This document shows, in pieces, positions 1 to 64,000 of a DNA stretch of 64,000 nucleotides; positions within the stretch are counted from its first letter, which is position 1, and each line of letters begins with the position of its first letter. Source of the stretch: Owenia fusiformis (lineage: Eukaryota > Annelida > Polychaeta > Sabellida > Oweniidae); assembly GCA_903813345.2 (NCBI GenBank), contig CAIIXF020000004.1, positions 27,221,985-27,285,984 of the forward strand, in the 5' to 3' direction. The notes beneath the pieces are model-generated. The model was not told the origin of the DNA. It worked only from the letters and a program-made list of their open reading frames with translations, and made no database searches. The position numbers and the translations under genes were made by a program.

Positions 1-600
1 TGCCATATCATACCTGTTGCTGAACTTACAATATTTATACTTATAATTAGGATTCATGGCCAGGATTTCTTTGAATGAGGCAAAATATTTCTCAAGAATG
101 AAGCTGGGTATAAGATCTTTGGAAGTTACCTCAGCCACATTATTGAATGAAGTTCTGTAGCCACCTCTTCTTCAAAGTCAGATGATGATGAGAGCAACAA
201 TTTCTTAATCTGATCTTTTCTTTCTTAGGAGCCCTTACTGGGGTATGATTGTGTTACATGCATCATCATATGCTAGAAATAAAGCTAGGAATCCAATGAC
301 TATAGTAGTGTACACTAGCTTTACCAAGTCCTGATTAAAATGTGTTCAAATGATCAGCTTTCTCCTTTGTGAAAGGATATGTGAGATCATCTTTTTGGAA
401 GAAATCCCCTTCACCAACTTTCATAAAGTATGTTTTAATATTCTTTGTCTCTTTTCCCATAACTGAGAGGCTATCAGCTCTTTGGTTGTCATCTTCTGTT
501 CCATCGATTTCTTTTACATTTTTTCACAATTGTTGCACAAAGAAATAGTAATGTACGGGATTAACTCTGTGAAACACAGCTTTTAAGTACTTGTTAATAG
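1..600. other. No gene recognised; degenerate coding-like sequence
   Basis: On the minus strand short open stretches alternate with stops, which suggests an eroded coding sequence. I recognise no family and see no RNA gene or repeat. Confidence 0.3.
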
Positions 601-625
601 TCATTTTGTAGGTCTCTTCTTAACC

Positions 626-1961
626 TTAATTTGCCATCTTCCATCCCTTCATATTCACTGAGAACGAGCCTTCTTTTGTAGTGCTGCACAACATCATATG
701 GTAAGGAAGATATGTCTCTGATATGTCAGAGATGCATTTCAAAGATTCTATAAAACAAGATCTACCTGGACCTGGTACAATGTTATGGTATAATATACAT
801 ATTTTTGTGTATGCTTTAGAATGCAACTCTGGACATGTCATTACTTTGGGAGATCATTGTAACATTATCTACAAAACACAATCATGTATATTTCTATAAC
901 TTTATAAAGTTATGTGTTCATGTATGCTGATGAATACAACTCTGAAAACTACTTTTGAGATCATCTTCTCTTAAATAACACAATCATGAATGTTTCTATA
1001 ACTATATAAAGTAATGTTCTTAATGTCAACATGAGTAAATGAGTAAAGTAACATTCTTTTTGTTCATGTGTGCTCTAGAAAATTGTTTCACATAACTTTT
1101 TTGAGGTTATGTATAACATTATGTATAACTTCAAGTTTTGCTTGCAGCATGAATTTCCTCGCAAGTGGCATCTTTTTCATCTTTTTGGGTCGATATAGAT
1201 CTTTCAATAGGTTAAGGTACAAGTCAGTATCATGTTTTACTTCTGACCAGTTGTCTCTCGTTATAATAAGATTGTAAACATACCAGTGTAAGTTTTTTTT
1301 AGAATTTTTTGATGTGATATCCCAAATATACTTAGAATATGATCACTTCTTCCTATCAAATGGTATATTGCAAGCTTTTTGCATGCAAAACTACCATGGT
1401 GTGCTCAATCTCTTCTATGATCTTGGTGATATTATAGATATTATGTTTTTTTAATCTCTGGGCCACATTTTTGACAGAATTTGCCATCTTCCATCCCTTC
1501 ATATTCACGGAGAACAAATTAGTGAATGATGATCGGATCAATGTCTCCTGATGTGACATAGTACATAGCCCAATCCCCCTCTTTAAAAACATTCTTATTT
1601 TCTATAAGCCAGTTAACTTGAAACATTTTGCTGGCGGATGGAAAGCTGTTCGATATTTGGGATTCCAGTTTCTTTTGAATAAACTGCACGTATTTGGGAT
1701 CTTGTAGAGGTTCATGACAAGTACAGCCAGCTCTATTCTTGGCTTGGCTTATTCTGAATTGGAAAAAATAGGTTTTGCAGTAGCCATATTTTTCTTTTCC
1801 CTTTTTTGTTGTCCGTCCTTTCTCAGGGACTTTACTAGCTTTACTAGGGAGGGTGTTGTCGGATAATGAACCATTCTTTTCTGACTTTTCTGAATTCTTC
1901 TTGCCATAGAACCAAGTACATTGTCAATTGAGAATGGTTTCATGTGCCACTTCAGTGTCAA
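626..1961 (-). pseudogene. Degenerate coding fragments of an unknown dispersed family
   Basis: Three minus-strand open segments (1,749-1,961, 1,356-1,592 and 626-841) lie in different frames, and the stretch 1,590-1,730 is also open in another frame. The peptide SVNMKGWKMAN occurs twice, encoded near 630-665 and 1,483-1,515, so part of the sequence is internally duplicated. The stretch around 1,515-1,580, whose peptide contains YVTSGDID, recurs at about 5,505-5,580. Repeated, frame-disrupted but protein-like sequence points to a dead multicopy gene or transposon protein. I do not recognise the family and assign no function. Confidence 0.35.
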
Positions 1962-1989
1962 CTATATTGTTTATTTATAACTGTGTGAT

Positions 1990-4216
1990 CTGAGTTGTAA
2001 ATTTTTAAGATGCCTTGGACAAACAGCTATTACTAGCACATATCAAAATTGTACCTTGTTTAAATTGTTAAACAAATTGTTAAACAATTCTCCCTGAAAA
2101 TGTTTATATTATAATGAAGCAAATATTGGACATGAGTGCATTTATATTTCATTTGAGCTTGCTAAGGTCTATTATATTTATGTATGGTTTAAGAAATTTC
2201 AAGTCTTTAAATAATATAGAGTTATCGACAAGATTTTGATATTTGTTACTATACCTTTGAGCATCCATTTCTTCATGATAGTCTTTTGTGCTGATTGACC
2301 TGAAGAGTAAAAATAAAATAAATTCGGTAAAAATATGGTATGTCTCGGATGGCGTAAATGTTTATTACATCAAGACTTCCAACATATATCCCCAAGTCTT
2401 TTTCAATATTTTAAAAAATATAACCACAAACATTAATGTGATGTCATAGAACAATCGTAGAATATATAGATGCAACGAGATTTTTCGGAAATGCAGTATC
2501 AAAAATCATGGAAAACATCTAAGAAAACAAAATAGTCAGTTTGTAATGGACTTAATACGGCCCTTTGAAGAATACCCACTGTTGGGGTTTGAGTGGGCTA
2601 GTGTAGGAATTAACTGTTACTAGAGGTCTTCTTACCATATGCGTTCATAACAGGATTCATAGTCAATAGCTACAAACCAATCACATACCAGATTCTCAAA
2701 ATTAAGATATTGATTTTTTTTTTTTTTTTAAAGGACACAATTCATTTCATTTGAGTTACAAATATCTCACACAGACACCACAAGGCAGATATGTGTGGTG
2801 GGATAGTGTATAATTTTATTTTATTTTCAGCTTGTATTGATATATTTTTCCAGTAATTACTACATTGTTCTTGTATGTTATATTTGAGGTGGGGCATGCA
2901 TACCCTGCTTTTAGTAGAGAAGTATATTTGCTTAGGCCTCATAATAATTATCAAGTGTTTGTAAAAAATGTAAAAAATATGTAAAATAACAATTATCCAA
3001 GTCGTCAAAAAGAAATGTAAATAACAGTATTGAGATGAATTTACTTGTCTATTGTTGCACATGTCCATATAGAATTTAAATATATATCACCACAAATCAT
3101 CCTACATAATTACAGATATTATCAGGAGCAAACATTTGTGTCTACACTATATATGGGTATTTAATATGGGTGATGATGGAGCATGCTATTTTTTAATGAA
3201 AACACTAATCCAACTTCACTATTAATTGATGAAAAACTTTCAGAAACTTTGATAAACAGTAATCACTTAATACCATATAAAAAAGTTTTTAAACAATTTT
3301 AATCCTTTTCTTGAATGTTTTCACTTTTGCCCACTGACATTACAGTTATTGTTTTTAAACAATTACAATCCTTTTCTCGAATGTTTTCACCCACTGTGTG
3401 TTTATTAAAACGTACTTGAAATGAACACCCATGGGCCTTTATAAAGAGGGAAGCCAAGTCCAGGGAGCCAGGTGCATATCATTAAATATGAAGTGAGTTA
3501 AATGGATGATTTGTTATTATTAAGAACTATACAGAAATTTGGACATCATTCTATTTTTCCAAATAATTTCAATGATGAAACTTGCCTGGTTACGATATTA
3601 CGGGAAATCAATACGGGACGAAGATTGTTCACCTTCCTGGCTTACCACTGAAGCCTGTACCATGTAATCTCTTTATATAGGTTAGCGAGAGCGCTGCACC
3701 TGCACAGTTTTAAACTTTGGGGCACACTTTAAGATAAAAACATTTTACATTATATGCCTAGTATCATATTATCATGTTTCAAATAAACCTAGAATTACTA
3801 AAAAGAATTTGTAAATCCAAACCCAAAATTGTTTCTTCAATAATCAAATGTTATTCTATAACAATTGTAAGTCATCTTAAAGAAAAATGTAACTATTGCA
3901 TGGAAAATAAGCCTTGAAGAATAGGAATTCTTAAAGCTTAAATTGTTATGTACCTTTAAAAGGGTTTTAGAAATTACATTGAAATATTCCTAAAAAAGAT
4001 TCAGTCACAAAGTATACTTTTGGTGTGATGAATAAAGTGCACCTTTGTTAGCATTCTACCTAGCTAATTTTTGGTAAGGGCATATTGCCAACCTTCTCCA
4101 GGTTCCTCTTGGACATTGTTATTAGAAAAACATTTGCCATAAGATCATGGACTTTCACAGACCTTATGTACCCTGACAGAATGTTTCATGAAGTCGATCA
4201 TCTTGCCCAGGGTACA
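1990..4216. other. Intergenic AT-rich DNA
   Basis: No gene found. It contains a poly-T run near 2,717 and a short imperfect tandem duplication at about 3,290-3,400 (AATCCTTTTCTTGAATG and AATCCTTTTCTCGAATG). The small open frame at 2,742-3,068 (minus) has low-complexity composition and no recognisable domain. Confidence 0.4.
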
Positions 4217-4772
4217 AATATATAAGCACTAGTGCCAAAGGGAAAGGACCAAAAGTTGTAATGGAACTTAGCAAGAAAAAAGCAAACTCTATAAGTGCAT
4301 ACCAGTCAAGAAAAACAAACCCCATATAGCCCAAAACCATGATCTAACGTGAAAAGAAACAATGTCTAATACCCCTTTTCCCCCACCATTCAAGAATCAA
4401 TATCACAATCCAAGACCAGAAGACCAAGGGACATTTCATTCATACTGAAGTCATTACAATACATGTTGAAGAAAAAATTAGAAATTGATAGCCAATACTC
4501 ATAACCTCAAAAATTGTTGTAGATATAAGTACTCATACAAGATAGAGCATACAGCCTCAAATAATGTGGGATAGATAAAATCCAGTCTTCAAGTCCATAG
4601 GCATTTCAAAGGGTCAACATCCATTCACAAAAGCCGTCGCCATAATCCATAAAACACAATAATTCACAATGGTCATCAGGTGAAAACTATGGCTGGTTTC
4701 GATCCCTATTTCTCAACCATTAATGCCATAGCCGGGATCCACCTCAGAAGGTGCCAAGTGAAAATATTGTGA
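4217..4772 (-). mobile_element. Solo 3' tail of Penelope-like retroelement (copy 1)
   Basis: It matches the non-coding sequence that follows the reverse transcriptase at 18,586-19,097. The lower-coordinate end (ATATATAAGCACTAG...) is the same as in the full copies. The other end breaks off just after the GTGAAAATATTGTGA motif, before the coding part. This is what 5' truncation during target-primed reverse transcription would leave. Confidence 0.7.
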
Positions 4773-5500
4773 CTACACATCTGAAATTATAGATGGGTCT
4801 TCGATTTAGCCACACGTGTGGATGTAACATATATATATGTAGCACCATTATTTACAAGTTTTGTTTTTGATGTACACAATAATTCCTCTTAACTTTGCAT
4901 TGCTTTCAAAATTTGTCTGCTGTATTATGAATTCATATTTTGAATTAAATGCCATATGTCCATCTCTTACTATAAACTTAATATTTTAGTCTAAGACCTA
5001 TTTGCAATGATTCATGATAAAGTTTAAGAATGTATTTTATTGTCTCTCATTTGTCTGCATTTTTGTCTAAAACAGAAAGAGGTAATATTCTTCTTATGTC
5101 TGTTAAAAACTATTTCCAACTTCAAATGTTTTGGAAAATCCATTTGTTTAAATGATTTAGTTTTTCCTAATGTGAATCGATAATGGTATTAGAAACTGAA
5201 TATGTTAACTCAACACAAGTTCTTCCCTCCCCATTCTTAAATGATCATGGTATGGTGATTCTAGGTTAAAAACTTGCTTAGATCAATATCATGTTTGTAT
5301 TTATTCAATTGTTCATAAGTATGATATTCAAGAAATACACATAAAGTTAGGAAATACTATTCATGTGAGAATGAGTAACAAAGACATTTAATATGGCAAA
5401 TATATCAATGTGCCAAAGACTTCAATTTATATGTGATTCAATCATTTTTTTTTTTTTTTGTAATAGATATCATGTTTTTGTTAATATCCAGGCCACATTT
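4773..5500. other. Intergenic, nothing recognised
   Basis: AT-rich sequence with (AT)n near 4,833 and a poly-T run near 5,447. No gene, RNA or inverted-repeat element seen. Confidence 0.4.
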
Positions 5501-5708
5501 TGGACAGAACAAATTAGTGAATGATGATTGAATCAATGTCTCCTGATGTGACATAGGACACAGCACTATCCCCCTCTTTAACCTCTTGACTACCTGAAGT
5601 GACAAGATTTCTTGTCACCTCAGAAATGACCTCAAAACAAGAAAATCGGTCACAAATTTTTTCTCCAAAATTGCTCTTATTTGAACAATTTTCATCCAAT
5701 TTACACAA
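5501..5708 (-). pseudogene. Second fragment of the YVTSGDID family
   Basis: The plus-strand text at about 5,505-5,580 is a close copy of about 1,515-1,580, and in both the minus-strand frame contains YVTSGDID followed by isoleucines. The open frame is 64 codons and stops at both ends without a domain I recognise. It supports a dispersed, decayed family present at least twice here. Confidence 0.35.
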
Positions 5709-7370
5709 AAATTGTCTTAAAATGTGGAGAAATGATCTCTGCCATCTAAATCATTTTAAATGAGCATCAACTGTTGTATGTGGATGTAATAAAATATCAA
5801 AAGCTGGCAAAAATGAAAAATTCTTTGGTTTCAACTGATTAATCTATTACTACTTTTGTATCGATATACCCCAATCAACTTGAAGAACTTATAGGTATAT
5901 AGTGTTAACCTGTTGATGGTACAATACTAGCATTCAAATCATGGGCCATAGGCAACTAACAATCAAGTTTAATGAAAAAAACATAATAAAATAAAAGTAA
6001 TTACAACTAAAGATTTAACAAGCCGACACAGAACGCTTTTTTTGTAATTGTTTATGTTTTATATATCAACTCTCTTCAGTAAAAACTACAGTTGTACCTT
6101 AACCTCCCCTCACCTAATCCATTAACAAAAGGAGGAAAATTCTTTTATGACATCCCTCCCCCGATTCATCGATAGAGGATGGCTGATGGACATCACTCAC
6201 ATACTCAAGTATTTTTAAAACACAACATTTATTCATGAAAGGATTTTACAAGGGGTGATCAATAAGTAATGGACGCTTTTTTACATGTATGCTTTTTATG
6301 GACCAATCTCCTTTATATTTTCACCAGTGATACATCATTCAATTATCAATCAACTCTGAAGACTATACAAAAAATCAGTGGCAGTTGCTTGAGTCACTGG
6401 GAAGAAGGTGAATGGGAACCTAAATCCATTTAACCCTAAGTTGCAAATCTTTGCCCTTGGTTTGTGTCAAGATACTCTCATCTATCTTCATTTCGTCAAA
6501 GATTATGCCTCCAGCATAGGCACTTTTGGGCATAGATTGCTATAGTATAGCACTCACTTACTCCAAAGGTAGTTCATAAAGCAAACCTTTTAAACCCATG
6601 GCAGGATTCTACATATGATACATTTCACCCGTTTCTCTGAGGATTAAGAAAATGTATAATGTTTGTGGTTTGTGCTCCCAAGGAGAATTTTAATCTACCT
6701 CAACCTCCCCCTCACCTCATTCATTAACAAAAGGAGATGTTTCCACCTGCTATTTGCAGATGTCCACCATTGACTGCCAACTCACTTACACCATCCACAA
6801 AATACTATAACAAAAGGAGATAGACAGCATTCACTTATTCCAAAAATATTTCTAATAACATAACCATAAAGGGATTCTACACTAGATAAAGTTCACATAT
6901 ACATATGTACCTCTGAGGGTGGGGTGTGGGACTGTTTACAGCTTGAGCTTCAAAGGCGAAATCGTAATATGATTTATAAAGCTTATATTGTCCCCAGAGG
7001 GTCCTGTTTGGAACTGTAAACAGTTTTTGCTTCAAAGGAAAATTTGAAGATGACTTAACCCCCTTCTGCTCCTCTTTTTCCATTAGCAGAAGACAGAAAT
7101 GATTGTCCATAAGTATTTCTTATATTATTCCTTTTATATGTTAAAATATGATAAAGTTTGCATGTACCTCTGACTCTGAAGATAATATTAGTTTATATGT
7201 ACCTCCATCATATCAATCTTAGGATGAGTCACTGCTGTAGTTTCTTCAGTGTCTAAAATACAAGAGCTCATATTAGTTTTACAGTATGAGGTACTTTAGT
7301 TATTTATTTATTGTTAATTGATCTAGAGATCTGTTTTTATAATCACAAAAATGGTATGATGTCGGGATGG
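5709..7370. repeat. Intergenic DNA with degenerate CCTCACCT/ACAAAAGGAG repeats
   Basis: The motif block 'aacctcccctcacct...cattaacaaaaggag' occurs at about 6,100 and 6,700, with a partial copy ('aacaaaaggagata') near 6,810. The nearby phrases 'cactcacttactcc' and 'cattcacttattcc' also repeat. This looks like an old, diverged tandem or dispersed repeat. No gene found. Confidence 0.35.
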
Positions 7371-7377
7371 CTTGAAA

Positions 7378-7612
7378 AATATTAACTGGCCTTTGTGGTA
7401 ATGCTTCACAAAGTCATATTATACTCGTATTATGTGAATGATTTTTGGTTTTCGTTCATGTCCACAATATCTTTGGCATAGAGAGAATTCAGATTGTCCT
7501 TTGTGGCCCAAGTCATTTGCCCATGTTTTAGATTAACAACTTTGATTATGATCCCTTTGGAATGTTTAAGGCTGTCTTAAATAAAACACAAATGGCCACC
7601 TTGATTAAAAAC
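7378..7612 (+). repeat. Dispersed repeat, copy 1
   Basis: A stretch including TTTGTGGTAATGCTTCACAA and GTGGCCCAAGTCATTTGCCC is repeated in the same orientation at 8,906-9,112. The two copies lie on either side of the hAT-type element at 7,775-8,537. There is no coding potential. Confidence 0.6.
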
Positions 7613-7774
7613 TAAATTTAGCAATTTCCTAGCACCAATAATGAAGGAAACATACCCTTAGCCATCTGTTTTCATTCATGTTTGTAGAGCTCTATAACCA
7701 TGTTCAATACAAAAGGAATTAGTCCAAGTAGTATGTGTTGTCAATGGAGAAAATGGCTGTGAATCTAATATGAG

Positions 7775-8537
7775 CAGTGTTTTTCCTAAGCAAATATAAA
7801 TCACAGGACCAATGGACTGGCAATATCAAAATTTCAACCAGTCCAGGCTAAGCATCATCAGTCATCTGGACCTGTAACTTCTGCTACATCACAGGTCCAA
7901 GTGAAAACCAACCAGTCCTTAAAATATTAAAGTTACTTCGAATTCAGAACTATAATTTAAAAAATTAATACAGGAACCGGAAATTACTTTTGCTACACTG
8001 GACGAAAACAAATGTAGTTTGTATCTTCACCCGGGATTGTTTAACCTCCATTTATCATACTCGATCAATTTATGAATCCCCATATAATTTCTCGTTATAA
8101 TTATATTTATTTAATAGTTAGTGGACAGTAATGAAGTCCCCGTGTTGGAATTCCCGGTTAATTTGCTTCCATAATCAGAAATTTTACATCAAACGAAATA
8201 CCATATGGTCACTACCCACAATTCATTTCGACCAATCAGAAAACAGTTTGAAGTTATTGATAGATTATGCTACGCAATTTATCCTCGTTTGCAGACCTGA
8301 AACTCAAAAAATATTTCAAAAAATCCTGTCTGTTTTAAAGATTTTCGATGTGATAATGAGTAAAATCTTGAGTCAATGAAGTTCAATGATCGGACTGATG
8401 TTTGAGGTAAGACTTTGGTGCATATCTTAGCCATCGGACTTGGACGGTCTTGTGGACTGGTTGGTTGGAATAAATCGTCAGTCCTGGGTCAACATCATCG
8501 GAGATGTCCCATGGTCCGACGCTTAGGAAAAACACTG
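7775..8537. mobile_element. hAT-type non-autonomous transposon (763 bp)
   Basis: The left end CAGTGTTTTTCCTAAGC and the right end GCTTAGGAAAAACACTG are perfect 17-bp inverted repeats. They are flanked by a perfect 8-bp direct repeat AATATGAG (7,767-7,774 and 8,538-8,545). CAGTG termini with an 8-bp target duplication are the signature of hAT transposons. The interior has one 82-codon open frame (8,131-8,379) without a transposase motif, so the element is non-autonomous. An intact target duplication suggests a fairly recent insertion. Confidence 0.85.
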
Positions 8538-8905
8538 AATATGAGGCAGTGAATTTTCAGTAAAAAAGTATGTTTTCCCCCCATTATCAATTGACTTGCT
8601 TGGGACACCAGAGAGATCAGAATCACTAGCAAATAGGCTCTCAATAAATTTCACTGCCATCATCATTTAATGCTGCCATTTATCCCAAGTGCAGAGATTT
8701 GTGCAACTTTTCTGGTGTTTTCTCTGTCTTGACATATATATTGAGATAATCTGTAATCTTTATATACTGATTTGCCCGAAGATCTGAAATAACATAATAC
8801 ATTTATCCAATAAGTAGAAATTGATTTTTAAATCTTCAGCTCCATTTGGACTGTTTAAGGCTTAAATAAAACACATATAACCATCTTGATCAAAAACTAA
8901 AAACT

Positions 8906-9112
8906 AAATATTAACTTTTCTTTGTGGTAATGCTTCACAAAGTCATATTATATATTGTGAATGATTTTTTGGTTTTTATTCATGTCCACACTATTTTTGG
9001 CAAAGAGAGAATTCAGATTGTCCTTTGTGGCCCAAGTCATTTGCCCATGTCTTAGAATAACATCTTTGGTCATGCTCCTATTGGAATGTTTAAGGCTGTC
9101 TTAAATAAAACT
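8906..9112 (+). repeat. Dispersed repeat, copy 2
   Basis: Direct-orientation copy of 7,378-7,612 with small indels. The surrounding AAATAAAAC phrases are also shared. Confidence 0.6.
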
Positions 9113-10570
9113 GCACACATATTGTTATGTTAAAAAGTGGCATTTTGGCAGACTCTGTTTATATTATACTATTGTAAACTATTTCTATGTATTAGAAGTA
9201 TTTTTACCAAATTCAATGTAACTAAATTCTTGAAAATTGTCAAATAGCGAATGCTGTTCATTAATCCATATTATAGTGTTAATGATTGATGTAGGAATAA
9301 ATAGGATGAAGCCTTATATGTTTGCAGATAATGCTTACGAGCAATGATGTTTACCGTTTCACTTGTACTTTTTCATGATACTGCATTTCATGTCTGTCAC
9401 TTTATTCTTGGAAAATATAAAAAAATGAGAAATTGAACATACAAATCACTTATATCCCATATTATTTAGAGTGTTTCATCACCTTAAGTCTCTATTCTGC
9501 AATTCATTGTAATAGTCTATGAACAAGTTGGTGTCAGGTCTGCCAGTTATGTTGACTGTACGTCCTTAAACTAGTTCATCAGCTTGTTTACTGGAAAGGA
9601 AGCCTTTTTGTTGCATTTACTTTAAAAGAATACAACACTACAAAACGCAGATTCCTTAGCTCATCAGTCCTATCTGTTAACTCATGACGCAGTCTATGAT
9701 TTCATATTGTAGCTCTGGAAATACAAACTTACCACAAGCTAACCGCTGCTAAAATCTGTGAATCATTTTGTTTGATACACTAAGTTATTAATTATAAGTA
9801 GTGGATTTTTATCAGATTGTATTTTAAATATTTTTAATAGTAAATGCATACTGTAGATAGGGTTAATTTGGCGATTTTACCATTTTTTGCATATTGGCGG
9901 CTATTTAATTTGGCGGATATGCAAACCGTCTTACGTTACTCTCTACAATGTTAAACTTACGCGCTGTTTGCGAATTACCTTGTAACTGGGCATGTTTGGC
10001 TATGTTCATTTTTTCTTTTGAGGACCACTTGCGATAATCACCACGTTTCTACATTTTTGTGAGATCATCCTTTACATTTTGCACCTCGATCGATGCTGCT
10101 ACTATACCACGCTTTTCCTTTCTAGTTTTTCCCTGAGTATTAATGAGTAACTGACCAGTTCTGAGCCAATTTACGAGGTACATTTTTCATGTTTTGGGAA
10201 AAAACTAAACCGGAAGTGACCTAAATACACTGTTAGAAATACCCTAGATAATTCCTGGGGATTCATTCTAAATTTTGGCGAAGATTTATATTTAATTTGT
10301 AACATACTTTATAAAGTATACCTAGTGTTTTGTATATTTTTGAAATAATATAATATATATATAAAAAGGTCCTGCCTTGGAAATTGCAATGGAGATCATA
10401 CCTTGCAATGGCACTACCTGTACCATGTTCTTCTTCCACTTATCCATTTATACATGTATGCTGCTCCACAGTCTAACAAGCTAGGGAGTGGTAACAAGAG
10501 CCTTGTACATGGTTACTCGATTAGAATACAGAATATAAATAATCATGTGATTGCAACATTATTTCAGAAA
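9113..10570. other. Intergenic DNA with AATTTGGCG-type repeat motifs
   Basis: No gene. Phrases such as 'ttaatttggcgattttacc' and 'ttaatttggcggatatgc' near 9,863-9,920, and 'aattttggcgaagattt' near 10,270, resemble phrases in intron 3 of both linker genes (about 24,410-24,660). This suggests one dispersed non-coding family. Confidence 0.35.
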
Positions 10571-10590
10571 GACTGACTTGTCCTTTCCTA

Positions 10591-10654
10591 TGTCAAAGAC
10601 TGCAGAGTGATTTTGATATTCATGAATGTCAAAATCACTCTGCAGCCTTTGACA
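10591..10654. repeat. 64-bp near-perfect palindrome
   Basis: Two 32-bp arms meet with no loop. Arm 1 begins TGTCAAAGACTGCAGAGTGA, and the reverse complement of arm 2 begins TGTCAAAGGCTGCAGAGTGA. I count two mismatches over 32 positions. The symmetry extends a few bases outward (10,588-10,657) with one more mismatch. It could be a tiny foldback transposon or the product of a short inverted duplication. Confidence 0.8.
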
Positions 10655-10995
10655 CAGTACATACATGTAGCCTACTAGACACAACATTGAAATCTTAAGT
10701 TTATGTAAGTGCATGTCTTAAGATTCATCCTTTTCAGAAAGACATATGAAAACCTGTTCTGTGTGTTTCCCATCCTTTTGGTTAGCAGTTTTATTAGTGG
10801 AGCCTTTGACACAGATTAGTTTGTTCTAAATCATAACTACACATATGTAGCCTACTAGATACAAAATTCAAATCTCAAGTTTATGTAAGTGCATGTCTAA
10901 GATTCATCCTTTCAGAGAGACATATAAAACATGTTTTATGTGTTTCCTATCCTTTCGGTTTCATAATCCAAAGGAACAGTTTTATTAGTGGCAAT
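10644..10995 (+). repeat. Imperfect tandem duplication, about 160-190 bp units
   Basis: The unit starting GCCTTTGACACAG and running through GTAGCCTACTAGA and TTTATGTAAGTGCATGTCT to TTTTATTAGTGG occurs at about 10,644-10,800 and again at about 10,801-10,995. The first unit overlaps the right arm of the palindrome. Confidence 0.65.
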
Positions 10996-11182
10996 GTATT
11001 TATAGTAATGCCTCATAAATACCTCCCTTCTCACTAGCCAATTAATAGTATAAGACTTCGTTTACCCAATCTCTGTGACAGAGCTATTCTTTAACATGTT
11101 CCTTATGGAGACAAGTGTTCGCTATGTACACCCCCGGATGTACACTATACAGTTTTCATAGTTACATATTGAAGAATTAGCA

Positions 11183-11581
11183 AAATATATAAGCACTAGA
11201 GCCAAAGGGAAAGGACTAAAAGTTGTAATGGAACTTAGCAAGAAAAGCAAACTCTAAGTGCATACCAGTCAAGAAAAACAAACCCCATATAGCCCAAAAC
11301 CATGATCTAACGTGAAAAGAAATGTCTAATACCCCCTTTCCCCCCACCATTCAAGAACCAATATCACAATCCAAGACCGGAAGACCAAGGGACATTTCAT
11401 TCATACTGAAGTCATTACAATACATGTTGAACAAAAAATTAGAAATTGATAGCCGATACTCATAACTTCAAAAATAGTTGTAGATACAAATACTCATACA
11501 AGATGGAGCATTCGGTCTCAAATGATGTGGGATAGATAAAATCCAGTCTCCAAGTCCATAAGCGTTTCAAAGGGTCAACAC
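11183..11581 (-). mobile_element. Solo 3' tail of Penelope-like retroelement (copy 2)
   Basis: It has the same ATATATAAGCACTAG end as the other tails and the same orientation. It is truncated earlier, just after GGGTCAACA. A shared 3' end with a variable 5' cut-off supports retrotransposition. Confidence 0.7.
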
Positions 11582-11724
11582 ATGTTTCAAAACATGTTTA
11601 ACCAATCAGATTGAATGACCTTTGACTTTTAGCGGCAACTACCAGTTAACATCGATGTAAAGACAATTATTCACATTAGATAGTACAGACGCATCATCGC
11701 AAACTACATCCAAAATATTACAGG

Positions 11725-11875
11725 CTAAAAAAGCACCTTTCGCTCTAGGTCCTTGTATTTTTTCTTCGCAGTTGCTTTGAGGTTTCTCCAAAGCATTTGG
11801 AGAGATGATGTCCTTTTCTTTGGGGGATATCCTAACATATTGACCTTGTCAGTGATCACTTCCCAATCTCATTGC
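11725..11875 (-). pseudogene. Relic of a Myb/SANT-like DNA-binding domain
   Basis: The minus strand reads a W..I.DKVN...G segment, then LWRNLKATAKKKYKDLER, then a stop at 11,725. The spacing of tryptophans and the WRNLK..AKK helix are typical of Myb/SANT-like DNA-binding proteins, which in animals often accompany Harbinger transposons or are domesticated from them. No start, transposase or inverted repeats are visible, so I call it a fragment. The family assignment is from pattern recognition only. Confidence 0.45.
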
Positions 11876-13859
11876 TAAGACATTTTGGATGTTGTAGCTC
11901 TAAATTTGCCAAATAAAAGTTCAGAAAGCAGAATTACTGTCCAACAAATGATTGGTTAACAAGAAATTAAAATGATTTACTCTATTCTTTTTAGTTTCCA
12001 TTTAAAATGGTTCCTTCCACCTAACTGAATACTCTGATTATGATGGTCTAAGAAATAGAATCATACAGTTGTAATTATCTTTTTCAAATGAAGGCAAAGA
12101 ATCTTATTCCATTAGAAATCTTCTATTTATGTTTGAGCCTTCATTTTTGATTTTTAGCCTTCAAAGTAAAAGAATCAATCCCTTTTATTTATACACATAT
12201 TTTGCCTGGACCAATCTACGAATGCTACACACAGATGCAATACTTTTTTCCAAGTGGATTTTGAGATGTGTTTCCCCATTTCTTTGAAATTTATTTGATT
12301 CTTGGAAACTTTTTCAATTAAGTCAATTGTTTTGTTTAAATATATGTGCAGGCCACTGTTAAGTCTTACCAATCTGATTGTTGTCTGGGTTTGACCCAAT
12401 CTATTGTACAAAGATGTTGATATTGGATAGTTTTTATCAATTCTCAGTTATCAAGTTATTTTAGGAGTAGACCGGTGACATAGAAGAAACGCACAATCAT
12501 TTTTGTAAAAATGTATTATAAAAATAAATGGAACATACCTTTGGATAAAACTTGAAAGTATCAAATGTCAAATTAAATGTGATTTCAATGTAATTTAAAC
12601 GTCTGCAGCATTCTTTATTGGTTGTGTAGGATTGAGTAGGATTTTCCATGGTATTGTACTGTTCCAGTCTGACAGCCTAGCTTTGCTCTCTCACAAGACA
12701 TACATACATTCATATAACAGGCACACTATTTCTATATACTTCAATATTGCATTGCTTGATAGAGGGATGAATGTAGGTTTCCCAATTTTAATCATTTCAA
12801 CATTGAGTGAGGAGTGGCACCCAGAATATATAGGATTTTATAAACAATACAAACAGAAATGAACTGAATTAGGATATTGTCATAAAGAATTGACGACATG
12901 TTAGGAATGTTGGACATTTAAGATATCCCACGGGTGATATCAGACACATGATCAAATATTGCCTGTAGCTACATCTGGTTTCATTCCATCCTTTTTTTTA
13001 TCCTGTTAAACTCTTTCAACCGAGCAATCATGCTAAAGATCAATTATCAATTTCCAGTATTCATATAAGACAAGGCACTTTTTATATTTCTCCAAATCAG
13101 TTAACTCACCAACTAGTTTCTTTGAGTTGGTTATAGTTCCTATTGAAGTTTTGAATTGATATCAAACTTGCCGAAACTCCAGGCAACCTTTTTGGCGTCA
13201 TCTGCATAGACAGGTAACATATTCAAATTATTACAGTTTTGCAGTCAATATGTATGAACCCTCCTAGTCCAAGGCGGTGGACTCCCTTTGACATCAGGGT
13301 AAATGAAAATGGCTCCTTAAAGAAAGAGCACAGACTGCCTTTTGTAGAAAACGCATACTCGAGGAGTCCACTTATACATTCCCCATGATGAGAGAATAAG
13401 GATCCCAGATCAACATTTTAGTTGGCCACCATGCTATAGGATATAGAAACTTCTTAATCGAAAGATAATTGAATTGTAATATACTGGATGCTGTTGCCAA
13501 TATGTCAGAACCTAAAAATTAATATATCATATAAACAAGTGGATTTGATTTATTTAGTACAATTTGTAAGTTAGAAGTCTGTCTCTCTGAAATTTTTGCT
13601 TGACATATCTATCAACGCTATTTGTACAATTTTGTATCAATGTAATCTGGCCCTGTGAGTAAAGAAAATCATACCTTTCTGTAGATTGATCATGCCTTTG
13701 TGGAACTGACCCTGCTCAGCCAACCCTCATAGTTGATATTGACCGCCTTTTCTCATCATTGCCAAAGAGCCTTAGAAGTTACAAATTGAGCATGTCTTAT
13801 TCACATTTTAATTGTTGGGTTGATATGTTTATTTCATTTTTTTTATAACTATTCATTTA
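11876..13859. other. Intergenic, no gene recognised
   Basis: Small open frames at 12,175-12,411 (minus) and 12,632-12,862 (plus) show no family signature and are of a length expected by chance. No repeats with clear ends seen. Confidence 0.35.
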
Positions 13860-14955
13860 CAGTAGAACCTGTGAAAGTGGAACGCCCTTCGTTCTGCCAA
13901 AAAGCTTTCCACTTAGGAGGTGTTCCAGTTACGGAGGTTTTGGGATCACGGGATTTAAAGAACACACAAGATCAAATTGAGCTTATATACATTTATTTAC
14001 ATTGTTTTAAAACATATTGTACATATCAATTTATTTATTGATTTATTTACACAGAGTGATCACTACAGTTTTGTACAATAATTTGTTCAATCCTTGAAAA
14101 AGTCTTTTAAAGATGTCTGCCTTGATGTTTTGCACTTCTTCTTGGCGATTGCTCCAAGGACGGTGTCTTCCACTCCCAGAATCATGTCATGCTCCTTCGG
14201 TCCAATGGAGAAGGTGTGGTCTTTCAGGACTTGGAGTGCCTTGAGGACATCGGAGATGCTGTGAGATTTTGGAACAAGGATACCATCCTCATGCTCAGGT
14301 TCATCCACTGGTGCGCTGTCAGTCTGACTCATGTCGTTGATGAAATTTTCAGCCCATTCATTATCATCGTGTGCATGGGGACTCTCTTCACTCTCCAACT
14401 CCAGATACTCTTCTGCTGTCAGTTGTTGGCTGGGTGACTTGGATCGTTGTCAATCAGGAGAAGAATTCTCCGGTCTTGAGCTGCCATCTTGCTATTCAGC
14501 TTCTGGCACCATGACTTGAAAATCGCAGAGGTCATCCATGCCTTCTTGCTGTCTTGCCAGTCCACGGGCAGTAGTCCCTTGTCTTGGTTCTTGAAGCATT
14601 GAGGGTTTGCAGATTTCCCGATTACTAGAAGTTTCAGCTTGTCTGTGCCTGTAGAGTTGGAACCGACAAGGGCGCTAAGTTTTTTGTTGGATATCTTGAC
14701 CCATGACAGCCATCCCCAGTGGTGACGAATGATTTGGCAGGTATGGCACGCCAGAAAATTCGAAGTTCATTATAAATATTGTCTGGGCTGTACTATTCAG
14801 TTATAGCTGGTACACTTATTTCCTTCCACTGTTTTACAATGTCTGTATCGACGCCTTGGCTGTCTCCGGAAATAACCTTGTAGGAGATATTGTGGCGCAT
14901 CCTTAATGACTGGAGCCAACCATTAGATGCCTTGAGGGCTTGTTCTTGAATATCA
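13860..14955 (-). pseudogene. Broken Tigger/pogo-type transposase
   Basis: Read on the minus strand from about 14,950, the first segment contains ALKASNGWL...RH and VISGDSQG, typical of a CENP-B-type helix-turn-helix. Then come GKSANPQCFK, a KKAWMTS...FKSWCQKL block and ILLLIDNDPSHP, the DDE-transposase strand with its acidic residue. The C-terminal part (14,087-14,398) ends in a lysine-rich SLKDFF motif. Stops and frame changes interrupt the reading, for example after the SHPANN block, so it is dead. The lower end carries a CAGTAGAACCTG terminus at 13,860 next to a TA dinucleotide, as in Tigger/pogo elements. The upper part is missing and abuts LINE sequence near 14,956. Confidence 0.8.
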
Positions 14956-16378
14956 TGCTAACTATGGAATAACTTAGAATTAGCCCATAAGAGCAAATGA
15001 GTTACAAGAATTACTAAACGTAGTGTCAGAGTATAGCTCTAAGTGGCGTATGTCTTATCATGCTGGAATTAACAGTAAAAGTAAGATTATTATCTTTAAT
15101 GAAACAAAAAACAATTTGAAAATAAAATGGGCATGCGTAAATGGGAAATTCAGAACGATACTGTCCCAGAAACAAGATCGCACACTTATGCTGGCAACAT
15201 ACTCCACGCTCAACTTAAGAATGATGAATCAGTTACCAAGCAAAAAATAAATTGAATGGTAGCTTTTATTCAGTTAAACCTATTGGCATCCAAAAAGGAG
15301 GACTAAATCCAATGGTAGCAGTCAAAATACTAATGTCACTTATCTTGCCAACAGCTATGTTTGGTTGCGAACTGTGGAACAACTTATCATGTGAAAATAT
15401 ATACTCTCTAGATGTTGCATATCGTCAAATAGCAAAAATAATCCAAGGCTATGAACACAACGTGTCTTCGGATGTTGTTCTTTATACTCTTGGGTTGTTA
15501 CCTATATCATGTTACATCAATAATGCAAAACTGTTATTTTTCGATTGCTTAAGCAGAACATCTCATGTAATGACAAGGCGAGTGTTTTTATTTAGGCTGT
15601 CTTCATTTTTATTTTTTTATTCATGAAATTATGATGTTGAACCTTATCAGTGATTATGTAGACAGTTTTGTTAAAACAGGGAAAACCATTCATAAAGTAC
15701 TATTTAAAAAAATACCAGGTACATTCACAAGAAGAGCAAATGTGGTTAGCAAAGATAAAAGCAAATAGTAATCTTGTAATGTTCAGCAACATTCAAATTC
15801 AAATTGAACCAAGTTTTGCATGGATAATAGGCAAACGAAATCCTACACACTTGTGGCAACTGGCTTACCTTGTTTACCTTTCAATTATTCCAAACTATAA
15901 ATCCTTAAAATGCAAAAAATGCAATATCCTATGCAAAGATATAGTTGCACACTTCCTTAGGTGCTCATACATGTTAAACGAAAGAAATGATTTTCTTGAA
16001 CATTTAGTTGACATTTTGCCAGTCAATGATAGCGTTAAGCTGTTATCAGCTTCTGAAGATATTTTTGAACAAACTATACTCGGTAGTAGAGTAGATATTT
16101 TCATAAATGATGATATTTACGATCAATTCATCATCGAGTGTGCTACATCTCTCTATCATTTAGACAGTTACTTTAAAGTAATCAAATCCTGATCCTTGTA
16201 TTTACCTAGAATTGCACTATGAGAAATCACATGTCGATAATCATGATATTGGCAATGAACTCAAGCACTGTTTTTTGTAAATATGTTCCTTTGTAGTTAT
16301 AATTCTTGTATATTAAAATAATGTAATTTTATATGTTTGCTCTCCCTTGTGGAGGAATAAAAGATACAATACAATACA
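14956..16378 (+). mobile_element. 5'-truncated non-LTR retrotransposon (LINE), C-terminal RT region and zinc knuckle
   Basis: Three open segments in different frames (15,023-15,250, 15,252-15,626, 15,668-16,192) read as one decayed protein. The first has SEYSSKWRMSYHAG...K..II, like the end of a LINE reverse-transcriptase domain. The second carries SVKPIGIQKGGLNPM and PTAMFGCELWNNL, the post-RT region common in invertebrate LINEs. The third has a C..C...H....C knuckle (CKKCNILCKDIVAHFLRC). The 3' end at about 16,360-16,378 is a short tandem (ATACA)n tail after GAGGAATAAAAG. The catalytic core and everything upstream are missing. The exact clade is not determined. Confidence 0.8.
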
Positions 16379-16763
16379 ATATATCCCAAAACCATGATCT
16401 AACGTGAAAAGAAACAATGTCTAACTTCCCCTCCAAGCGAGAACCAATATCATAATCCAGGACCAGAACACCAAGGGACATTTCATTCATACTGAAGTCA
16501 TTGCAATACATGTTGAAGAAAAATTGAAAACAATTGATAGTCAATACTATCATCAAAAATAGTTGTCAAAAATAGTTGTAGATACTAGTGCTCATAAAAG
16601 ATAGAGTATTCAGTCTCAAATGATGTGGGATAGATAAAATCCAGTCTCGAAGTCCATAGGCAATTCAAGGGGTCAACATCCATTCGCAAAGCCATCATAA
16701 TCCATAAAACACAATAATTCACAATGGTCATCAGGAGAAATCTATGGCTGGTTTCGATTCCTA
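16379..16763 (-). mobile_element. Internal piece of Penelope-like 3' tail (copy 3)
   Basis: It matches the middle of the tail seen at 18,586-19,097 but lacks the conserved ATATATAAGCACTAG end. It directly abuts the (ATACA)n tail of the LINE, so the two are nested or fused. Confidence 0.6.
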
Positions 16764-17862
16764 ATATAGACAAATTTGAAGATAAGACTGATATTGTCAC
16801 ATTGAAATATGATAATAAGTGAATAATATATTTGTAATAGTTTGCACCGGTATAACCATGCGCAGTAGAATGATACACAGGGTTTCCCTAAATTGTAGAA
16901 ACATGAATGTTTCTCATAATTAATTAATTCATATATCCCGAGGATTTCACCTGTTCTCTTCTTGATCAAACATTGTTTGATTTTTGATTTTTTACAATAA
17001 AATAAACTGACATCTTATCATTTTTATTTCCATATGTTATTGACGTGAGAACTCAATGATCAATGGGAAAACACTGCTAAACTTGCACACTGAAATAGGT
17101 ATACCAGCAGGCCTAGGAAAATATGGCTACAAAAAGATGCTACACCTAAGGGCTACAGGTGGACAAACTAATCCCCCTGAAAAGTATTTTATGGTGCAGA
17201 TCACTAAATTCATGATTGCATTGAAAAGCTTTGAATGCTAATTTTCAAGAATCGATGTATTATCAAAGAAGAAATATGAAGAATTCATATTGTTTATTTC
17301 GAGTAATTATTTAGTGTCAAGTTTTGTCTCTAGTGACAGCATGTTACTGAATGTCTCATCAAATGACCTAAACTACAGCAGCTAAAATAAGCATACCGAT
17401 ATATATCACCCCCTTCAATCTATTTTTACAGGTTTTTATGATTATTTCACATTTTTCTATATTTTGCGTAAGCAGGGCGGTGAATTTTCTTCATTTTTCT
17501 TCAAACATTTCGTCTTACCAAAATTTATTATATCTGTCAATTTCAAGAAAATCGCGCCGCTAAGTTTGAAAACTAATTCAAATAATGACGTTTTCTCCAT
17601 TGAGCTCCATTATAAAAATGGATTTTTCAAACTTAATATTTTAAAATTCTACGTGGTGAAAAGTTGCATATTGAGTAATGTTATGGTGTAAAAATTCAAA
17701 ACAAAAAGGAATAAAGAAAAAATGCCACAGAGCAGTCTCATAAGCATCTCTTTAACAGAACCATCAACTTAAATTTCTCTTGGTGTAATATTGCTAAAAT
17801 ATACTGATTCTTGACTAATTGAATAATATATACATGTATATATGGTTTTACACATGATACAA
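16764..17862. other. Intergenic AT-rich DNA, nothing recognised
   Basis: Open frames at 17,056-17,241 and 17,464-17,691 have no recognisable domain. No repeat ends or RNA genes seen. Confidence 0.35.
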
Positions 17863-18159
17863 ATCTACCTTAAGTGTTTGTTATAAATGTCTCTATAATA
17901 GTCTTATCGAACTATATTGCATCAGTCCAGAACCAAACTTACGAAATATATCAAACTTAAAATTATATTACCATAAACCACAATAATGTATATGAAAATA
18001 GGCACCAAAAATCTACCTAAACGGTTTGTTATAAATGTCTCTATAATAGTCTTATCAAACTATATTGCATCAGTCCAGAACCAAACTTACGAAATATATC
18101 AAACTTAAAATTATATTACCATAAACCACAACAATGTATATGAAAATAGGCACCAAAAA
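17863..18159 (+). repeat. Tandem duplication of a ~148-bp unit
   Basis: Two nearly identical head-to-tail units (17,863-18,010 and 18,011-18,159) both contain TTGCATCAGTCCAGAACCAA and end GGCACCAAAAA. Very few differences are visible, so the duplication is recent. Confidence 0.85.
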
Positions 18160-18585
18160 CTAGCTTCAAGGATCCCAAGTGCGCAGAATCTAACTTTTAA
18201 GAAGTTACATTCCAAAATGACAATATTAAATCGAAGAAATATGGCTCTGACTGTAACTTACGGAAACTACAAAAATAAGAAATTGACATGAATTCAACTT
18301 GATTTAAGAGATATGGCTTTGACTTAAAATCTCAGAAATCAGAAATATAACATCAATTTACAGATAAATATGACACAGAAAATCTGTATAAGATTAGTAT
18401 CACAAGAAGAATCTTTCAAAATAAATCAATATAAATGGCCTAAATTTAGTTAAAAAGAAGTTTCTATCATGTTATGAATATTTGTGCACCATTGGTTTAA
18501 TGAGAATTTGCCTTTTTCTGAACCATTTTTCTGTACTTGTGAGTTCATTTCTCTCTTATTCTTCAACTTATCCTAATTTTTTCAA

Positions 18586-19097
18586 CATAAATATATAAGC
18601 ACTAGTGCCAAAGGGAAAGGACAAAAAGTTGTAATGGAACTTAGCAAGAAAAAGCAAACTCTAAGTGCATACCAGTGCATACCCCCTTTCCCCCCGCCAT
18701 TCAAGAACCAATATCACAATCCAAGACCAGAAGAGCAAGGGACATTTCATTCATACTGAAGTCATTACAATACATGTTGAAGAAAAAATTAGAAATTGAT
18801 AGCCAATACTCATAACCTCAAAAATTGTTGTAGATACCAGTACTCATACAAGATACAGCATTCAGTCTCAAATGATGTGGGATAGATAAAATCCAGTCTC
18901 CAAGTCCATAGGCGTTTCAATGGGTCAACATCCATTCACAAAAGCCATCGCCATAATCTATAAAACACGATAATTCACAATGGTCATCAGGAGAAAACTA
19001 TGGCTGGTTTCGATCCCTATTTCTCAACCATTAATGCCATAGCCGGGATCCACCTCAAAAGGTGCCAAGTGAAATATTGTGAGTTCATTGCCAATGT
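18586..19097 (-). mobile_element. 3' tail of Penelope-like element, attached to the RT (copy A)
   Basis: Non-coding sequence directly downstream of the RT stop on the minus strand. The related solo copies at 4,217, 11,183 and 16,379, and the copy-B tail at 53,317, identify it as the mobile 3' end of the element. Confidence 0.75.
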
Positions 19098-19098
19098 C

Positions 19099-20700
19099 TT
19101 AAACAATTCCCACATCCTTCAGCATCTCAAGTGGTAAAACTTGAAACTTCGAAATTAATGATTTGTATTTTTCAGCAAAGCCCAGAAAGAATTTCTTAAG
19201 CTTTATAGAATTATAACCTTGACCTAACAGTTTGATCACTAAAGTATTGTGTCTTGACTTAAAATCTAAATGTTTAGAGCATGCCCTGCCATATCTAATA
19301 AGCTGGGATACATAGACCCCATATGCTAGATTTAATGGAATATTACTGTCTAAATGGGGAAAATTCACAATATCAAAGTTGAAATCATCTCGTTTATCAT
19401 ACAACTTACAATATATACTGTTGTCTTGTTCAATGTTAATGATAAGGTCAAGATAAGGCGCATTCATGTTCGATTCATTGGTCTTTTTAACTCTAACTTC
19501 GAAGGGTATATCTCATTTACAAAATTTTCAAATCCAGGGTTGTCCAAACTCAACAGGTCATCTATATACCTATCTGTTTTATTAAAAAGTTTAGCTATGT
19601 GGAATTTTGTCTTATCTTTCATCATCTTTTGCAAAAACTTATATTCATATGAGAATAGAAAAAGGTCTGCCAAAAGAGGAGCACAATCTGTCCCCATTGG
19701 TATTCCTATATTTTGACATAAAACAGTATTTCCAAACTTTACATAAATGTTATCAATCAAAAAGCCTAAAACCTCACAAAGTTTTATTGCAGTAAAAGAA
19801 ATAAACTTTTCATGTTGATCACTAGAAAAGAAAGCTCTATTTGAACTACAATTTACGAATTTAAATCTACTACCTTTCATTGTGTTTTTAATGATACCAA
19901 ATATTTCCTCTTTCAATTTGTTATGGGGAATTGATGTGTAAAGTGTGGAAAAATCCCATGTGGAAATACATTTAACTTTTTAATAATTAGGTTGATCAAA
20001 TTTAGATAAAAGGTCCTTCGAATTTTTAAGGATCCACATATGGTTAACCCCAGAATTTCTAAAAATAGCATTACAGTAAGACTCCCTATTATTTTTAACA
20101 GCTTGGAGACACCTAGTCAATAGCCCAGAAACCTTTTTAGTAGAACAAACCCTAGAACCAGCAATAAATCTAGATTTATAAGGGTCTTTATGTAATTTAG
20201 GTATCCAATAAATTTTAGGCAAATGTTCTTGTTTCTCTGTTGGTTTGATCTTGTGTCTAATCAAGAAGTCTAAATGATTTTTGACTATTTCAACTTCATT
20301 AGCATCAACCTTAACATACGTTTTAGTACTTGTATATTTGTTTGAAATGTCCAATTCTGTCATAATAATAGACAAATAGAATTTTTTACATGTAACAATA
20401 ACGTTATTTGACGCTTTGTCTGTTGGGACTAAAACAAATTTTTTATGAAAATTTTCTAAATATTCAACAACTTGAGGGTCATCTAATACCTTGTCATTAG
20501 ATTCAAACTTTTGACCTTTAAGTTTAATTATTTTACTATTAACAATATCTTTGACATTAAGTATCCACTCATCTAATGAAGATTTATCAGCATGCTCACG
20601 TCTAATCCAATCGTTAGCATATTTTTCAACAGCATCAAAATTTTTTTTTTTATATCTCCATAAAATTGTATTCTGTTCACGAAATTTAGGACCTTTTTTA
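19099..20700 (-). pseudogene. Penelope-like reverse transcriptase, inactivated (copy A)
   Basis: On the minus strand the reading starts near 20,700 with IKKGPKFREQ, then LVPTDKASN, then KQEHLPKIYWIPKLHK and RFIAGSR (RT fingers). These are followed by DFSTLYTSIPH, GIPMGTDCAPLLADLFL and the catalytic TDRYIDDLLSL, then KLYDKRDDFNF and YGVYVSQLIRYGRACS. The order and motifs fit an RT family widespread in aquatic invertebrates and close to Penelope-like elements. No GIY-YIG endonuclease is visible. An in-frame stop at about 19,980 follows FDQPNY, and a one-base loss in an A run near 19,480 shifts the frame. About 530 residues are represented. The Penelope assignment is less certain than the RT call. 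Confidence 0.8.
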
Positions 20701-22325
20701 ATCAGATTTCTTGATCAGATTTTTTTTAATCAGATAAAATAGATAATGATGTGTGCTATCAACTTTATAAGGGGCCTTTAATAAATCGATTTGATAAAAA
20801 CTGGTGAGGTGGATATTAATACACTTTGCAATTAATGTATGTATGTCATAATCTGTCTTTGTTTAAGTGTAGGGCATCCAAAGTCAACTGTACTTACTAT
20901 TATATTGGTACATAAGTTCAAGTAGATAAGCGAAATTAAAAACATGACATACAAAGGTAGTTTTTAAATATCACCTGGCTTGAATTAGAGTACTTGATAC
21001 ATTTGGTATAAAGGGCCAGACAGATAATAAGATTTTAAATAAAACTAGAAAAACAGCAAGGCCATGGACTAGAGAATACCCCCGAACAACACATATTTTA
21101 TAATAAATTATTTTGTGATGGACATAATACTATTAACCAGGCAGTATTAGTGCCTTTTTAAGGAAAAACTACTTTGTTGTATATTATTCCATTTTGAATT
21201 TAAAAACTATTTACAAAAATGAACTTTTACAGAGAATATGGACCATTTGAATTTGAATTTCTTTTTGAGATAGTGAGCCTATAAAGTATATTTTATTTAA
21301 AAACATGTATAACCGAAGTGATTATTTAAAAACTATTTACAAAAATGAAGTTTTACAGAGAATGTGGACCGTTTTTAATTTTGAGGAGAGTTTGAATTTC
21401 TTCTTGAGATAGTGAGCCTATAAAGTATATTTTATTTAAAAACCTGTATAAACGAAGTTGATTTAGAGGCATTAAAGATGTAGCTAAACTGTAATTTTTT
21501 GGTAGCTTTGAATTAAGCAACAATTTTGAATGTAAAAATGACTGATAGGTACACACATACTAACAGCTTTTATTCAAACAATATTTAAGTTAAAGTAGAA
21601 ATTGTATTAAAAATTAATGTCACTGGAATTTATTGTGTAATTAGTCTAGTTTAATAGTCCAATAAATTACATGCCAAACATATATTTAAGTTTCTGGTTA
21701 AGTTACTTTGAACACAGCTTAAACATATCATTTAACGTCACAATTTTGTCAAAAAATTATAGCCATTTTGAATTAGGACATTTTAGAAATTCCTTTTGTA
21801 AAGAGATAGCAATTCATACAAAAATTTGTAAAGACACATTCAAATGTTGCTCTTTTAAGAAGAATGACAGCCATTGAAAATTGAATGGCAATATTGAAAA
21901 TTCCTACATCAATCAATAAAATTTAAATCAAGTCAACCAACCAGTTATTATGATTGCATTTTTAAGGAAAATGGAAAATTTGTGGTGACCATATTATACA
22001 AATATTGAATTATGTGGAGTTGAATATCTGTATATTGTACGCCTGGTGTTTTTCGCGTGCGATTTAGTTTCACGCTTTTCTCGAGTATTGCAAAGTCCCA
22101 AAAATGTCAGAAAATTGCAGATTAAATCCCCGGGAATTTATTATTACCTGGGGCCCTGATGCCTTTTGTTATGTGTAAAATATTTAGTTTCTCTGCTTTA
22201 ATGCCAAAAATGACGATGCAATAGAGGTTGATTTGCATATTGGATGAAAATACTTTTTACTAAATTCCCGGGAATTAAGTGATGTGACTTCGTTTGAATT
22301 GAATATATAGTGGATTCACTAAAAA
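20701..22325. other. Duplicated intergenic DNA upstream of linker gene 1
   Basis: No gene recognised. It includes a tandem duplication of about 126 bp (about 21,201-21,326 and 21,327-21,452, containing GATAGTGAGCCTATAAAGTA). The matching place in copy B (about 55,985-56,112) has a single unit. A short TTCGCGTGCGATTTAGTTTC stretch near 22,051 is expanded in copy B. Confidence 0.5.
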
Positions 22326-22333
22326 TGACGTCA
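22326..22333. promoter_or_regulatory. Palindromic CRE-type site TGACGTCA upstream of linker gene 1
   Basis: A perfect TGACGTCA lies 379 bp before the start codon and is preserved in copy B (57,016-57,023). A TATA-like CTCTATATACTTTT follows at about 22,341 and a CCAAT box at about 22,378. Whether these form the promoter is inference; no transcription start can be read from the sequence. Confidence 0.35.
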
Positions 22334-22704
22334 TTGAATACCTCTATATACTTTTAGTCACACGGTATCTAATCGACCAATGAGAGAACGAGTACCACGG
22401 CATGGAGTTATTGTCTGGACACACTTTCAGATGGATGAACAATTAGGCATACGGACAAACAGCTTCTCTATATTTTACTCAATCTTCATCCAATAATGGG
22501 ATTAAAAAGCATAGACAGTGACATTCAATTGGACTCTGAACCAAATGATGGTAACAAAATGACCAACTTCTTTTTTATCAGATTCGTGTGATCCTGTAAA
22601 ATCGCTTGGTACTATAATGCTGCCTTTGGTCACTTGGTGCAGTATTTTCAAGTACTACTATTCACTTGATACTTTTCACATATACTTGAAATCAGTCTGT
22701 ATCG

Positions 22705-25700
22705 ATGGTTACCATGATGTCTGGAAGGATTATACTGCTAGTGGTGGCGGTGTTATGTATCTGGCATGCAGGGCAAGTAAGAGCATCATGTGATTGCAAG
22801 CTTAATGCAGCTTCCACAGTAAAGCCAGAGATCATCAACTCAAAACTGGAATCGCAACAACAAATAATTGATGGGTAATTTATTTAATTTTTATGTTTCA
22901 ATACTTTTTATTCCAGAGTAAAAAATGTTAAAGCAATTACATACAGCATTACAGTTACAAAAAAATTAATAACAGTATACCTTTGGCATATTAAGTGGAA
23001 AATCCCAAGATCACTATTTCAATTAAATGTTTCAAGGAATCCTAGACTTCGAAGAAATATTTCTTAACTTTTTGGAAATTAATGAACTATTTCTACAAAT
23101 AAACATGATGGAAATCTTTGGAGGATTCCTAGATTAACTTATTTTACTTTTTGAATGATTCTTAGATTAACTTATTTTACTTTTTGAATGATTCTTAGAT
23201 TAACTTATTTTACTTTTTGAATGATTCTTTAATTGTTTTCAAATCCAGCCTAGAGGAAAAGTACCAGAAGATGGCACTAGACAATGCATTGAAACTTGAG
23301 CGTCTGAAGAGTGCCAAAGGAGATTCTCAAGAAATGACAAGTATTATTTATCCTCAAGGTAATTGAATCAGATGATAGATTCAAATTATAATACTATGTC
23401 AAATGCAATTAAATTACTCTTTTACAGGTATATGTAATATTAACATGAAAGCCATTCATGGGGCAGTGAATTAAAAAGTCTGTATATAGAATATACTTTA
23501 ATGTTGCTGCTATTGAATATTAAGGAACATGAAAGAGTCAATAATCGAGATATTTCGCTACCACACTCCATATCATGTTTTAAATTCCTTATGTTTATAA
23601 CGTATAAAGCTTTGTAATCACTTGTCACGCAGCTCTCCATTTATACGGATTCATCACTTATAAAATGCTGTGTATGAATAATCTTGTTTTGACATAGTTA
23701 TTGGTAGGGAATCATTGTGATATTTGGCATGTAGTCATTACAATGTAATCCACCTTATAAACAAGGAACCAGAGAGAAAAAACGATTCATTCTTGATGAA
23801 AAGAACATTAGAACTTCAACTTCAATTCACTTAAACGTATAATGCATAGCTATATACATAAAGTGTGCTCGAACATATGAGCAAAATATCTAATGTAGGG
23901 TAAAACTTTTATGTCGCCACTAAAAGTGGTAATTGTTATAGCCTCAAACATTTGTGGGGACAGTTTTTGGCAGTTTGGAGTTTGACATCTTTAACAAATG
24001 ACAGGTGGTGACATTTTGCATGTTAATGCCTTGTTTTTCCTAATTATAGCTAAAAACCAGAAAGTATTTTAAGCTTCCAAAAGTTATATGGTGATATTTA
24101 GCAGGAAATGAATTAAAATGTCTCGCCTTATGCTACACAAGTTTGTTTTTCTATTCTCAGTTAGTAAGTGTCCCAAGAAGAACCATCTGCGCTGCAAAGA
24201 ATCGGGAGAGTGCATCCATAAACTATTGGTGAGCATAACCTTCACTTCAATTATATACAATACATAAAATATGCAAGCAGAACTGGCCAGGCCTTACAGC
24301 AGGCTTTGACAATTAATTGTAACCACTAAATAGAGCAGAAGCCTGGGGAACCTGTGCCCATGTATACTGTTCTTCTACTTAATTTGTCAAATTTGTCAAA
24401 ATCTGAATATTGGCGGAGATTTAATTTGCCAAACTTAACAGGTCTAAATACCTTTGAAATTGAATAAACTCTACTTACCTACTAATTTTGGATGCAATCT
24501 TACTTAGACTTTCAAACATCAAAATGGTCCAATTTATTGGATAAATCTTGAACCAAGATACACCATTTTTCCAAACAGAAATTACATTGGACAAAATTTC
24601 CTGGGAATTTCTGAAAAATTGGCGAAGACAGGAATTGGCAATTTTATGCAATTTGCCAAATTAAAACAACAGCCAAAATAACAGTAAAATAACAGTAGCA
24701 TAGTACCCCACACAAGTTTGTGATAACTTGGAACTGTGATTTCGAGACTGTACCTTATACTATCTGTTATAAACGTTAGCACACATAAGTAGAGGAAATT
24801 TCCAACATTATAATTTTTGGGTTTTTATTTTCCTTCAATAACATTAAAAACAGAATCAACTGAACAAAGGGTGTTATTAATGCATTTAAACCAATTTGAT
24901 GTCATAAGTCAAAATTAAGAATTGCTGATTTTAACAAGTTTACTTACTTATCACTTATTTGAACAATAACACTCCAAAAGTAGGCCTTTGTGGTATTTTG
25001 AATAGTCTATGGGTAGTCTGTCAATAAGACAGGTCCATTAACATTTTATTTTGGAAATATACTTGCCCTAGATATCTAGTTGTCCAGTTGTTGTCATGCT
25101 TGAATCATATAAATGTTAAAATGTACTAGAGTTTCAATGTCATATTCGTTGAAACAATGTAGCAATTTTGTAAAACATTGGCCACTATGTAGCATTTTGA
25201 AATTGCTGCCATTTAACCATTATTAAACATGTGGCTAAATAAACTATTTCCAATGTTGGAAATTGCCTCTAGTTTATGTGTGCTAAATTTGATATCAAAT
25301 GGTAAAGGATAGTGTGTTCAAATCAAGGGTTTAAGTCATTATAGAAAACTTGTGTGGGGTACTATATAACTTACAATTCAACAAGTTAAAGTTTCACTTT
25401 ACTCAATTACAGGGCTGTGATGGAGTGTTGGATTGCCTAGATGGATCTGATGAGACTGATAGATGCGGTGAGTTAATATGATTATCCCATCAATAGTTTT
25501 ATAAGGGCATGGGGTTTTGATTCTTTCAATCACTCAAACTAATAGAGTAAACATTCATTTGGTGTTTCAGGTGGTCTTGATAATCTCATGTTTTGATAAA
25601 AATCTTACATCCAGTAAAAAAATAAATTCAGATGAACTTCGAGTTCTAAATCTTAGCCTAAATGATGATGATATTTACCAAGATATTTTTCAAGAAAGTA

Positions 25701-27823
25701 TGGATTTTTGCCTCTAATGCGCTTTTGTAAGGATTTTGAGAACAAGGATAAATTATGCAAGTTATGCATCACAGTGCTGGTATAAAATAAAGACATTAAT
25801 CTGTTGACAAAGACAAAATAATGATCAAAGGAGTTTTGGCAATATTGCACCAGTAATAGACTTTAGTTCCTATATTTTGTATGTATTTTCATCAAAAATT
25901 ATTGAGAATTAAGAAAAACAGAGGTGCATGACTAATTCTGGCCCAGTTACTGTGTAAATATTAGGACTTAAAAATTAGACTCTTAAAATTAACTTTCAGT
26001 TGATACTTTGGTGCCAGGCAAACCAATCGTAACTGTCCTCCCCAAAAATCAGAATTGTTTCCCAGACGCTGCCTCGGATGTAACACTTATCGGCACAGTA
26101 ACAAGAACGGAGACATCAGAATTTTTCCCTCAAGTTTTTAAGGGAACTGCCATAGGAGAATATAGTTTTATAGATAGCGACGGAAGGTAAATGCAAGAGT
26201 GAATTTTCAAGTGGCTATGTACATCATTGGAGGAGAGTATACAAAATGTAAAATATGCACATTTTGGGGGATATGTATCTAGACAATATAAGAAACTATG
26301 GGGTTTCAAACCACTATGGTCATGCCCAGTGATCATGAAAATTGGATGGGGGAGAAAACAATTTCTGCTAGAAAATTCGAAAAACTATTGAATTACTGAA
26401 TGGATGGGCACACAGTATGATAACATATTTTGAGTCTTCTGAACAGATACACTTCTAAAATATGAGATCTATTAAAAAAAGGTGCAAGGCCATCAAAGTG
26501 CACATGTCAATGTTATCATAACTTAATTAATGCCATTGCTGACTTCATAAAATAAGTTTCCATATGTTGTACAGTAAAACCTGCGAACAGGGAATGCTCT
26601 TGGGACTGGATGAAAGTTTCCTTGTTCAGAGGTTTTCCTTATAGAGAGGGGCCGCACTTTTAGCAAACTTGCCGAATAAGCATATTTGTATACATATGGG
26701 CATTGATTGATTGTACCAATGTTGACTCCATACTTCGTTGCTAGACCTTGTTGTGACATCTTGGAAGATGTATGAAGGTCTCCCACCTCCCTCTATTGGC
26801 ATTCTCCCTATGTTGATTTTAGCTGCTGCTGCTAGTGTCTAATGATGTCTAGTTGATGTAATTATTGATAGATTTGGCACAACATGACACATGTACTTAT
26901 CTGTTATCTCCAAAAAACAATTGTTTTGGTCCCTAGATTATCACAACTGATTTGATGTAATTAGGTTTGTCGAAAGGCAGAATTAGTGTCATGATAATAA
27001 GGAACAAACAGATTAGTATTACTTTTAAAATATATCAGGGTAATTAACAGTGGGTAGAATGCTACATCTTGTAAACAATTGGCTTATCTTAATCTCAATC
27101 ATACTAATCCAAGCTTTTTAGAATCAGATATTGGCTTAAGACTTTCACACCTCTGAAAAATAATGGAATATACAGTGTCACCAATATTCCATATTCCTTG
27201 TTCACAGGTGAATTTTCATATTTTGCCCCAAAATAGTGTTCCTTGTTCCCTGTTCACAGGTTTTCCCTACAGAGAGGGTCCATCAACATGTAAGTCAATG
27301 GAAAAATATTTGGTTCTTTTGAAAAGCATTCCTTGTTCATAGGTTTTCCCTACAGAGAGGTATTCCATCGGACAGGTTTTACTGTATATGTTATCAATTT
27401 TAAAATGTTTATATCCTAACTGTTTTTTTAGATTATGTGTATTATAACTGAAATCACCTTTTTAGTAATTGATGAAACGTAACTATTATATAATTGAGCT
27501 TCAACATTAATGATAATATATTTGTGAAATCTATACATGTACTGAGGTGTTGATCCTCAGACGCATTATAATAATGTTTGTGCTTTTCATGTTATTTATG
27601 TTTCAGGGATATCAAGGGTGTCTTGGAAGTCAGTCTTACCCACTTTGCGGCATCAGGTGAAATGACATGGGACTGGATTGATGACAAGTATAAATTTAGA
27701 GGACATGCATTTCAGCCCCTTTTCCTTGAATCGCCACTCATAGCCACTTTATACCATGGATTTGATTTTAAGGAGGTTTGCTCAAATGCAATCTGGCATC
27801 CCTATGACGAAATTAAAATATAA
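22705..27823 (+). CDS. Giant extracellular haemoglobin linker chain, copy 1 (six exons, 268 aa)
   Basis: Exons: 22,705-22,874, 23,249-23,358, 24,161-24,228, 25,413-25,467, 26,000-26,186, 27,607-27,823, all with GT...AG introns and consistent phases. Residues 1-27 form a signal peptide (hydrophobic IILLVVAVLCIW). Residues 28-93 hold a CDC motif and a charged helical segment of the kind that forms the linker coiled coil. Residues 97-134 are an LDL-receptor class A module with six cysteines (97, 105, 111, 118, 124, 134) and the DCLDGSDE calcium motif. Residues 135-268 are the C-terminal domain with cysteines 154 and 255. In annelids such linkers scaffold the hexagonal-bilayer haemoglobin in blood or coelomic fluid. 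Length suits the family (about 220-260 aa mature). The first of three nearby ATG codons was chosen. The linker class is not resolved. A secreted LDLa protein of other function is the alternative. Confidence 0.85.
23127..23228 (+). repeat. Intron 1 VNTR, three units of ~33 bp
   Basis: GATTAACTTATTTTACTTTT followed by TGAATGATTCTTA is repeated three times; copy B has two units (about 57,833-57,902). It is a length polymorphism between the paralogues. Confidence 0.8.
26572..27384. mobile_element. Tigger/pogo-like non-autonomous element in intron 5 of linker gene 1 (813 bp)
   Basis: The ends CAGTAAAACCTG and CAGGTTTTACTG are perfect inverted repeats flanked by TA on both sides (26,570-26,571 and 27,385-27,386). 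Copy B at 61,330-61,350 has the uninterrupted site with a single TA. Internally the phrase CCTTGTTCACAGG...CTACAGAGAGG recurs two or three times. There is no transposase. The end sequence resembles the Tigger-type terminus at 13,860. Confidence 0.9.
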
Positions 27824-28075
27824 TGCTTGTTCTAAAATCTAAAATTGGACTTAAGATTAGTTAAGCATCATGAACTGTTAAGACTACATGCAGCTGTTAA
27901 ATAATAATTATTGACTTACTAACTTATAATCTGATTACATTTGAAAATGTTTTGCTCTTACAATTTTTTACTTCCCACAATTTTGCTCTCACAATTCTTA
28001 TATTATGATTAAAAAACATTTAACTCTCCCCAAGAATATGCTGTCAAGATAATCATAAATACTTGTAAATCTGAA

Positions 28076-28081
28076 AATAAA
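28076..28081 (+). terminator. Possible polyadenylation signal of linker gene 1
   Basis: AATAAA 253 bp after the stop codon, conserved in copy B (62,008-62,013). Other A/T-rich hexamers are nearby, so this is tentative. Confidence 0.3.
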
Positions 28082-28469
28082 AATCAGGAACATAAAATCA
28101 TATACATATTTTTGTTAAATCTAAAAACATTTCGGATCAATGTCATGAATATGACATTCAGAAAGGACAATGTCCTTGGACTTTTTACTTAGCATCATTT
28201 ACACTATGTAAAATCCCATGATTAATACAGTATCATAAACCTATTAAACATACATATCAGTTGTTTTAATTCGTTTTAACCTGTTATCATAGGTTTATGT
28301 ATAAGACATAATTATAACAATGAATGATACGGACTTTTTTGCAGTTTCTCCTCTGATACTTGTATAATTTGTTTTAATTTGTTATCAGCTGTTATCAGCT
28401 GTTATATTCCATCTGGTTCAACTGGGAAAAACATATTATACTGGATGATACATTTCTCTGCTCTTGCGT

Positions 28470-29417
28470 ATAATTTGTTTACATTAGGTTACATGTTGTT
28501 GACACAACATGTTGACACTATCTTGTTGACATAGACATATTGAGTGTTTTGATAAAAGCGGGTATTGATAAATTAAGTTTTGACATTTGAAAGTTGTAAT
28601 GAATTAATATAAATGATTTTTCAAAATAAGTCACCAGAAGTGATTAGTGCAGCAGTTGAAAGATATATTTTAGTTTTACATTTATAACGTGCTTGCAAAA
28701 ACACGGGCGCCCATTTAGATTATTAGCGGTTTTATTATAATATTGGATTGCTTCAATGCGCTCCATGAAAGAAAAATGTGGGCACTTTATTAATTGAAAT
28801 CAATATGTCTTAATATTAAAGCTACATTGTTAACGGAGACAACGTAAGACTTCGACATTTTAACCCATTTCAAAATTCGGTGTTTTTATTTTCCATAACG
28901 GCTACTAGTATTTGTGTGCCATAGTTATCTCAGCTTTCGGGAATCACGGTTATCGTGATTTAAGGGCAGTTATAAAAATATACAAGGCGATGGTTTAAAA
29001 TGGACAATTTTCAAAACTGCTCAACTTCACGTTTTTAAAGAATGCTTGCCCGGCGAGGGGTTTGCTATTGCGAGAGAACAAAAACATTGAATTAGGATTT
29101 TTCCTAATACGTAATCATTAATACTTAATACTTAATCATTAATCAACAACTTTTATAACCGTCTCTCTGATTAAATATCATGCCAATTAAAACCACGATT
29201 GTGTTGACAGGATTAAATGCGATATCTATGGAATAATAATTTAATGAACTCAATAGTCTAAATGATAAATAAGTTCATAATTTAGTCTTGGCTGACTAGT
29301 CTTGTATCATCAGAGTTGGATTGCAAATACCTCCCTAAATCAAATATTTATAATTGTTTTTATGTCTCTGATCCAACCACTAAAGTTTAAAAGGAACACT
29401 ATAGTGTCCCGTGAATT
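28470..29417. other. Left interior of the giant element, nothing recognised
   Basis: AT-rich, without coding potential or identifiable repeats apart from the subterminal motifs near the element end. Confidence 0.4.
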
Positions 29418-31912
29418 TATTAGACTCCAGATTGAAAATCTGGAGTCTATTGTTTTTGCCAGTATTCTTATTATTATTAGACTCCAGATGAAAATCTGGA
29501 GTCTATTGCTTTTGCCAGTTTTCTTATTATTAGACTCCAGATATCAATCTGGAGTCTATTGTTTTTGCCAGTATTCTTATTAGACTCCAGATGAAAATCT
29601 GGAGTCTATTGCTTTTGCCAGTTTTCTTATTATTAGACTCCAGATGAAAATCTGGAGTCTATTGCTTTTGCCAGTTTTCCTATTATTCTTTCTTTCTTTC
29701 TTTCCGAACACTTTTTCTCAGCAACTAGAAGAACTTACTTAAATCTGATAACATAGTCAACTAGGTAATGAAACTTAGTTTCTGGGAAATTAGGTCAAAT
29801 GTTTATCTAGGTCAAAGGTCAAGAACTAGGTCAAATCGTGGGTTCTCACTATTTTACAAGTTTTCTCAGTCGTCCTTCGGTATTTTTGCTCCGGGTTTTT
29901 TTCATCATGTTTCTTAGAAAAAAAGCTAATTCCGTTAGGCAAATCGTTTTTTGATAACTCTTACCGATTTTGAGAAATGACGTCCGAAAAGTAGGTCAGA
30001 ACATAAAAAGTTCTCCAAATTCAACGTGTGAATTATCAAATAAGTGTAGAATTATCTCAGGAATCCGAATCTGCAAACAAAATTTCGATCCGACTACCGG
30101 TTCAGAAGTTATAGCATTTTGAAATCTCAAAATCGCTAAATTTGGTGCCCCATGTTAAGTCAATGGGGAAAAAGACTTCTTCGAAGTGTAAAATACGAGA
30201 TATAGACTGAGTACAGCTTAACGTAATGAAAGCCTATAAAAGAAGGGGACCTCGAAGGCTATCTAGCTTTAAAATTTGGACAGCAAAATGCCTAGGTCAA
30301 AATCTAGGTCAAATTTATAACATTTTCTTATTTTTACGATTCTGACACTACACTTAAATAATTTGCTTCAAAATTTTGTATACAGGTAGCAAAGAGTGTG
30401 CTTATAGTGATAGCCTTTTGCCGTCAGAAAGTATTTTGACCCACTTTTGAGATATGGTGTCCGAAATGTAGGTCAAACTAAAAAGTTAACCAAATTTAAC
30501 ATATGAGCTATGAAATAAGTGTAGAATTTTCTCAGGAATCTGAATCTGCAAACCAAATTCCGATCCGACATCTGGTTCGAAAGTTATGGCGTTTTGAAAA
30601 TTTTGAGAAAAATTGATCTGTTGATATCCTGATAGAAAGTCAAGGAAAAAAGATTTTTTTGAAGTGTAAAATACGAGATATAGATTGAGTACAGCTTAAG
30701 ATAATGAATTCCTATAAAAGAAGGGGACCTCAAAAGCTACCTAGTTTCAATATTTGGACACCAAAATGCCTAGGTCAAAATCTAGGTCAAATTCATAGTT
30801 TTTCCTTATTTTTGCGATTCTGGCACTACACTTTTAGGATTTGCTTCAAAATTTTGTATACCTGTAGCAAAGAGTGGGCTAATAGTGTAAGCTTTTTGCC
30901 GTCAAAGAGTATTTTGACCCACTTTTGAGATATGGTGTCCGAAAAGTAGGTCAAAATAAAAAATTCTCCAAATTTTACATATGAGTTATGAATTAAGAGT
31001 AGAATTTTCTCAGGAATCCGAATCTGCAAACCAAATTTTGATCCGACTTCCGGTTCCAAAGTTGTGGCATGTCCAAAAAGTAGGTCAAAATAAAAATTCG
31101 CCAAATTTAACGTATGAGTTATGAATAAGGGGTAGAATTTTGTCAGGAATCCGAATCTTTAAATCAAATTTCGATCCGACTTCCGGTTTGAAAGTTATGG
31201 CGTTTTGAAATTTCGAGAAAAATCGATCTGATGTTATCCTGATAGAAAGTCAAGGAAAAAAGATTTTTTTGAAGTGTAAAATACGAGATATAGATTGAGT
31301 ACAGCTTAAGATAATGAATTCCTATAAAAGAAGGGCACCCCAAAAGCTACCTAGTTTCAATATTTGGACACCAAAATGCCTAGGTCAAAATCTAGGTCAA
31401 ATTCATAGTTTTTCCTTATTTTTGCGATTCTGGCACTACACTTTTAGGATTTGCTTCAAAATTTTGTATACAGGTAGAAAACAGTGTGCTTATAGTGTTA
31501 CCCTTTTGCCGTCAGAGAGTATTTTGACCCACTTTTGAGATATGGTGTCCGTAAAGTAGGTGAAAATAAAATGAGTTATGAATTAAGGGTAGAATTTTCT
31601 CAGGAATCCAAATCTGCAAACCAAATTTCAATCTGACTTCCGGTCAAAAATTCCTACTAACCTACCTACTTACCTACTCGGCTACCTACTTAGCTACCTA
31701 CTCAGCTACCTACTCAGCTACTTACTCCGCTACCTACTCAGCTACTTACTCAGCTACCTGCTCAGCTGCTCACTCAGCTACCTACTCAGCTACTTACTCA
31801 ATTACTTAATCATCTTCTTACTCAGCTTCCTACTCAGTTACTTACTCAGCTCTTTACTCAGGTAAATCAATCTGGAGTCTTAAATTGAACTTTGTTCAAT
31901 TTACAAATCTAG
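29418..31912 (+). repeat. Helentron-like unit 1 of tandem array (5' end iterated five times)
   Basis: It begins with five head-to-tail copies (about 29,418-29,690) of a 50-60-bp piece carrying the hairpin GACTCCAGAT...ATCTGGAGTC. Three internal submodules of about 0.5-0.6 kb follow, each with GTGTAAAATACGAGATATAG (30,185, 30,663, 31,273), and then a CTACTCAGCTAC minisatellite at 31,655-31,862. The 3' end has TCTGGAGTCT (inverted copy of the 5' motif), the hairpin AAATTGAAC-TTT-GTTCAATTT, six bases, then CTAG followed by T. Hairpin plus CTAG|T with subterminal inverted repeats is the plan of Helentron-associated elements such as DINE-1. Confidence 0.75.
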
Positions 31913-33573
31913 TTATTATTATTATTATTTTTTTTTTTCTTATTCTTCCTCCTTACAAGATTTCTCACCAACTAGAAGAACTTACTTTAAGCTGCTTACA
32001 TGATCAACTAGGGAATGTATCTGGGATTATGGGAAATTAGGTCAAATTTTTATCTAGGTCAAAGGTCAAGAACTAGGTCAAATCCAGTACTTTGTCACTT
32101 TTTCCCATTATCTTGGTCGTCCTTCAATATTTTTGATCCGGTTTTTTTTCATTGTGTTCCTCATAAAAAAGTAGAAAAGCTAGGGTCGATTTAGTTTTTA
32201 GGTATCTCAAACCGATTTCGAGATATCCGTGTCCGAAAACGAGGTCCAAAAAAAAGTTCTCCGAATCCAATGTCCAGGATATCAGTCTTATAGGAAATTT
32301 TCTCAGGATTCCGAATCTGAAAACCAAATTTCGATCTAACTTCCGGTTCAGAAGTTATGGCGTTTTGAAAATTCAAAAATCGCTAAATTTGCTGCCCCAT
32401 GTTAATTCAATGGGAAAAAATATTTTTGAAGTGTAAAATACGAGATATAGACTAAGTACAGCTAAACATAATGGAATCCCATAAAAGAAAGGGACCTCAA
32501 GACCTTCTTTTCATAAAATTTTGGACACCAAAATGCCTAGGTCAAAATCTAGGTCAAATTCAAAGTTTTTCCTTATTTTTGCGATTCTGACACTACAGAT
32601 TAATTATATTCTTCGAAATTTTGTATACATATAGCCAAGAGTGTGCTTATAGTGGTAGCCTTTTGCCGTCAGAAAGTATTTTGACCCACTTTTGAGATAT
32701 GGTGTCCGAAAAGTAGGTCAAAATAAAAATTTCTCCAAACTCAACGTATGAGTTATGAATTAAGAATAGAATTTTCTCAGGAATCCGAATCTGCAAACCA
32801 AATTTCGATCCGATTTCCCGTTCGGAAGTTATGGGGTTTTGAAATTTCGAGAAAAATCGATCTGATGGTATCCTGATAGAAAGTCAAGGAAAAAAGATTT
32901 TTTTGAAGTGTAAAATACGAGATATAGACTTAGTACAGCTTAAGATAATGAATTCCTATAAAAGAAGGGGACCTCAAAAGCTACCTAGTTTCAATATTTG
33001 GACACCAAAATGCCTAGGTCAAAATCTAGGTCAAATTCATAGTTTTTCTTAATTTTTACGATTCTGGCACTACACTTTTAGGATTTGCTTCAAAATTTTG
33101 TATTCAGGTAGAAAAGAGTGTGCTAATAGTGATAGCCTTTTGTCGTCAGAAAGTATTTTGACCCATTTTTGAGATATGGCGTCCTAAAAGTGGGTCAAAA
33201 TAAAAAAATCTCCAAATTTAATGTATGAGTTATGAAATAAGGGTAGAATTTTCCCAGGAATCTGAATCTGCAAACCAAATTTTAATCCGACTTTCGGTCA
33301 AAAATCCCTACTTACCTACCTACCTACATACCTACTCGGCTACCTACTTAGCTACCTACTTCTCGGCTACCTACTCAGCTACCTACTCAGCTACTTACTC
33401 AGCTACCTACTCAGCTGCTTACTCAGCTTCCTTCTCAGCTACCTACTCAGCTACTCACTCAATTACTTAATCATCTACTTACTCAGCTTGCTACTCAGTT
33501 ACTTACTCAGCTACCTACTCAAGTAAATCAATCTGGAGTCTTAAATTGAACTTTGTTCAATTTACAAATCTAG
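31913..33573 (+). repeat. Helentron-like unit 2 (type A)
   Basis: It opens with (TTA)n and poly-T, then CAAGATTTCTCACCAACTAG. Two submodules follow, then a CTACTCAGCTAC minisatellite (about 33,305-33,525), TCTGGAGTCT, the hairpin and CTAG at 33,570-33,573. It lacks the GACTCCAGAT 5' hairpin. It is almost the same as unit 5, which is four units away. Confidence 0.75.
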
Positions 33574-35169
33574 TTATTCTTATTATTCCGTAGCCGTTTT
33601 TTCAGAAACTATAAGGTATCCAGTAAAGACCATTATTCAGTTTATTTAGGTTCAGTATCTAGTTGGTGGGAAATTGGGTCACATTTTTATCTAGGTCAAA
33701 GGTCAAGAACTAGGTCAAATCCAGTACTTTGTCACTTTTTTCGATTTTCTCGGTCGTCCTTCAATATTTTTGATCTGGGTTTTTTTCATTGTGTTCCTCA
33801 TAAAAAAGTAGAAAAGCTAGGGTCGATTTAGTTTTTTGGTATCTCAAACCGATTTCGAGAAATCAGTGTCCGAAAACGAGGTCCAAAAAATAGTTCTCCG
33901 AATCCAATGTCCAGGATATCAGTCTTATAGGGAATTTTCTCAGGATTCCGAATCTGAAAACCAAATTTCGATCTGACTTCCGGTTCAGAAGTTATGGCGT
34001 TTTGAAAATTCAAAAATCGCTAAATTTGGTGCCCCATGTTAATTCAATGGGAAAAAATATTTTTTTGAAGTGTAAAATACGAGATATGGACTAAGCACAG
34101 CTAAACATAATGGAAGCCCATCAAAGAAAGGGACCTCAAGACCTTCTTTTCATAAAAATTTGGACACCAAAATGCCTAGGTCAAAATCTAGGTCAAATTC
34201 ATAGGTTTTCCTTATTTTTTCGATTCTGACACTACACTTCAATAATTTACTTCAAAATTTTGTATACAGATAGGAAAGAGTGTGTTAATAGTGTCAGCCT
34301 TTTTCCGTCAGAAAGTATTTTGACCCACTTTTGAGATATGGTGTCCGAAAAGTAGGTCAAAATAAAAAATTCTCTAAATTTAACGTATGAGTTATGAATT
34401 AAGGGTAGAATTTTCTCAGGAATCCGAATATGCAAACCAAATTTCGATCCGACTTCCGATTTCAAAGTTATGGCGTGTCCAAAAAGTAGGTCAAAATAAA
34501 AATTTGCCAAATTTAACGTATGAGTTATGAATTAAGGGTAGAATTTTGTCAGGAATCCGAATCTTTAAATCGAATTTTGATCCGACTTCCGGTTCGGAAG
34601 TTATGGCGTTTTGAAATTTCGGAAAATCGATCTGATGGTATCCTGATAGAAAGTCAAGAGTAGAGAAGAAAATGTTGAAAAATTCATCCATCCTTCCTAT
34701 CTGATCTTATCCTATCCTTCCTTTCTATCCTTCCTTTGTATCTTTTCCTTCCTATCCTTCCTTTCCTCTCCTATAATATCCTTTCTTCCTATTCTGTTCT
34801 ATCCTATCCTTCTTTCTTATTCTATCCTATCGTTCCTTCCTATTCTGTCCTATCCTACCTTCCTATTTTATCGATCCATCTTTTTCTGAATGACTCAGCT
34901 TATTCTAGATGACTCGGCTTATTCTAGATGACTCGGCTTATTCTAGATGACTCGGCTTATTCTAGATGACTCGGCTTATTCTGGATGACTCGGCTTATTC
35001 TGGATGACTAGGCTTATTCCATCCACCCATCCATCTTTTTCTGGATGACTCAGCTTATTTTGATGACTCAGCTTATTCTGGATGACTCGGCTTATTCTGT
35101 ATGACTGGGCTAAAAAAAAGTCTAGATCTGGAGTCTGAAATTGAACTTCGTTCAATTTCCAAAGTCTAG
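33574..35169 (+). repeat. Helentron-like unit 3 (type B)
   Basis: It has a different opening (AACTATAAGGTATCCAGTAA), shared with unit 7. Its minisatellites are a pyrimidine-rich CTATCCTTCCTT tract (34,685-34,860) and GATGACTCGGCTTATTCT repeats (about 34,890-35,110). It ends with GAAATTGAAC-TTC-GTTCAATTTC and CTAG at 35,166-35,169. Confidence 0.75.
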
Positions 35170-37002
35170 TTATTATTAGACTCCAGATGAAATCTGGAGT
35201 CTATTGTTTTCGTCAGTTTTCTTATTATTATTCTTCTTATTATTATTCTATCCCAGTTTTCTCAATAACCATAAGGTCTTCAGTAAAGTCAATCATTTGG
35301 TCAATTTAGGTTCAGTATCTAGTTCTCTGGAAATTGGGTCAAATTTTTATCTAGGTCAAAGGTCAAGAACTAGGTCAAATCTAGTACTTTGTCACTTTTT
35401 TCGATTTTCTCGGTCGTCCTTCAATATTTTTGATCCGGGTTTTTTTCATTGTGTTCCTTATAAAAAAGTAGGAAACCTAGGGTCGATTTACTTTTTTGAT
35501 ATCTCAAACCGATTTCGAGATATCAGTGTCCGAAAACGAGGTCCAAAAAAAAGTTCTTCTAATCAAATGTCCAGGATATTAGTCTTATAGGAAATTTTCT
35601 CAGGATTCCGAATCTGAAAACCAAATTCGAATCAGACTTCCAGTTCGGAAGTTATGGCGTTTTGAAAGCTCAAAAATCGCTAAATTTGGTGCCCATGTTA
35701 AGTCAATGGGAAAAAAGATTTTTTTGAGGTGAAAAATACGAAATATAGACTGAGTTCAGCTAAATATAATGAAAGCTTTTAAAAGAATGGGACCTCAAAA
35801 GACATCTAGCTTTAAAATTTGGACACCAAAATGCCTAGGTCAAAATCTAGGTCAAATTCAAAGTTTTTCCTTATTTTTGCTATTCTGACACTACAGATTA
35901 ATTATATTCTTCGAAATTTTGTATACATGTAGCCAAGAGTGCGCTAATAGTGTTAGCCTTTTGCCGTCAGAAAGTATTTTGCCCCACTTTTGAGATATGG
36001 TGTCCGAAAAGTAGGTCAAAATAAAAAATTCTTCAAATTTAATGTGTGTGTTATGAACTAAGTATAGAATTTTCTCAGGAATCCGAATCTGCAAACCAAA
36101 TTTCAATCCGACTTCCGGTTCGGAAGTTATGACATTTTGAAAGCTCAAAAATCACTAAATTTGGTGCCCCATGTTATGTCAATGGGAAAAAATATTTTCT
36201 TGAAGTGTAAAATACGAGATATAGACTAAGTACAGCTTAAAATAATGAAAGCCTATGAAAGAAGTGAACCTCGAAGGCCACCTAACTTCAAAATTTGGAC
36301 ACCAAAATCCCTAGGTCAAAATCTAGGTCAAATTCATAGTTTATCCTTATTTTTGCGATTCTGACACTACACTTTAATTATATTCCTCGAAATTGTGTAT
36401 ACATGTAGCCAAGAGTGTGCTAATAGCATTAGCCCTTTGCCGTCAGAAAGTATTTTGATCCGACTTCCGGTTCCGAAGTTATGACGTGTCCGAAAAGTAG
36501 GTCAAAATAAAATTCGCCAAATTTAACGTATGAGTTATGAATTAGGGGTAGAATTTTGTCAAGAATCCGAATCTTTAAATCAAATTTCGATCCGACTCCC
36601 GGTTCGGAAGTTATGGCGTTTTGAAATTTCAAGAAAAATCGATCTGATGGTATCCTGATAGAAAGTCAAGAGTAGAGAAGAAAATATTGAAAAATGCATC
36701 CATCCTTCCTTTCTGATCCTATCCTATCCTTCCTATCTACCCTTGCTTTGTATCCTCTCCTTCCTATTCTATCCCTTCTTCCTATTCTATTCTATCCTTT
36801 CCTATTCTATCCTATCGTTCCTTCCTATTCTATCCTATCCTTCCTTCCTTTTTCATCCATCCTTCCTTTTTCATCCATCCATCCTTCTTTTTCTTGATGA
36901 CTTAGCTTATTTTGGATGACTTGACTTATTCTGGATGACTCAGCTAAAAAAAAGTCTAGATCTGGAGTCTGAAATTGAACTCGTTCAATTTCCAAAATCT
37001 AG
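35170..37002 (+). repeat. Helentron-like unit 4 (type B, with 5' hairpin)
   Basis: It starts with TAGACTCCAGATG...ATCTGGAGTCTA, so the 5' subterminal inverted repeat is intact. Two submodules, a CTATCC-type tract (about 36,695-36,895) and a short GATGACTT run follow. It ends with hairpin GAAATTGAAC-TC-GTTCAATTTC and CTAG at 36,999-37,002. It is the most complete single unit with both ends. Confidence 0.75.
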
Positions 37003-38644
37003 TTATTATTTTTTTTTTCTTATTCTTCCTCCTTACAAGATTTCTCACCAACTAGAAGAACTTACCTTAAGCTGCTTACATGATCAACTAGGGAATGTAT
37101 CTGGGATTATGGGAAATTAGGTCAAATTTTTATCTAGGTCAAAGGTCAAGAACTAGGTCAAATCCAGTACTTTGTCACTTTTTCCCATTATCTTGGTCGT
37201 CCTTCAATATTTTTGATCCGGTTTTTTTTCATTGTGTTCCTCATAAAAAAGTAGATAAGCTAGGGTCGATTTAGTTTTTTGGTATCTCAAGCCGATTTCG
37301 AGATATCCGTGTCCGAAAACGAGGTCCAAAAAAAAGTTCTCTGAATCCAATGTCCAGGATATCAGTCTTATAGGAAATTTTCTCAGGATTCCAAATCTGA
37401 AAACCAAATTTCGATCTGACTTCCGGTTCAGAAGTTATGGCGTTTTGAAATTCAAAAATCGCTAAATTTGGTGCCCCATGTTAATTCAATGGGAAAAAAA
37501 TATTTTTTTGAAGTGTAAAATACGAGATATAGACTAAGTACAGCTAAACATAATGGAATCCCATAAAAGAAAGGGACCTCAAGACCTTCTTTTCATAAAA
37601 TTTTGGACACCAAAATGCCTAGGTCAAAATCTAGGTCAAATTTAAAGTTTTTCCTTATTTTTGCGATTCTGACACTACAGATTAATTATATTCTTCAAAA
37701 TTTTGTATACATATAGCCAAGAGTGTGCTTATAGTGGTAGCCTTTTGCCGTCAGAAAGTATTTTGACCCACTTTTGAGATATGGTGTCCGAAAAGTAAGT
37801 CAAAATAAAAATTTCTCCAAACTCAACGTATGAGTTATGAATTAAGGATAGAATTTTCTCAGGAATCCGAATCTACAAACCAAATTTCGATCCGACTTCC
37901 CGTTCGGAAGTTATGGGGTTTTGAAATTTCGAGAAAAATCGATCTGATGGTATCCTGATAGAAAGTCAAGGAAAAAAGATTTTTTTTGAAGTGTAAAATA
38001 CGAGATATAGACTGAGTACAGCTTAAGATAATGAATTCCTATAAAAGAAGGGGACCTCAAAAGCTACCTAGTTTCAATATTTGGACACCAAAATGCCTAG
38101 GTCAAAATCTAGGTCAAATTCATAGTTTTTCTTTATTTTTACGATTCTGGCACTACACTTTTAGGATTTGCTTCAAAATTTTGTATACAGGTAGAAAAGA
38201 GTGTGCTAATAGTAATAGCCTTTTGCCGTCAGAAAGTATTTTGACCCATTTTTGAGATATGGCGTCCTAAAAGTGGGTCAAAATAAAAAAATCTCCAAAT
38301 TTAATGTATGAGTTATGAAATAAGGGTAGAATTTTCCCAGGAATCTGAATCTGCAAACCAAATTTTAATCCGACTTTCGGTCAAAAATTCCTACTTACCT
38401 ACCTACCTACATACCTACTCGGCTACCTACTTAGCTACCTACTTCTCGGCTACCTACTCAGCTACTTACTCAGCTACCTACTCAGCTGCTTACTCAGCTT
38501 CCTTCTCAGCTACCTACTCAGCTACTCACTCAATTACTTAATCATCTACTTACTCAGCTTGCTACTCAGTTACTTACTCAGCTACCTACTCAAGTAAATC
38601 AATCTGGAGTCTTAAATTGAACTTTGTTCAATTTACAAATCTAG
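37003..38644 (+). repeat. Helentron-like unit 5 (type A)
   Basis: Nearly the same as unit 2 through its opening, both submodules and the CTACTCAGCTAC minisatellite (about 38,395-38,595). It ends with CTAG at 38,641-38,644. Confidence 0.75.
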
Positions 38645-40504
38645 TTATTATTATTTTTTTTCTTATTCTTCCTCCTTACAAGATTTCTCACCAACTAGAA
38701 AAACTTACTTTAAGCTGCTTATATGATCAACTAGGGAATGTATCTGGGATTATGGGAAATTAGGTCAAATTTTTATCTAGGTCAAAGGTCAAGAACTAGG
38801 TCAAATCAAGTACTTTGTCACTTTTTCCCATTATCTCGGTCGTCCTTCAATATTTTTGATCCAGGTTTTTTTCATTGTGTTCCTCATAAAAAAGTAGAAA
38901 AGCTAGGGTCGATTTAGTTTTTTGGTATCTCAAACCGATTTCGAGATATCAGTGTCCGAAAACGAGGTCCAAAAAAAAGTTCTCCCAATTCAATGTCCAC
39001 GCTACTGGTCTTGTAGGAAATTTTCTCAGGATTCCGAATCTGAAAACCAAATTTCGATCCGACTTCCGGTTCGGAAGTTATATCGTTTTGAAAGCTCAAA
39101 AATCGCTAAATTTGGTGCCTATGTTAAGTCAATGGGAAAAAAGATTTTTTTGAAGTGAAAAATACGAAATATAGACTGAGTTCAGCTAAATATAATGGAA
39201 GCTTTTAAAAGAAGGGGACCTGAAAAGCCATCTAGCTTAAAAATTTGGACACAAAAATGCCAAGGTCAAAATCTAGGTCAAATTCAAAGTTTTTCCTTAT
39301 TTTTGCGATTCTGACACTACACTTTAATTATATTCTTCGAAATCGTGTATACATGTAGCCAAGAGTGTGCTAATAGTGTTAGCCTTTTGCCGTCAGGAAG
39401 TATTTTGACCCACTTTTGAGATATGGTGTCCCAAAAGTAGGTCAAAATAAAAATTCTTCAAATTTAACTTATGAGTTATGAATCAGGGGTAGAATTTTGT
39501 CAGGAATCGGAATCTGCAAACCATATTTCGATCCGACTTCCGGTTCGGAAGTTATGGCGTGTCCAAAAAGTAGGTCAAAATAAAAAAAATTCTAAATTTA
39601 ACGTATGAGTTATGAATTAGGGGTAGAATTTTATCAGGAATCCGAATCTGCAAACCAAATCTCGATTCGACATCTTGTTCAGAAGTTATGATGTTTTGAA
39701 AGCTCAAAAATCGCTAAATTTGGTGCCCCATGTTAAATCAATGGGACCGAATAATTTTTTGAAGTGTAAAAATACAAGATATAGAATGAGTACAGCTAAA
39801 CATAATGAAAGCCCATAAAAGAAGGGGACCTCAAAAGCTACTTTCCTTCAAAATTTGGACACCAAAATACCTAGTTCAAAATCTAGGTCAAATTCTTAGT
39901 TTTTTCTTATTTTTGCAATTCGGACACTACACTTCAATGATATTCTTCGAAATTTTGTATACATGTAGCAAAGAGTGTGCTTATAATGTTAACTTTTTGC
40001 CGTCAAGAAGTTTTTAGGCCCACTTTTGAGATCTGGTGATCGAAATGTAGGTCAAAATAAAAAGTTCTCCAAATTTAACGTATGAGTTATGAATTAGGGG
40101 CATAATTTCCTAAGGAATCCGGATCTGAAATTAAAATTGCAATCGGACCCCCGGTTAAGATTCTAAGCCATTTTGAAGTTTGAAATTCGCACTTGCCAGT
40201 ATTCACGATGCAGATTGATCAAATAAACTTTCAAAAAGTCCTACATACCCTACTTTACCTCCCTACCTACTCAGCTACTTATTTGACTACTTACTCAATT
40301 GCTTAATTAGTTATTACTTACTTAGCTACTTACTCAGCTACTAACTCAGCTTTTTACCCAGTTACTTACTCAGCTACTTACTCAACTACTACTAAGGTAC
40401 TTACTCAACTAATTACTCAGTTACTTACTCAGCTCTTTACTGATCTATCTAGGTCAAATAAATCTGGAGTCTTAAATTGAACTTGTTCAATTTCACAAAT
40501 CTAG
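38645..40504 (+). repeat. Helentron-like unit 6 (type A, diverged)
   Basis: It shares the opening of units 2 and 5, but later submodules and the ACTCAGCTACTTACTC minisatellite (about 40,245-40,440) are more diverged. It ends with AAATTGAACTTGTTCAATTT and CTAG at 40,501-40,504. Confidence 0.72.
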
Positions 40505-41922
40505 TTATTATTATTATTCTTTGGGAGTTTTTTCAATAACTATTAGGTATCCAGTAAGGACCATAATACAGTTTATTTAGGTTCAGTATCTAGTTGGTGG
40601 GAAATTGGGTCAAATTTTTATCTAGGTCAAAGGTCAAGAACTAGGTCAAATCCAGTACTTTGTCACTTTTTTCGATTTTCTCGGTTGTCCTTCAATATTT
40701 TCGATCCGGGTTTTTTTCATTGTGTTCCTTATAAAAAAGTAGGAAATCTAGGGTCGATTTAGTTTTTTGATATCTCAAACCGATTTCGAGATATCAGTGT
40801 CCGAAAACGAGGTCCAAAAAAAAGTTCTCCGAATCGAATGTCCAGGATATTAGTCTTATGGGAAATTTTCTCAGGATTCCGAATCTGAAAACGAAATTTA
40901 GATCAGACTTCCGGTTCTGAAGTTATGGCGTTTTGAAAATTCAAAAATCGCTAAATTTTTAGCCCATGTTAAGTCAATGGGAAAAAATATTTTTTTGAAG
41001 TGAAAAATACGAAATATAGACTAAGTTCAGCTAAATATAATGAAAGCTTTTAAAAGAATGGAACCTCAAAAGCCATCTAGCCTTAAAATTTGGACACCAA
41101 AATGCCTAGGTCAAAATCTAGGTCAAATTCAAAGTTTTTTCTTATTTTTGCGATTCTGACACTACACTTTAATTATATTCTTCGAAATTGTGTATACATG
41201 TAGCCAAGAGTGTGCTAATAGCGTTAGCCTTTTGCCGTCAGAAAGTATTTTGACCCACTTTTGAGATATGGTGTCCGAAAAGTAGGTCAAAATAAAAAGT
41301 TCTCCAAATTTAACGTTTGAGTTATGAATTAAGAATAGAATTTTCTCAGAAATCCGAATCTGCAAACCAAATTTCGATCCGACTTCCGGTTCTGAAGTTA
41401 TGGCGTGTCCAAAAAGTAGGTCAAAATAAAAATTTGCCAAATTTAATGTATGAGTTATGAATTAGGGGTAGAATTTTGTCAGGAATCCGAATCTTTAAAT
41501 CAAATTTAGATCCGACTTCCAATTCGGAAGTTATGGTTGTTCGAAATTTCGGAAAATCGATCTGATGTTGTCCTGATAGAAAGTCAAGAGTAGAGAAGAA
41601 AATATTGAAAAATTCATCCATCCTTCCTATCTGATCCTATCCTATCCTATCTTTCCTTCGTATCCTTTCCTTCCTATCCTTTCCTTCCTATCCTCTCCTA
41701 TCATATCCTTTCTTCCTATTCTGTTCTACCCCATCCTTCTTTCTTATTCTATCCTATCGTTCCTTCCCATTCTATCCTATCCTACCTTCCTGTTTTATCC
41801 ATCCATCTTATTCTGGATGATTCAGCTTATTCTGGATGACTCGGCTTATTTTGGATGACTGGGCTTAAAAAAGTCTGGATCTGGAGTCTGAAATTGAACT
41901 TCGTTCAATTTCCCAAGTCTAG
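40505..41922 (+). repeat. Helentron-like unit 7 (type B), end of array
   Basis: It opens like unit 3, carries one full submodule, CTATCC-type (about 41,617-41,800) and GGATGACTCGGCTTATTT repeats, and ends with AAATTGAACTTCGTTCAATTT and CTAG at 41,919-41,922. No further unit follows. Confidence 0.75.
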
Positions 41923-43952
41923 TTATAATTATCTTAGACAATAATGAAGCGGTACAATCGTGGGAGTGTTAATTAATCGGAATGCAAGTTTGATACAAAA
42001 TAACTCCTTTGGATCAAATATTTAAATTTTACTAGAGTGCGGGGGGGGGTGGAAACGAGTCTCCATGCAAGCACTTAATATCAAAAGAAAGATTTCAGTA
42101 CCCCTTGACTTCGCTCCCGGACTTCACTATTCACCACCTCCCCTCCCCCTTCCCCAATTATCTTTTATGACCCCAGATTGTTCGTTTCTGTGCCCCCCCC
42201 CCCCCCCTGTCCATGGCAAGTAAGTAATCTATGTGTATATCGGCTCCCTCCCAATGGTGGGCAAAACCAGATGCAGGCATAGAGATTGACAAGGTGAGGG
42301 GATTAAAAATAAAAATAGTTTTGTTTTAGAGGCAGAAATAATTCCTAGATGACCTGTCTTTACTGTAATCAAGATGCTACCTAACCGCAGTTTTAAAAGT
42401 TATTTATCTTTTGTGATAATCTAATACTACTTATAGATTGGTTTTCCAAATGTAAGACCCCGTATAAGACCCTTGTCTCTGATTGTGAAACATGTGTATG
42501 CATCAAATCCGAGGAATATTACATTATGTGAAACAGTTCCAAAATGTTTTGTCTTGAACTTAATCAAATAGCAATATATTTCAACATGTGGAAATTGTTT
42601 ATTAAAGTAATGTCGGGCACTATAGGTGAACGGGTTTTCAGTTTTGCAATAAATCCATGCATATCCAATTGTAGCAATCATACGGCCAGACCAGGGGAAC
42701 ACAGATACCCTTCGTATTCTTACATTGTCTGCATGTCAACCATACGGCGACCGCACGGTCAGCCTGCCTTTCGCACCTCTCATACACGTGTAAAAATTCT
42801 AAGATCACATTGATTCCTCGTTTTCAATCCCTGGTTTTCAAAGCCCGTTAGATGTTAATGAATGGAGATTTTTAAATGTGCTTTCATTAAACAGCCAGGA
42901 AAAATAAACTATTTTTCATTTCCCAGGAATCACATAATCCGTCAAAATTCATTTAATTTAAAATGTACCTAATATATTACATGTATACAATCAGACAGAC
43001 TGGCTATTCTAATCCGTTATGAAAAGCCATTTGTTTTTTCCTCTACAGGATGTTTCTGCGGAAGTTAATTTGTTTATCTTAGTGTTTAGAGGCAATGTCC
43101 TTTGACGCTTTCGTGAAATAAATGAACTCTGTGATGGACTACAATTGTATATTTTTACAGGAACAGTTACCCGAAGTAAACCACTGTTACATTATTTTCA
43201 TTTTAGGTCTCTCTAATTAGTTGTACTTATACCCGTAGCCAAGGGGGGGGGGGGGTGTTCAAGGAGTCCAACTCAACAGAATTCGAATTGAATACAAAAT
43301 AAATTCATAACATATAAATATATAAATACATAATGTCTATCCAAGTCTTCTTGCATTTTCTGAACTTCAAATGCGCCTTTTGATGTGTGATAACAAAATA
43401 CTAAATAAATACTTAATGTTACTCCAGCTTGTTTTAATAGTAATTTGGCAATTAAACATGCATAATGTGTGTACTGTGTACAACCCGAATCCTCTCCCGA
43501 TCAGGTCACGTTTTATATTTCTCTGATGTAATAACTGCCCTGTCAACCCTCACGCATTAGGCGTGATTGTTACGCATTTGCTGGAAAAATAGAAATCACG
43601 CATCAATTTAGCGTGTATGATCAAATATCACGCAAATCAAGGATTTTGTTGAAATTTTTAAAAATCGTTTTTTGTGAAATGCCGACACGGTAAAATACCG
43701 AACGGCGAAAAAAGCGAACGAATTCCGTTCGGTCTTTGCATGCGCTTGCCGTTTATTTGATTGAAATCATTCAAATCAAAGTTGGCATTCGAGAACAAAA
43801 ATGTGTCCAGTCAAAAATAGATTTCTAATGTTTGATTTTGAGTAGTTGTATTTATTGATCCTTGTTTTTCAATCTACAGATGGTTCACTGAATTCCGAAG
43901 TAAACAGAAAATAATAAACATTTCCTTGGTTCCCATGATACTGCTTATAACC
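41923..43952. other. Right interior of the giant element: poly-G/C tracts, no gene
   Basis: Contains long G or C homopolymers (about 42,040, 42,196 and 43,242). Phrases at about 42,480-42,540 and 42,990-43,120 recur in diverged form at about 45,950 and 45,480-45,620, so this DNA holds old internal duplications. No domain is recognised in its short open frames. Confidence 0.4.
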
Positions 43953-44134
43953 CAGGCCCGTAGCCAGGATTTGCCAAGGGGGGGGGCAGTTTTCAAAAAT
44001 GTCTAGGGGGTTCACATTTGACAATTTTGGTCCAAATATGGCTAAAATCACACGAGAAATGCTCAAAATGGTGAAAAACTGCATGATTTTGAAAGAATCT
44101 TTGGCCAGGCCCCCCCCCCCCGGATACGGGCCTG
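43953..44134. mobile_element. Short hAT-like inverted-repeat element
   Basis: The left end CAGGCCCGTAGCCAGG and the reverse complement of the right end CAGGCCCGTATCCGGG match at 14 of 16 positions. The flanks TTATAAC/CTATAAC suggest an imperfect 8-bp duplication. It is G-rich inside on the left and C-rich on the right. Confidence 0.6.
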
Positions 44135-44426
44135 CCTATAACCTATAATACTCATTTATTAAAACAAATATTAATTTATCCGTCTGTCTGATTAGATTTT
44201 GTTCCCTGACTCAAACCAGAGACATATAAAACATATATATTTTATATGTCTCTGCTCAAACAAAGTCAACCCCGATTTCAGTTCTTAATTCTTCACTTGA
44301 AACGATATAGCCAACATGATACAACATGAATTTGGATTCATTATACATATATAAAGCCTGTTGTTATCAAAACCCATAAATCCTCACCATATAAATATAG
44401 TTTTATTGATGACCAAAAACAGATAT

Positions 44427-44625
44427 CAGGGGCGTAGCCAGCTTTCAGTCAGGGGGGAGGGGGTGCGATCGCCAAAAAGATTTCGGTTTTCAGTCAGGAG
44501 GGTACGATTGTGGCCTGAGCATCATTTTAAAGCTCCTTTCTTCTTCTTTCTCAGGGTTTTATTGTTAAGGGGGGGGGTTGTGATGGGTGCGATCGCACAA
44601 CCCCCCCCCCTGGATACGCCCACGG
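44427..44625. mobile_element. Second short CAGGGGCGTAGCCAG element
   Basis: The left end CAGGGGCGTAGCCAG pairs imperfectly with the right end CTGGATACGCCCACGG. GATAT occurs on both sides. It contains GTGCGATCGC twice and long G and C runs. It is related to the element at 43,953; a further lone CAGGGGCGTAGCAAAC end lies at about 46,331. Confidence 0.5.
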
Positions 44626-46470
44626 ATATTTTGGCAACTTCCACGTTTACCCCCCCCTAATCATTTTTGCTCCCCCTCTAAATATCAGACCAATCAGGCG
44701 ATGAGGCATGGATCAGGATACCCTGACTCCCAAGCTGTGCGACTTCTGGCAACCGCTTCACCTATATTCCCGGGGGAAATGCTTTTTCCTTTGAAAAATT
44801 ATCAAATATGGTCGTGTGTGGGCAAACACGGAGGAGGAGGAGAGGGGTGCGTGCATTGCGTGCGATCCCTCATCAGTTGTGTAATATTTATTTCTGTTTT
44901 CAAATGAAATAATTTCACCCTTGCCCAATTGGCTATAATGCGCGAATCAAATAGCATGGAGATCAGATAATTAGATTGATTCGTTTTTTCGCAATCAGAT
45001 GAATTAACTTATTGTTTTCTCTGATTAAAAGGCGGTTTGAAGCTACTTTTATAGGATTTGTAAATTCGCAATCAGACTGGCTTATTTTAATATTTAGTCA
45101 GTGCAAGAGGAGGGGACTATAATGTAGAAAATCGTTTTGATTTCGACACTAACTGAAATAGTTTATCACAATAAATTGTTAAATACGGAAACAGAGATCG
45201 GTTTAAAAATGAAGAGAGGCAAAAAACTCTATTTATACAATGTTATTAAAACCCGGGAATTAAAAGCAATTTTAGACTGTTAGATCTTCTGTAATCGAGG
45301 TGATGTTGGTACACTGCCACCGTTAGAAAAACAAAGACTAAGACAAAGACTATATAGCAATTAATCCTTTTGTAATCATTAAATGTTAAATGTAGATTCT
45401 TATTATTTCGTTGGACAATGTTCAGACTTCTGACCAAGATTTATTCATTTATGTTTGTATTTAAAAAATAGTATTTCAATCAGACAGACGTTCTAATGAG
45501 TTAAAAAAATACATTTGTCCATCACCTCTCAAGAAGTTTTCAAAAGTAATCAAGTTGATTTGTTTATTTTAGTGTTTAGCATTGTTTTTCATAACTTGAC
45601 GCTTCCATGAACAGAATGACTTTGAAATGAGTATTTATAATTTTAGCTTTTATACGACATGCTTATTGTATATTTCTATATGAACGTTGTAGTTATGTGA
45701 TGTAACATCGCCCCCCCCCCCCCCCAAATTACAGGTATACAACTTTTGGTCGGAATACTTTAACTTGCGATTAAAAGCAATTTTAGACTGTTAGATGATC
45801 TTTTATGTAATCTAGGTGATGTTGGTAGACTTCCCCAGTTAAGAAAACAAAGACTTAAGACAAAGAGAACTATATAGCAATAATCCTTTTGTTATCACTA
45901 AATGTTAGATTCTTTATTGGACAATATTTTGACTTCTGTCTCCGATTGTTATGCAGATATGTGTATATAATCATGTGAACAACATATTACGTGGAAATTC
46001 CCATATTCATTCTCATAATGTCTTACAGCTATTTCGCAAATGACATGCATGTAAGCCTAAATAACATGTGGACGTAATATTGCAGAACTGAGCGAAAAGA
46101 AAGGTTGAACAAATTAGATTAAGATATTTTATTTTTTAAATGCACAAAGGGCAACAGTTGAAGAGCAAAAATTAAAGGCATTGTGAAATAGATCGTGCTT
46201 TTGTATGATCCTCTTCTATAGTGCCCTACCCTTTGTATTCGTTGACTTCACTTCTTAAAAGAGAGTTTCGTCTTCTCGTAGTATATAACTAGACTCTGCA
46301 CGTAGCGTAATAGTGCCCCTATTAGCCATGTACAGGGGCGTAGCAAACTTGGGGGGGGTAAGCGATTGCCAAAAAAACAATATGGGATTTCAGTCTGAGA
46401 CAAATGGTCAAACATGAGTTTCAAAAAACTTCTAGAATTACCTTATGTAAATATTTACGTTAGCTTGTTT
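44626..46470. repeat. Diverged internal duplication in the giant element
   Basis: The phrase TTAAAAGCAATTTTAGACTG with its following ~150 bp occurs at about 45,258-45,425 and again at about 45,771-45,940. A C15 run lies at about 45,711. No coding sequence recognised. Confidence 0.55.
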
Positions 46471-46885
46471 AATTAAGGTCTGACGTTATGAAAACAAAGT
46501 GCCATTAATTTCTTAACCGTATAATACAGTATCATCTGTTTGGTCTCGGTATATTCCAGTTTAATTTGTATTATACAAAAAATGATATGTATAATTTGTA
46601 TTATACCACTTTGAAACCTGTTATAATAGAAAATGATATGCGTATAATACTGTTTAATCTGATCCTGACTTAAATTATATCAGGTTAAACTGGAATATAT
46701 TTTGGTTTAATCGGGTATCATTCTCTAATGATATTTGAGTCCGGATCAGATGTTATAATATTGAATGATACTTTCTGTGATATTGGATTAAACAACAAAT
46801 TAAACATCAATATAAGATGTTATCACAAGTATTAATCATAGGATTTTACATAGTGTTATTAGACATTGACCATAATTAGACTTAA

Positions 46886-47362
46886 AGGGACAAAGTGCGT
46901 AAATCAAGTCTCACTTTTGATCTTCATGGTATTTCCAATGGATTAATAAGTACCCAATCTTTCATTTGACACTAAAAAAAGCTCAAACAGACCACATCAG
47001 AGTTGACACGAGATCATGACAAAATATTTTTGATCTATCAATTTATATATGTCAAGTTTTTAGCAATGCCATAGAAAGATGGCATTGTTGTTTGGATTAA
47101 TTATCAATTCAATTTTGACAGGATTTTCAAGCATACGCCATCTTTTAATCCAAGAGTTATTTAAAACATACACTATTTGTGAAAAGTGGTAATTCACTTT
47201 TTTCAATCTCTGAACTTCAAATGCTGTTTTCTATGCGAGTAATTTTATTTTCACTTCAGTATTATCCCAAATTAAAGTTTTTATCATATTTGATTGACTG
47301 TGAGTGGCATGTCTCAAACAATATGTTGTCCTTTTTCCTTCAAAAATAGGCGCATTGCCTGT
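46886..47362. mobile_element. 477-bp insertion flanked by TTAA in copy A flank
   Basis: TTAA stands on both sides (46,882-46,885 and 47,363-47,366). Copy B at about 62,155-62,165 has the joined sequence with a single TTAA. The ends AGGGACAAAGTGCG and (reverse complement) ACAGGCAATGCGCC are weakly similar. TTAA duplication is used by piggyBac, Kolobok and Sola3 elements; which applies is not clear. There is no coding capacity. Confidence 0.75.
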
Positions 47363-47366
47363 TTAA

Positions 47367-47780
47367 CTATCTAGAATAGATTATCATAAAAGAGGTTACA
47401 GGCTCACTACTAACTGACAGGCCCTCTTTTTGGACATAAGAACTTACTCCTGTAGATTTGTCATTCATAACTTTCTAAACATGTGGGTATTTTTATTATT
47501 ATTAATTATCTTGGAAAAATAATTTAGCAAATATCTGACAGCTTATTATCCTATCCAACAAATTGTGTGAGGGTGGAGACATCATCCATTATAAACACAC
47601 ATCAAGTCATGTAATCTGTGTTGAATGGTGAGTGGTCTCGTTGATGGGACCTTGGAGACAAAGTCTAGTGTCTAAGCTTCCCCAAACCATCATCAGTGAT
47701 CATGTGACACGAGGGTGATATTAGTGTGTCAACTCCTAATGTCATTTTTGTAGAAAAGGTCGGACATCCCAATCCGCAGA
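47367..47780. repeat. Continuation of duplicated flank, then unique DNA
   Basis: From CTATCTAGAATAGATTATCA to about 47,552 this matches 62,161-62,185 plus 63,845-64,000, so the segmental duplication runs off the window end. About 47,553-47,780 has no counterpart inside the window. No gene. Confidence 0.8.
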
Positions 47781-48334
47781 CGTCCGTAAGTACGTCCGTC
47801 CGCAAGTACGTCCGTCCGCAAGTACGTCCGTCCGCAAGTACGTCCGTCCGCAAGTACGTCCGTCCGCAAGTACGTCCGTCCGCAAGTACGTCCGTCCGCA
47901 AGTACGTCCGTCCGCAAGTACGTCCTTAAGTCCGTCCGTAAGTATGGGCGTCCGTAAGTACATCTCTCCATCCATCCGTAAGTATGTGCGTCCGTCCGTA
48001 AGTATGTGCGTCCGTCCGTAAGTATGTGCGTCCGTAAGTATGTGCGTCCGTCCATCCGTAAGTACGTGCGACCGTCTGTCCGTAAGTACGTGCATCCGTA
48101 AGTACGTGCGTCCGTCCGTAAGTATGTGTGTCCGTCCGTAAGTACGTGCGTCTGTCCGTAAGTACGTGCGTCCGTCCGTCCGTAAGTACGTGCGTCCGTC
48201 CGTCCGTAAGTATGTGCGTCCGTCCGTAAGTACGTGCGTCCGTCCGTAAGTACGTGCGTCCGTCCGTAAGTACGTGCGTCCGCCCATCTGTAAGTATGTG
48301 CGTCCGTCCATCTGTAAGTATGTGCGTCCGTCCG
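47781..48334. repeat. GTCCGTCCGYAAGTAC minisatellite
   Basis: The left part (47,785-47,930) is a near-perfect 16-bp repeat, GTCCGTCCGCAAGTAC. The right part is a looser GTCCGTAAGTRYGTGC version, and a further short patch lies at 48,500-48,555. Because 16 is not a multiple of three and stops are absent, long frames stay open on both strands (for example 47,742-48,311 minus). They are a by-product of the repeat, not genes. Confidence 0.85.
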
Positions 48335-48559
48335 ACTAAAACGTTATACCCACCTATGCCCAGTCACAAGCCTGTGGACCCTGCTTTTATATCTAATGTG
48401 GATTTTTATCTTACCAATCATGACTTAAATATTAATATGGGTATTTCCCATAATTAATATATACTGAATTTTAACTTTCCAAATATGACTTCAATATTAA
48501 GTATGTGCGTCCGTAAGTATGTGCGTCCGTTAGTACGTGCGTCCGTCCATCCAGGCAAT

Positions 48560-50130
48560 AACTCGAATATCGTTTGCCCGATTTTGTTCATATTTATTTT
48601 GTATACATATACCCTATGGAGGTAGAGGTTCTGCTCAATTTTCAAAATGGCCGCTCATTTAAAAATGGCGGCCATTTTAGTGCAATATGTAAAACTGTAA
48701 TAGCAATATGAATTAATTGTAAAAAAATTATATAGGACATTAATAAAGCTAAAAATGTAGATATTAAAGAAGCATGTGGCAATCATCTTGAAAAATGGCG
48801 GCCTTTACTCATTATTTTACGATTTTTGCTGTAACTTGAAAAGTAGTGGAGCGATTTTGTTTGATATTTGGTATGTGAATACAACAGTGTGTCTCAAAAA
48901 AAATGTTACACTTACAAAAAGTTAAATATCTTTCATAATTTTGACTTTTCCCCTAAAATATATTTTGGATACCAAAAGACAAATCTTTCTCGAATAATTT
49001 GTCACCATCAAATTCAAAATCTGTCATTGATTGGCTCCACATGGCAGCTTTTAGTGTCCAATGGTAAAATCTGACTTGCACCAACTTTTAAGTGATTGGA
49101 TGGACCAAATGACAAAAGAGGAACAGTTTCTTGAATATTTACCTTTCTTCTGAGTAGACGCTTGACATTTAACTGAGTCATTATGTTATTTTCCTATTTG
49201 TCTTACATATGGTCATTGGATCTATCCACATAAACATGTGGTCCCCTCAACATGTTCTCCAAAGCAAATCTGAGGCACCCTTGCCCATGTGCATATGCGT
49301 TGTAATATCACACTAGTACTGCACTGATTCTATCAATTATTTTTGCAAAAGTTCATTTAGGTCAGTTTGTGATGCTGTAAAGCGCTTTCAGAGGCCCTTC
49401 GAAAAACAAAGGGTGTAAAGTGGGATGACCCTGGGGGCTAATCCATTGGATAATTCAATGCTATCTTCTGGTTTCCAAAGAGTTCTACCAAACGATCTGC
49501 CACAGGCCTTTGCACCATCCTGTTGCCATCATACGTAACATAATTTAACACTGACAATGAATTTCTATCCAGGAAAGAAACAACTGGATCATTGATCATA
49601 TCAAGATATCACTGTCCACAGCATTCACACCAAAAAAGAATTGATCACCACATGTCCAACCACTGAGAAGTTGGCGCAAATCAGATTTCACATGCGTCTT
49701 TAAAATCTGTCCTGTGCAGCAAATCTTGGATGGATTTTGAATCTGATGGTGTGGATGAATTCGAGAAAGACTTATCTTTAAGTATCTAATTATATTTTAG
49801 GGGAAAAGTCAAAATCATGAAAGATATTGAACTTTTTGTAAGTGTAACATTTTTTTGAGACCCACTGTATAAGCATGGCACACTGTCTAATGACACTTTT
49901 GGTAGAAGGCGGCCATTTTTCAAAATGGCCGCCTTCTACCAAAAGTGGAGTGATTTTGTTCATATTTGGTATGTGAATACTATGAGCATGGTACACTGTC
50001 TAATGACACTTTTGGTAGAAAATGGCATTTGGAAAACTGGCTGCCATTTTTGCTGTATATTTTGCTTGTAAAAATACCAGCCATGGCTGTTTGATGGGAT
50101 TTGCTACGCTTTGACGTTGCTGTTGTCTAG
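48560..50130 (+). mobile_element. Helentron-like element with mariner insertion; start unclear
   Basis: It ends GGGATTTGCTACGC...TTGTCTAG|T at 50,127-50,130, closely like the end of the element at 51,603-51,606. Repeated AAATGGCGGCC-type phrases (about 48,645-48,810 and 49,910-49,940) fill the body. It probably includes the minisatellite at 47,781, but I cannot find a matching 5' subterminal inverted repeat. Confidence 0.45.
48883..49870. mobile_element. Tc1/mariner-like element with ~75-bp inverted repeats, transposase decayed
   Basis: The left end CAGTGTGTCTCAAAAAAAAT continues through ACACTTACAAAAAGTT to TTTTCCCCTAAAATAT, and the right end is its reverse complement with few mismatches (about 49,794-49,868). 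A TATAAGC flank remains on the right. The parallel phrase GTATGTGAATACTATGAGCA at 49,968 shows what the empty target looked like. Inside, the minus strand keeps only short open stretches between stops. Confidence 0.7.
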
Positions 50131-50838
50131 TTTGTTAAGGGTGTCTCTTGTTGACGAGATATTAATTTGAATGGTTTCCAATTCTTGCATTTCTGGTATT
50201 GATATTCCCGTTATTCCATTCTTGTGATATTCCGTGTTTCGTGTTTTGCAATAAGTGTTGGTTTTGTGGAGAAATGTCTTTTTATAAGGTTGGTATATGA
50301 CTTGGCTTCAAGGATTCATCTATTGGAGGTGTATCCTATTGTTGAGATATTAACTTGGTTTTACATGTTTTTTTGGCTGTTCAGTTTTAATTATTTTCAG
50401 TTAGTTTTCATATAACATAAGTGTCTTGACATCAGCTTTATATTTTTTTTAATCATTGTCAAGGTGCACTGACACCAAGCCTTTGAGAGAGTTCATGGCA
50501 AGTCTGGTAATTTTGCAGCCATGTGCAAACCAAAAGTAACAAAATCCTGGTGGAGATGGTGTGATTTCTTTCTCTGAGAAATGTTTCATTGGCAATGATT
50601 TACCATGCTGGCGAGATTATTGCGATGGAACACTAAGCTGAGAAAGAAATCATGTATTGATGGTTAAGCCTTTAGATCTTCAAATAACATAAAGCACATG
50701 AGCTCTCTGTTAGAAAGGGCACCATTCTGGTACCAGATATTAAGATATTTTTTACATATGATTATGAGTCAAAATATTTCCACACAAAATATGATCCTTA
50801 ATATTTTTATGGTGTTGTTTTGCCTGATTGGCTAATTA
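50131..50838. other. Unique intergenic DNA
   Basis: No repeat ends and no recognisable gene; the open frame at 50,224-50,415 is hydrophobic and T-rich, without a family signature. Confidence 0.4.
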
Positions 50839-51606
50839 TCCCAACGAACGAAGTTCGGTAGGGGTATAGTGAAGCCCTCCGTCCGTCTGTCCGTCAGTCA
50901 GTCAGTCCGTCCGTCTGTCCGGAAGATAACTCAAATACTAGTAGATGGATTTTCTTCATATTTAGTGGAAAGATGTATATTGGTGAATAGTTTTACGCAA
51001 AAAAAGATTTTTTCAAGATGGCCGCCGCTTTAAGAATGACGGGACTTTTTCGCAAAAATCATAAATTTTTCATTCTAAACCAAAGTAATTAATATTATTG
51101 TTTGAAATTTTGGTAGTATATTCACAACATTTATCTATTTCACATATATTCCGTGTTTTTCATCCTGACCCCCAGGGGCCGTGTATGGGGGGACAGGAAA
51201 ACAGAAATTTTCGCTAATTTCTAGATCTTTCTGAAGTATAGCTTTATTATACTCAAATGAAAGGCAATTAAGAGTAGATTGCAAATATTGTATCTTTTTT
51301 CTGATTCGAGCCTCGTAAAATTCAAAATGGCCGTCTAATGTACGATTTCGCAATAATTTTTCGATCCCTTCAAAGTATGGCTATATTATACTCAAATTGA
51401 AGAAATTTTGGAGTAGATCACAATTATGGTATTATTTTTCAGATTTGTATCTCCGAAAATTCAAAATGGCTGCTTTGCAGGAATTTGCAATTCTAAAATC
51501 TAATTTTTTCAATTTTAACCAAAGTAATGAGTATAATTGATTGGAATTTGGTAATTGATATTTTGTTCGTTGGGATTTGCTACTCCGCGGAGTTGCCGTT
51601 ATCTAG
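50839..51606 (+). mobile_element. Helentron-like element, second family (768 bp, both ends visible)
   Basis: The 5' end TCCCAACGAACGAAGTTCGG carries the subterminal inverted repeat CCCAACGAAC, whose partner GTTCGTTGGG is at 51,565-51,574. A GTCCGTCTGTCCGTCAGTCA minisatellite follows the 5' end. The 3' end has the palindrome ACTCCGCGGAGT (51,582-51,593), nine bases and then CTAG followed by T. This is the same plan as the 29-42 kb array but with different sequence. There is no Rep/helicase, so it is non-autonomous. Confidence 0.75.
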
Positions 51607-53294
51607 TTATTATATTGATTGCTCTTGTTTGATTGCAAATCAAATTTCATATGGCCAACCGGAAAATTCTCTGACAAACTTGATGATTTTTCATATCTAA
51701 TTGTGCTGAAACTACAGAATCCTATTAAAATAACCATTTTTCTATATAAGGCCATTAAAATTAGTTTGGACAACTCACTGAATGCTGATATATTTTTATA
51801 GTCTCTTACAAAAATAATAAAATTTTTGAAGAGTTTGATCAGTATGTAATGCACCTATCCACCATAATCACATTGTACCTATCCATCCAGTGTTCTCCCC
51901 AGGATTTCATCTCAAGTGGGTGCAAATCCAGCATACCAGCATGGCAATTGGGAAGTTATCTGTAAAAAATGAAATCATTGAAGCATATCGAGAATGAATT
52001 TATTTTTAGATCAATGGATACTTCGTGCAATATTCTGTTGAATATACAGTATATACATTATACTGTATAAAATAATATGGATTTATCATAACCACCAACA
52101 ACTCAATGATTTCAATAAATATTTGACCAATGTGAGGCTTCGAACGCCCCCCCCCCCCCACCAGCTTACGCACAAGCTTAATATGTTGGATTAAATGATC
52201 ATATTTTATCAACAACATACCAATGTTTTAGTGTTCTGTCTATGTACTCATAACGCTGGTGGGACACATTCCAAGCATATAGCTTGTATTTCTTAATAGG
52301 GAAATACTTGATAAGTCTCTGATGTGCTTTGTGTTAGCAGCGTCTTTTGTAACGATTTCTATGAATTCGGTGACTATGTCTGGATCTGCTCCATTTATAT
52401 AGCAGAATGCACTTAGGAGAACACGATCCCAATGATTCATATTAGGCAACCAGAACCTTCTCCTTACCTTGTCTCTTACAAGAATAATTAAAGGACGATT
52501 CTCGGTTTGGAGAACAATCTCCTGGGCTAATAATTTTTTTCATGAAAACTATAGAAATATTACCCAATAAATTATGAATATTCAAAAGACCAATTTGTTA
52601 TTTTTACATCTTGTAGATTTAAATGTCCTCAATTGAAGAGTTTGATCAGTACGTAATGCACCTATCCACCATAATCACATTGCACCTATCCATCCAATGT
52701 TCTCCCCAGAATTATATCTCAAGTGGCTGCGAAATTAATATTTGCACAATTGTGTAATAATAATACATAATATGCCTATTTTTCTTTATTTTTATCATAT
52801 TTTCCATTATTTTTTATCATATTCCAAATGGTTTGTCAAACTTGGTCTTTGTCTCCATGCATTACTTTTATCAAACATTATATTGTATATTTCTTTGCCA
52901 TTTTTTATACAGTTTCCCTTCCCAAATATGGTCAAACTAGTGTTGCGTCCAGTTAGAGATGCAAGCTGTCAAACTAGCAGAGATCGCATGAATTGAAATG
53001 ATTATCAGCTATCACGATTCCATATTGATGGTTGATAAGATTGAAAATAAAATTAAATCCTCAATACAAAATAACCTTTTTATGTTGCCATATTTGTGGC
53101 ATCAATTGCAATTTATGAGGCCCATTCCCAGCAATGGAACTCCTTATAGTCCATTTGTCATTTTCTTAACGTATGAATATTTAAAAACACTGTGCAGATA
53201 CTATCATTAGGGTTTATTTGAGTGATTTAGCTGGGTTGCCAAAAAATTAACGTTGGGGAAAATTTTTGTATCTATCACCATAGTAACATACCAT
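51607..53294. repeat. Inter-segment DNA with ~90-bp direct repeats
   Basis: GAAGAGTTTGATCAGTAYGT plus the following text to TTCTCCCCAG..TT occurs at about 51,827-51,920 and about 52,637-52,725. The copies enclose ~720 bp including the open frame at 52,240-52,449. The phrase AGTGTTCTCCCCAGGATTT looks like a hAT terminus. A C13 run lies near 52,147. Confidence 0.55.
52240..52480 (-). pseudogene. Possible orphan exon or coding fragment, unknown
   Basis: The minus strand reads RFWLPNMNHWDRVLLSAFCY and then INGADPDIVTEFIEI. This is compositionally unlike the surrounding AT-rich noise. About 80 codons are open and end at 52,240. I recognise no family and see no convincing splice sites or neighbouring exons. 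It could be a fragment of a host gene or mobile element. Confidence 0.25.
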
Positions 53295-53316
53295 ACTTAT
53301 CCTAATTTTTTCAACA

Positions 53317-53917
53317 TAAATATATAAGCACTAGTGCCAAAGGGAAAGGACCAAAAGTTGTAATGGAACTTAGCAAGAAAAATGGAACTTAGCAAGAAAA
53401 AGCAAACTCTAAGTGCATACCAGTCAAGAAATACAAACCCCATATAGCCCAAAACCATGATCTAACGTGAAAAGAAACAATGTCTAATACCCCATTTCCC
53501 CCCACCATTCAAGAATCAATATCACAATCCAAGACCAGAAGACCAAGGGACATTTCATTCATACTGAAGTCATTAGAATACATGTTGAAGAAAAAATTAG
53601 AAATTGATAGCCAATTGATAGCCAATACTCATAACTTCAAAAATTGTTGTAGTTAAAAGTACTCATACAAGATAGAGCATTCAGTCTCAAATGATGTGGG
53701 ATAGATAAAATCCAGTCTTCAAGTCCATAGGCGTTTCAAAGGGTCAACATCCATTCACAAAAGCATTCGCAATAATCCATAAAACACAATGATTCACAAT
53801 GGTCATCAGGAGAAAACTATGGCTGGTTTCGATCCCTATTTCTCAACCATTAATGCCATAGCCGGGATCCACTTCAAAAGGTGCCAAGTGAAAATATTGT
53901 GAGTTCATTGCCAATAT
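53317..53917 (-). mobile_element. 3' tail of Penelope-like element, attached to the RT (copy B)
   Basis: Counterpart of 18,586-19,097. It contains two short internal duplications (AATGGAACTTAGCAAGAAAA and AATTGATAGCC). Confidence 0.75.
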
Positions 53918-53918
53918 C

Positions 53919-55430
53919 TTAAACAATTCCCACATCCTTCAGCATCTCAAGCTTTATAGAATTATAACCTTGACCTAACAGTTTGATCACTAAAGTATTG
54001 TGTCTTGACTTAAAATCTAAATATTTAGAGCATGCCCTGCCATATCTAATAAGCTGGGATACATAGACCCGATATGCTGGATTTAATGGAATATTATTGT
54101 CTAAATGGGAAAAATTCACAATATCAAAGTTGAAATCATCTCATTTATCATACAACTTACAATATATACTGTTGTCTTGTTCAATGTTAATGAGAAGGTC
54201 AAGATAAGGCGCATTCATGTTCGATTCATTGGTCTTTTTTAACTCTAACTCCGAAGGGTATATCTCATTTACAAATTTTCAAATCCAGGGTTGTCCAAAC
54301 TCAACAGGTCATCTATATTCCTATCTGTTTTATTAAAAAGTTTAGCTATGTGGAATTTTGTCTTATCTTTCATCATCTTTTGCAAAAACTTATATTCATA
54401 CGAGAATAGAAAAAGGTCTGCCAAAAGAGGAGCACAATCTGTCCCCATTGGTATTCCTATATTTTGACGTAAAACAGTATTTCCAAACTTTACATAAATG
54501 TTATCAATCAAAAAGCCTAAAACCTCACAAAGTTGTATTGCAGTAAAAGAAATATACTTTTCATGTTGATCACTAGAAAAGAAAGCTCTATTTGAACTAC
54601 AATTTACGAATTTAAATCTACTACCTTTCATTGTGTTTTTAATGATACCAAATATTTCCTCTTTCAATTTGTTATGGGGAATTGATGTGTAAAGTGTGGA
54701 AAAATCCCATGTGGAAATACATTTAACTTTTGAATAATTAGGTTGATCAAATTTAGATAAAAGGTCCTTCAAATTTTTAAGGACTACATATGGTTAACCC
54801 CAGAATTTCTAAAAATAGCATTACAGTAAGACTTCCTATTATTTTTAACAGCTTGGAGACACCTAGGCAATAGCCAAGAAACCTTTTTAGTAGAACAAAC
54901 CCTAGAACCAGCAATAAATCTAGATTCATAAGGGCCTTTATGTAATTTAGGTATCCAATAAATTTTAGGCAAATGTTCTTGTTTCTCTGTTGGTTTGATC
55001 TTGTGTCTAATCAAGAAGTCTAAATGATTTTTGACTATTTCAACTTCATTAGCATCAACCTTAACATACGTTTTAGTACTTGTATTTTTGTTTGAAATGT
55101 CCAATTCTGTCATAATAATAGACAAGTAGAATTTTTTACATATAACAATAACTTTATTTGACGCTTTGTCTGCTGGGACTAACAAATTTTCTAAATATTC
55201 AACAACTTGAGGGTCATCTAATACCTTGTCATTAGATTCAAACTTTTGACCTCTAAGTTTAATTATTCTACTATTAACAATATCTTTGACTTTAAGTATC
55301 CACTCATCTAATGAAGATTTATCAGCATGCTCATGTCTAATGCAATCATTAGCATATTTTTCAACAGCATCAAAAAATTTTTTTTATTATATCTCCATAA
55401 AATTGGATTCTGTTCATGAAATAGGACCTT
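53919..55430 (-). pseudogene. Penelope-like reverse transcriptase, inactivated (copy B)
   Basis: Same motif order as copy A: LVPADKASN, KQEHLPKIYWIPKLHK, DFSTLYTSIPH and GIPMGTDCAPLLADLFL. The lesions differ. The catalytic block reads NIDDLL instead of YIDDLL. A one-base loss near 54,275 shifts the frame after DNPGFEN. A short deletion removes the HKKF region before LVPADKASN. About 50 nt near the 3' end of the coding region (after NSIKL) are missing. The stop found in copy A is absent here. Confidence 0.8.
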
Positions 55431-57015
55431 TTTTAAACAGATTTAAAATAGATTATAATGTGTGCTATCAACTTTATAAGGGGCCTTTAATAAATTGATT
55501 TGATAAAAACTGGTGAGGTGGATATTAATATACTTTGCACGTCTGCATTATAAACCTTACTTTAGAAATTTAGTTTAGGTACTATATAATTGATAAGTGA
55601 TAAGTTGCAATTAAATATATGTATGTGTGTCATAATCTGTCTTGGTTTAAGTGTAGGACATCCAAAGTCAACTGTACTTACTATTATATTGGTACATAAG
55701 TTCAAGTAGATAAGCGAAAATTAAAAACATGACATACAAAGGTGGTTTTTAAATATCACCTGGCTTGAATTAGAATACTTGATACATTTGGTATAAATGA
55801 CCAAACAGATAATAAGATGATAAATAAAACTAGAAAAACAGCAAAGCCATGGACTAGAGAATACCCCCGAACAAAACATATTTTATAATAAATTATTTTG
55901 TGATGGACATAATACTATTAACCAGGCAGTATTAGTGTCTTTTAAGGAAAAACTACTTTGTTGAATATTACTCCATTTTGAATTTAAAAACTATTTACAA
56001 AAAATGAATTTTTACAGAGAATATGGTCCATTTTTAAGAAGAGTTTGAATTTCTTCTTGAGATAGTGAGCCTATAAAGTATATTTTATTTAAAAACCTGT
56101 ATAAACGAAGTTGATTTAGAGGCATTCAAGATGTAGCTAAACTGTAATTTTTTGGGTAGCTTGAATTAAGCAACAATTTTGAATGTAAAAATGACTGATG
56201 GGTACACACATACTAACAGCTTTTATTCAAACAATATTTAAGTTAAAATAGAAATTGTATTAAAAATTAATGTCACTGGAATTTATTGTGTAATTAGTCT
56301 AGTTTAATAGTACAATAAATTACATGCCAAACATATATTAAAGATTCTGGTTAAATTACTTTGAACACAGCTTAAACATATAATTTAATGTCACAATTTT
56401 GTCAAAAAATTATAGCCATTTTGAATTAGGACATTTTAGAAATTCCTTTTGTAAAGAGATAGCAAATCATACAAAAATTGGTAAAGACACATTCAAATGT
56501 TGCCCTTTTAAGAAGAATGACAGCCATCGAAAATTGAATGGCAATATTGAAAATTCCTACATCAATCAATAAAATTTAAATCAAGTCAACCAACCAGTTA
56601 TTATGATTGCATTTTTAAGGAAAATGGAAAATTTGTGGTGACCATATTATACAAATATTGAATTATGTGGAGTTGAATATCTGTATACTGTACGCCTGGT
56701 GTTTTTCGCTTGCGATTTAGTTTCGCGCGTGATTTAGTTTCGCGCGCGATTTAGTTTCGCGCTTTTCGCAAGTGTTGTAAAATCGCAAAAATTTATCATC
56801 AGAAAATTGCAGATTAAATCCCCGAGAATTTTTATTACCTGGGGCCCTGAGCCTTTTGTTTTGTGTAAAATGTTTAGTTTCTCTGCTTTAATACCAAAAA
56901 TGATGATGCAATAGAGGTTGATTTGCATATTGGATGAAAATACTTTTTACTAAATTCCCGGGAATTAAGTGATGTGACTTCGTTTGAATTGAATATATAG
57001 TGGATTCACTAAAAA
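55431..57015. other. Duplicated intergenic DNA upstream of linker gene 2
   Basis: Counterpart of 20,701-22,325. The CpG-containing stretch at about 56,706-56,770 repeats a GCGATTTAGTTTCGCGC unit about three times, whereas copy A has roughly one. No gene recognised. Confidence 0.5.
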
Positions 57016-57023
57016 TGACGTCA
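57016..57023. promoter_or_regulatory. Palindromic CRE-type site upstream of linker gene 2
   Basis: TGACGTCA at the same distance (379 bp) from the start codon as in copy A, with the same TATA-like and CCAAT sequences after it. The role is inferred. Confidence 0.35.
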
Positions 57024-57394
57024 TTGAATACCTCTATATACTTTTAGTCACATGGTATCTAATCGACCAATGAGAGAACGAGTACCACGGCATGGAGTTA
57101 TTGTCTGGACACACTTTCAGATGGATGAACAATTAGGCATACGGACAAACAGCTTCTCTATATTTTACTCAATCTTCGTCCAATAATGGGATTAAAAAGC
57201 ATAGACAGTGTCATTCAATTGGACTCTGAACCAAATGATGGTAACAAAATGACCAACTTCTTTTTTATCAGATTCGTGTGATCCTGTAAAATCGCTTGGT
57301 ACTATAATGCTGCCTTTGGTCACTTGGTGCAGTATTTTCAAGTACTACTATTCACTTGATACTTTTCACATATACTTGAAATCAGTCTGTATCG

Positions 57395-60300
57395 ATGGTT
57401 ACCATGATGTCTGCAAGGATTATACTGCTAGTGGTGGCGGTGTTATGTATCTGGCATGCAGGGCAAGTAAGAGCATCATGTGATTGCAAGCTTAATGCAG
57501 CTTCCACAGTAAAGCCAGAGATCATCAACTCAAAACTGGAATCGCAACAACAAATAATTGATGGGTAATTTATTTAATTTTTATGTTTCAATACTTTTTT
57601 TAGAAATACTTTTTATTCCAGAGTAAAAAATGTTAAAGCAATTACAAACAGCATTACAGTTACAAAAAATTTAATAACAGTATACCTTTGGCATATTATG
57701 TGGAAAATCCCAAGATCACTATTTCAATTAAATGTTTCAAGGAATCCTAGACTTCGAAGAAATATTTCTTAACTTTTTGGAAATTAATGAACTATTTCTA
57801 CAAATAAACATGATGGAAATCTTTGGAGGATTCCTAGATTAACTTATTTCACTTTTTGAATGATTCTTAGATTAACTTATTTTACTTTTTGAATGATTCT
57901 TTAATTGTTTTCAAATCCAGCCTAGAGGAAAAGTACCAGAAGATGGCACTAGACAATGCATTGAAACTTGAGCGTCTGAAGAGTGCCAAAGGAGATTCTC
58001 AAGAAATGACAAGTATTATTTATCCTCAAGGTAATTGAATCAGATGATAGATTCAAATTATAATACTATGTCAAATGCAATTAAATTACTCTTTTACAGG
58101 TATATGTAATATTAACATGAAAGCCATTCATGGGGCAGTGAATTAAAAAGTCTGTATATAGAATATTCTTTAATGTAGCTGTTATTGAATATTAAGGAAC
58201 ATGAAAGAGTCAATAATCGATATATTTCGCTACCACACTCCATATCATGTTTTTAAATTCCTTATGTTTATAACGTATAAAGTTTTGTAATCACTTGTCA
58301 CGCAGCTCTCCATTTATACGGATTCATCACTTATAAAATGCTGTGTATGAATAATCTTGTTTTGACATAGTTATTGGTAGGGAATCATTGTGATATTTGG
58401 CATGTAGTCATTACAATGTAATCCACCTTATAAACAAGGAACCAGAGAGAAAAAACGATTCATTCTTGATGAAAAGAACATTAGAAACAAAATGCAAACT
58501 TCAATTCACTTAAACGTATAATGCATAGCTATATACATAAAGTGTGCTCGAACATATGAGCAAAATATCTAATGTAGGGTAAAACTTTTATGTCGCCACT
58601 AAAAGTGGTAATTGATATAGCCTCAAACATTTGTGGGGACAGTTTTTGGCAGTTTGTGTTTGGAGTTTGACATCTTTAACAAATGACAGGTGGTGACATT
58701 TTGCATGTTAATGCCTTGTTTTTCCTAATTATAGCTAAAAACCAGAAAGTATTTTAAGCTTCCAAAAGTTATATGGTGATATTTAGCAGGAAATGAATTA
58801 AAATGTCTCGCCTTATGCTACACAAGTTTGTTTTTCTATTCTCAGTGAGTAAGTGTCCCAAGAAGAACCATCTGCGCTGCAAAGAATCGGGAGAGTGCAT
58901 CCATCAACTATTGGTGAGCATAACCTTCACTTCAATTATATACAATACATAAAATATGCAAGCAGAACTGGCCAGGCCTTACAGCAGGCTTTGACAATTA
59001 ATTGTAACCACTAAATAGAGCAGAAGCCTGGGGAACCTGTGCCCATGCATACTGTTCTTCTACTTAATTTGTCAAATTTGTTAAAATCTGAATATTGGCG
59101 GAGATTTAATTTGCCAAACTTAACAGGTCTAAATACCTTTGAAATTGAATAAACTCTACTTACCTACTAATTTTGGATGCTATCTTACTTAGACTTTCAA
59201 ACATCAAAATGGTCCAATTTATAGGATAAATCTTGAACCAAGATACACCATTTTTCCAAACAGAAATTACATTGGATAAAATTTCCTGGGAATTTCTGAA
59301 AAATTGGCGAAGACAGGAATTGGCAATTTTATGCAATTTGCCAAATTAAAACAACAGCCAAAATAACAGTAAAATAACAGTAGCATAGTACCCCACACAA
59401 GTTTGTGATAACTTGGAACTGTGATTTCGAGACTGTACCTTATACTATCTGTTATAAACGTTAGCACACATAAGTAGAGGAAATTTCCAACATTATAATT
59501 TTTGGGTTTTTATTTTCCTTCAATTACATTAAAAACAGAATCAACTGAACCAAGGGTGTTATTAATGCATTTAAACCAATTTGATGTCATAAGTCAAAAT
59601 TAAGAATTGCTGATTTTAACAATTTTACTTACTTATCACTTATTTGAACATTAACACTCCAAAAGTAGGCCTTTGTGGTATTTTGAATAGTCTATTGGTA
59701 GTCTGGCAATAAGACAGGTCCATTAACATTTTATTTTGGAAATATACTTGCCCTAGATATCTTGTTGTCCAGTTGTTGTCATGCTTGAATCATATAAATG
59801 TTAAAATGTACTAGAGTTTCAATGTCATATTCATTGAAACAATGTAGCAATTTTGTAAAATATTGGCCACTATGTAGCATTTTGAAATTGCTGCCATTTA
59901 ACCATTATTAAACATGTGGCTAAATAAACTATTTCCAATGTTGGAAATTGCCTCTAGTTTATGTGTGCTAAATTTGATATCAAATGGTAAAGGATCGTGT
60001 GTTCAAATCAAGGGTTTAAGTCATTATAGAAAACTTGTGTGGGGTACTATATAACAGGTGTGGACCATTTTTCACGTATAGCAGGGGTGGACAATTTAAA
60101 GCAGACCTCAGTAACTTACATTTCAAGAAGTTAAAGTTTCACTTTACTCAATTACAGGGCTGTGATGGAGTGTTGGATTGCCTAGATGGATCTGATGAGA
60201 CTGATAGATGCGGTGAGTTAATATGATTATCCCATCAATAGTTTTATAAGGGCATGGGGTTTTGATTCTTTCAATCACTCAAACTAATAGAGTAAACATT

Positions 60301-61741
60301 CATTTGGTGTTTCAGGTGGTCTTGATAATCTCATATTTTGATGAAATCTTACATCCAGTAAAAAAATAAATTCAGATGAACTTTGAGTTCTATAAATCTT
60401 AGCCTAAATGATGATGATATTAACCAAGATATTTTTCAAGAAAGTATGGATTTTTGCCTTTAATGCGCTTTTGTAAGGATTTTGAGAACAAGGATAAATT
60501 ATACGAGTTATTCAACTCATACAAAATTGCATCACATTGCTGGTATAAAATAAAGACATTAATCTGTTGACAAAGACAAAATAATGATTAAAGGAGTTTT
60601 GGCAATATTGCACCAGTAATAGACTTTAGTTCCTATATTTTGTATGTATTTTCATCAAAAATTATTGAGAATTAAGAAAAACAGAGGTGCATGACTAATT
60701 CTGGCCCAGTTACTGTGTAAATATTAGGACTTAAAAATTAGACTCTTAAAATTAACTTTCAGTTGATACGTTGGTGCCAGGCAAACCAATCGTAACTGTC
60801 CTCCCCAAAAATCAGAATTGTTTCCCAGACGCTGCCTCGGATGTAACACTTATCGGCACAGTAACAAGAATGGAGACATCGGAATTTTTCCCTCAAGTTT
60901 TTAAGGGAACTGGCATAGGAGAATATAGTTTTATAGATAGCGACGGAAGGTAAATGCAAGAGTGAATTTTCAAGTGGCTATGTACATCATTGGATGAGAG
61001 TATACAAAATGTAAAATATGCAAATCTTGGGGGATATGTATCTAGACAATATAAGAAACTATGGGGTTTCAAACCACTATGGTCATGCCCAATGATCATG
61101 AAAATTGGATGGGGGAGAAAACAATTTCTGCTAGAAAATTCGAAAAACTATTGAATTACTGAATGGATGGGCACACAGTATGATAACATATTATAAGTCT
61201 TCTGAACAGATACACTTCTAAAATATGAGATCTATTAAAAAAGGTGCAAGGCCATCAAAGTGCACAGGTCAATGTTATCATAACTTAATTAATGCCATTG
61301 CTGACTTTATAAAATAAGTTTCCATTTGTTGTACATGTCATCAATTTTAAAATGTTTATAGATTATGTGTATTATGACTGAAATCAACTTTTTAGTAATT
61401 GATGAAATGTAACTATTGTATAATTGAGCTTCAACATTAATGATAATACATTTGTGAAATCTATACATGTACTGAGGTGTTCATCCTCAGACACATTATA
61501 ATAATGTTTGTGTTTTTCATGTTTTTTATGTTTCAGGGATATCAAGGGTGTCTTGGAAGTCAGTCTTACCCACTTTGCGGCATCAGGTGAAATGATATGG
61601 GACTGGATTGATGACAAGTATAAATTTAGAGGACATGCATTTCAGCCCCTTTTCCATGAATCGCCACTCATAGGCACTTTATACCATGGATTTGATTTTA
61701 AGGAGGTTTGCTCACATTCAATCTGGCATCCCTATGGCTAA
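57395..61741 (+). CDS. Giant extracellular haemoglobin linker chain, copy 2 (six exons, 264 aa)
   Basis: Exons: 57,395-57,564, 57,921-58,030, 58,846-58,913, 60,158-60,212, 60,763-60,949, 61,537-61,741. All splice sites, the six LDLa cysteines, the DCLDGSDE motif and cysteines 154 and 255 are kept, so the gene looks functional. Differences from copy 1 (by eye): G7A, K114Q, T171M, A185G, T217I, L237H, A243G, N257H, A258S, D264G, and codon 265 changed from GAA to TAA, ending the protein four residues early. Only about three silent exon changes are seen. K114Q lies in the LDLa module; most others are in the C-terminal domain. Role and location as for copy 1. Confidence 0.85.
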
Positions 61742-62007
61742 ATTAAAATATAATGCTTGTTCTAAAATCCAAAATGTTTGGACTTAAGATTAATTAAGCA
61801 TCATGAACTGTTTAGACTACATGCATCTGTCAAATAATAATTATTGACTTACTAACTTATAATCTGATTACATTTGAAAATGTTTTGATCTTACAATTTA
61901 TACTTCCCACAATTTTGCTCTCACAATTCTTATATTATGATTAAAAAACATTTAACTCTCCCCAAGAATATGCTGTCAAGATAATCATCAATACTTGTAA
62001 GTCTGAA

Positions 62008-62013
62008 AATAAA
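62008..62013 (+). terminator. Possible polyadenylation signal of linker gene 2
   Basis: AATAAA at the position matching 28,076-28,081, 266 bp after the earlier stop of this copy. Confidence 0.3.
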
Positions 62014-62185
62014 AATCAAGAACATAAAATCATATACATATTTTTGTTAAATCTAAAATGTTTTCGGATCAATGTCATGAATATGACATTCAGAAAGGAC
62101 AATGTCCTTGGACTTTTTACTTAGCATCATTTATTAGACATTGACCATAATTAGACTTAACTATCTAGAATAGATTATCATAAAA

Positions 62186-63844
62186 CACGGGATACTAGAG
62201 TATCCGCGTATATTGAGTATGACCGGTTCTTAGGCTACGAATATGACCTGTTTTGGAAAGTCATGAGAGGCACAGCTGCTTAAAAATGGAAAATAAAGGT
62301 TAACTTCTATATTATCCTTTTTGAAATTGTGTTTGTTGAATATAGTTTATGCTGAATTTAATAGTAATGTAACAAAAAAATGTTAAACATGAGCTATTTT
62401 AGCAATGTAACTGTTCATAATGGAATATCAATCAGAAAGTACAGATTTCTCGCCTTAGAGCCAAATCATTAATATCACAGTAGAAAAAAACAAATCCCAA
62501 ACCTTTTTATGGCTAACCTGAACAAGATCTCCAAATCTCAGTTTATATGATCCCCCGTAGAGTGAGCAAGAGAAGGATTTATCTTTTCCCAGAGGATACG
62601 CTTGTGAAATGTCATGGAAACGAGTGTAACACGGCCCACTGATTGATGTGATCGGAATGTTACCGGTGTAGAATACGAGTGTATGTATTGAGAGCACCTA
62701 AACTCTCCATTATGGTACCCTCGAACGTGATCGTTCAAGGTGTCCTTGCTTTTATAAATCTTGCCACACTGATCGCATTCAAAAACATCATAAACAGAGG
62801 TGTGCTTTCTGGACATATGCCTTGTAAGACTATTTTTGTGTGTGGTGTTAAATTCACACAACGCGCACAACAGTGTCTTGCGTTTTGTGGCATCGGGATC
62901 GCTAGTACCAATCAGCTGTTGAACACCTTTAGGGGTAGACTGACAAACTTTATAATATGTTTATATTTTCAAATACATGATAAACTTTTCTTTCCATACA
63001 TTGTAATGTATTGGTATAAAACCTGTCTTAATATATTACTGAAATTCGATAAAAATGTTCTAAAAGCATATTTTGCCATTACTTTCGCCAACATTCTGAA
63101 ATCGGGTCAACTGATTTAACCACAAATCTACAAAAGGTCTGAAATGGGACAACATAATTATAATCAAACAAGGCTATTGTTTTCGGTCTACGTTTAACTG
63201 AATTCTTTTGGAAAAAATAGGCTCTTGACACTATAAGTCATCTACTCTTATTTAGTTCTTCCCACTTTATATTGGAGACCTACTGCAAGCGTCTGAAGAG
63301 TCTCAACATTTTGGTATTTCGAATTACCTTTTGCATCTGTCACCGCTAAAAGTCGTATCCAAACACAGGTTAAATGCCGATCCAAGACATTTCACAACCG
63401 TATTCTCCAATAATGGGGCACCAGTGACATTCGTATTCTCAAAAATTCAAAGATGTATCATATTTGGACAGAGCAGGCTAAATTATTTAAAATATTCATG
63501 ACTAATTCGTAGATCTAGCTATATATTATACATAAGATGTGTCATCCTCTTCGGAGTTGCGTTGTGTTACACAAAAACTGATCAAAGATGCTGGAAACTA
63601 GGATTTTACGGCTTCAATCTAATATTAATACGTTTTCTCTTGATTAAGGCCCCTTGTGATATGCCTGGCATTATAAGTATACCAATTATCATTCATTGAC
63701 CAAGTAGGATAAAAAGAAAACGTTCGAAAGTGTTCATAAAAAGCAAGTACTCACCTCGTCTGTTTATAGGAACAGAAATACGGTCACACTCGTAAGCTTA
63801 GAACCGGTCATACTCAATATACGCGGATACTCTAGTTACCCGTG
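62186..63844. mobile_element. 1.66-kb inverted-repeat transposon carrying C2H2 zinc fingers
   Basis: The termini begin CACGGGATACTAGAGTATCC (left) and, as reverse complement of the right end, CACGGGTAACTAGAGTATCC. They stay alike for about 63 bp with roughly seven mismatches. ATAAAA flanks both sides (62,180-62,185 and 63,845-63,850). Copy A at about 47,376-47,390 has the joined site GATTATCATAAAAGAGG with one ATAAAA. A 6-bp duplication does not fit hAT, Tc1 or CACTA; I leave the superfamily open. Confidence 0.88.
62538..62870 (-). pseudogene. C2H2 zinc-finger fragment inside the inverted-repeat element
   Basis: The minus strand encodes two canonical C2H2 fingers: C-x2-C-x12-H-x4-H (CALCEFNTTHKNSLTRHMSR) and C-x2-C-x12-H-x4-H (CDQCGKIYKSKDTLNDHVRG). 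They are followed by GEFRCSQ, which would start a third finger but has no second cysteine. The open frame is 110 codons and lies fully inside the transposon. It may be a captured exon of a host zinc-finger gene or the DNA-binding part of the element's own protein. The fingers themselves look intact. Confidence 0.65.
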
Positions 63845-64000
63845 ATAAAAGAGGTTACAGGTTCACTACTAACTGACAGGCCCTCTTTTTGGACATAAGA
63901 ACTCACTCCTGTAGATTTGTCATTCATAACTTTCTAAACATGTGGGTATTTTTTTAATTATCTTGGAAAAATAATTTAGCAAATATTTGACAGCTTATAA
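63845..64000 (+). repeat. Duplicated flank continuing past the window end
   Basis: Matches about 47,382-47,550 with few differences (GAGGTTACAGG...GACAGCTTAT), so segment B is not complete in this window. Confidence 0.9.

Follow-up and report, generated by a model that had tools for sequence, protein, structure and literature searches.

Results

The window analysed here, a stretch of 64,000 nucleotides from Owenia fusiformis (contig CAIIXF020000004.1, forward-strand positions 27,221,985 to 27,285,984) without any N, holds two paralogous segments, copies A and B, which differ by mismatches at 2.3% across 8,764 aligned columns. Copy A carries an element that occupies window positions 28202-46855 exactly (18,654 bp). 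The first and last 27 bases of this element are complementary at 26 of 27 positions and form a left terminal inverted repeat on the plus strand (28202-28228), in which position 16 is C, and a right terminal inverted repeat on the minus strand (46829-46855), in which position 16 is T; a repeat finder returned arms of 28 nt with 96% complementarity. The element is enclosed by a target site duplication (TSD) of the trinucleotide TTA, with its left copy at 28199-28201 and its right copy at 46856-46858, and the sequence AGCATCAT-TTA-TTAGACATTG runs unbroken in the paralogue at approximately 62123-62143, where the empty site of copy B is placed at 62131-62143 on the plus strand.

On the upstream side, homology between the two copies extends up to the insertion base, with 95.6% identity between 27425-28201 and 61355-62133. 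On the downstream side, the first 30 bases are identical (30/30); copy A then carries an insert of its own of approximately 477 bp (about 46886-47362) with TTAA at both edges, after which A and B agree over the next 29 of 29 bases, and copy B carries a specific insert of approximately 1.66 kb (about 62186-63844), beyond which homology is found again at 93.8% over 161 columns. The empty site is sound despite these two further insertions in the downstream flank. Inverted ends matching at 26 of 27 positions, a TTA duplication and an empty site in copy B had already been claimed in a preliminary description of this locus, and all three are confirmed at 28202-46855.

The family ends read CACTATGTAAAATCC, and the exact end pattern was matched 81 times in the 498-Mb genome from which the window was taken and not once in the reversed control; when up to three mismatches were allowed, the numbers were 121 and 0, respectively. 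The 81 exact ends resolve into 32 inward-facing pairs, which span 5.3-21.4 kb, and 17 single ends, and at least nine additional pairs appear among the matches listed if one end may carry about one mismatch. In all 32 exact pairs, position 16 is C at one end and T at the other; this fixed split means that the single mismatch in the inverted repeat of the window element marks the left end against the right end. Of the exact pairs, 24 are below 10 kb in length, and 20 of these (L009-L028) were read as whole copies; the large pairs comprise the window copy and seven others.

A 3-bp TSD was present in 22 of the 23 copies whose two flanks were read. Where a single record contains the two flanks (the window copy and L009-L028), all 21 copies have such a duplication, none of the 21 can be extended to 4 bp, and three of the 21 duplications are TWA. 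The 22nd copy (C2:28.4 Mb), which was read in two pieces (L007 and L008), has GGA on either side. The 23rd pair (C2:26.38-26.39 Mb) has a damaged left end, GACTATG, and its flanks are CAA and AAG when read strictly; they become AAG and AAG only on the assumption that the end has lost its first C, so that this case is ambiguous. The preliminary description had made its interpretation depend on whether other genomic copies share these termini, and the genome-wide search has answered this with 32 exact pairs and 22 of 23 3-bp TSDs.

The copies differ little from one another. Divergence from the majority sequence is 0.2-1.8% over the left 560 bp in 21 of 21 copies and 0.4-1.5% over the right 2 kb in 19 of 21, and the window copy has values of 0.54% and 1.17% for the two regions. 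The two exceptions over the right 2 kb, L012 (32%) and L028 (12%), are put down to foreign inserts at that position. Words such as GTATAAT are enriched relative to the core interior in the left subterminal region (28229-28800 in the window, plus strand); across 19 family copies, with the window copy excluded, GTATAAT and its complement occur 3.0 times per left end and 5.1 times per right end, compared with 0.2 at the core-interior rate. When the 17 unpaired ends were read inward, nine tracked the core over nearly all of 1.5 kb, seven departed from it earlier and one (L047) was diverged with joins. With this low divergence from the majority sequence, the copies constitute a young, dispersed CACTA-like family.

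Alignment of the copies divides the window element into a family core of approximately 6.15 kb and a 12.5-kb block; the majority core over 21 copies is 6.58 kb. The left part of the core, which is common to other copies, lies at 28202-29419, the block at 29420-41922 (element positions 1221 to 13722) and the right part of the core at 41923-46828, all on the plus strand. In every other copy that is readable at this core site, the block is absent. The core is continuous across the site in 16 of the 20 fetched short copies: 12 of the 20 were read base by base across it (two of these 12 lack 12 adjoining bases), and in L014, L020, L026 and L028 the alignments continue through it, while in L009, L010, L018 and L025 a deletion spans the site. 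The core is also uninterrupted there in five of the seven other large pairs, the other two being unreadable at this point, and six of the 17 single ends (L042, L045, L047, L051, L053 and L056) have alignments that pass the site without the block. The idea that the same array lies behind the size of all large copies was rejected, since five of the seven other large pairs read through the block site. One of the two large pairs unreadable there, C11, contains a reverse-transcriptase frame of 333 residues approximately 5 kb from its right end, which indicates that the size of at least one large copy has a different cause. At a different core site, and with a junction of its own, L014 carries a smaller array made of the repeat type of the window block, and a third insert, in L004, lies at yet another core site.

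The block contains seven 3' ends in one orientation, each consisting of a subterminal inverted repeat (subTIR), a hairpin and CTAG, and six recognisable 5' ends, which begin with TTAGACTCCAGAT followed a few bases on by an inverse copy. At the left edge (29420-29690, plus strand), five of the 5' ends are stacked with a spacing of approximately 50 bp and have GACTCCAGAT, which is located 3 nt inside the 5' end, at 29423, 29480, 29533, 29583 and 29636; the sixth is at 35179. The 3' ends, likewise on the plus strand, lie at 31866-31912, 33527-33573 and 35122-35169, at the right end of a complete unit that has its own 5' and 3' ends (35176-37002), and at 38598-38644, 40458-40504 and 41875-41922, the last being the outermost, with core sequence directly after it. 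Folding predicts the 3' hairpin at all seven ends, with z of -3.5 or lower in five, -2.39 in the complete unit and a weak -1.35 at the sixth end (40458-40504). The 3' subTIR, ATCTGGAGTC, lies at a distance of approximately 33 bp from the CTAG terminus (43 when counted from its first base), slightly nearer to the terminus than the 38-60 bp given for HINEs of mites in PMC4067079. The junctions of the inserts in the window, L014 and L004 fit TSD-free insertion at T|T, and those in the window and L014 fit a TTA duplication as well.

HINE anatomy, as two papers describe it (PMC4067079, PMC7492417), comprises a 5' subTIR with a complementary repeat, a microsatellite, central repeats, a 3' subTIR, a palindrome and a T-rich target. 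With HINE/DINE-1-like elements so described (PMC4067079, PMC7492417), the block has in common the palindromic 5' subTIR, the subTIR before a 3' hairpin, simple and central repeats and the T-rich target; it differs in that it forms a 12.5-kb array inside a CACTA-like element, in which the 5' ends are stacked and the 3' end is present seven times. On this anatomy, the block appears to be composed of non-autonomous Helentrons (HINEs). The exact HINE 3' end pattern has 1,185 matches genome-wide and none in the reversed control, and the matches listed, all on contig C1, include same-strand clusters, for example one of 17 between 22,591,573 and 22,638,204.

From left to right, the ends in the window array are ordered 5-5-5-5-5-3-3-3-5-3-3-3-3; with six 5' ends against seven 3' ends, one 5' end is missing. 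The array in L014 has the order 5-5-3-3, which is balanced and nested, and the partial cluster L076 has 3-3-3, with no 5' end matched in between. The outer 5' type of L014 (GATGAAATC...CGTCAG) is paired with its outer 3' type (CTCG...AAAATCTAG), and the same pair of types also bounds the complete window unit at 35176-37002. Within the window array, the stretches 31870-33584 and 36960-38655 share 96.9% identity over 1.7 kb.

In agreement with the preliminary description, which had reported none, we saw no transposase in those family copies that were read. Pfam gave no match for five frames of the window element or for the 196-aa frame of L024, stop-free frames in the 20 short copies do not exceed 196 aa, and Rfam at gathering scores gave no match in the window. 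The longest stop-free frame of the majority core is 195 aa, whereas 100 block shuffles gave 109 on average and 179 at most; it lies in a GC-rich stretch, and we did not call it a gene. For the unpaired ends, frames were listed for nine of the 17, and two of these nine (L003 and L004) were scanned with Pfam: one frame of L004 is a reverse transcriptase, and the scan of L003 was without a match. In L049, one frame has a hAT-like appearance, judged by eye only.

Transposase_21 has 14 matches in the window genome and none in 14 control genomes. The main family among these matches consists of nine near-identical copies (100% identity when rounded, and 99.7-99.9% for the two compared pieces of one copy) with a frame of 608 residues. 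Its shared sequence ends in ...CGCCGGGG, and hence the main Transposase_21 family is without the end of the CACTA-like family on that side; a further 6.1 kb did not reveal its left end. At three other Transposase_21 loci, which cover three of the four other types, no family end occurs within the 8.5-9 kb fetched. Inspection of L057 and L072 by eye showed no transposase. The preliminary description had suggested looking for an autonomous partner that encodes a CMC transposase; neither the end search with up to three mismatches, nor the Transposase_21 search with its 14 matches and a main family whose right end differs, nor the flanks of four Transposase_21 loci yielded a partner with the family ends.

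Discussion

We conclude, with a probability of roughly 0.85, that the element is a non-autonomous transposon of the CACTA (EnSpm) type with a core of approximately 6.15 kb, which integrated into one member of a segmental duplication and duplicated TTA there, and that it measures 18.65 kb because of a 12.5-kb HINE-like array. On this reading, a cut-and-paste element entered one of the two segment copies, thereby making the 3-bp TTA duplication, and a transposase supplied in trans would recognise the CACTATG termini, perhaps together with the subterminal repeats. The HINE-like array inserted at a T-rich site approximately 1.2 kb from the left end of the element. It may be that the 18.65-kb composite moved as a whole, or that the array came after the CACTA-like element had landed. 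The element itself belongs to an ordinary kind of transposon; with its unusually clean empty site and its young, countable family, it can help to date the segmental duplication. More can be learned from the nested block, and the order of its ends is worth following up.

In the two arrays that were read completely, those of the window and L014, the order of ends suggests that older HINEs received later ones in the T-rich tract that follows their own 5' ends. New HINEs, which would target TT, may insert just behind the older 5' ends; repetition of this event would produce stacked 5' ends and successive 3' ends, and strand-specific targeting of TT would give the array its single orientation. Two observations count against this reading: the window array has a 3' end in excess, and the HINE junctions may equally be taken for TTA duplications. 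We tentatively propose, at somewhat short of even odds, that HINEs are self-targeting in this manner (TT on one strand, in the T-rich tract behind their own 5' end), such that new copies land inside older ones in the same orientation and build head-to-tail, satellite-like arrays without tandem duplication, which are able to ride in a cut-and-paste transposon. Another origin of the array, by rolling-circle amplification or unequal exchange followed by entry into the CACTA element as one block, would compete with the growth step only, and we consider it unlikely, if still worth serious attention. The 96.9% identity between two 1.7-kb stretches of the array resembles what a block duplication would leave, the inspected HINE clusters are each in a single orientation among the matches listed, and rolling-circle tandem arrays of Helitrons are described in PMC12628747. 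According to that paper, the rolling-circle arrays of plant Helitrons often combine numerous 5' ends with a single 3' end, whereas here both types of end are multiple and stacked and, in L014, balanced and nested, unlike such a product (PMC12628747). The bracketed order of 5' and 3' ends offers a testable criterion for distinguishing nested self-insertion from a rolling-circle or unequal-exchange origin of satellite-like Helentron arrays. In the mostly non-subscription literature on animal CACTA/EnSpm elements, Chapaev TSDs, Helentron/HINE arrays and ProtoRAG, we found no description of this CACTA-like family or of the bracket criterion.

CACTA/EnSpm (CMC) elements have subterminal repeats at both ends. 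The present family shares with them CACTATG...CATAGTG termini and the 3-bp TSD, and its repeated words near both ends may correspond to such repeats; CACTA/TAGTG termini with a 3-bp TSD are the features given for the group in PMC4158355. It differs in that the copies read showed no transposase and a partner was not found, so that at the transposase level its membership is tentative; further differences are the core size of approximately 6.15 kb (window) or 6.58 kb (majority) and the fixed C/T asymmetry between left and right ends. Chapaev3 elements, also CMC, have CAC...GTG ends and a 3-bp TSD as well, and the genome contains Transposase_21 genes, although these are unlinked to the family ends; the presence of such genes speaks against assignment of the family to Chapaev3 rather than to EnSpm/CACTA. 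The Chapaev3 target is TWA according to PMC4079192, and the TSDs of the present family are mostly not TWA (three of 21 are); the Chapaev3 assignment is accordingly improbable.

The preliminary description had treated the element as one unusually large non-autonomous transposon and did not mention the nested block. This claim is not supported: roughly 12.5 kb of the element consists of a nested HINE-like array that the other copies readable at this core site lack, and this array makes the window element about three times longer. CACTA elements can contain internal repeats, and repeats of this type do form a smaller array in L014, as would be expected of a single 18.65-kb non-autonomous CACTA element whose own tandem repeats expand and contract and whose short copies are deletion forms. 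We consider such a single element very improbable and already largely refuted, because the inserts of the window, L014 and L004 occupy different core sites, the core is continuous at the window site in 16 of 20 short and five of seven other large copies, and the 3' end of the repeat, with its 1,185 genome-wide occurrences, extends far beyond the CACTA-like family.

As for direction, the empty site is consistent with an insertion that postdates the duplication, and the divergence figures do not conflict with it. That the element was instead precisely lost from copy B is hardly credible: the comparison does consist of two copies alone, which leaves room for such a loss, but the removal would have had to leave exactly one copy of the TSD, whereas transposition with a 3-bp TSD accounts for 22 of 23 copies without any further assumption. 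The preliminary description had allowed for precise loss beside a CACTA-like insertion later than the duplication; the insertion is supported, and the loss is not needed.

A non-autonomous RAG-like (ProtoRAG/Transib) element has next to no claim on the data. The first seven bases of the family, CACTATG, do equal the terminal heptamer of ProtoRAG, which does not vary among the lancelet ProtoRAG TIRs compared in PMC8289069, but the ProtoRAG TSD described there is 5 bp, and the present family has 3-bp TSDs and a 5-bp one in none of 21 copies; a RAG1 search of the genome gave no match, a weak result in that 14 control genomes were silent as well.

Five diverged right ends (L057, L060, L061, L063 and L067) have 88-147 bp in common at the terminus. 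Among these, L060 and L061 share a longer stretch together with an identical flank, and L057 and L067 have an extra common repeat further in.

A Transposase_21 family and diverged right ends

The locus L068, a stretch of the same genome at G000:C1:24238100-24247500, carries a family encoding the CACTA-type transposase domain Transposase_21, and eight more genomic places match it at a rounded 100% identity across most of ~8 kb. The family looks recently active. Its right terminus reads ...CGCCGGGG, not CACTA; its left end was sought and was not found in the stretches searched. A diverged set of right ends (L057, L060, L061, L063 and L067) terminates in ...AATATGTATGATAACA or near it, and its members have 88-147 bp in common at the terminus, beyond which the sequence is mostly unrelated; 12 ends of this type were found at ≤1 mismatch. 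Within the core of the CACTA-like family to which the window's element belongs, an additional pile-up of non-autonomous Helentrons (HINEs) occupies a third site, at L004 1501-3027, where several 5' palindrome types are mixed.

The segmental duplication and its flanking inserts

Window positions 18679-28201 and 53487-62133 constitute a segmental duplication, with identity of 93-98% by block. A reverse-transcriptase-like frame was recognized by eye on the minus strand of each duplicate (19467-20714 and 54272-55383), and the single frame scanned among these gave no Pfam match. Downstream of the CACTA insertion site, copy A alone carries an insert of ~477 bp (46886-47362) with TTAA at each edge, which starts 30 bp past that site in the alignment of copy A with copy B. 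Copy B alone carries an insert of ~1.66 kb (62186-63844) with ~6 bp repeated at its edges, and a frame within it (62541-62960, minus strand) has a Pfam match to a C2H2 zinc finger. Window positions 47732-48363 are a simple tandem repeat, in which several frames are open on both strands.

Follow-up and report, generated by a model that had tools for sequence, protein, structure and literature searches.

An array of seven Helentron-type elements in Owenia fusiformis, very probably formed by insertion of one element inside another

Introduction

Tandem Helitron arrays are often taken as products of rolling-circle replication. Canonical Helitrons carry a 5' TC and have no subterminal inverted repeats. 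They insert between A and T (PMC4067079). The elements described here have a TT target and subterminal repeats, and resemble instead the HINE/DINE-1 elements covered by Thomas et al. 2014 (PMC4067079). Common to HINE/DINE-1 elements and to those of our array are subterminal inverted repeats that are short (11 bp in our elements, compared with 12-15 bp in mite HINEs), a palindromic 5' side near the end, a further subterminal repeat lying 38-60 bp inside the 3' end, a 3' palindrome, a TT target with empty sites, the lack of coding capacity, and internal microsatellites or tandem repeats. The 3' end is CTAG here, which the same paper names for the Helitron-like proto-Helentron of Phytophthora. 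Tandem clusters are tied there to bypassed termination, and nesting of an element into its own tract is not mentioned in the available text.

The oyster element Cg_HINE (PMC7492417) is similar in having an 11-12 bp 5' subterminal repeat with an inverted copy and a microsatellite, a tandem-repeat core, and a 3' subterminal repeat with a palindrome. Motifs of 4 nt, such as GTCY, make up most of its microsatellite, whereas that of our elements is TTATT-like and has the same make-up as the target. The word 'nested' is absent from the text of that paper. Nested copies and elements with several 5' ends, as found here, are described for Fusarium, Metarhizium and maize Helitrons (PMC5148889, PMC3288121). 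For Fusarium, a single nested case is given along with several multi-5' elements; for three tandem copies in Metarhizium, it was left undecided whether they came from two insertions into the 5' end or from rolling circle (PMC5148889). In maize, 17.6% of one Helitron group has multiple 5' termini, and a nesting path was hypothesised (PMC3288121). Unlike in these cases, tens of arrays can be parsed here, and the order of classes separates the two readings. The tandem truncated Helitrons of plants (Xiong et al., via PMC12628747) likewise form arrays, many with several 5' ends. Their units are truncated, often with a single 3' end per array, and are ascribed to rolling-circle replication, whereas in our array every unit retains its 3' end and the 5' modules lie in front. 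No description of mirror-ordered arrays was found in searches of open-access literature.

Results

The window is the whole stretch of 64,000 nucleotides that was analysed. Seven units lie in it head to tail on the plus strand (29,422-41,922), in a row that resembles a simple tandem array (Table 1). Each unit ends with ATCTGGAGTCT, a TTGAAC..GTTCAA hairpin and CTAG, and TT follows directly after all seven plus-strand termini. The exact 3' terminus pattern had no match in 50 Markov-simulated 64-kb sequences. These ends had been described in the initial annotation, and they were confirmed. It had also stated that two units keep the 5' motif; this too is correct, the motif being present there as six complete 5' hairpin modules of the form AGACTCCAGAT-n-ATCTGGAGTCT, of which five are stacked at 29422-29660 and one precedes W4. 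The inner units other than W4 start with TTATT directly after the preceding CTAG, with no module.

Table 1. Positions of the features of the array and its host element in the window
Feature	Position	Strand	Remarks
CACTA-like host carrying the array	28202..46855		27-bp inverted ends, 1 mismatch; TTA both sides
TT at 5' array boundary	29420..29421	+	empty site has one TT, filled site TT each side
5' hairpin module 1, class a, outermost	29422..29448	+	assigned to W7 (founder); hairpin z = -6.31 incl. TT
5' hairpin module 2, class b	29479..29504	+	assigned to body W5
5' hairpin module 3, class a	29532..29557	+	assigned to body W3
5' hairpin module 4, class b	29582..29607	+	assigned to body W2
5' hairpin module 5, class b	29635..29660	+	immediately precedes body W1
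Unit W1 (spacer, tract, body)	29661..31912	+	3' end 31870-31912
Unit W2, no module, TTATT tract at start	31913..33573	+	3' end 33531-33573; 97.7% identity to W5
Unit W3, no module	33574..35169	+	3' end 35126-35169
Unit W4, has own module	35170..37002	+	3' end 36960-37002
5' hairpin module 6, class g	35178..35202	+	immediately precedes body W4
Unit W5, no module	37003..38644	+	3' end 38602-38644
Unit W6, no module, no spare module of matching class	38645..40504	+	3' end 40462-40504
Unit W7, body of founder in nested reading	40505..41922	+	3' end 41879-41922

The elements have the layout TT, 5' hairpin module, TTATT-rich tract, body, 3' subterminal repeat with hairpin and CTAG, and TT. The 5' module consists of AGACTCCAGAT-n-ATCTGGAGTCT and a class-specific spacer of ~20 bp, and the body is non-coding and measures roughly 1.3-2.7 kb. 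In HINEs, the 5' subterminal repeat lies 2-4 nt from the end with its inverted copy next to it, and the same arrangement is seen here (TT + AGACTCCAGAT-n-ATCTGGAGTCT). The 3' ATCTGGAGTCT begins 43-44 bp from the end, within the HINE range, and the TTGAAC..GTTCAA stem forms the 3' palindrome. Insertion is at TT, with a paralogous empty site; no ORF of at least 130 aa is listed in the array, and internal repeats are present as the TTATT tract and as repeats of 133/477 bp. The units fit non-autonomous Helentron-type elements (HINEs), in support of the Helentron-associated (DINE-1/HINE-type) anatomy first proposed for them.

Exact 3' ends number 2,851 genome-wide, and exact 5' hairpin modules 2,567. 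Where both termini could be seen (10 arrays and 9 solos), the left flank ended with TT and the right flank began with TT in 19/19 loci. The wider preference was ATT before the element and TTAT after it, each in 16/19. The target is thus TT, usually within ATTAT. Of 12 3' ends selected for being isolated, nine were accompanied by a module where the 5' end was expected. The nine complete solo copies start and end at identical bases, with host DNA outside, so that solos with the same CTAG ends, for which a check next to T had been proposed, do exist, beside TT. The flanks of the window array were also joined and searched for. Matches spanned the join, representing the array-free site, in all 40 that were scored of 222 candidates. 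The four empty-site copies that were aligned had one TT each, compared with two in the filled site.

CACTA elements are recognised by CACTA-type inverted ends with a 3-bp duplication and by a CACTA transposase. Inverted repeats of the type CACTATG.. were located at 28202-28228 and 46829-46855, with TTA on both sides, bearing out the initial view that the array lies inside a DNA transposon. The host has these ends. In a listing of ORFs that takes no account of exon structure, none of at least 130 aa lies inside the host copy, and it is therefore CACTA-like in its termini alone.

Most 5' modules stand in a stack at the front of an array, where they mirror the order of the bodies behind. With modules in lower case and bodies in capitals, the window reads a b a b b / B / A / g G / B / B / A. 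Clusters with at least two exact 3' ends were sought on contig C1, over its first 25.6 Mb. Fifteen such clusters contained 71 ends and 69 modules, all on one strand within a cluster, and a module came first in every one of them. The successions of features (M, module; E, end) were MM 43, EE 45, ME 26 and EM 11.

Modules and bodies of 13 arrays were then paired by class without crossing. All 33 pairs possible by class were obtained, from the 10 arrays that offer any pair, using an imperfect class map (leave-one-out 27/32); arrays consisting only of class b carry no order information, and all sampled arrays except that of the window are from C1. Reversing each module stack lowered the number to 25. 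Shuffling of modules gave a mean of 27.8 and a maximum of 32, with none of 5,000 shuffles reaching 33, and shuffling of bodies reached 33 once in 5,000. Predictions had been set in advance for five arrays; two came out as predicted, two did so partly, and one failed. Array K had the predicted order (b g b / B / G / B). Array B had 4 modules for 8 bodies, where ~8 were predicted. The modules of array J were of classes other than those predicted, and this array showed one crossing; the score was 37/38 once an rv-c class was added after seeing the data. On the original map, 9/42 non-adjacent modules and 18/51 non-adjacent bodies had no class partner, including one pair position in array E. The numbers of modules and bodies were 2 for 4 in array I, 6 for 7 in the window, 3 for 4 in F, 24 for 25 in A and 4 for 3 in G.

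Within one array, units of different subfamilies are mixed. The closely similar W2 and W5 are not adjacent, and high identities occur across arrays: W6 is closest, among the units compared, to B2 of another array (95.6%), and A8 is 99.5% identical to B6. The best match of a unit was its neighbour in 4/52 cases (1.7 expected) and lay within the same array in 18/52 (11.5 expected). Both values exceed expectation, pointing to some within-array copying. The adjacent units F3 and F4 are 99.93% identical and have one module for both; such a dimer is compatible with read-through or unequal exchange. For the W2/W3 junction, the best non-self match was 93% over 241 bases, among the 40 that were scored of 2,191 candidates. 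Recent block copying of the array is not supported by this junction.

PF14214 had 58 matches genome-wide. An autonomous Rep-helicase element with the same termini, the search for which had been suggested at the outset, was not found in nine representatives of these. In their downstream 3' flanks (L001-L007, L024-L031) the terminus was absent, and no exact 3' ends or modules on C1 lay within 75 kb of C1:4667175 or C1:21115714. BLAST of the units against Rep/helicase loci gave 26 matches; among the 25 listed, long ones came only from L013 and L016, and the rest were short. L013 and L016 contain other repeats.

Discussion

The array very probably consists of HINEs that inserted one inside another. 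Since the target TT lies mostly in ATTAT, the TTATT tract just 3' of the 5' module would be a dense, oriented target. A newcomer in this tract would leave the older module in front, followed by its own module and body with CTAG, and then by TTATT with the older body and its CTAG. With repeated rounds, modules would pile up at the front and bodies behind them in mirror order, all units having a single orientation and the look of a tandem array. We infer insertion as the sequence of events; no intermediate was observed. The elements were presumably mobilised in trans by a Helentron Rep/helicase, it is probably the tract, rather than the module, that is recognised, and absent modules may have been lost through slippage between near-identical modules.

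The initial annotation attributed tandem growth to rolling-circle read-through of termini. CTAG would be repeatedly bypassed in replication and the multimer inserted as one piece. The exact CTAG-to-tract junctions, the single orientation and the near-identical F3/F4 with their common module agree with such a process, to which bat and silkworm tandem Helitron clusters have been attributed (PMC4067079). However, subfamilies differ within one array, the neighbour is the closest unit in 4/52 cases only, and the W2/W3 junction, with no scored relative above 93% elsewhere, gives no sign of a recent block copy. The front modules in mirror order of the bodies argue further against read-through, which does not predict such an order. 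Mixed subfamilies and mirror order contradict read-through as the main process, for which we see very little chance. The initial interpretation stands as to HINE anatomy, same-end solos and CACTA-like location, and is not supported as to read-through as the main process, the dimer-like F3/F4 apart. An ordinary satellite shaped by unequal crossing-over or gene conversion, with incidental ends, would find homology in the internal 133/477-bp repeats and repeated modules, and may account for module losses, for F3/F4 and for the surplus of best matches from within the same array. Against it are the nine solos with identical start and end bases in host DNA, the array-free site in 40/40 scored paralogous matches, and neighbours that are mostly not homogenised. 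With exact-ended solos and empty sites at hand, we regard it as extremely improbable that the array arose mainly in this way.

Newcomers could also insert beside older copies, in TTATT right after the previous CTAG. Junctions in which CTAG, TTATT and up to 10 bases lead into a module occur at 312 places genome-wide, and modules and ends alternate in array D2 (M E M E). Strings of this alternating type would be expected, yet EM successions are few compared with MM and EE in the 15 clusters; front stacks and mirror-ordered classes make serial insertion beside older copies highly unlikely as the main process, though it may occur alongside nesting. The front stacks, again, could be tandem module duplicates, or composites that transposed together with more than one 5' end, and have no relation to the bodies. 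Solo L011 has two same-class modules, the succession MME is seen in three single-end clusters, Fusarium Helitrons were proposed to transpose with two 5' ends (PMC5148889), and surplus modules may be so explained. But the stacks are of mixed classes and mirror the downstream bodies, modules are about as many as ends in the multi-unit clusters (69 vs 71), and no mixed-class stack precedes a single body among the 9 complete solos. We give very little credence to stacks of this origin.

Self-targeting was weighed against mere tract preference on C1. The 50 exact ends located below 19.93 Mb fall in 28 clusters, so that 22 are further cluster members. After merging, 60 tracts measured 14 nt or more; of these, 19 are near a module or end and 41 are elsewhere. 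One of the 19 was read as a host tract outside the array, and 1/42 generic tracts was therefore hit. These figures are no more than suggestive of self-targeting, bearing in mind that insertion shortens the tract hit and that survival may differ. Tentatively, the TTATT tract might be a built-in landing pad, the element's own preferred target. New copies would then be steered into old ones and the genome spared, the array would be a record of insertion order in the manner of nested brackets, and the same pad might serve one or more further Helentron-like families whose ends differ.

Because modules and bodies carry class labels, the order of insertion can be read from the sequence, and self-insertion can be separated from rolling circle. 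The arrays would serve as a natural experiment in how targets are chosen, and would show concretely how a dispersed transposon can turn into satellite-like arrays. The parsing rule would alter annotation, in that such arrays would be annotated as many nested elements and not as units of one satellite.

Structure and surroundings of the array

The window (C4:27221985-27285984 of the 498-Mb genome) carries an array, W, of seven units (W1-W7). Each element of this kind, read as a HINE, comprises a 5′ hairpin module, a TTATT-rich tract, a non-coding body and a 3′ end with a hairpin and CTAG. The series of seven consecutive ends recorded in the initial annotation was recovered, all of one form and head to tail. 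The 5′ motif, which it had assigned to two units, is also present, but as six complete modules, five of them stacked. On folding, one module gave a hairpin (z = -6.31) and three 3′ ends gave z = -2.26, -2.99 and -3.70. No ORF of at least 130 aa was listed within the array, and 133- and 477-bp repeats predominate within its units.

Coordinates of features in the window and on contig C1
Feature	Location	Remarks
Host repeat, window copy	window 28202-46855	CACTATG.. inverted ends, TTA both sides
5′ hairpin modules, complete	window 29422-29660 (five); 35178 (one)
3′ ends, head to tail	window 31870-41922	seven, one form
Minisatellite	window 47742-48546	CGTCCGTAAGTA-type
Similar ORF pairs	window 19464-20375; 54269-55185 (minus)
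Array A	C1:22590008-22643127	largest array
Satellite of array A	C1:22612752-22622780	L032-L033
Family X in array E	L039-L040, oriented about 3052-4589

The inverted ends and flanking TTA of the host repeat enclose the array, in agreement with its earlier placement inside a DNA transposon. By its ends the host is CACTA-like; no transposase ORF was seen within it. On its minus strand, the minisatellite just beyond the host contains a 189-aa repetitive ORF. One ORF was scanned from each of the two pairs elsewhere in the window, and both gave weak matches to reverse transcriptase, under Pfam's cut-off (E 3.3e-4 and 4.7e-4).

The window array is an insertion. When the 122 bases to its left and the 117 bases to its right were joined as a query, the join was spanned in all 40 scored matches (from 222 candidates; 84-99% identity), 22 of them shorter by exactly two bases than the part of the query they covered. 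The empty site had one TT, against TT on each side when filled, in 4/4 copies fetched.

Copies, ends and target

Genome-wide, the exact 3′ end occurs in 2,851 copies and the exact module in 2,567, while reversed-sequence controls of each gave no match. Twelve apparently isolated 3′ ends were fetched, and nine had a module at the expected position (eight directly, L009 after the stretch was extended). At L013, sequence of a second family precedes the body, and a match to a module spacer lies ahead of this sequence; L014 has another body downstream; L010 showed no module within the stretch examined. The nine solos share both ends and have TT flanks throughout, bearing out the proposal that solo copies lie beside T with CTAG ends. 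Across the 19 loci showing both termini (10 arrays and 9 solos; L016 taken from its second, complete module), TT adjoined both ends in every case, preceded by A on the left in 16 and extended to TTAT on the right in 16. The target is TT, usually within ATTAT.

Bracket pattern and mirror order

Most inner units open with CTAG followed by TTATT, without a module, and modules accumulate at array fronts. From the start of C1 to 25.6 Mb, exact ends (E) and modules (M) formed 48 clusters, 44 containing an end. The 15 clusters with at least two ends held 71 ends and 69 modules, began with a module in every case, and contained no end or module on the opposite strand in either feature list. Transitions were EE 45, MM 43, ME 26 and EM 11. 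Balanced strings included MMEE (twice), MMMEEE, MMMMEEEE and MMMEMMMMEEEEEMEE; modules were short in MMEEEE, MMMMEEEEEEE and MMMEEEE and in surplus in MMMEE, MMMEMEE, MMMMEE and MMMMMEEEE; one cluster read MEME. Single-end clusters were ME (14), E (12) and MME (3). A satellite about 10 kb long in the middle of array A split it between a cluster of balance +5 and another of -6; a fuller parse counted 25 bodies and 24 modules.

Modules were assigned to classes from the 15-nt spacer that follows the hairpin, and bodies from the 75 nt preceding a common anchor. The body-to-module map was trained only on solos and on modules directly before a body (32 pairs; 27 correct on leave-one-out), and then used on bodies without a module in front. 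One false 3′ end (array H), a 717-bp satellite (A) and family X (E) were excluded before counting. Written with modules in lower case and bodies in upper case, the window gives the string a b a b b, B, A, g G, B, B, A, which is mirrored but for one missing module, that of W6. In the first 11 arrays nested pairing was 30, the maximum allowed by class composition in every array; module shuffles averaged 25.4 (maximum 29), and none of 2,000 reached 30. Restricted to the mixed-class arrays W, A, E and F, the pairing was 22, reached by 0/2,000 module and 2/2,000 body shuffles. Two arrays fetched later brought the total to 13 arrays, with 42 non-adjacent modules and 51 non-adjacent bodies; among these, all 33 pairs possible by class were nested, as in 0/5,000 module and 1/5,000 body shuffles; reversing every stack gave 25. 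Since class composition permits only 33 pairs, 9/42 modules and 18/51 bodies had no partner, and arrays D1, D2 and I (I before a class was added) offered none. The added body class rv (module class c), defined after array J had been seen, gave 37/38 pairs (0/5,000 for both shuffles). That the classes are coarse, and that module counts disagree with bodies in several arrays, counts against nested insertion.

Predictions for arrays B, H and I were set down before their fronts were fetched. For B, a mirror-ordered front of about eight modules was predicted; four were found, all b, and the predicted t was absent, which made the prediction partly right. Modules were to match bodies roughly in H and I: H had four of each, all class b and hence carrying no order information, and I had two for four, a failure. 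Predictions for J and K also preceded fetching but were not wholly blind, the hairpin loops and 3′ end types being already visible. K was found exactly as predicted (b g b, B, G, B). For J, k b b b b at the start and K at the end were predicted; its spacers turned out to be k c c c t, and the K body was present but followed by a further body without a recognisable end. The prediction was thus partly right, with one crossing in the array.

Read-through and nested insertion as proposed mechanisms

The initial annotation had attributed array growth to rolling-circle replication reading through termini, an account not supported as the main process: the closest relatives of most units lie outside the array, and front stacks in mirror order are not expected from read-through. 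The 3′ end and body start vary among units of one array. W2 and W5 are 97.7% identical though two other units intervene; W6, among the units compared, comes closest to B2 (95.6%), which lies in an array on a different contig; and 99.5% identity links A8 with B6, which belong to different arrays. Of 52 units from eight arrays (first units excluded), 4 had the neighbour as best match, where equal chances for every unit would give 1.7, and 18 had a best match within the same array, against 11.5 expected. Some within-array relatedness therefore exists, and the latter excess speaks against nested insertion, yet for most units the closest relative lies outside their own array. The adjacent pair F3/F4 (21.2-Mb C1 array, L041), 99.93% identical and sharing one module, accounts for two of the four neighbour matches and may be a true read-through dimer or a recent unequal exchange. 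For the W2/W3 junction, no relative above 93% was found elsewhere (40 scored of 2,191 candidates). The satellite of array A, homogeneous within a nested array, is a better candidate for rolling-circle growth: its 717-bp units, alike where read, each open with a GATTTTTGC..GCAAAAATC hairpin and have part of the same body, with no CTAG ends between them.

Under nested insertion, new copies would enter the TTATT tract in one orientation because the tract is oriented. In the nine solos the tract behind the module averaged 35 nt and 2.9 ATTAT sites, with TTATTATT in 9/9. Family X, a second Helentron-like family (AGAATGCCG..CGGCATTCT module, TTATT tract, GAAATCGCC..GGCGATTT hairpin, CTAG followed by TT), has other ends and occupies first-family tracts in array E and at L013; the tract is therefore at least a shared target of both families. 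A relative was seen in L005. Outside these elements, 136 kb held 23 such tracts, counting both strands, which scales to about 84,000 genome-wide; element tracts number some 2,851. Of the 100 listed C1 ends, 56 are nevertheless further cluster members (57 if the halves of A are one array). These figures could be biased both by module loss through slippage and by better survival within arrays.

No autonomous partner was found in the 3′ flanks of nine Rep/helicase representatives. Helitron_like_N gave 58 matches on C13, C515, C505 and other contigs, several sharing one small contig (four on C515); 33 lie in open frames above 2,400 aa, and two sampled frames also contain a PIF1 helicase.

HINEs with features shared by the O. 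fusiformis elements have been reported, their tandem clusters being ascribed, in the accessible sections of that paper, to bypassed termination (Thomas et al., PMC4067079). Nesting as such is already known, given self-insertion proposed for multiple 5′ ends in Fusarium and a Metarhizium triple tandem left undecided between 5′-end insertion and rolling circle (both PMC5148889), nested Helitrons in maize (PMC3288121), a microsatellite behind the 5′ repeat of oyster HINEs (PMC7492417), and Drosophila transposon dimers, for which, according to a review, insertion-site preference is regarded as the major route (PMC12628747), as far as the accessible parts of these sources go. Mirror-ordered arrays showing nesting at scale were not found in the open-access literature searched. 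For the window array and the others sampled, all on C1, we consider construction by serial nested insertion highly probable.
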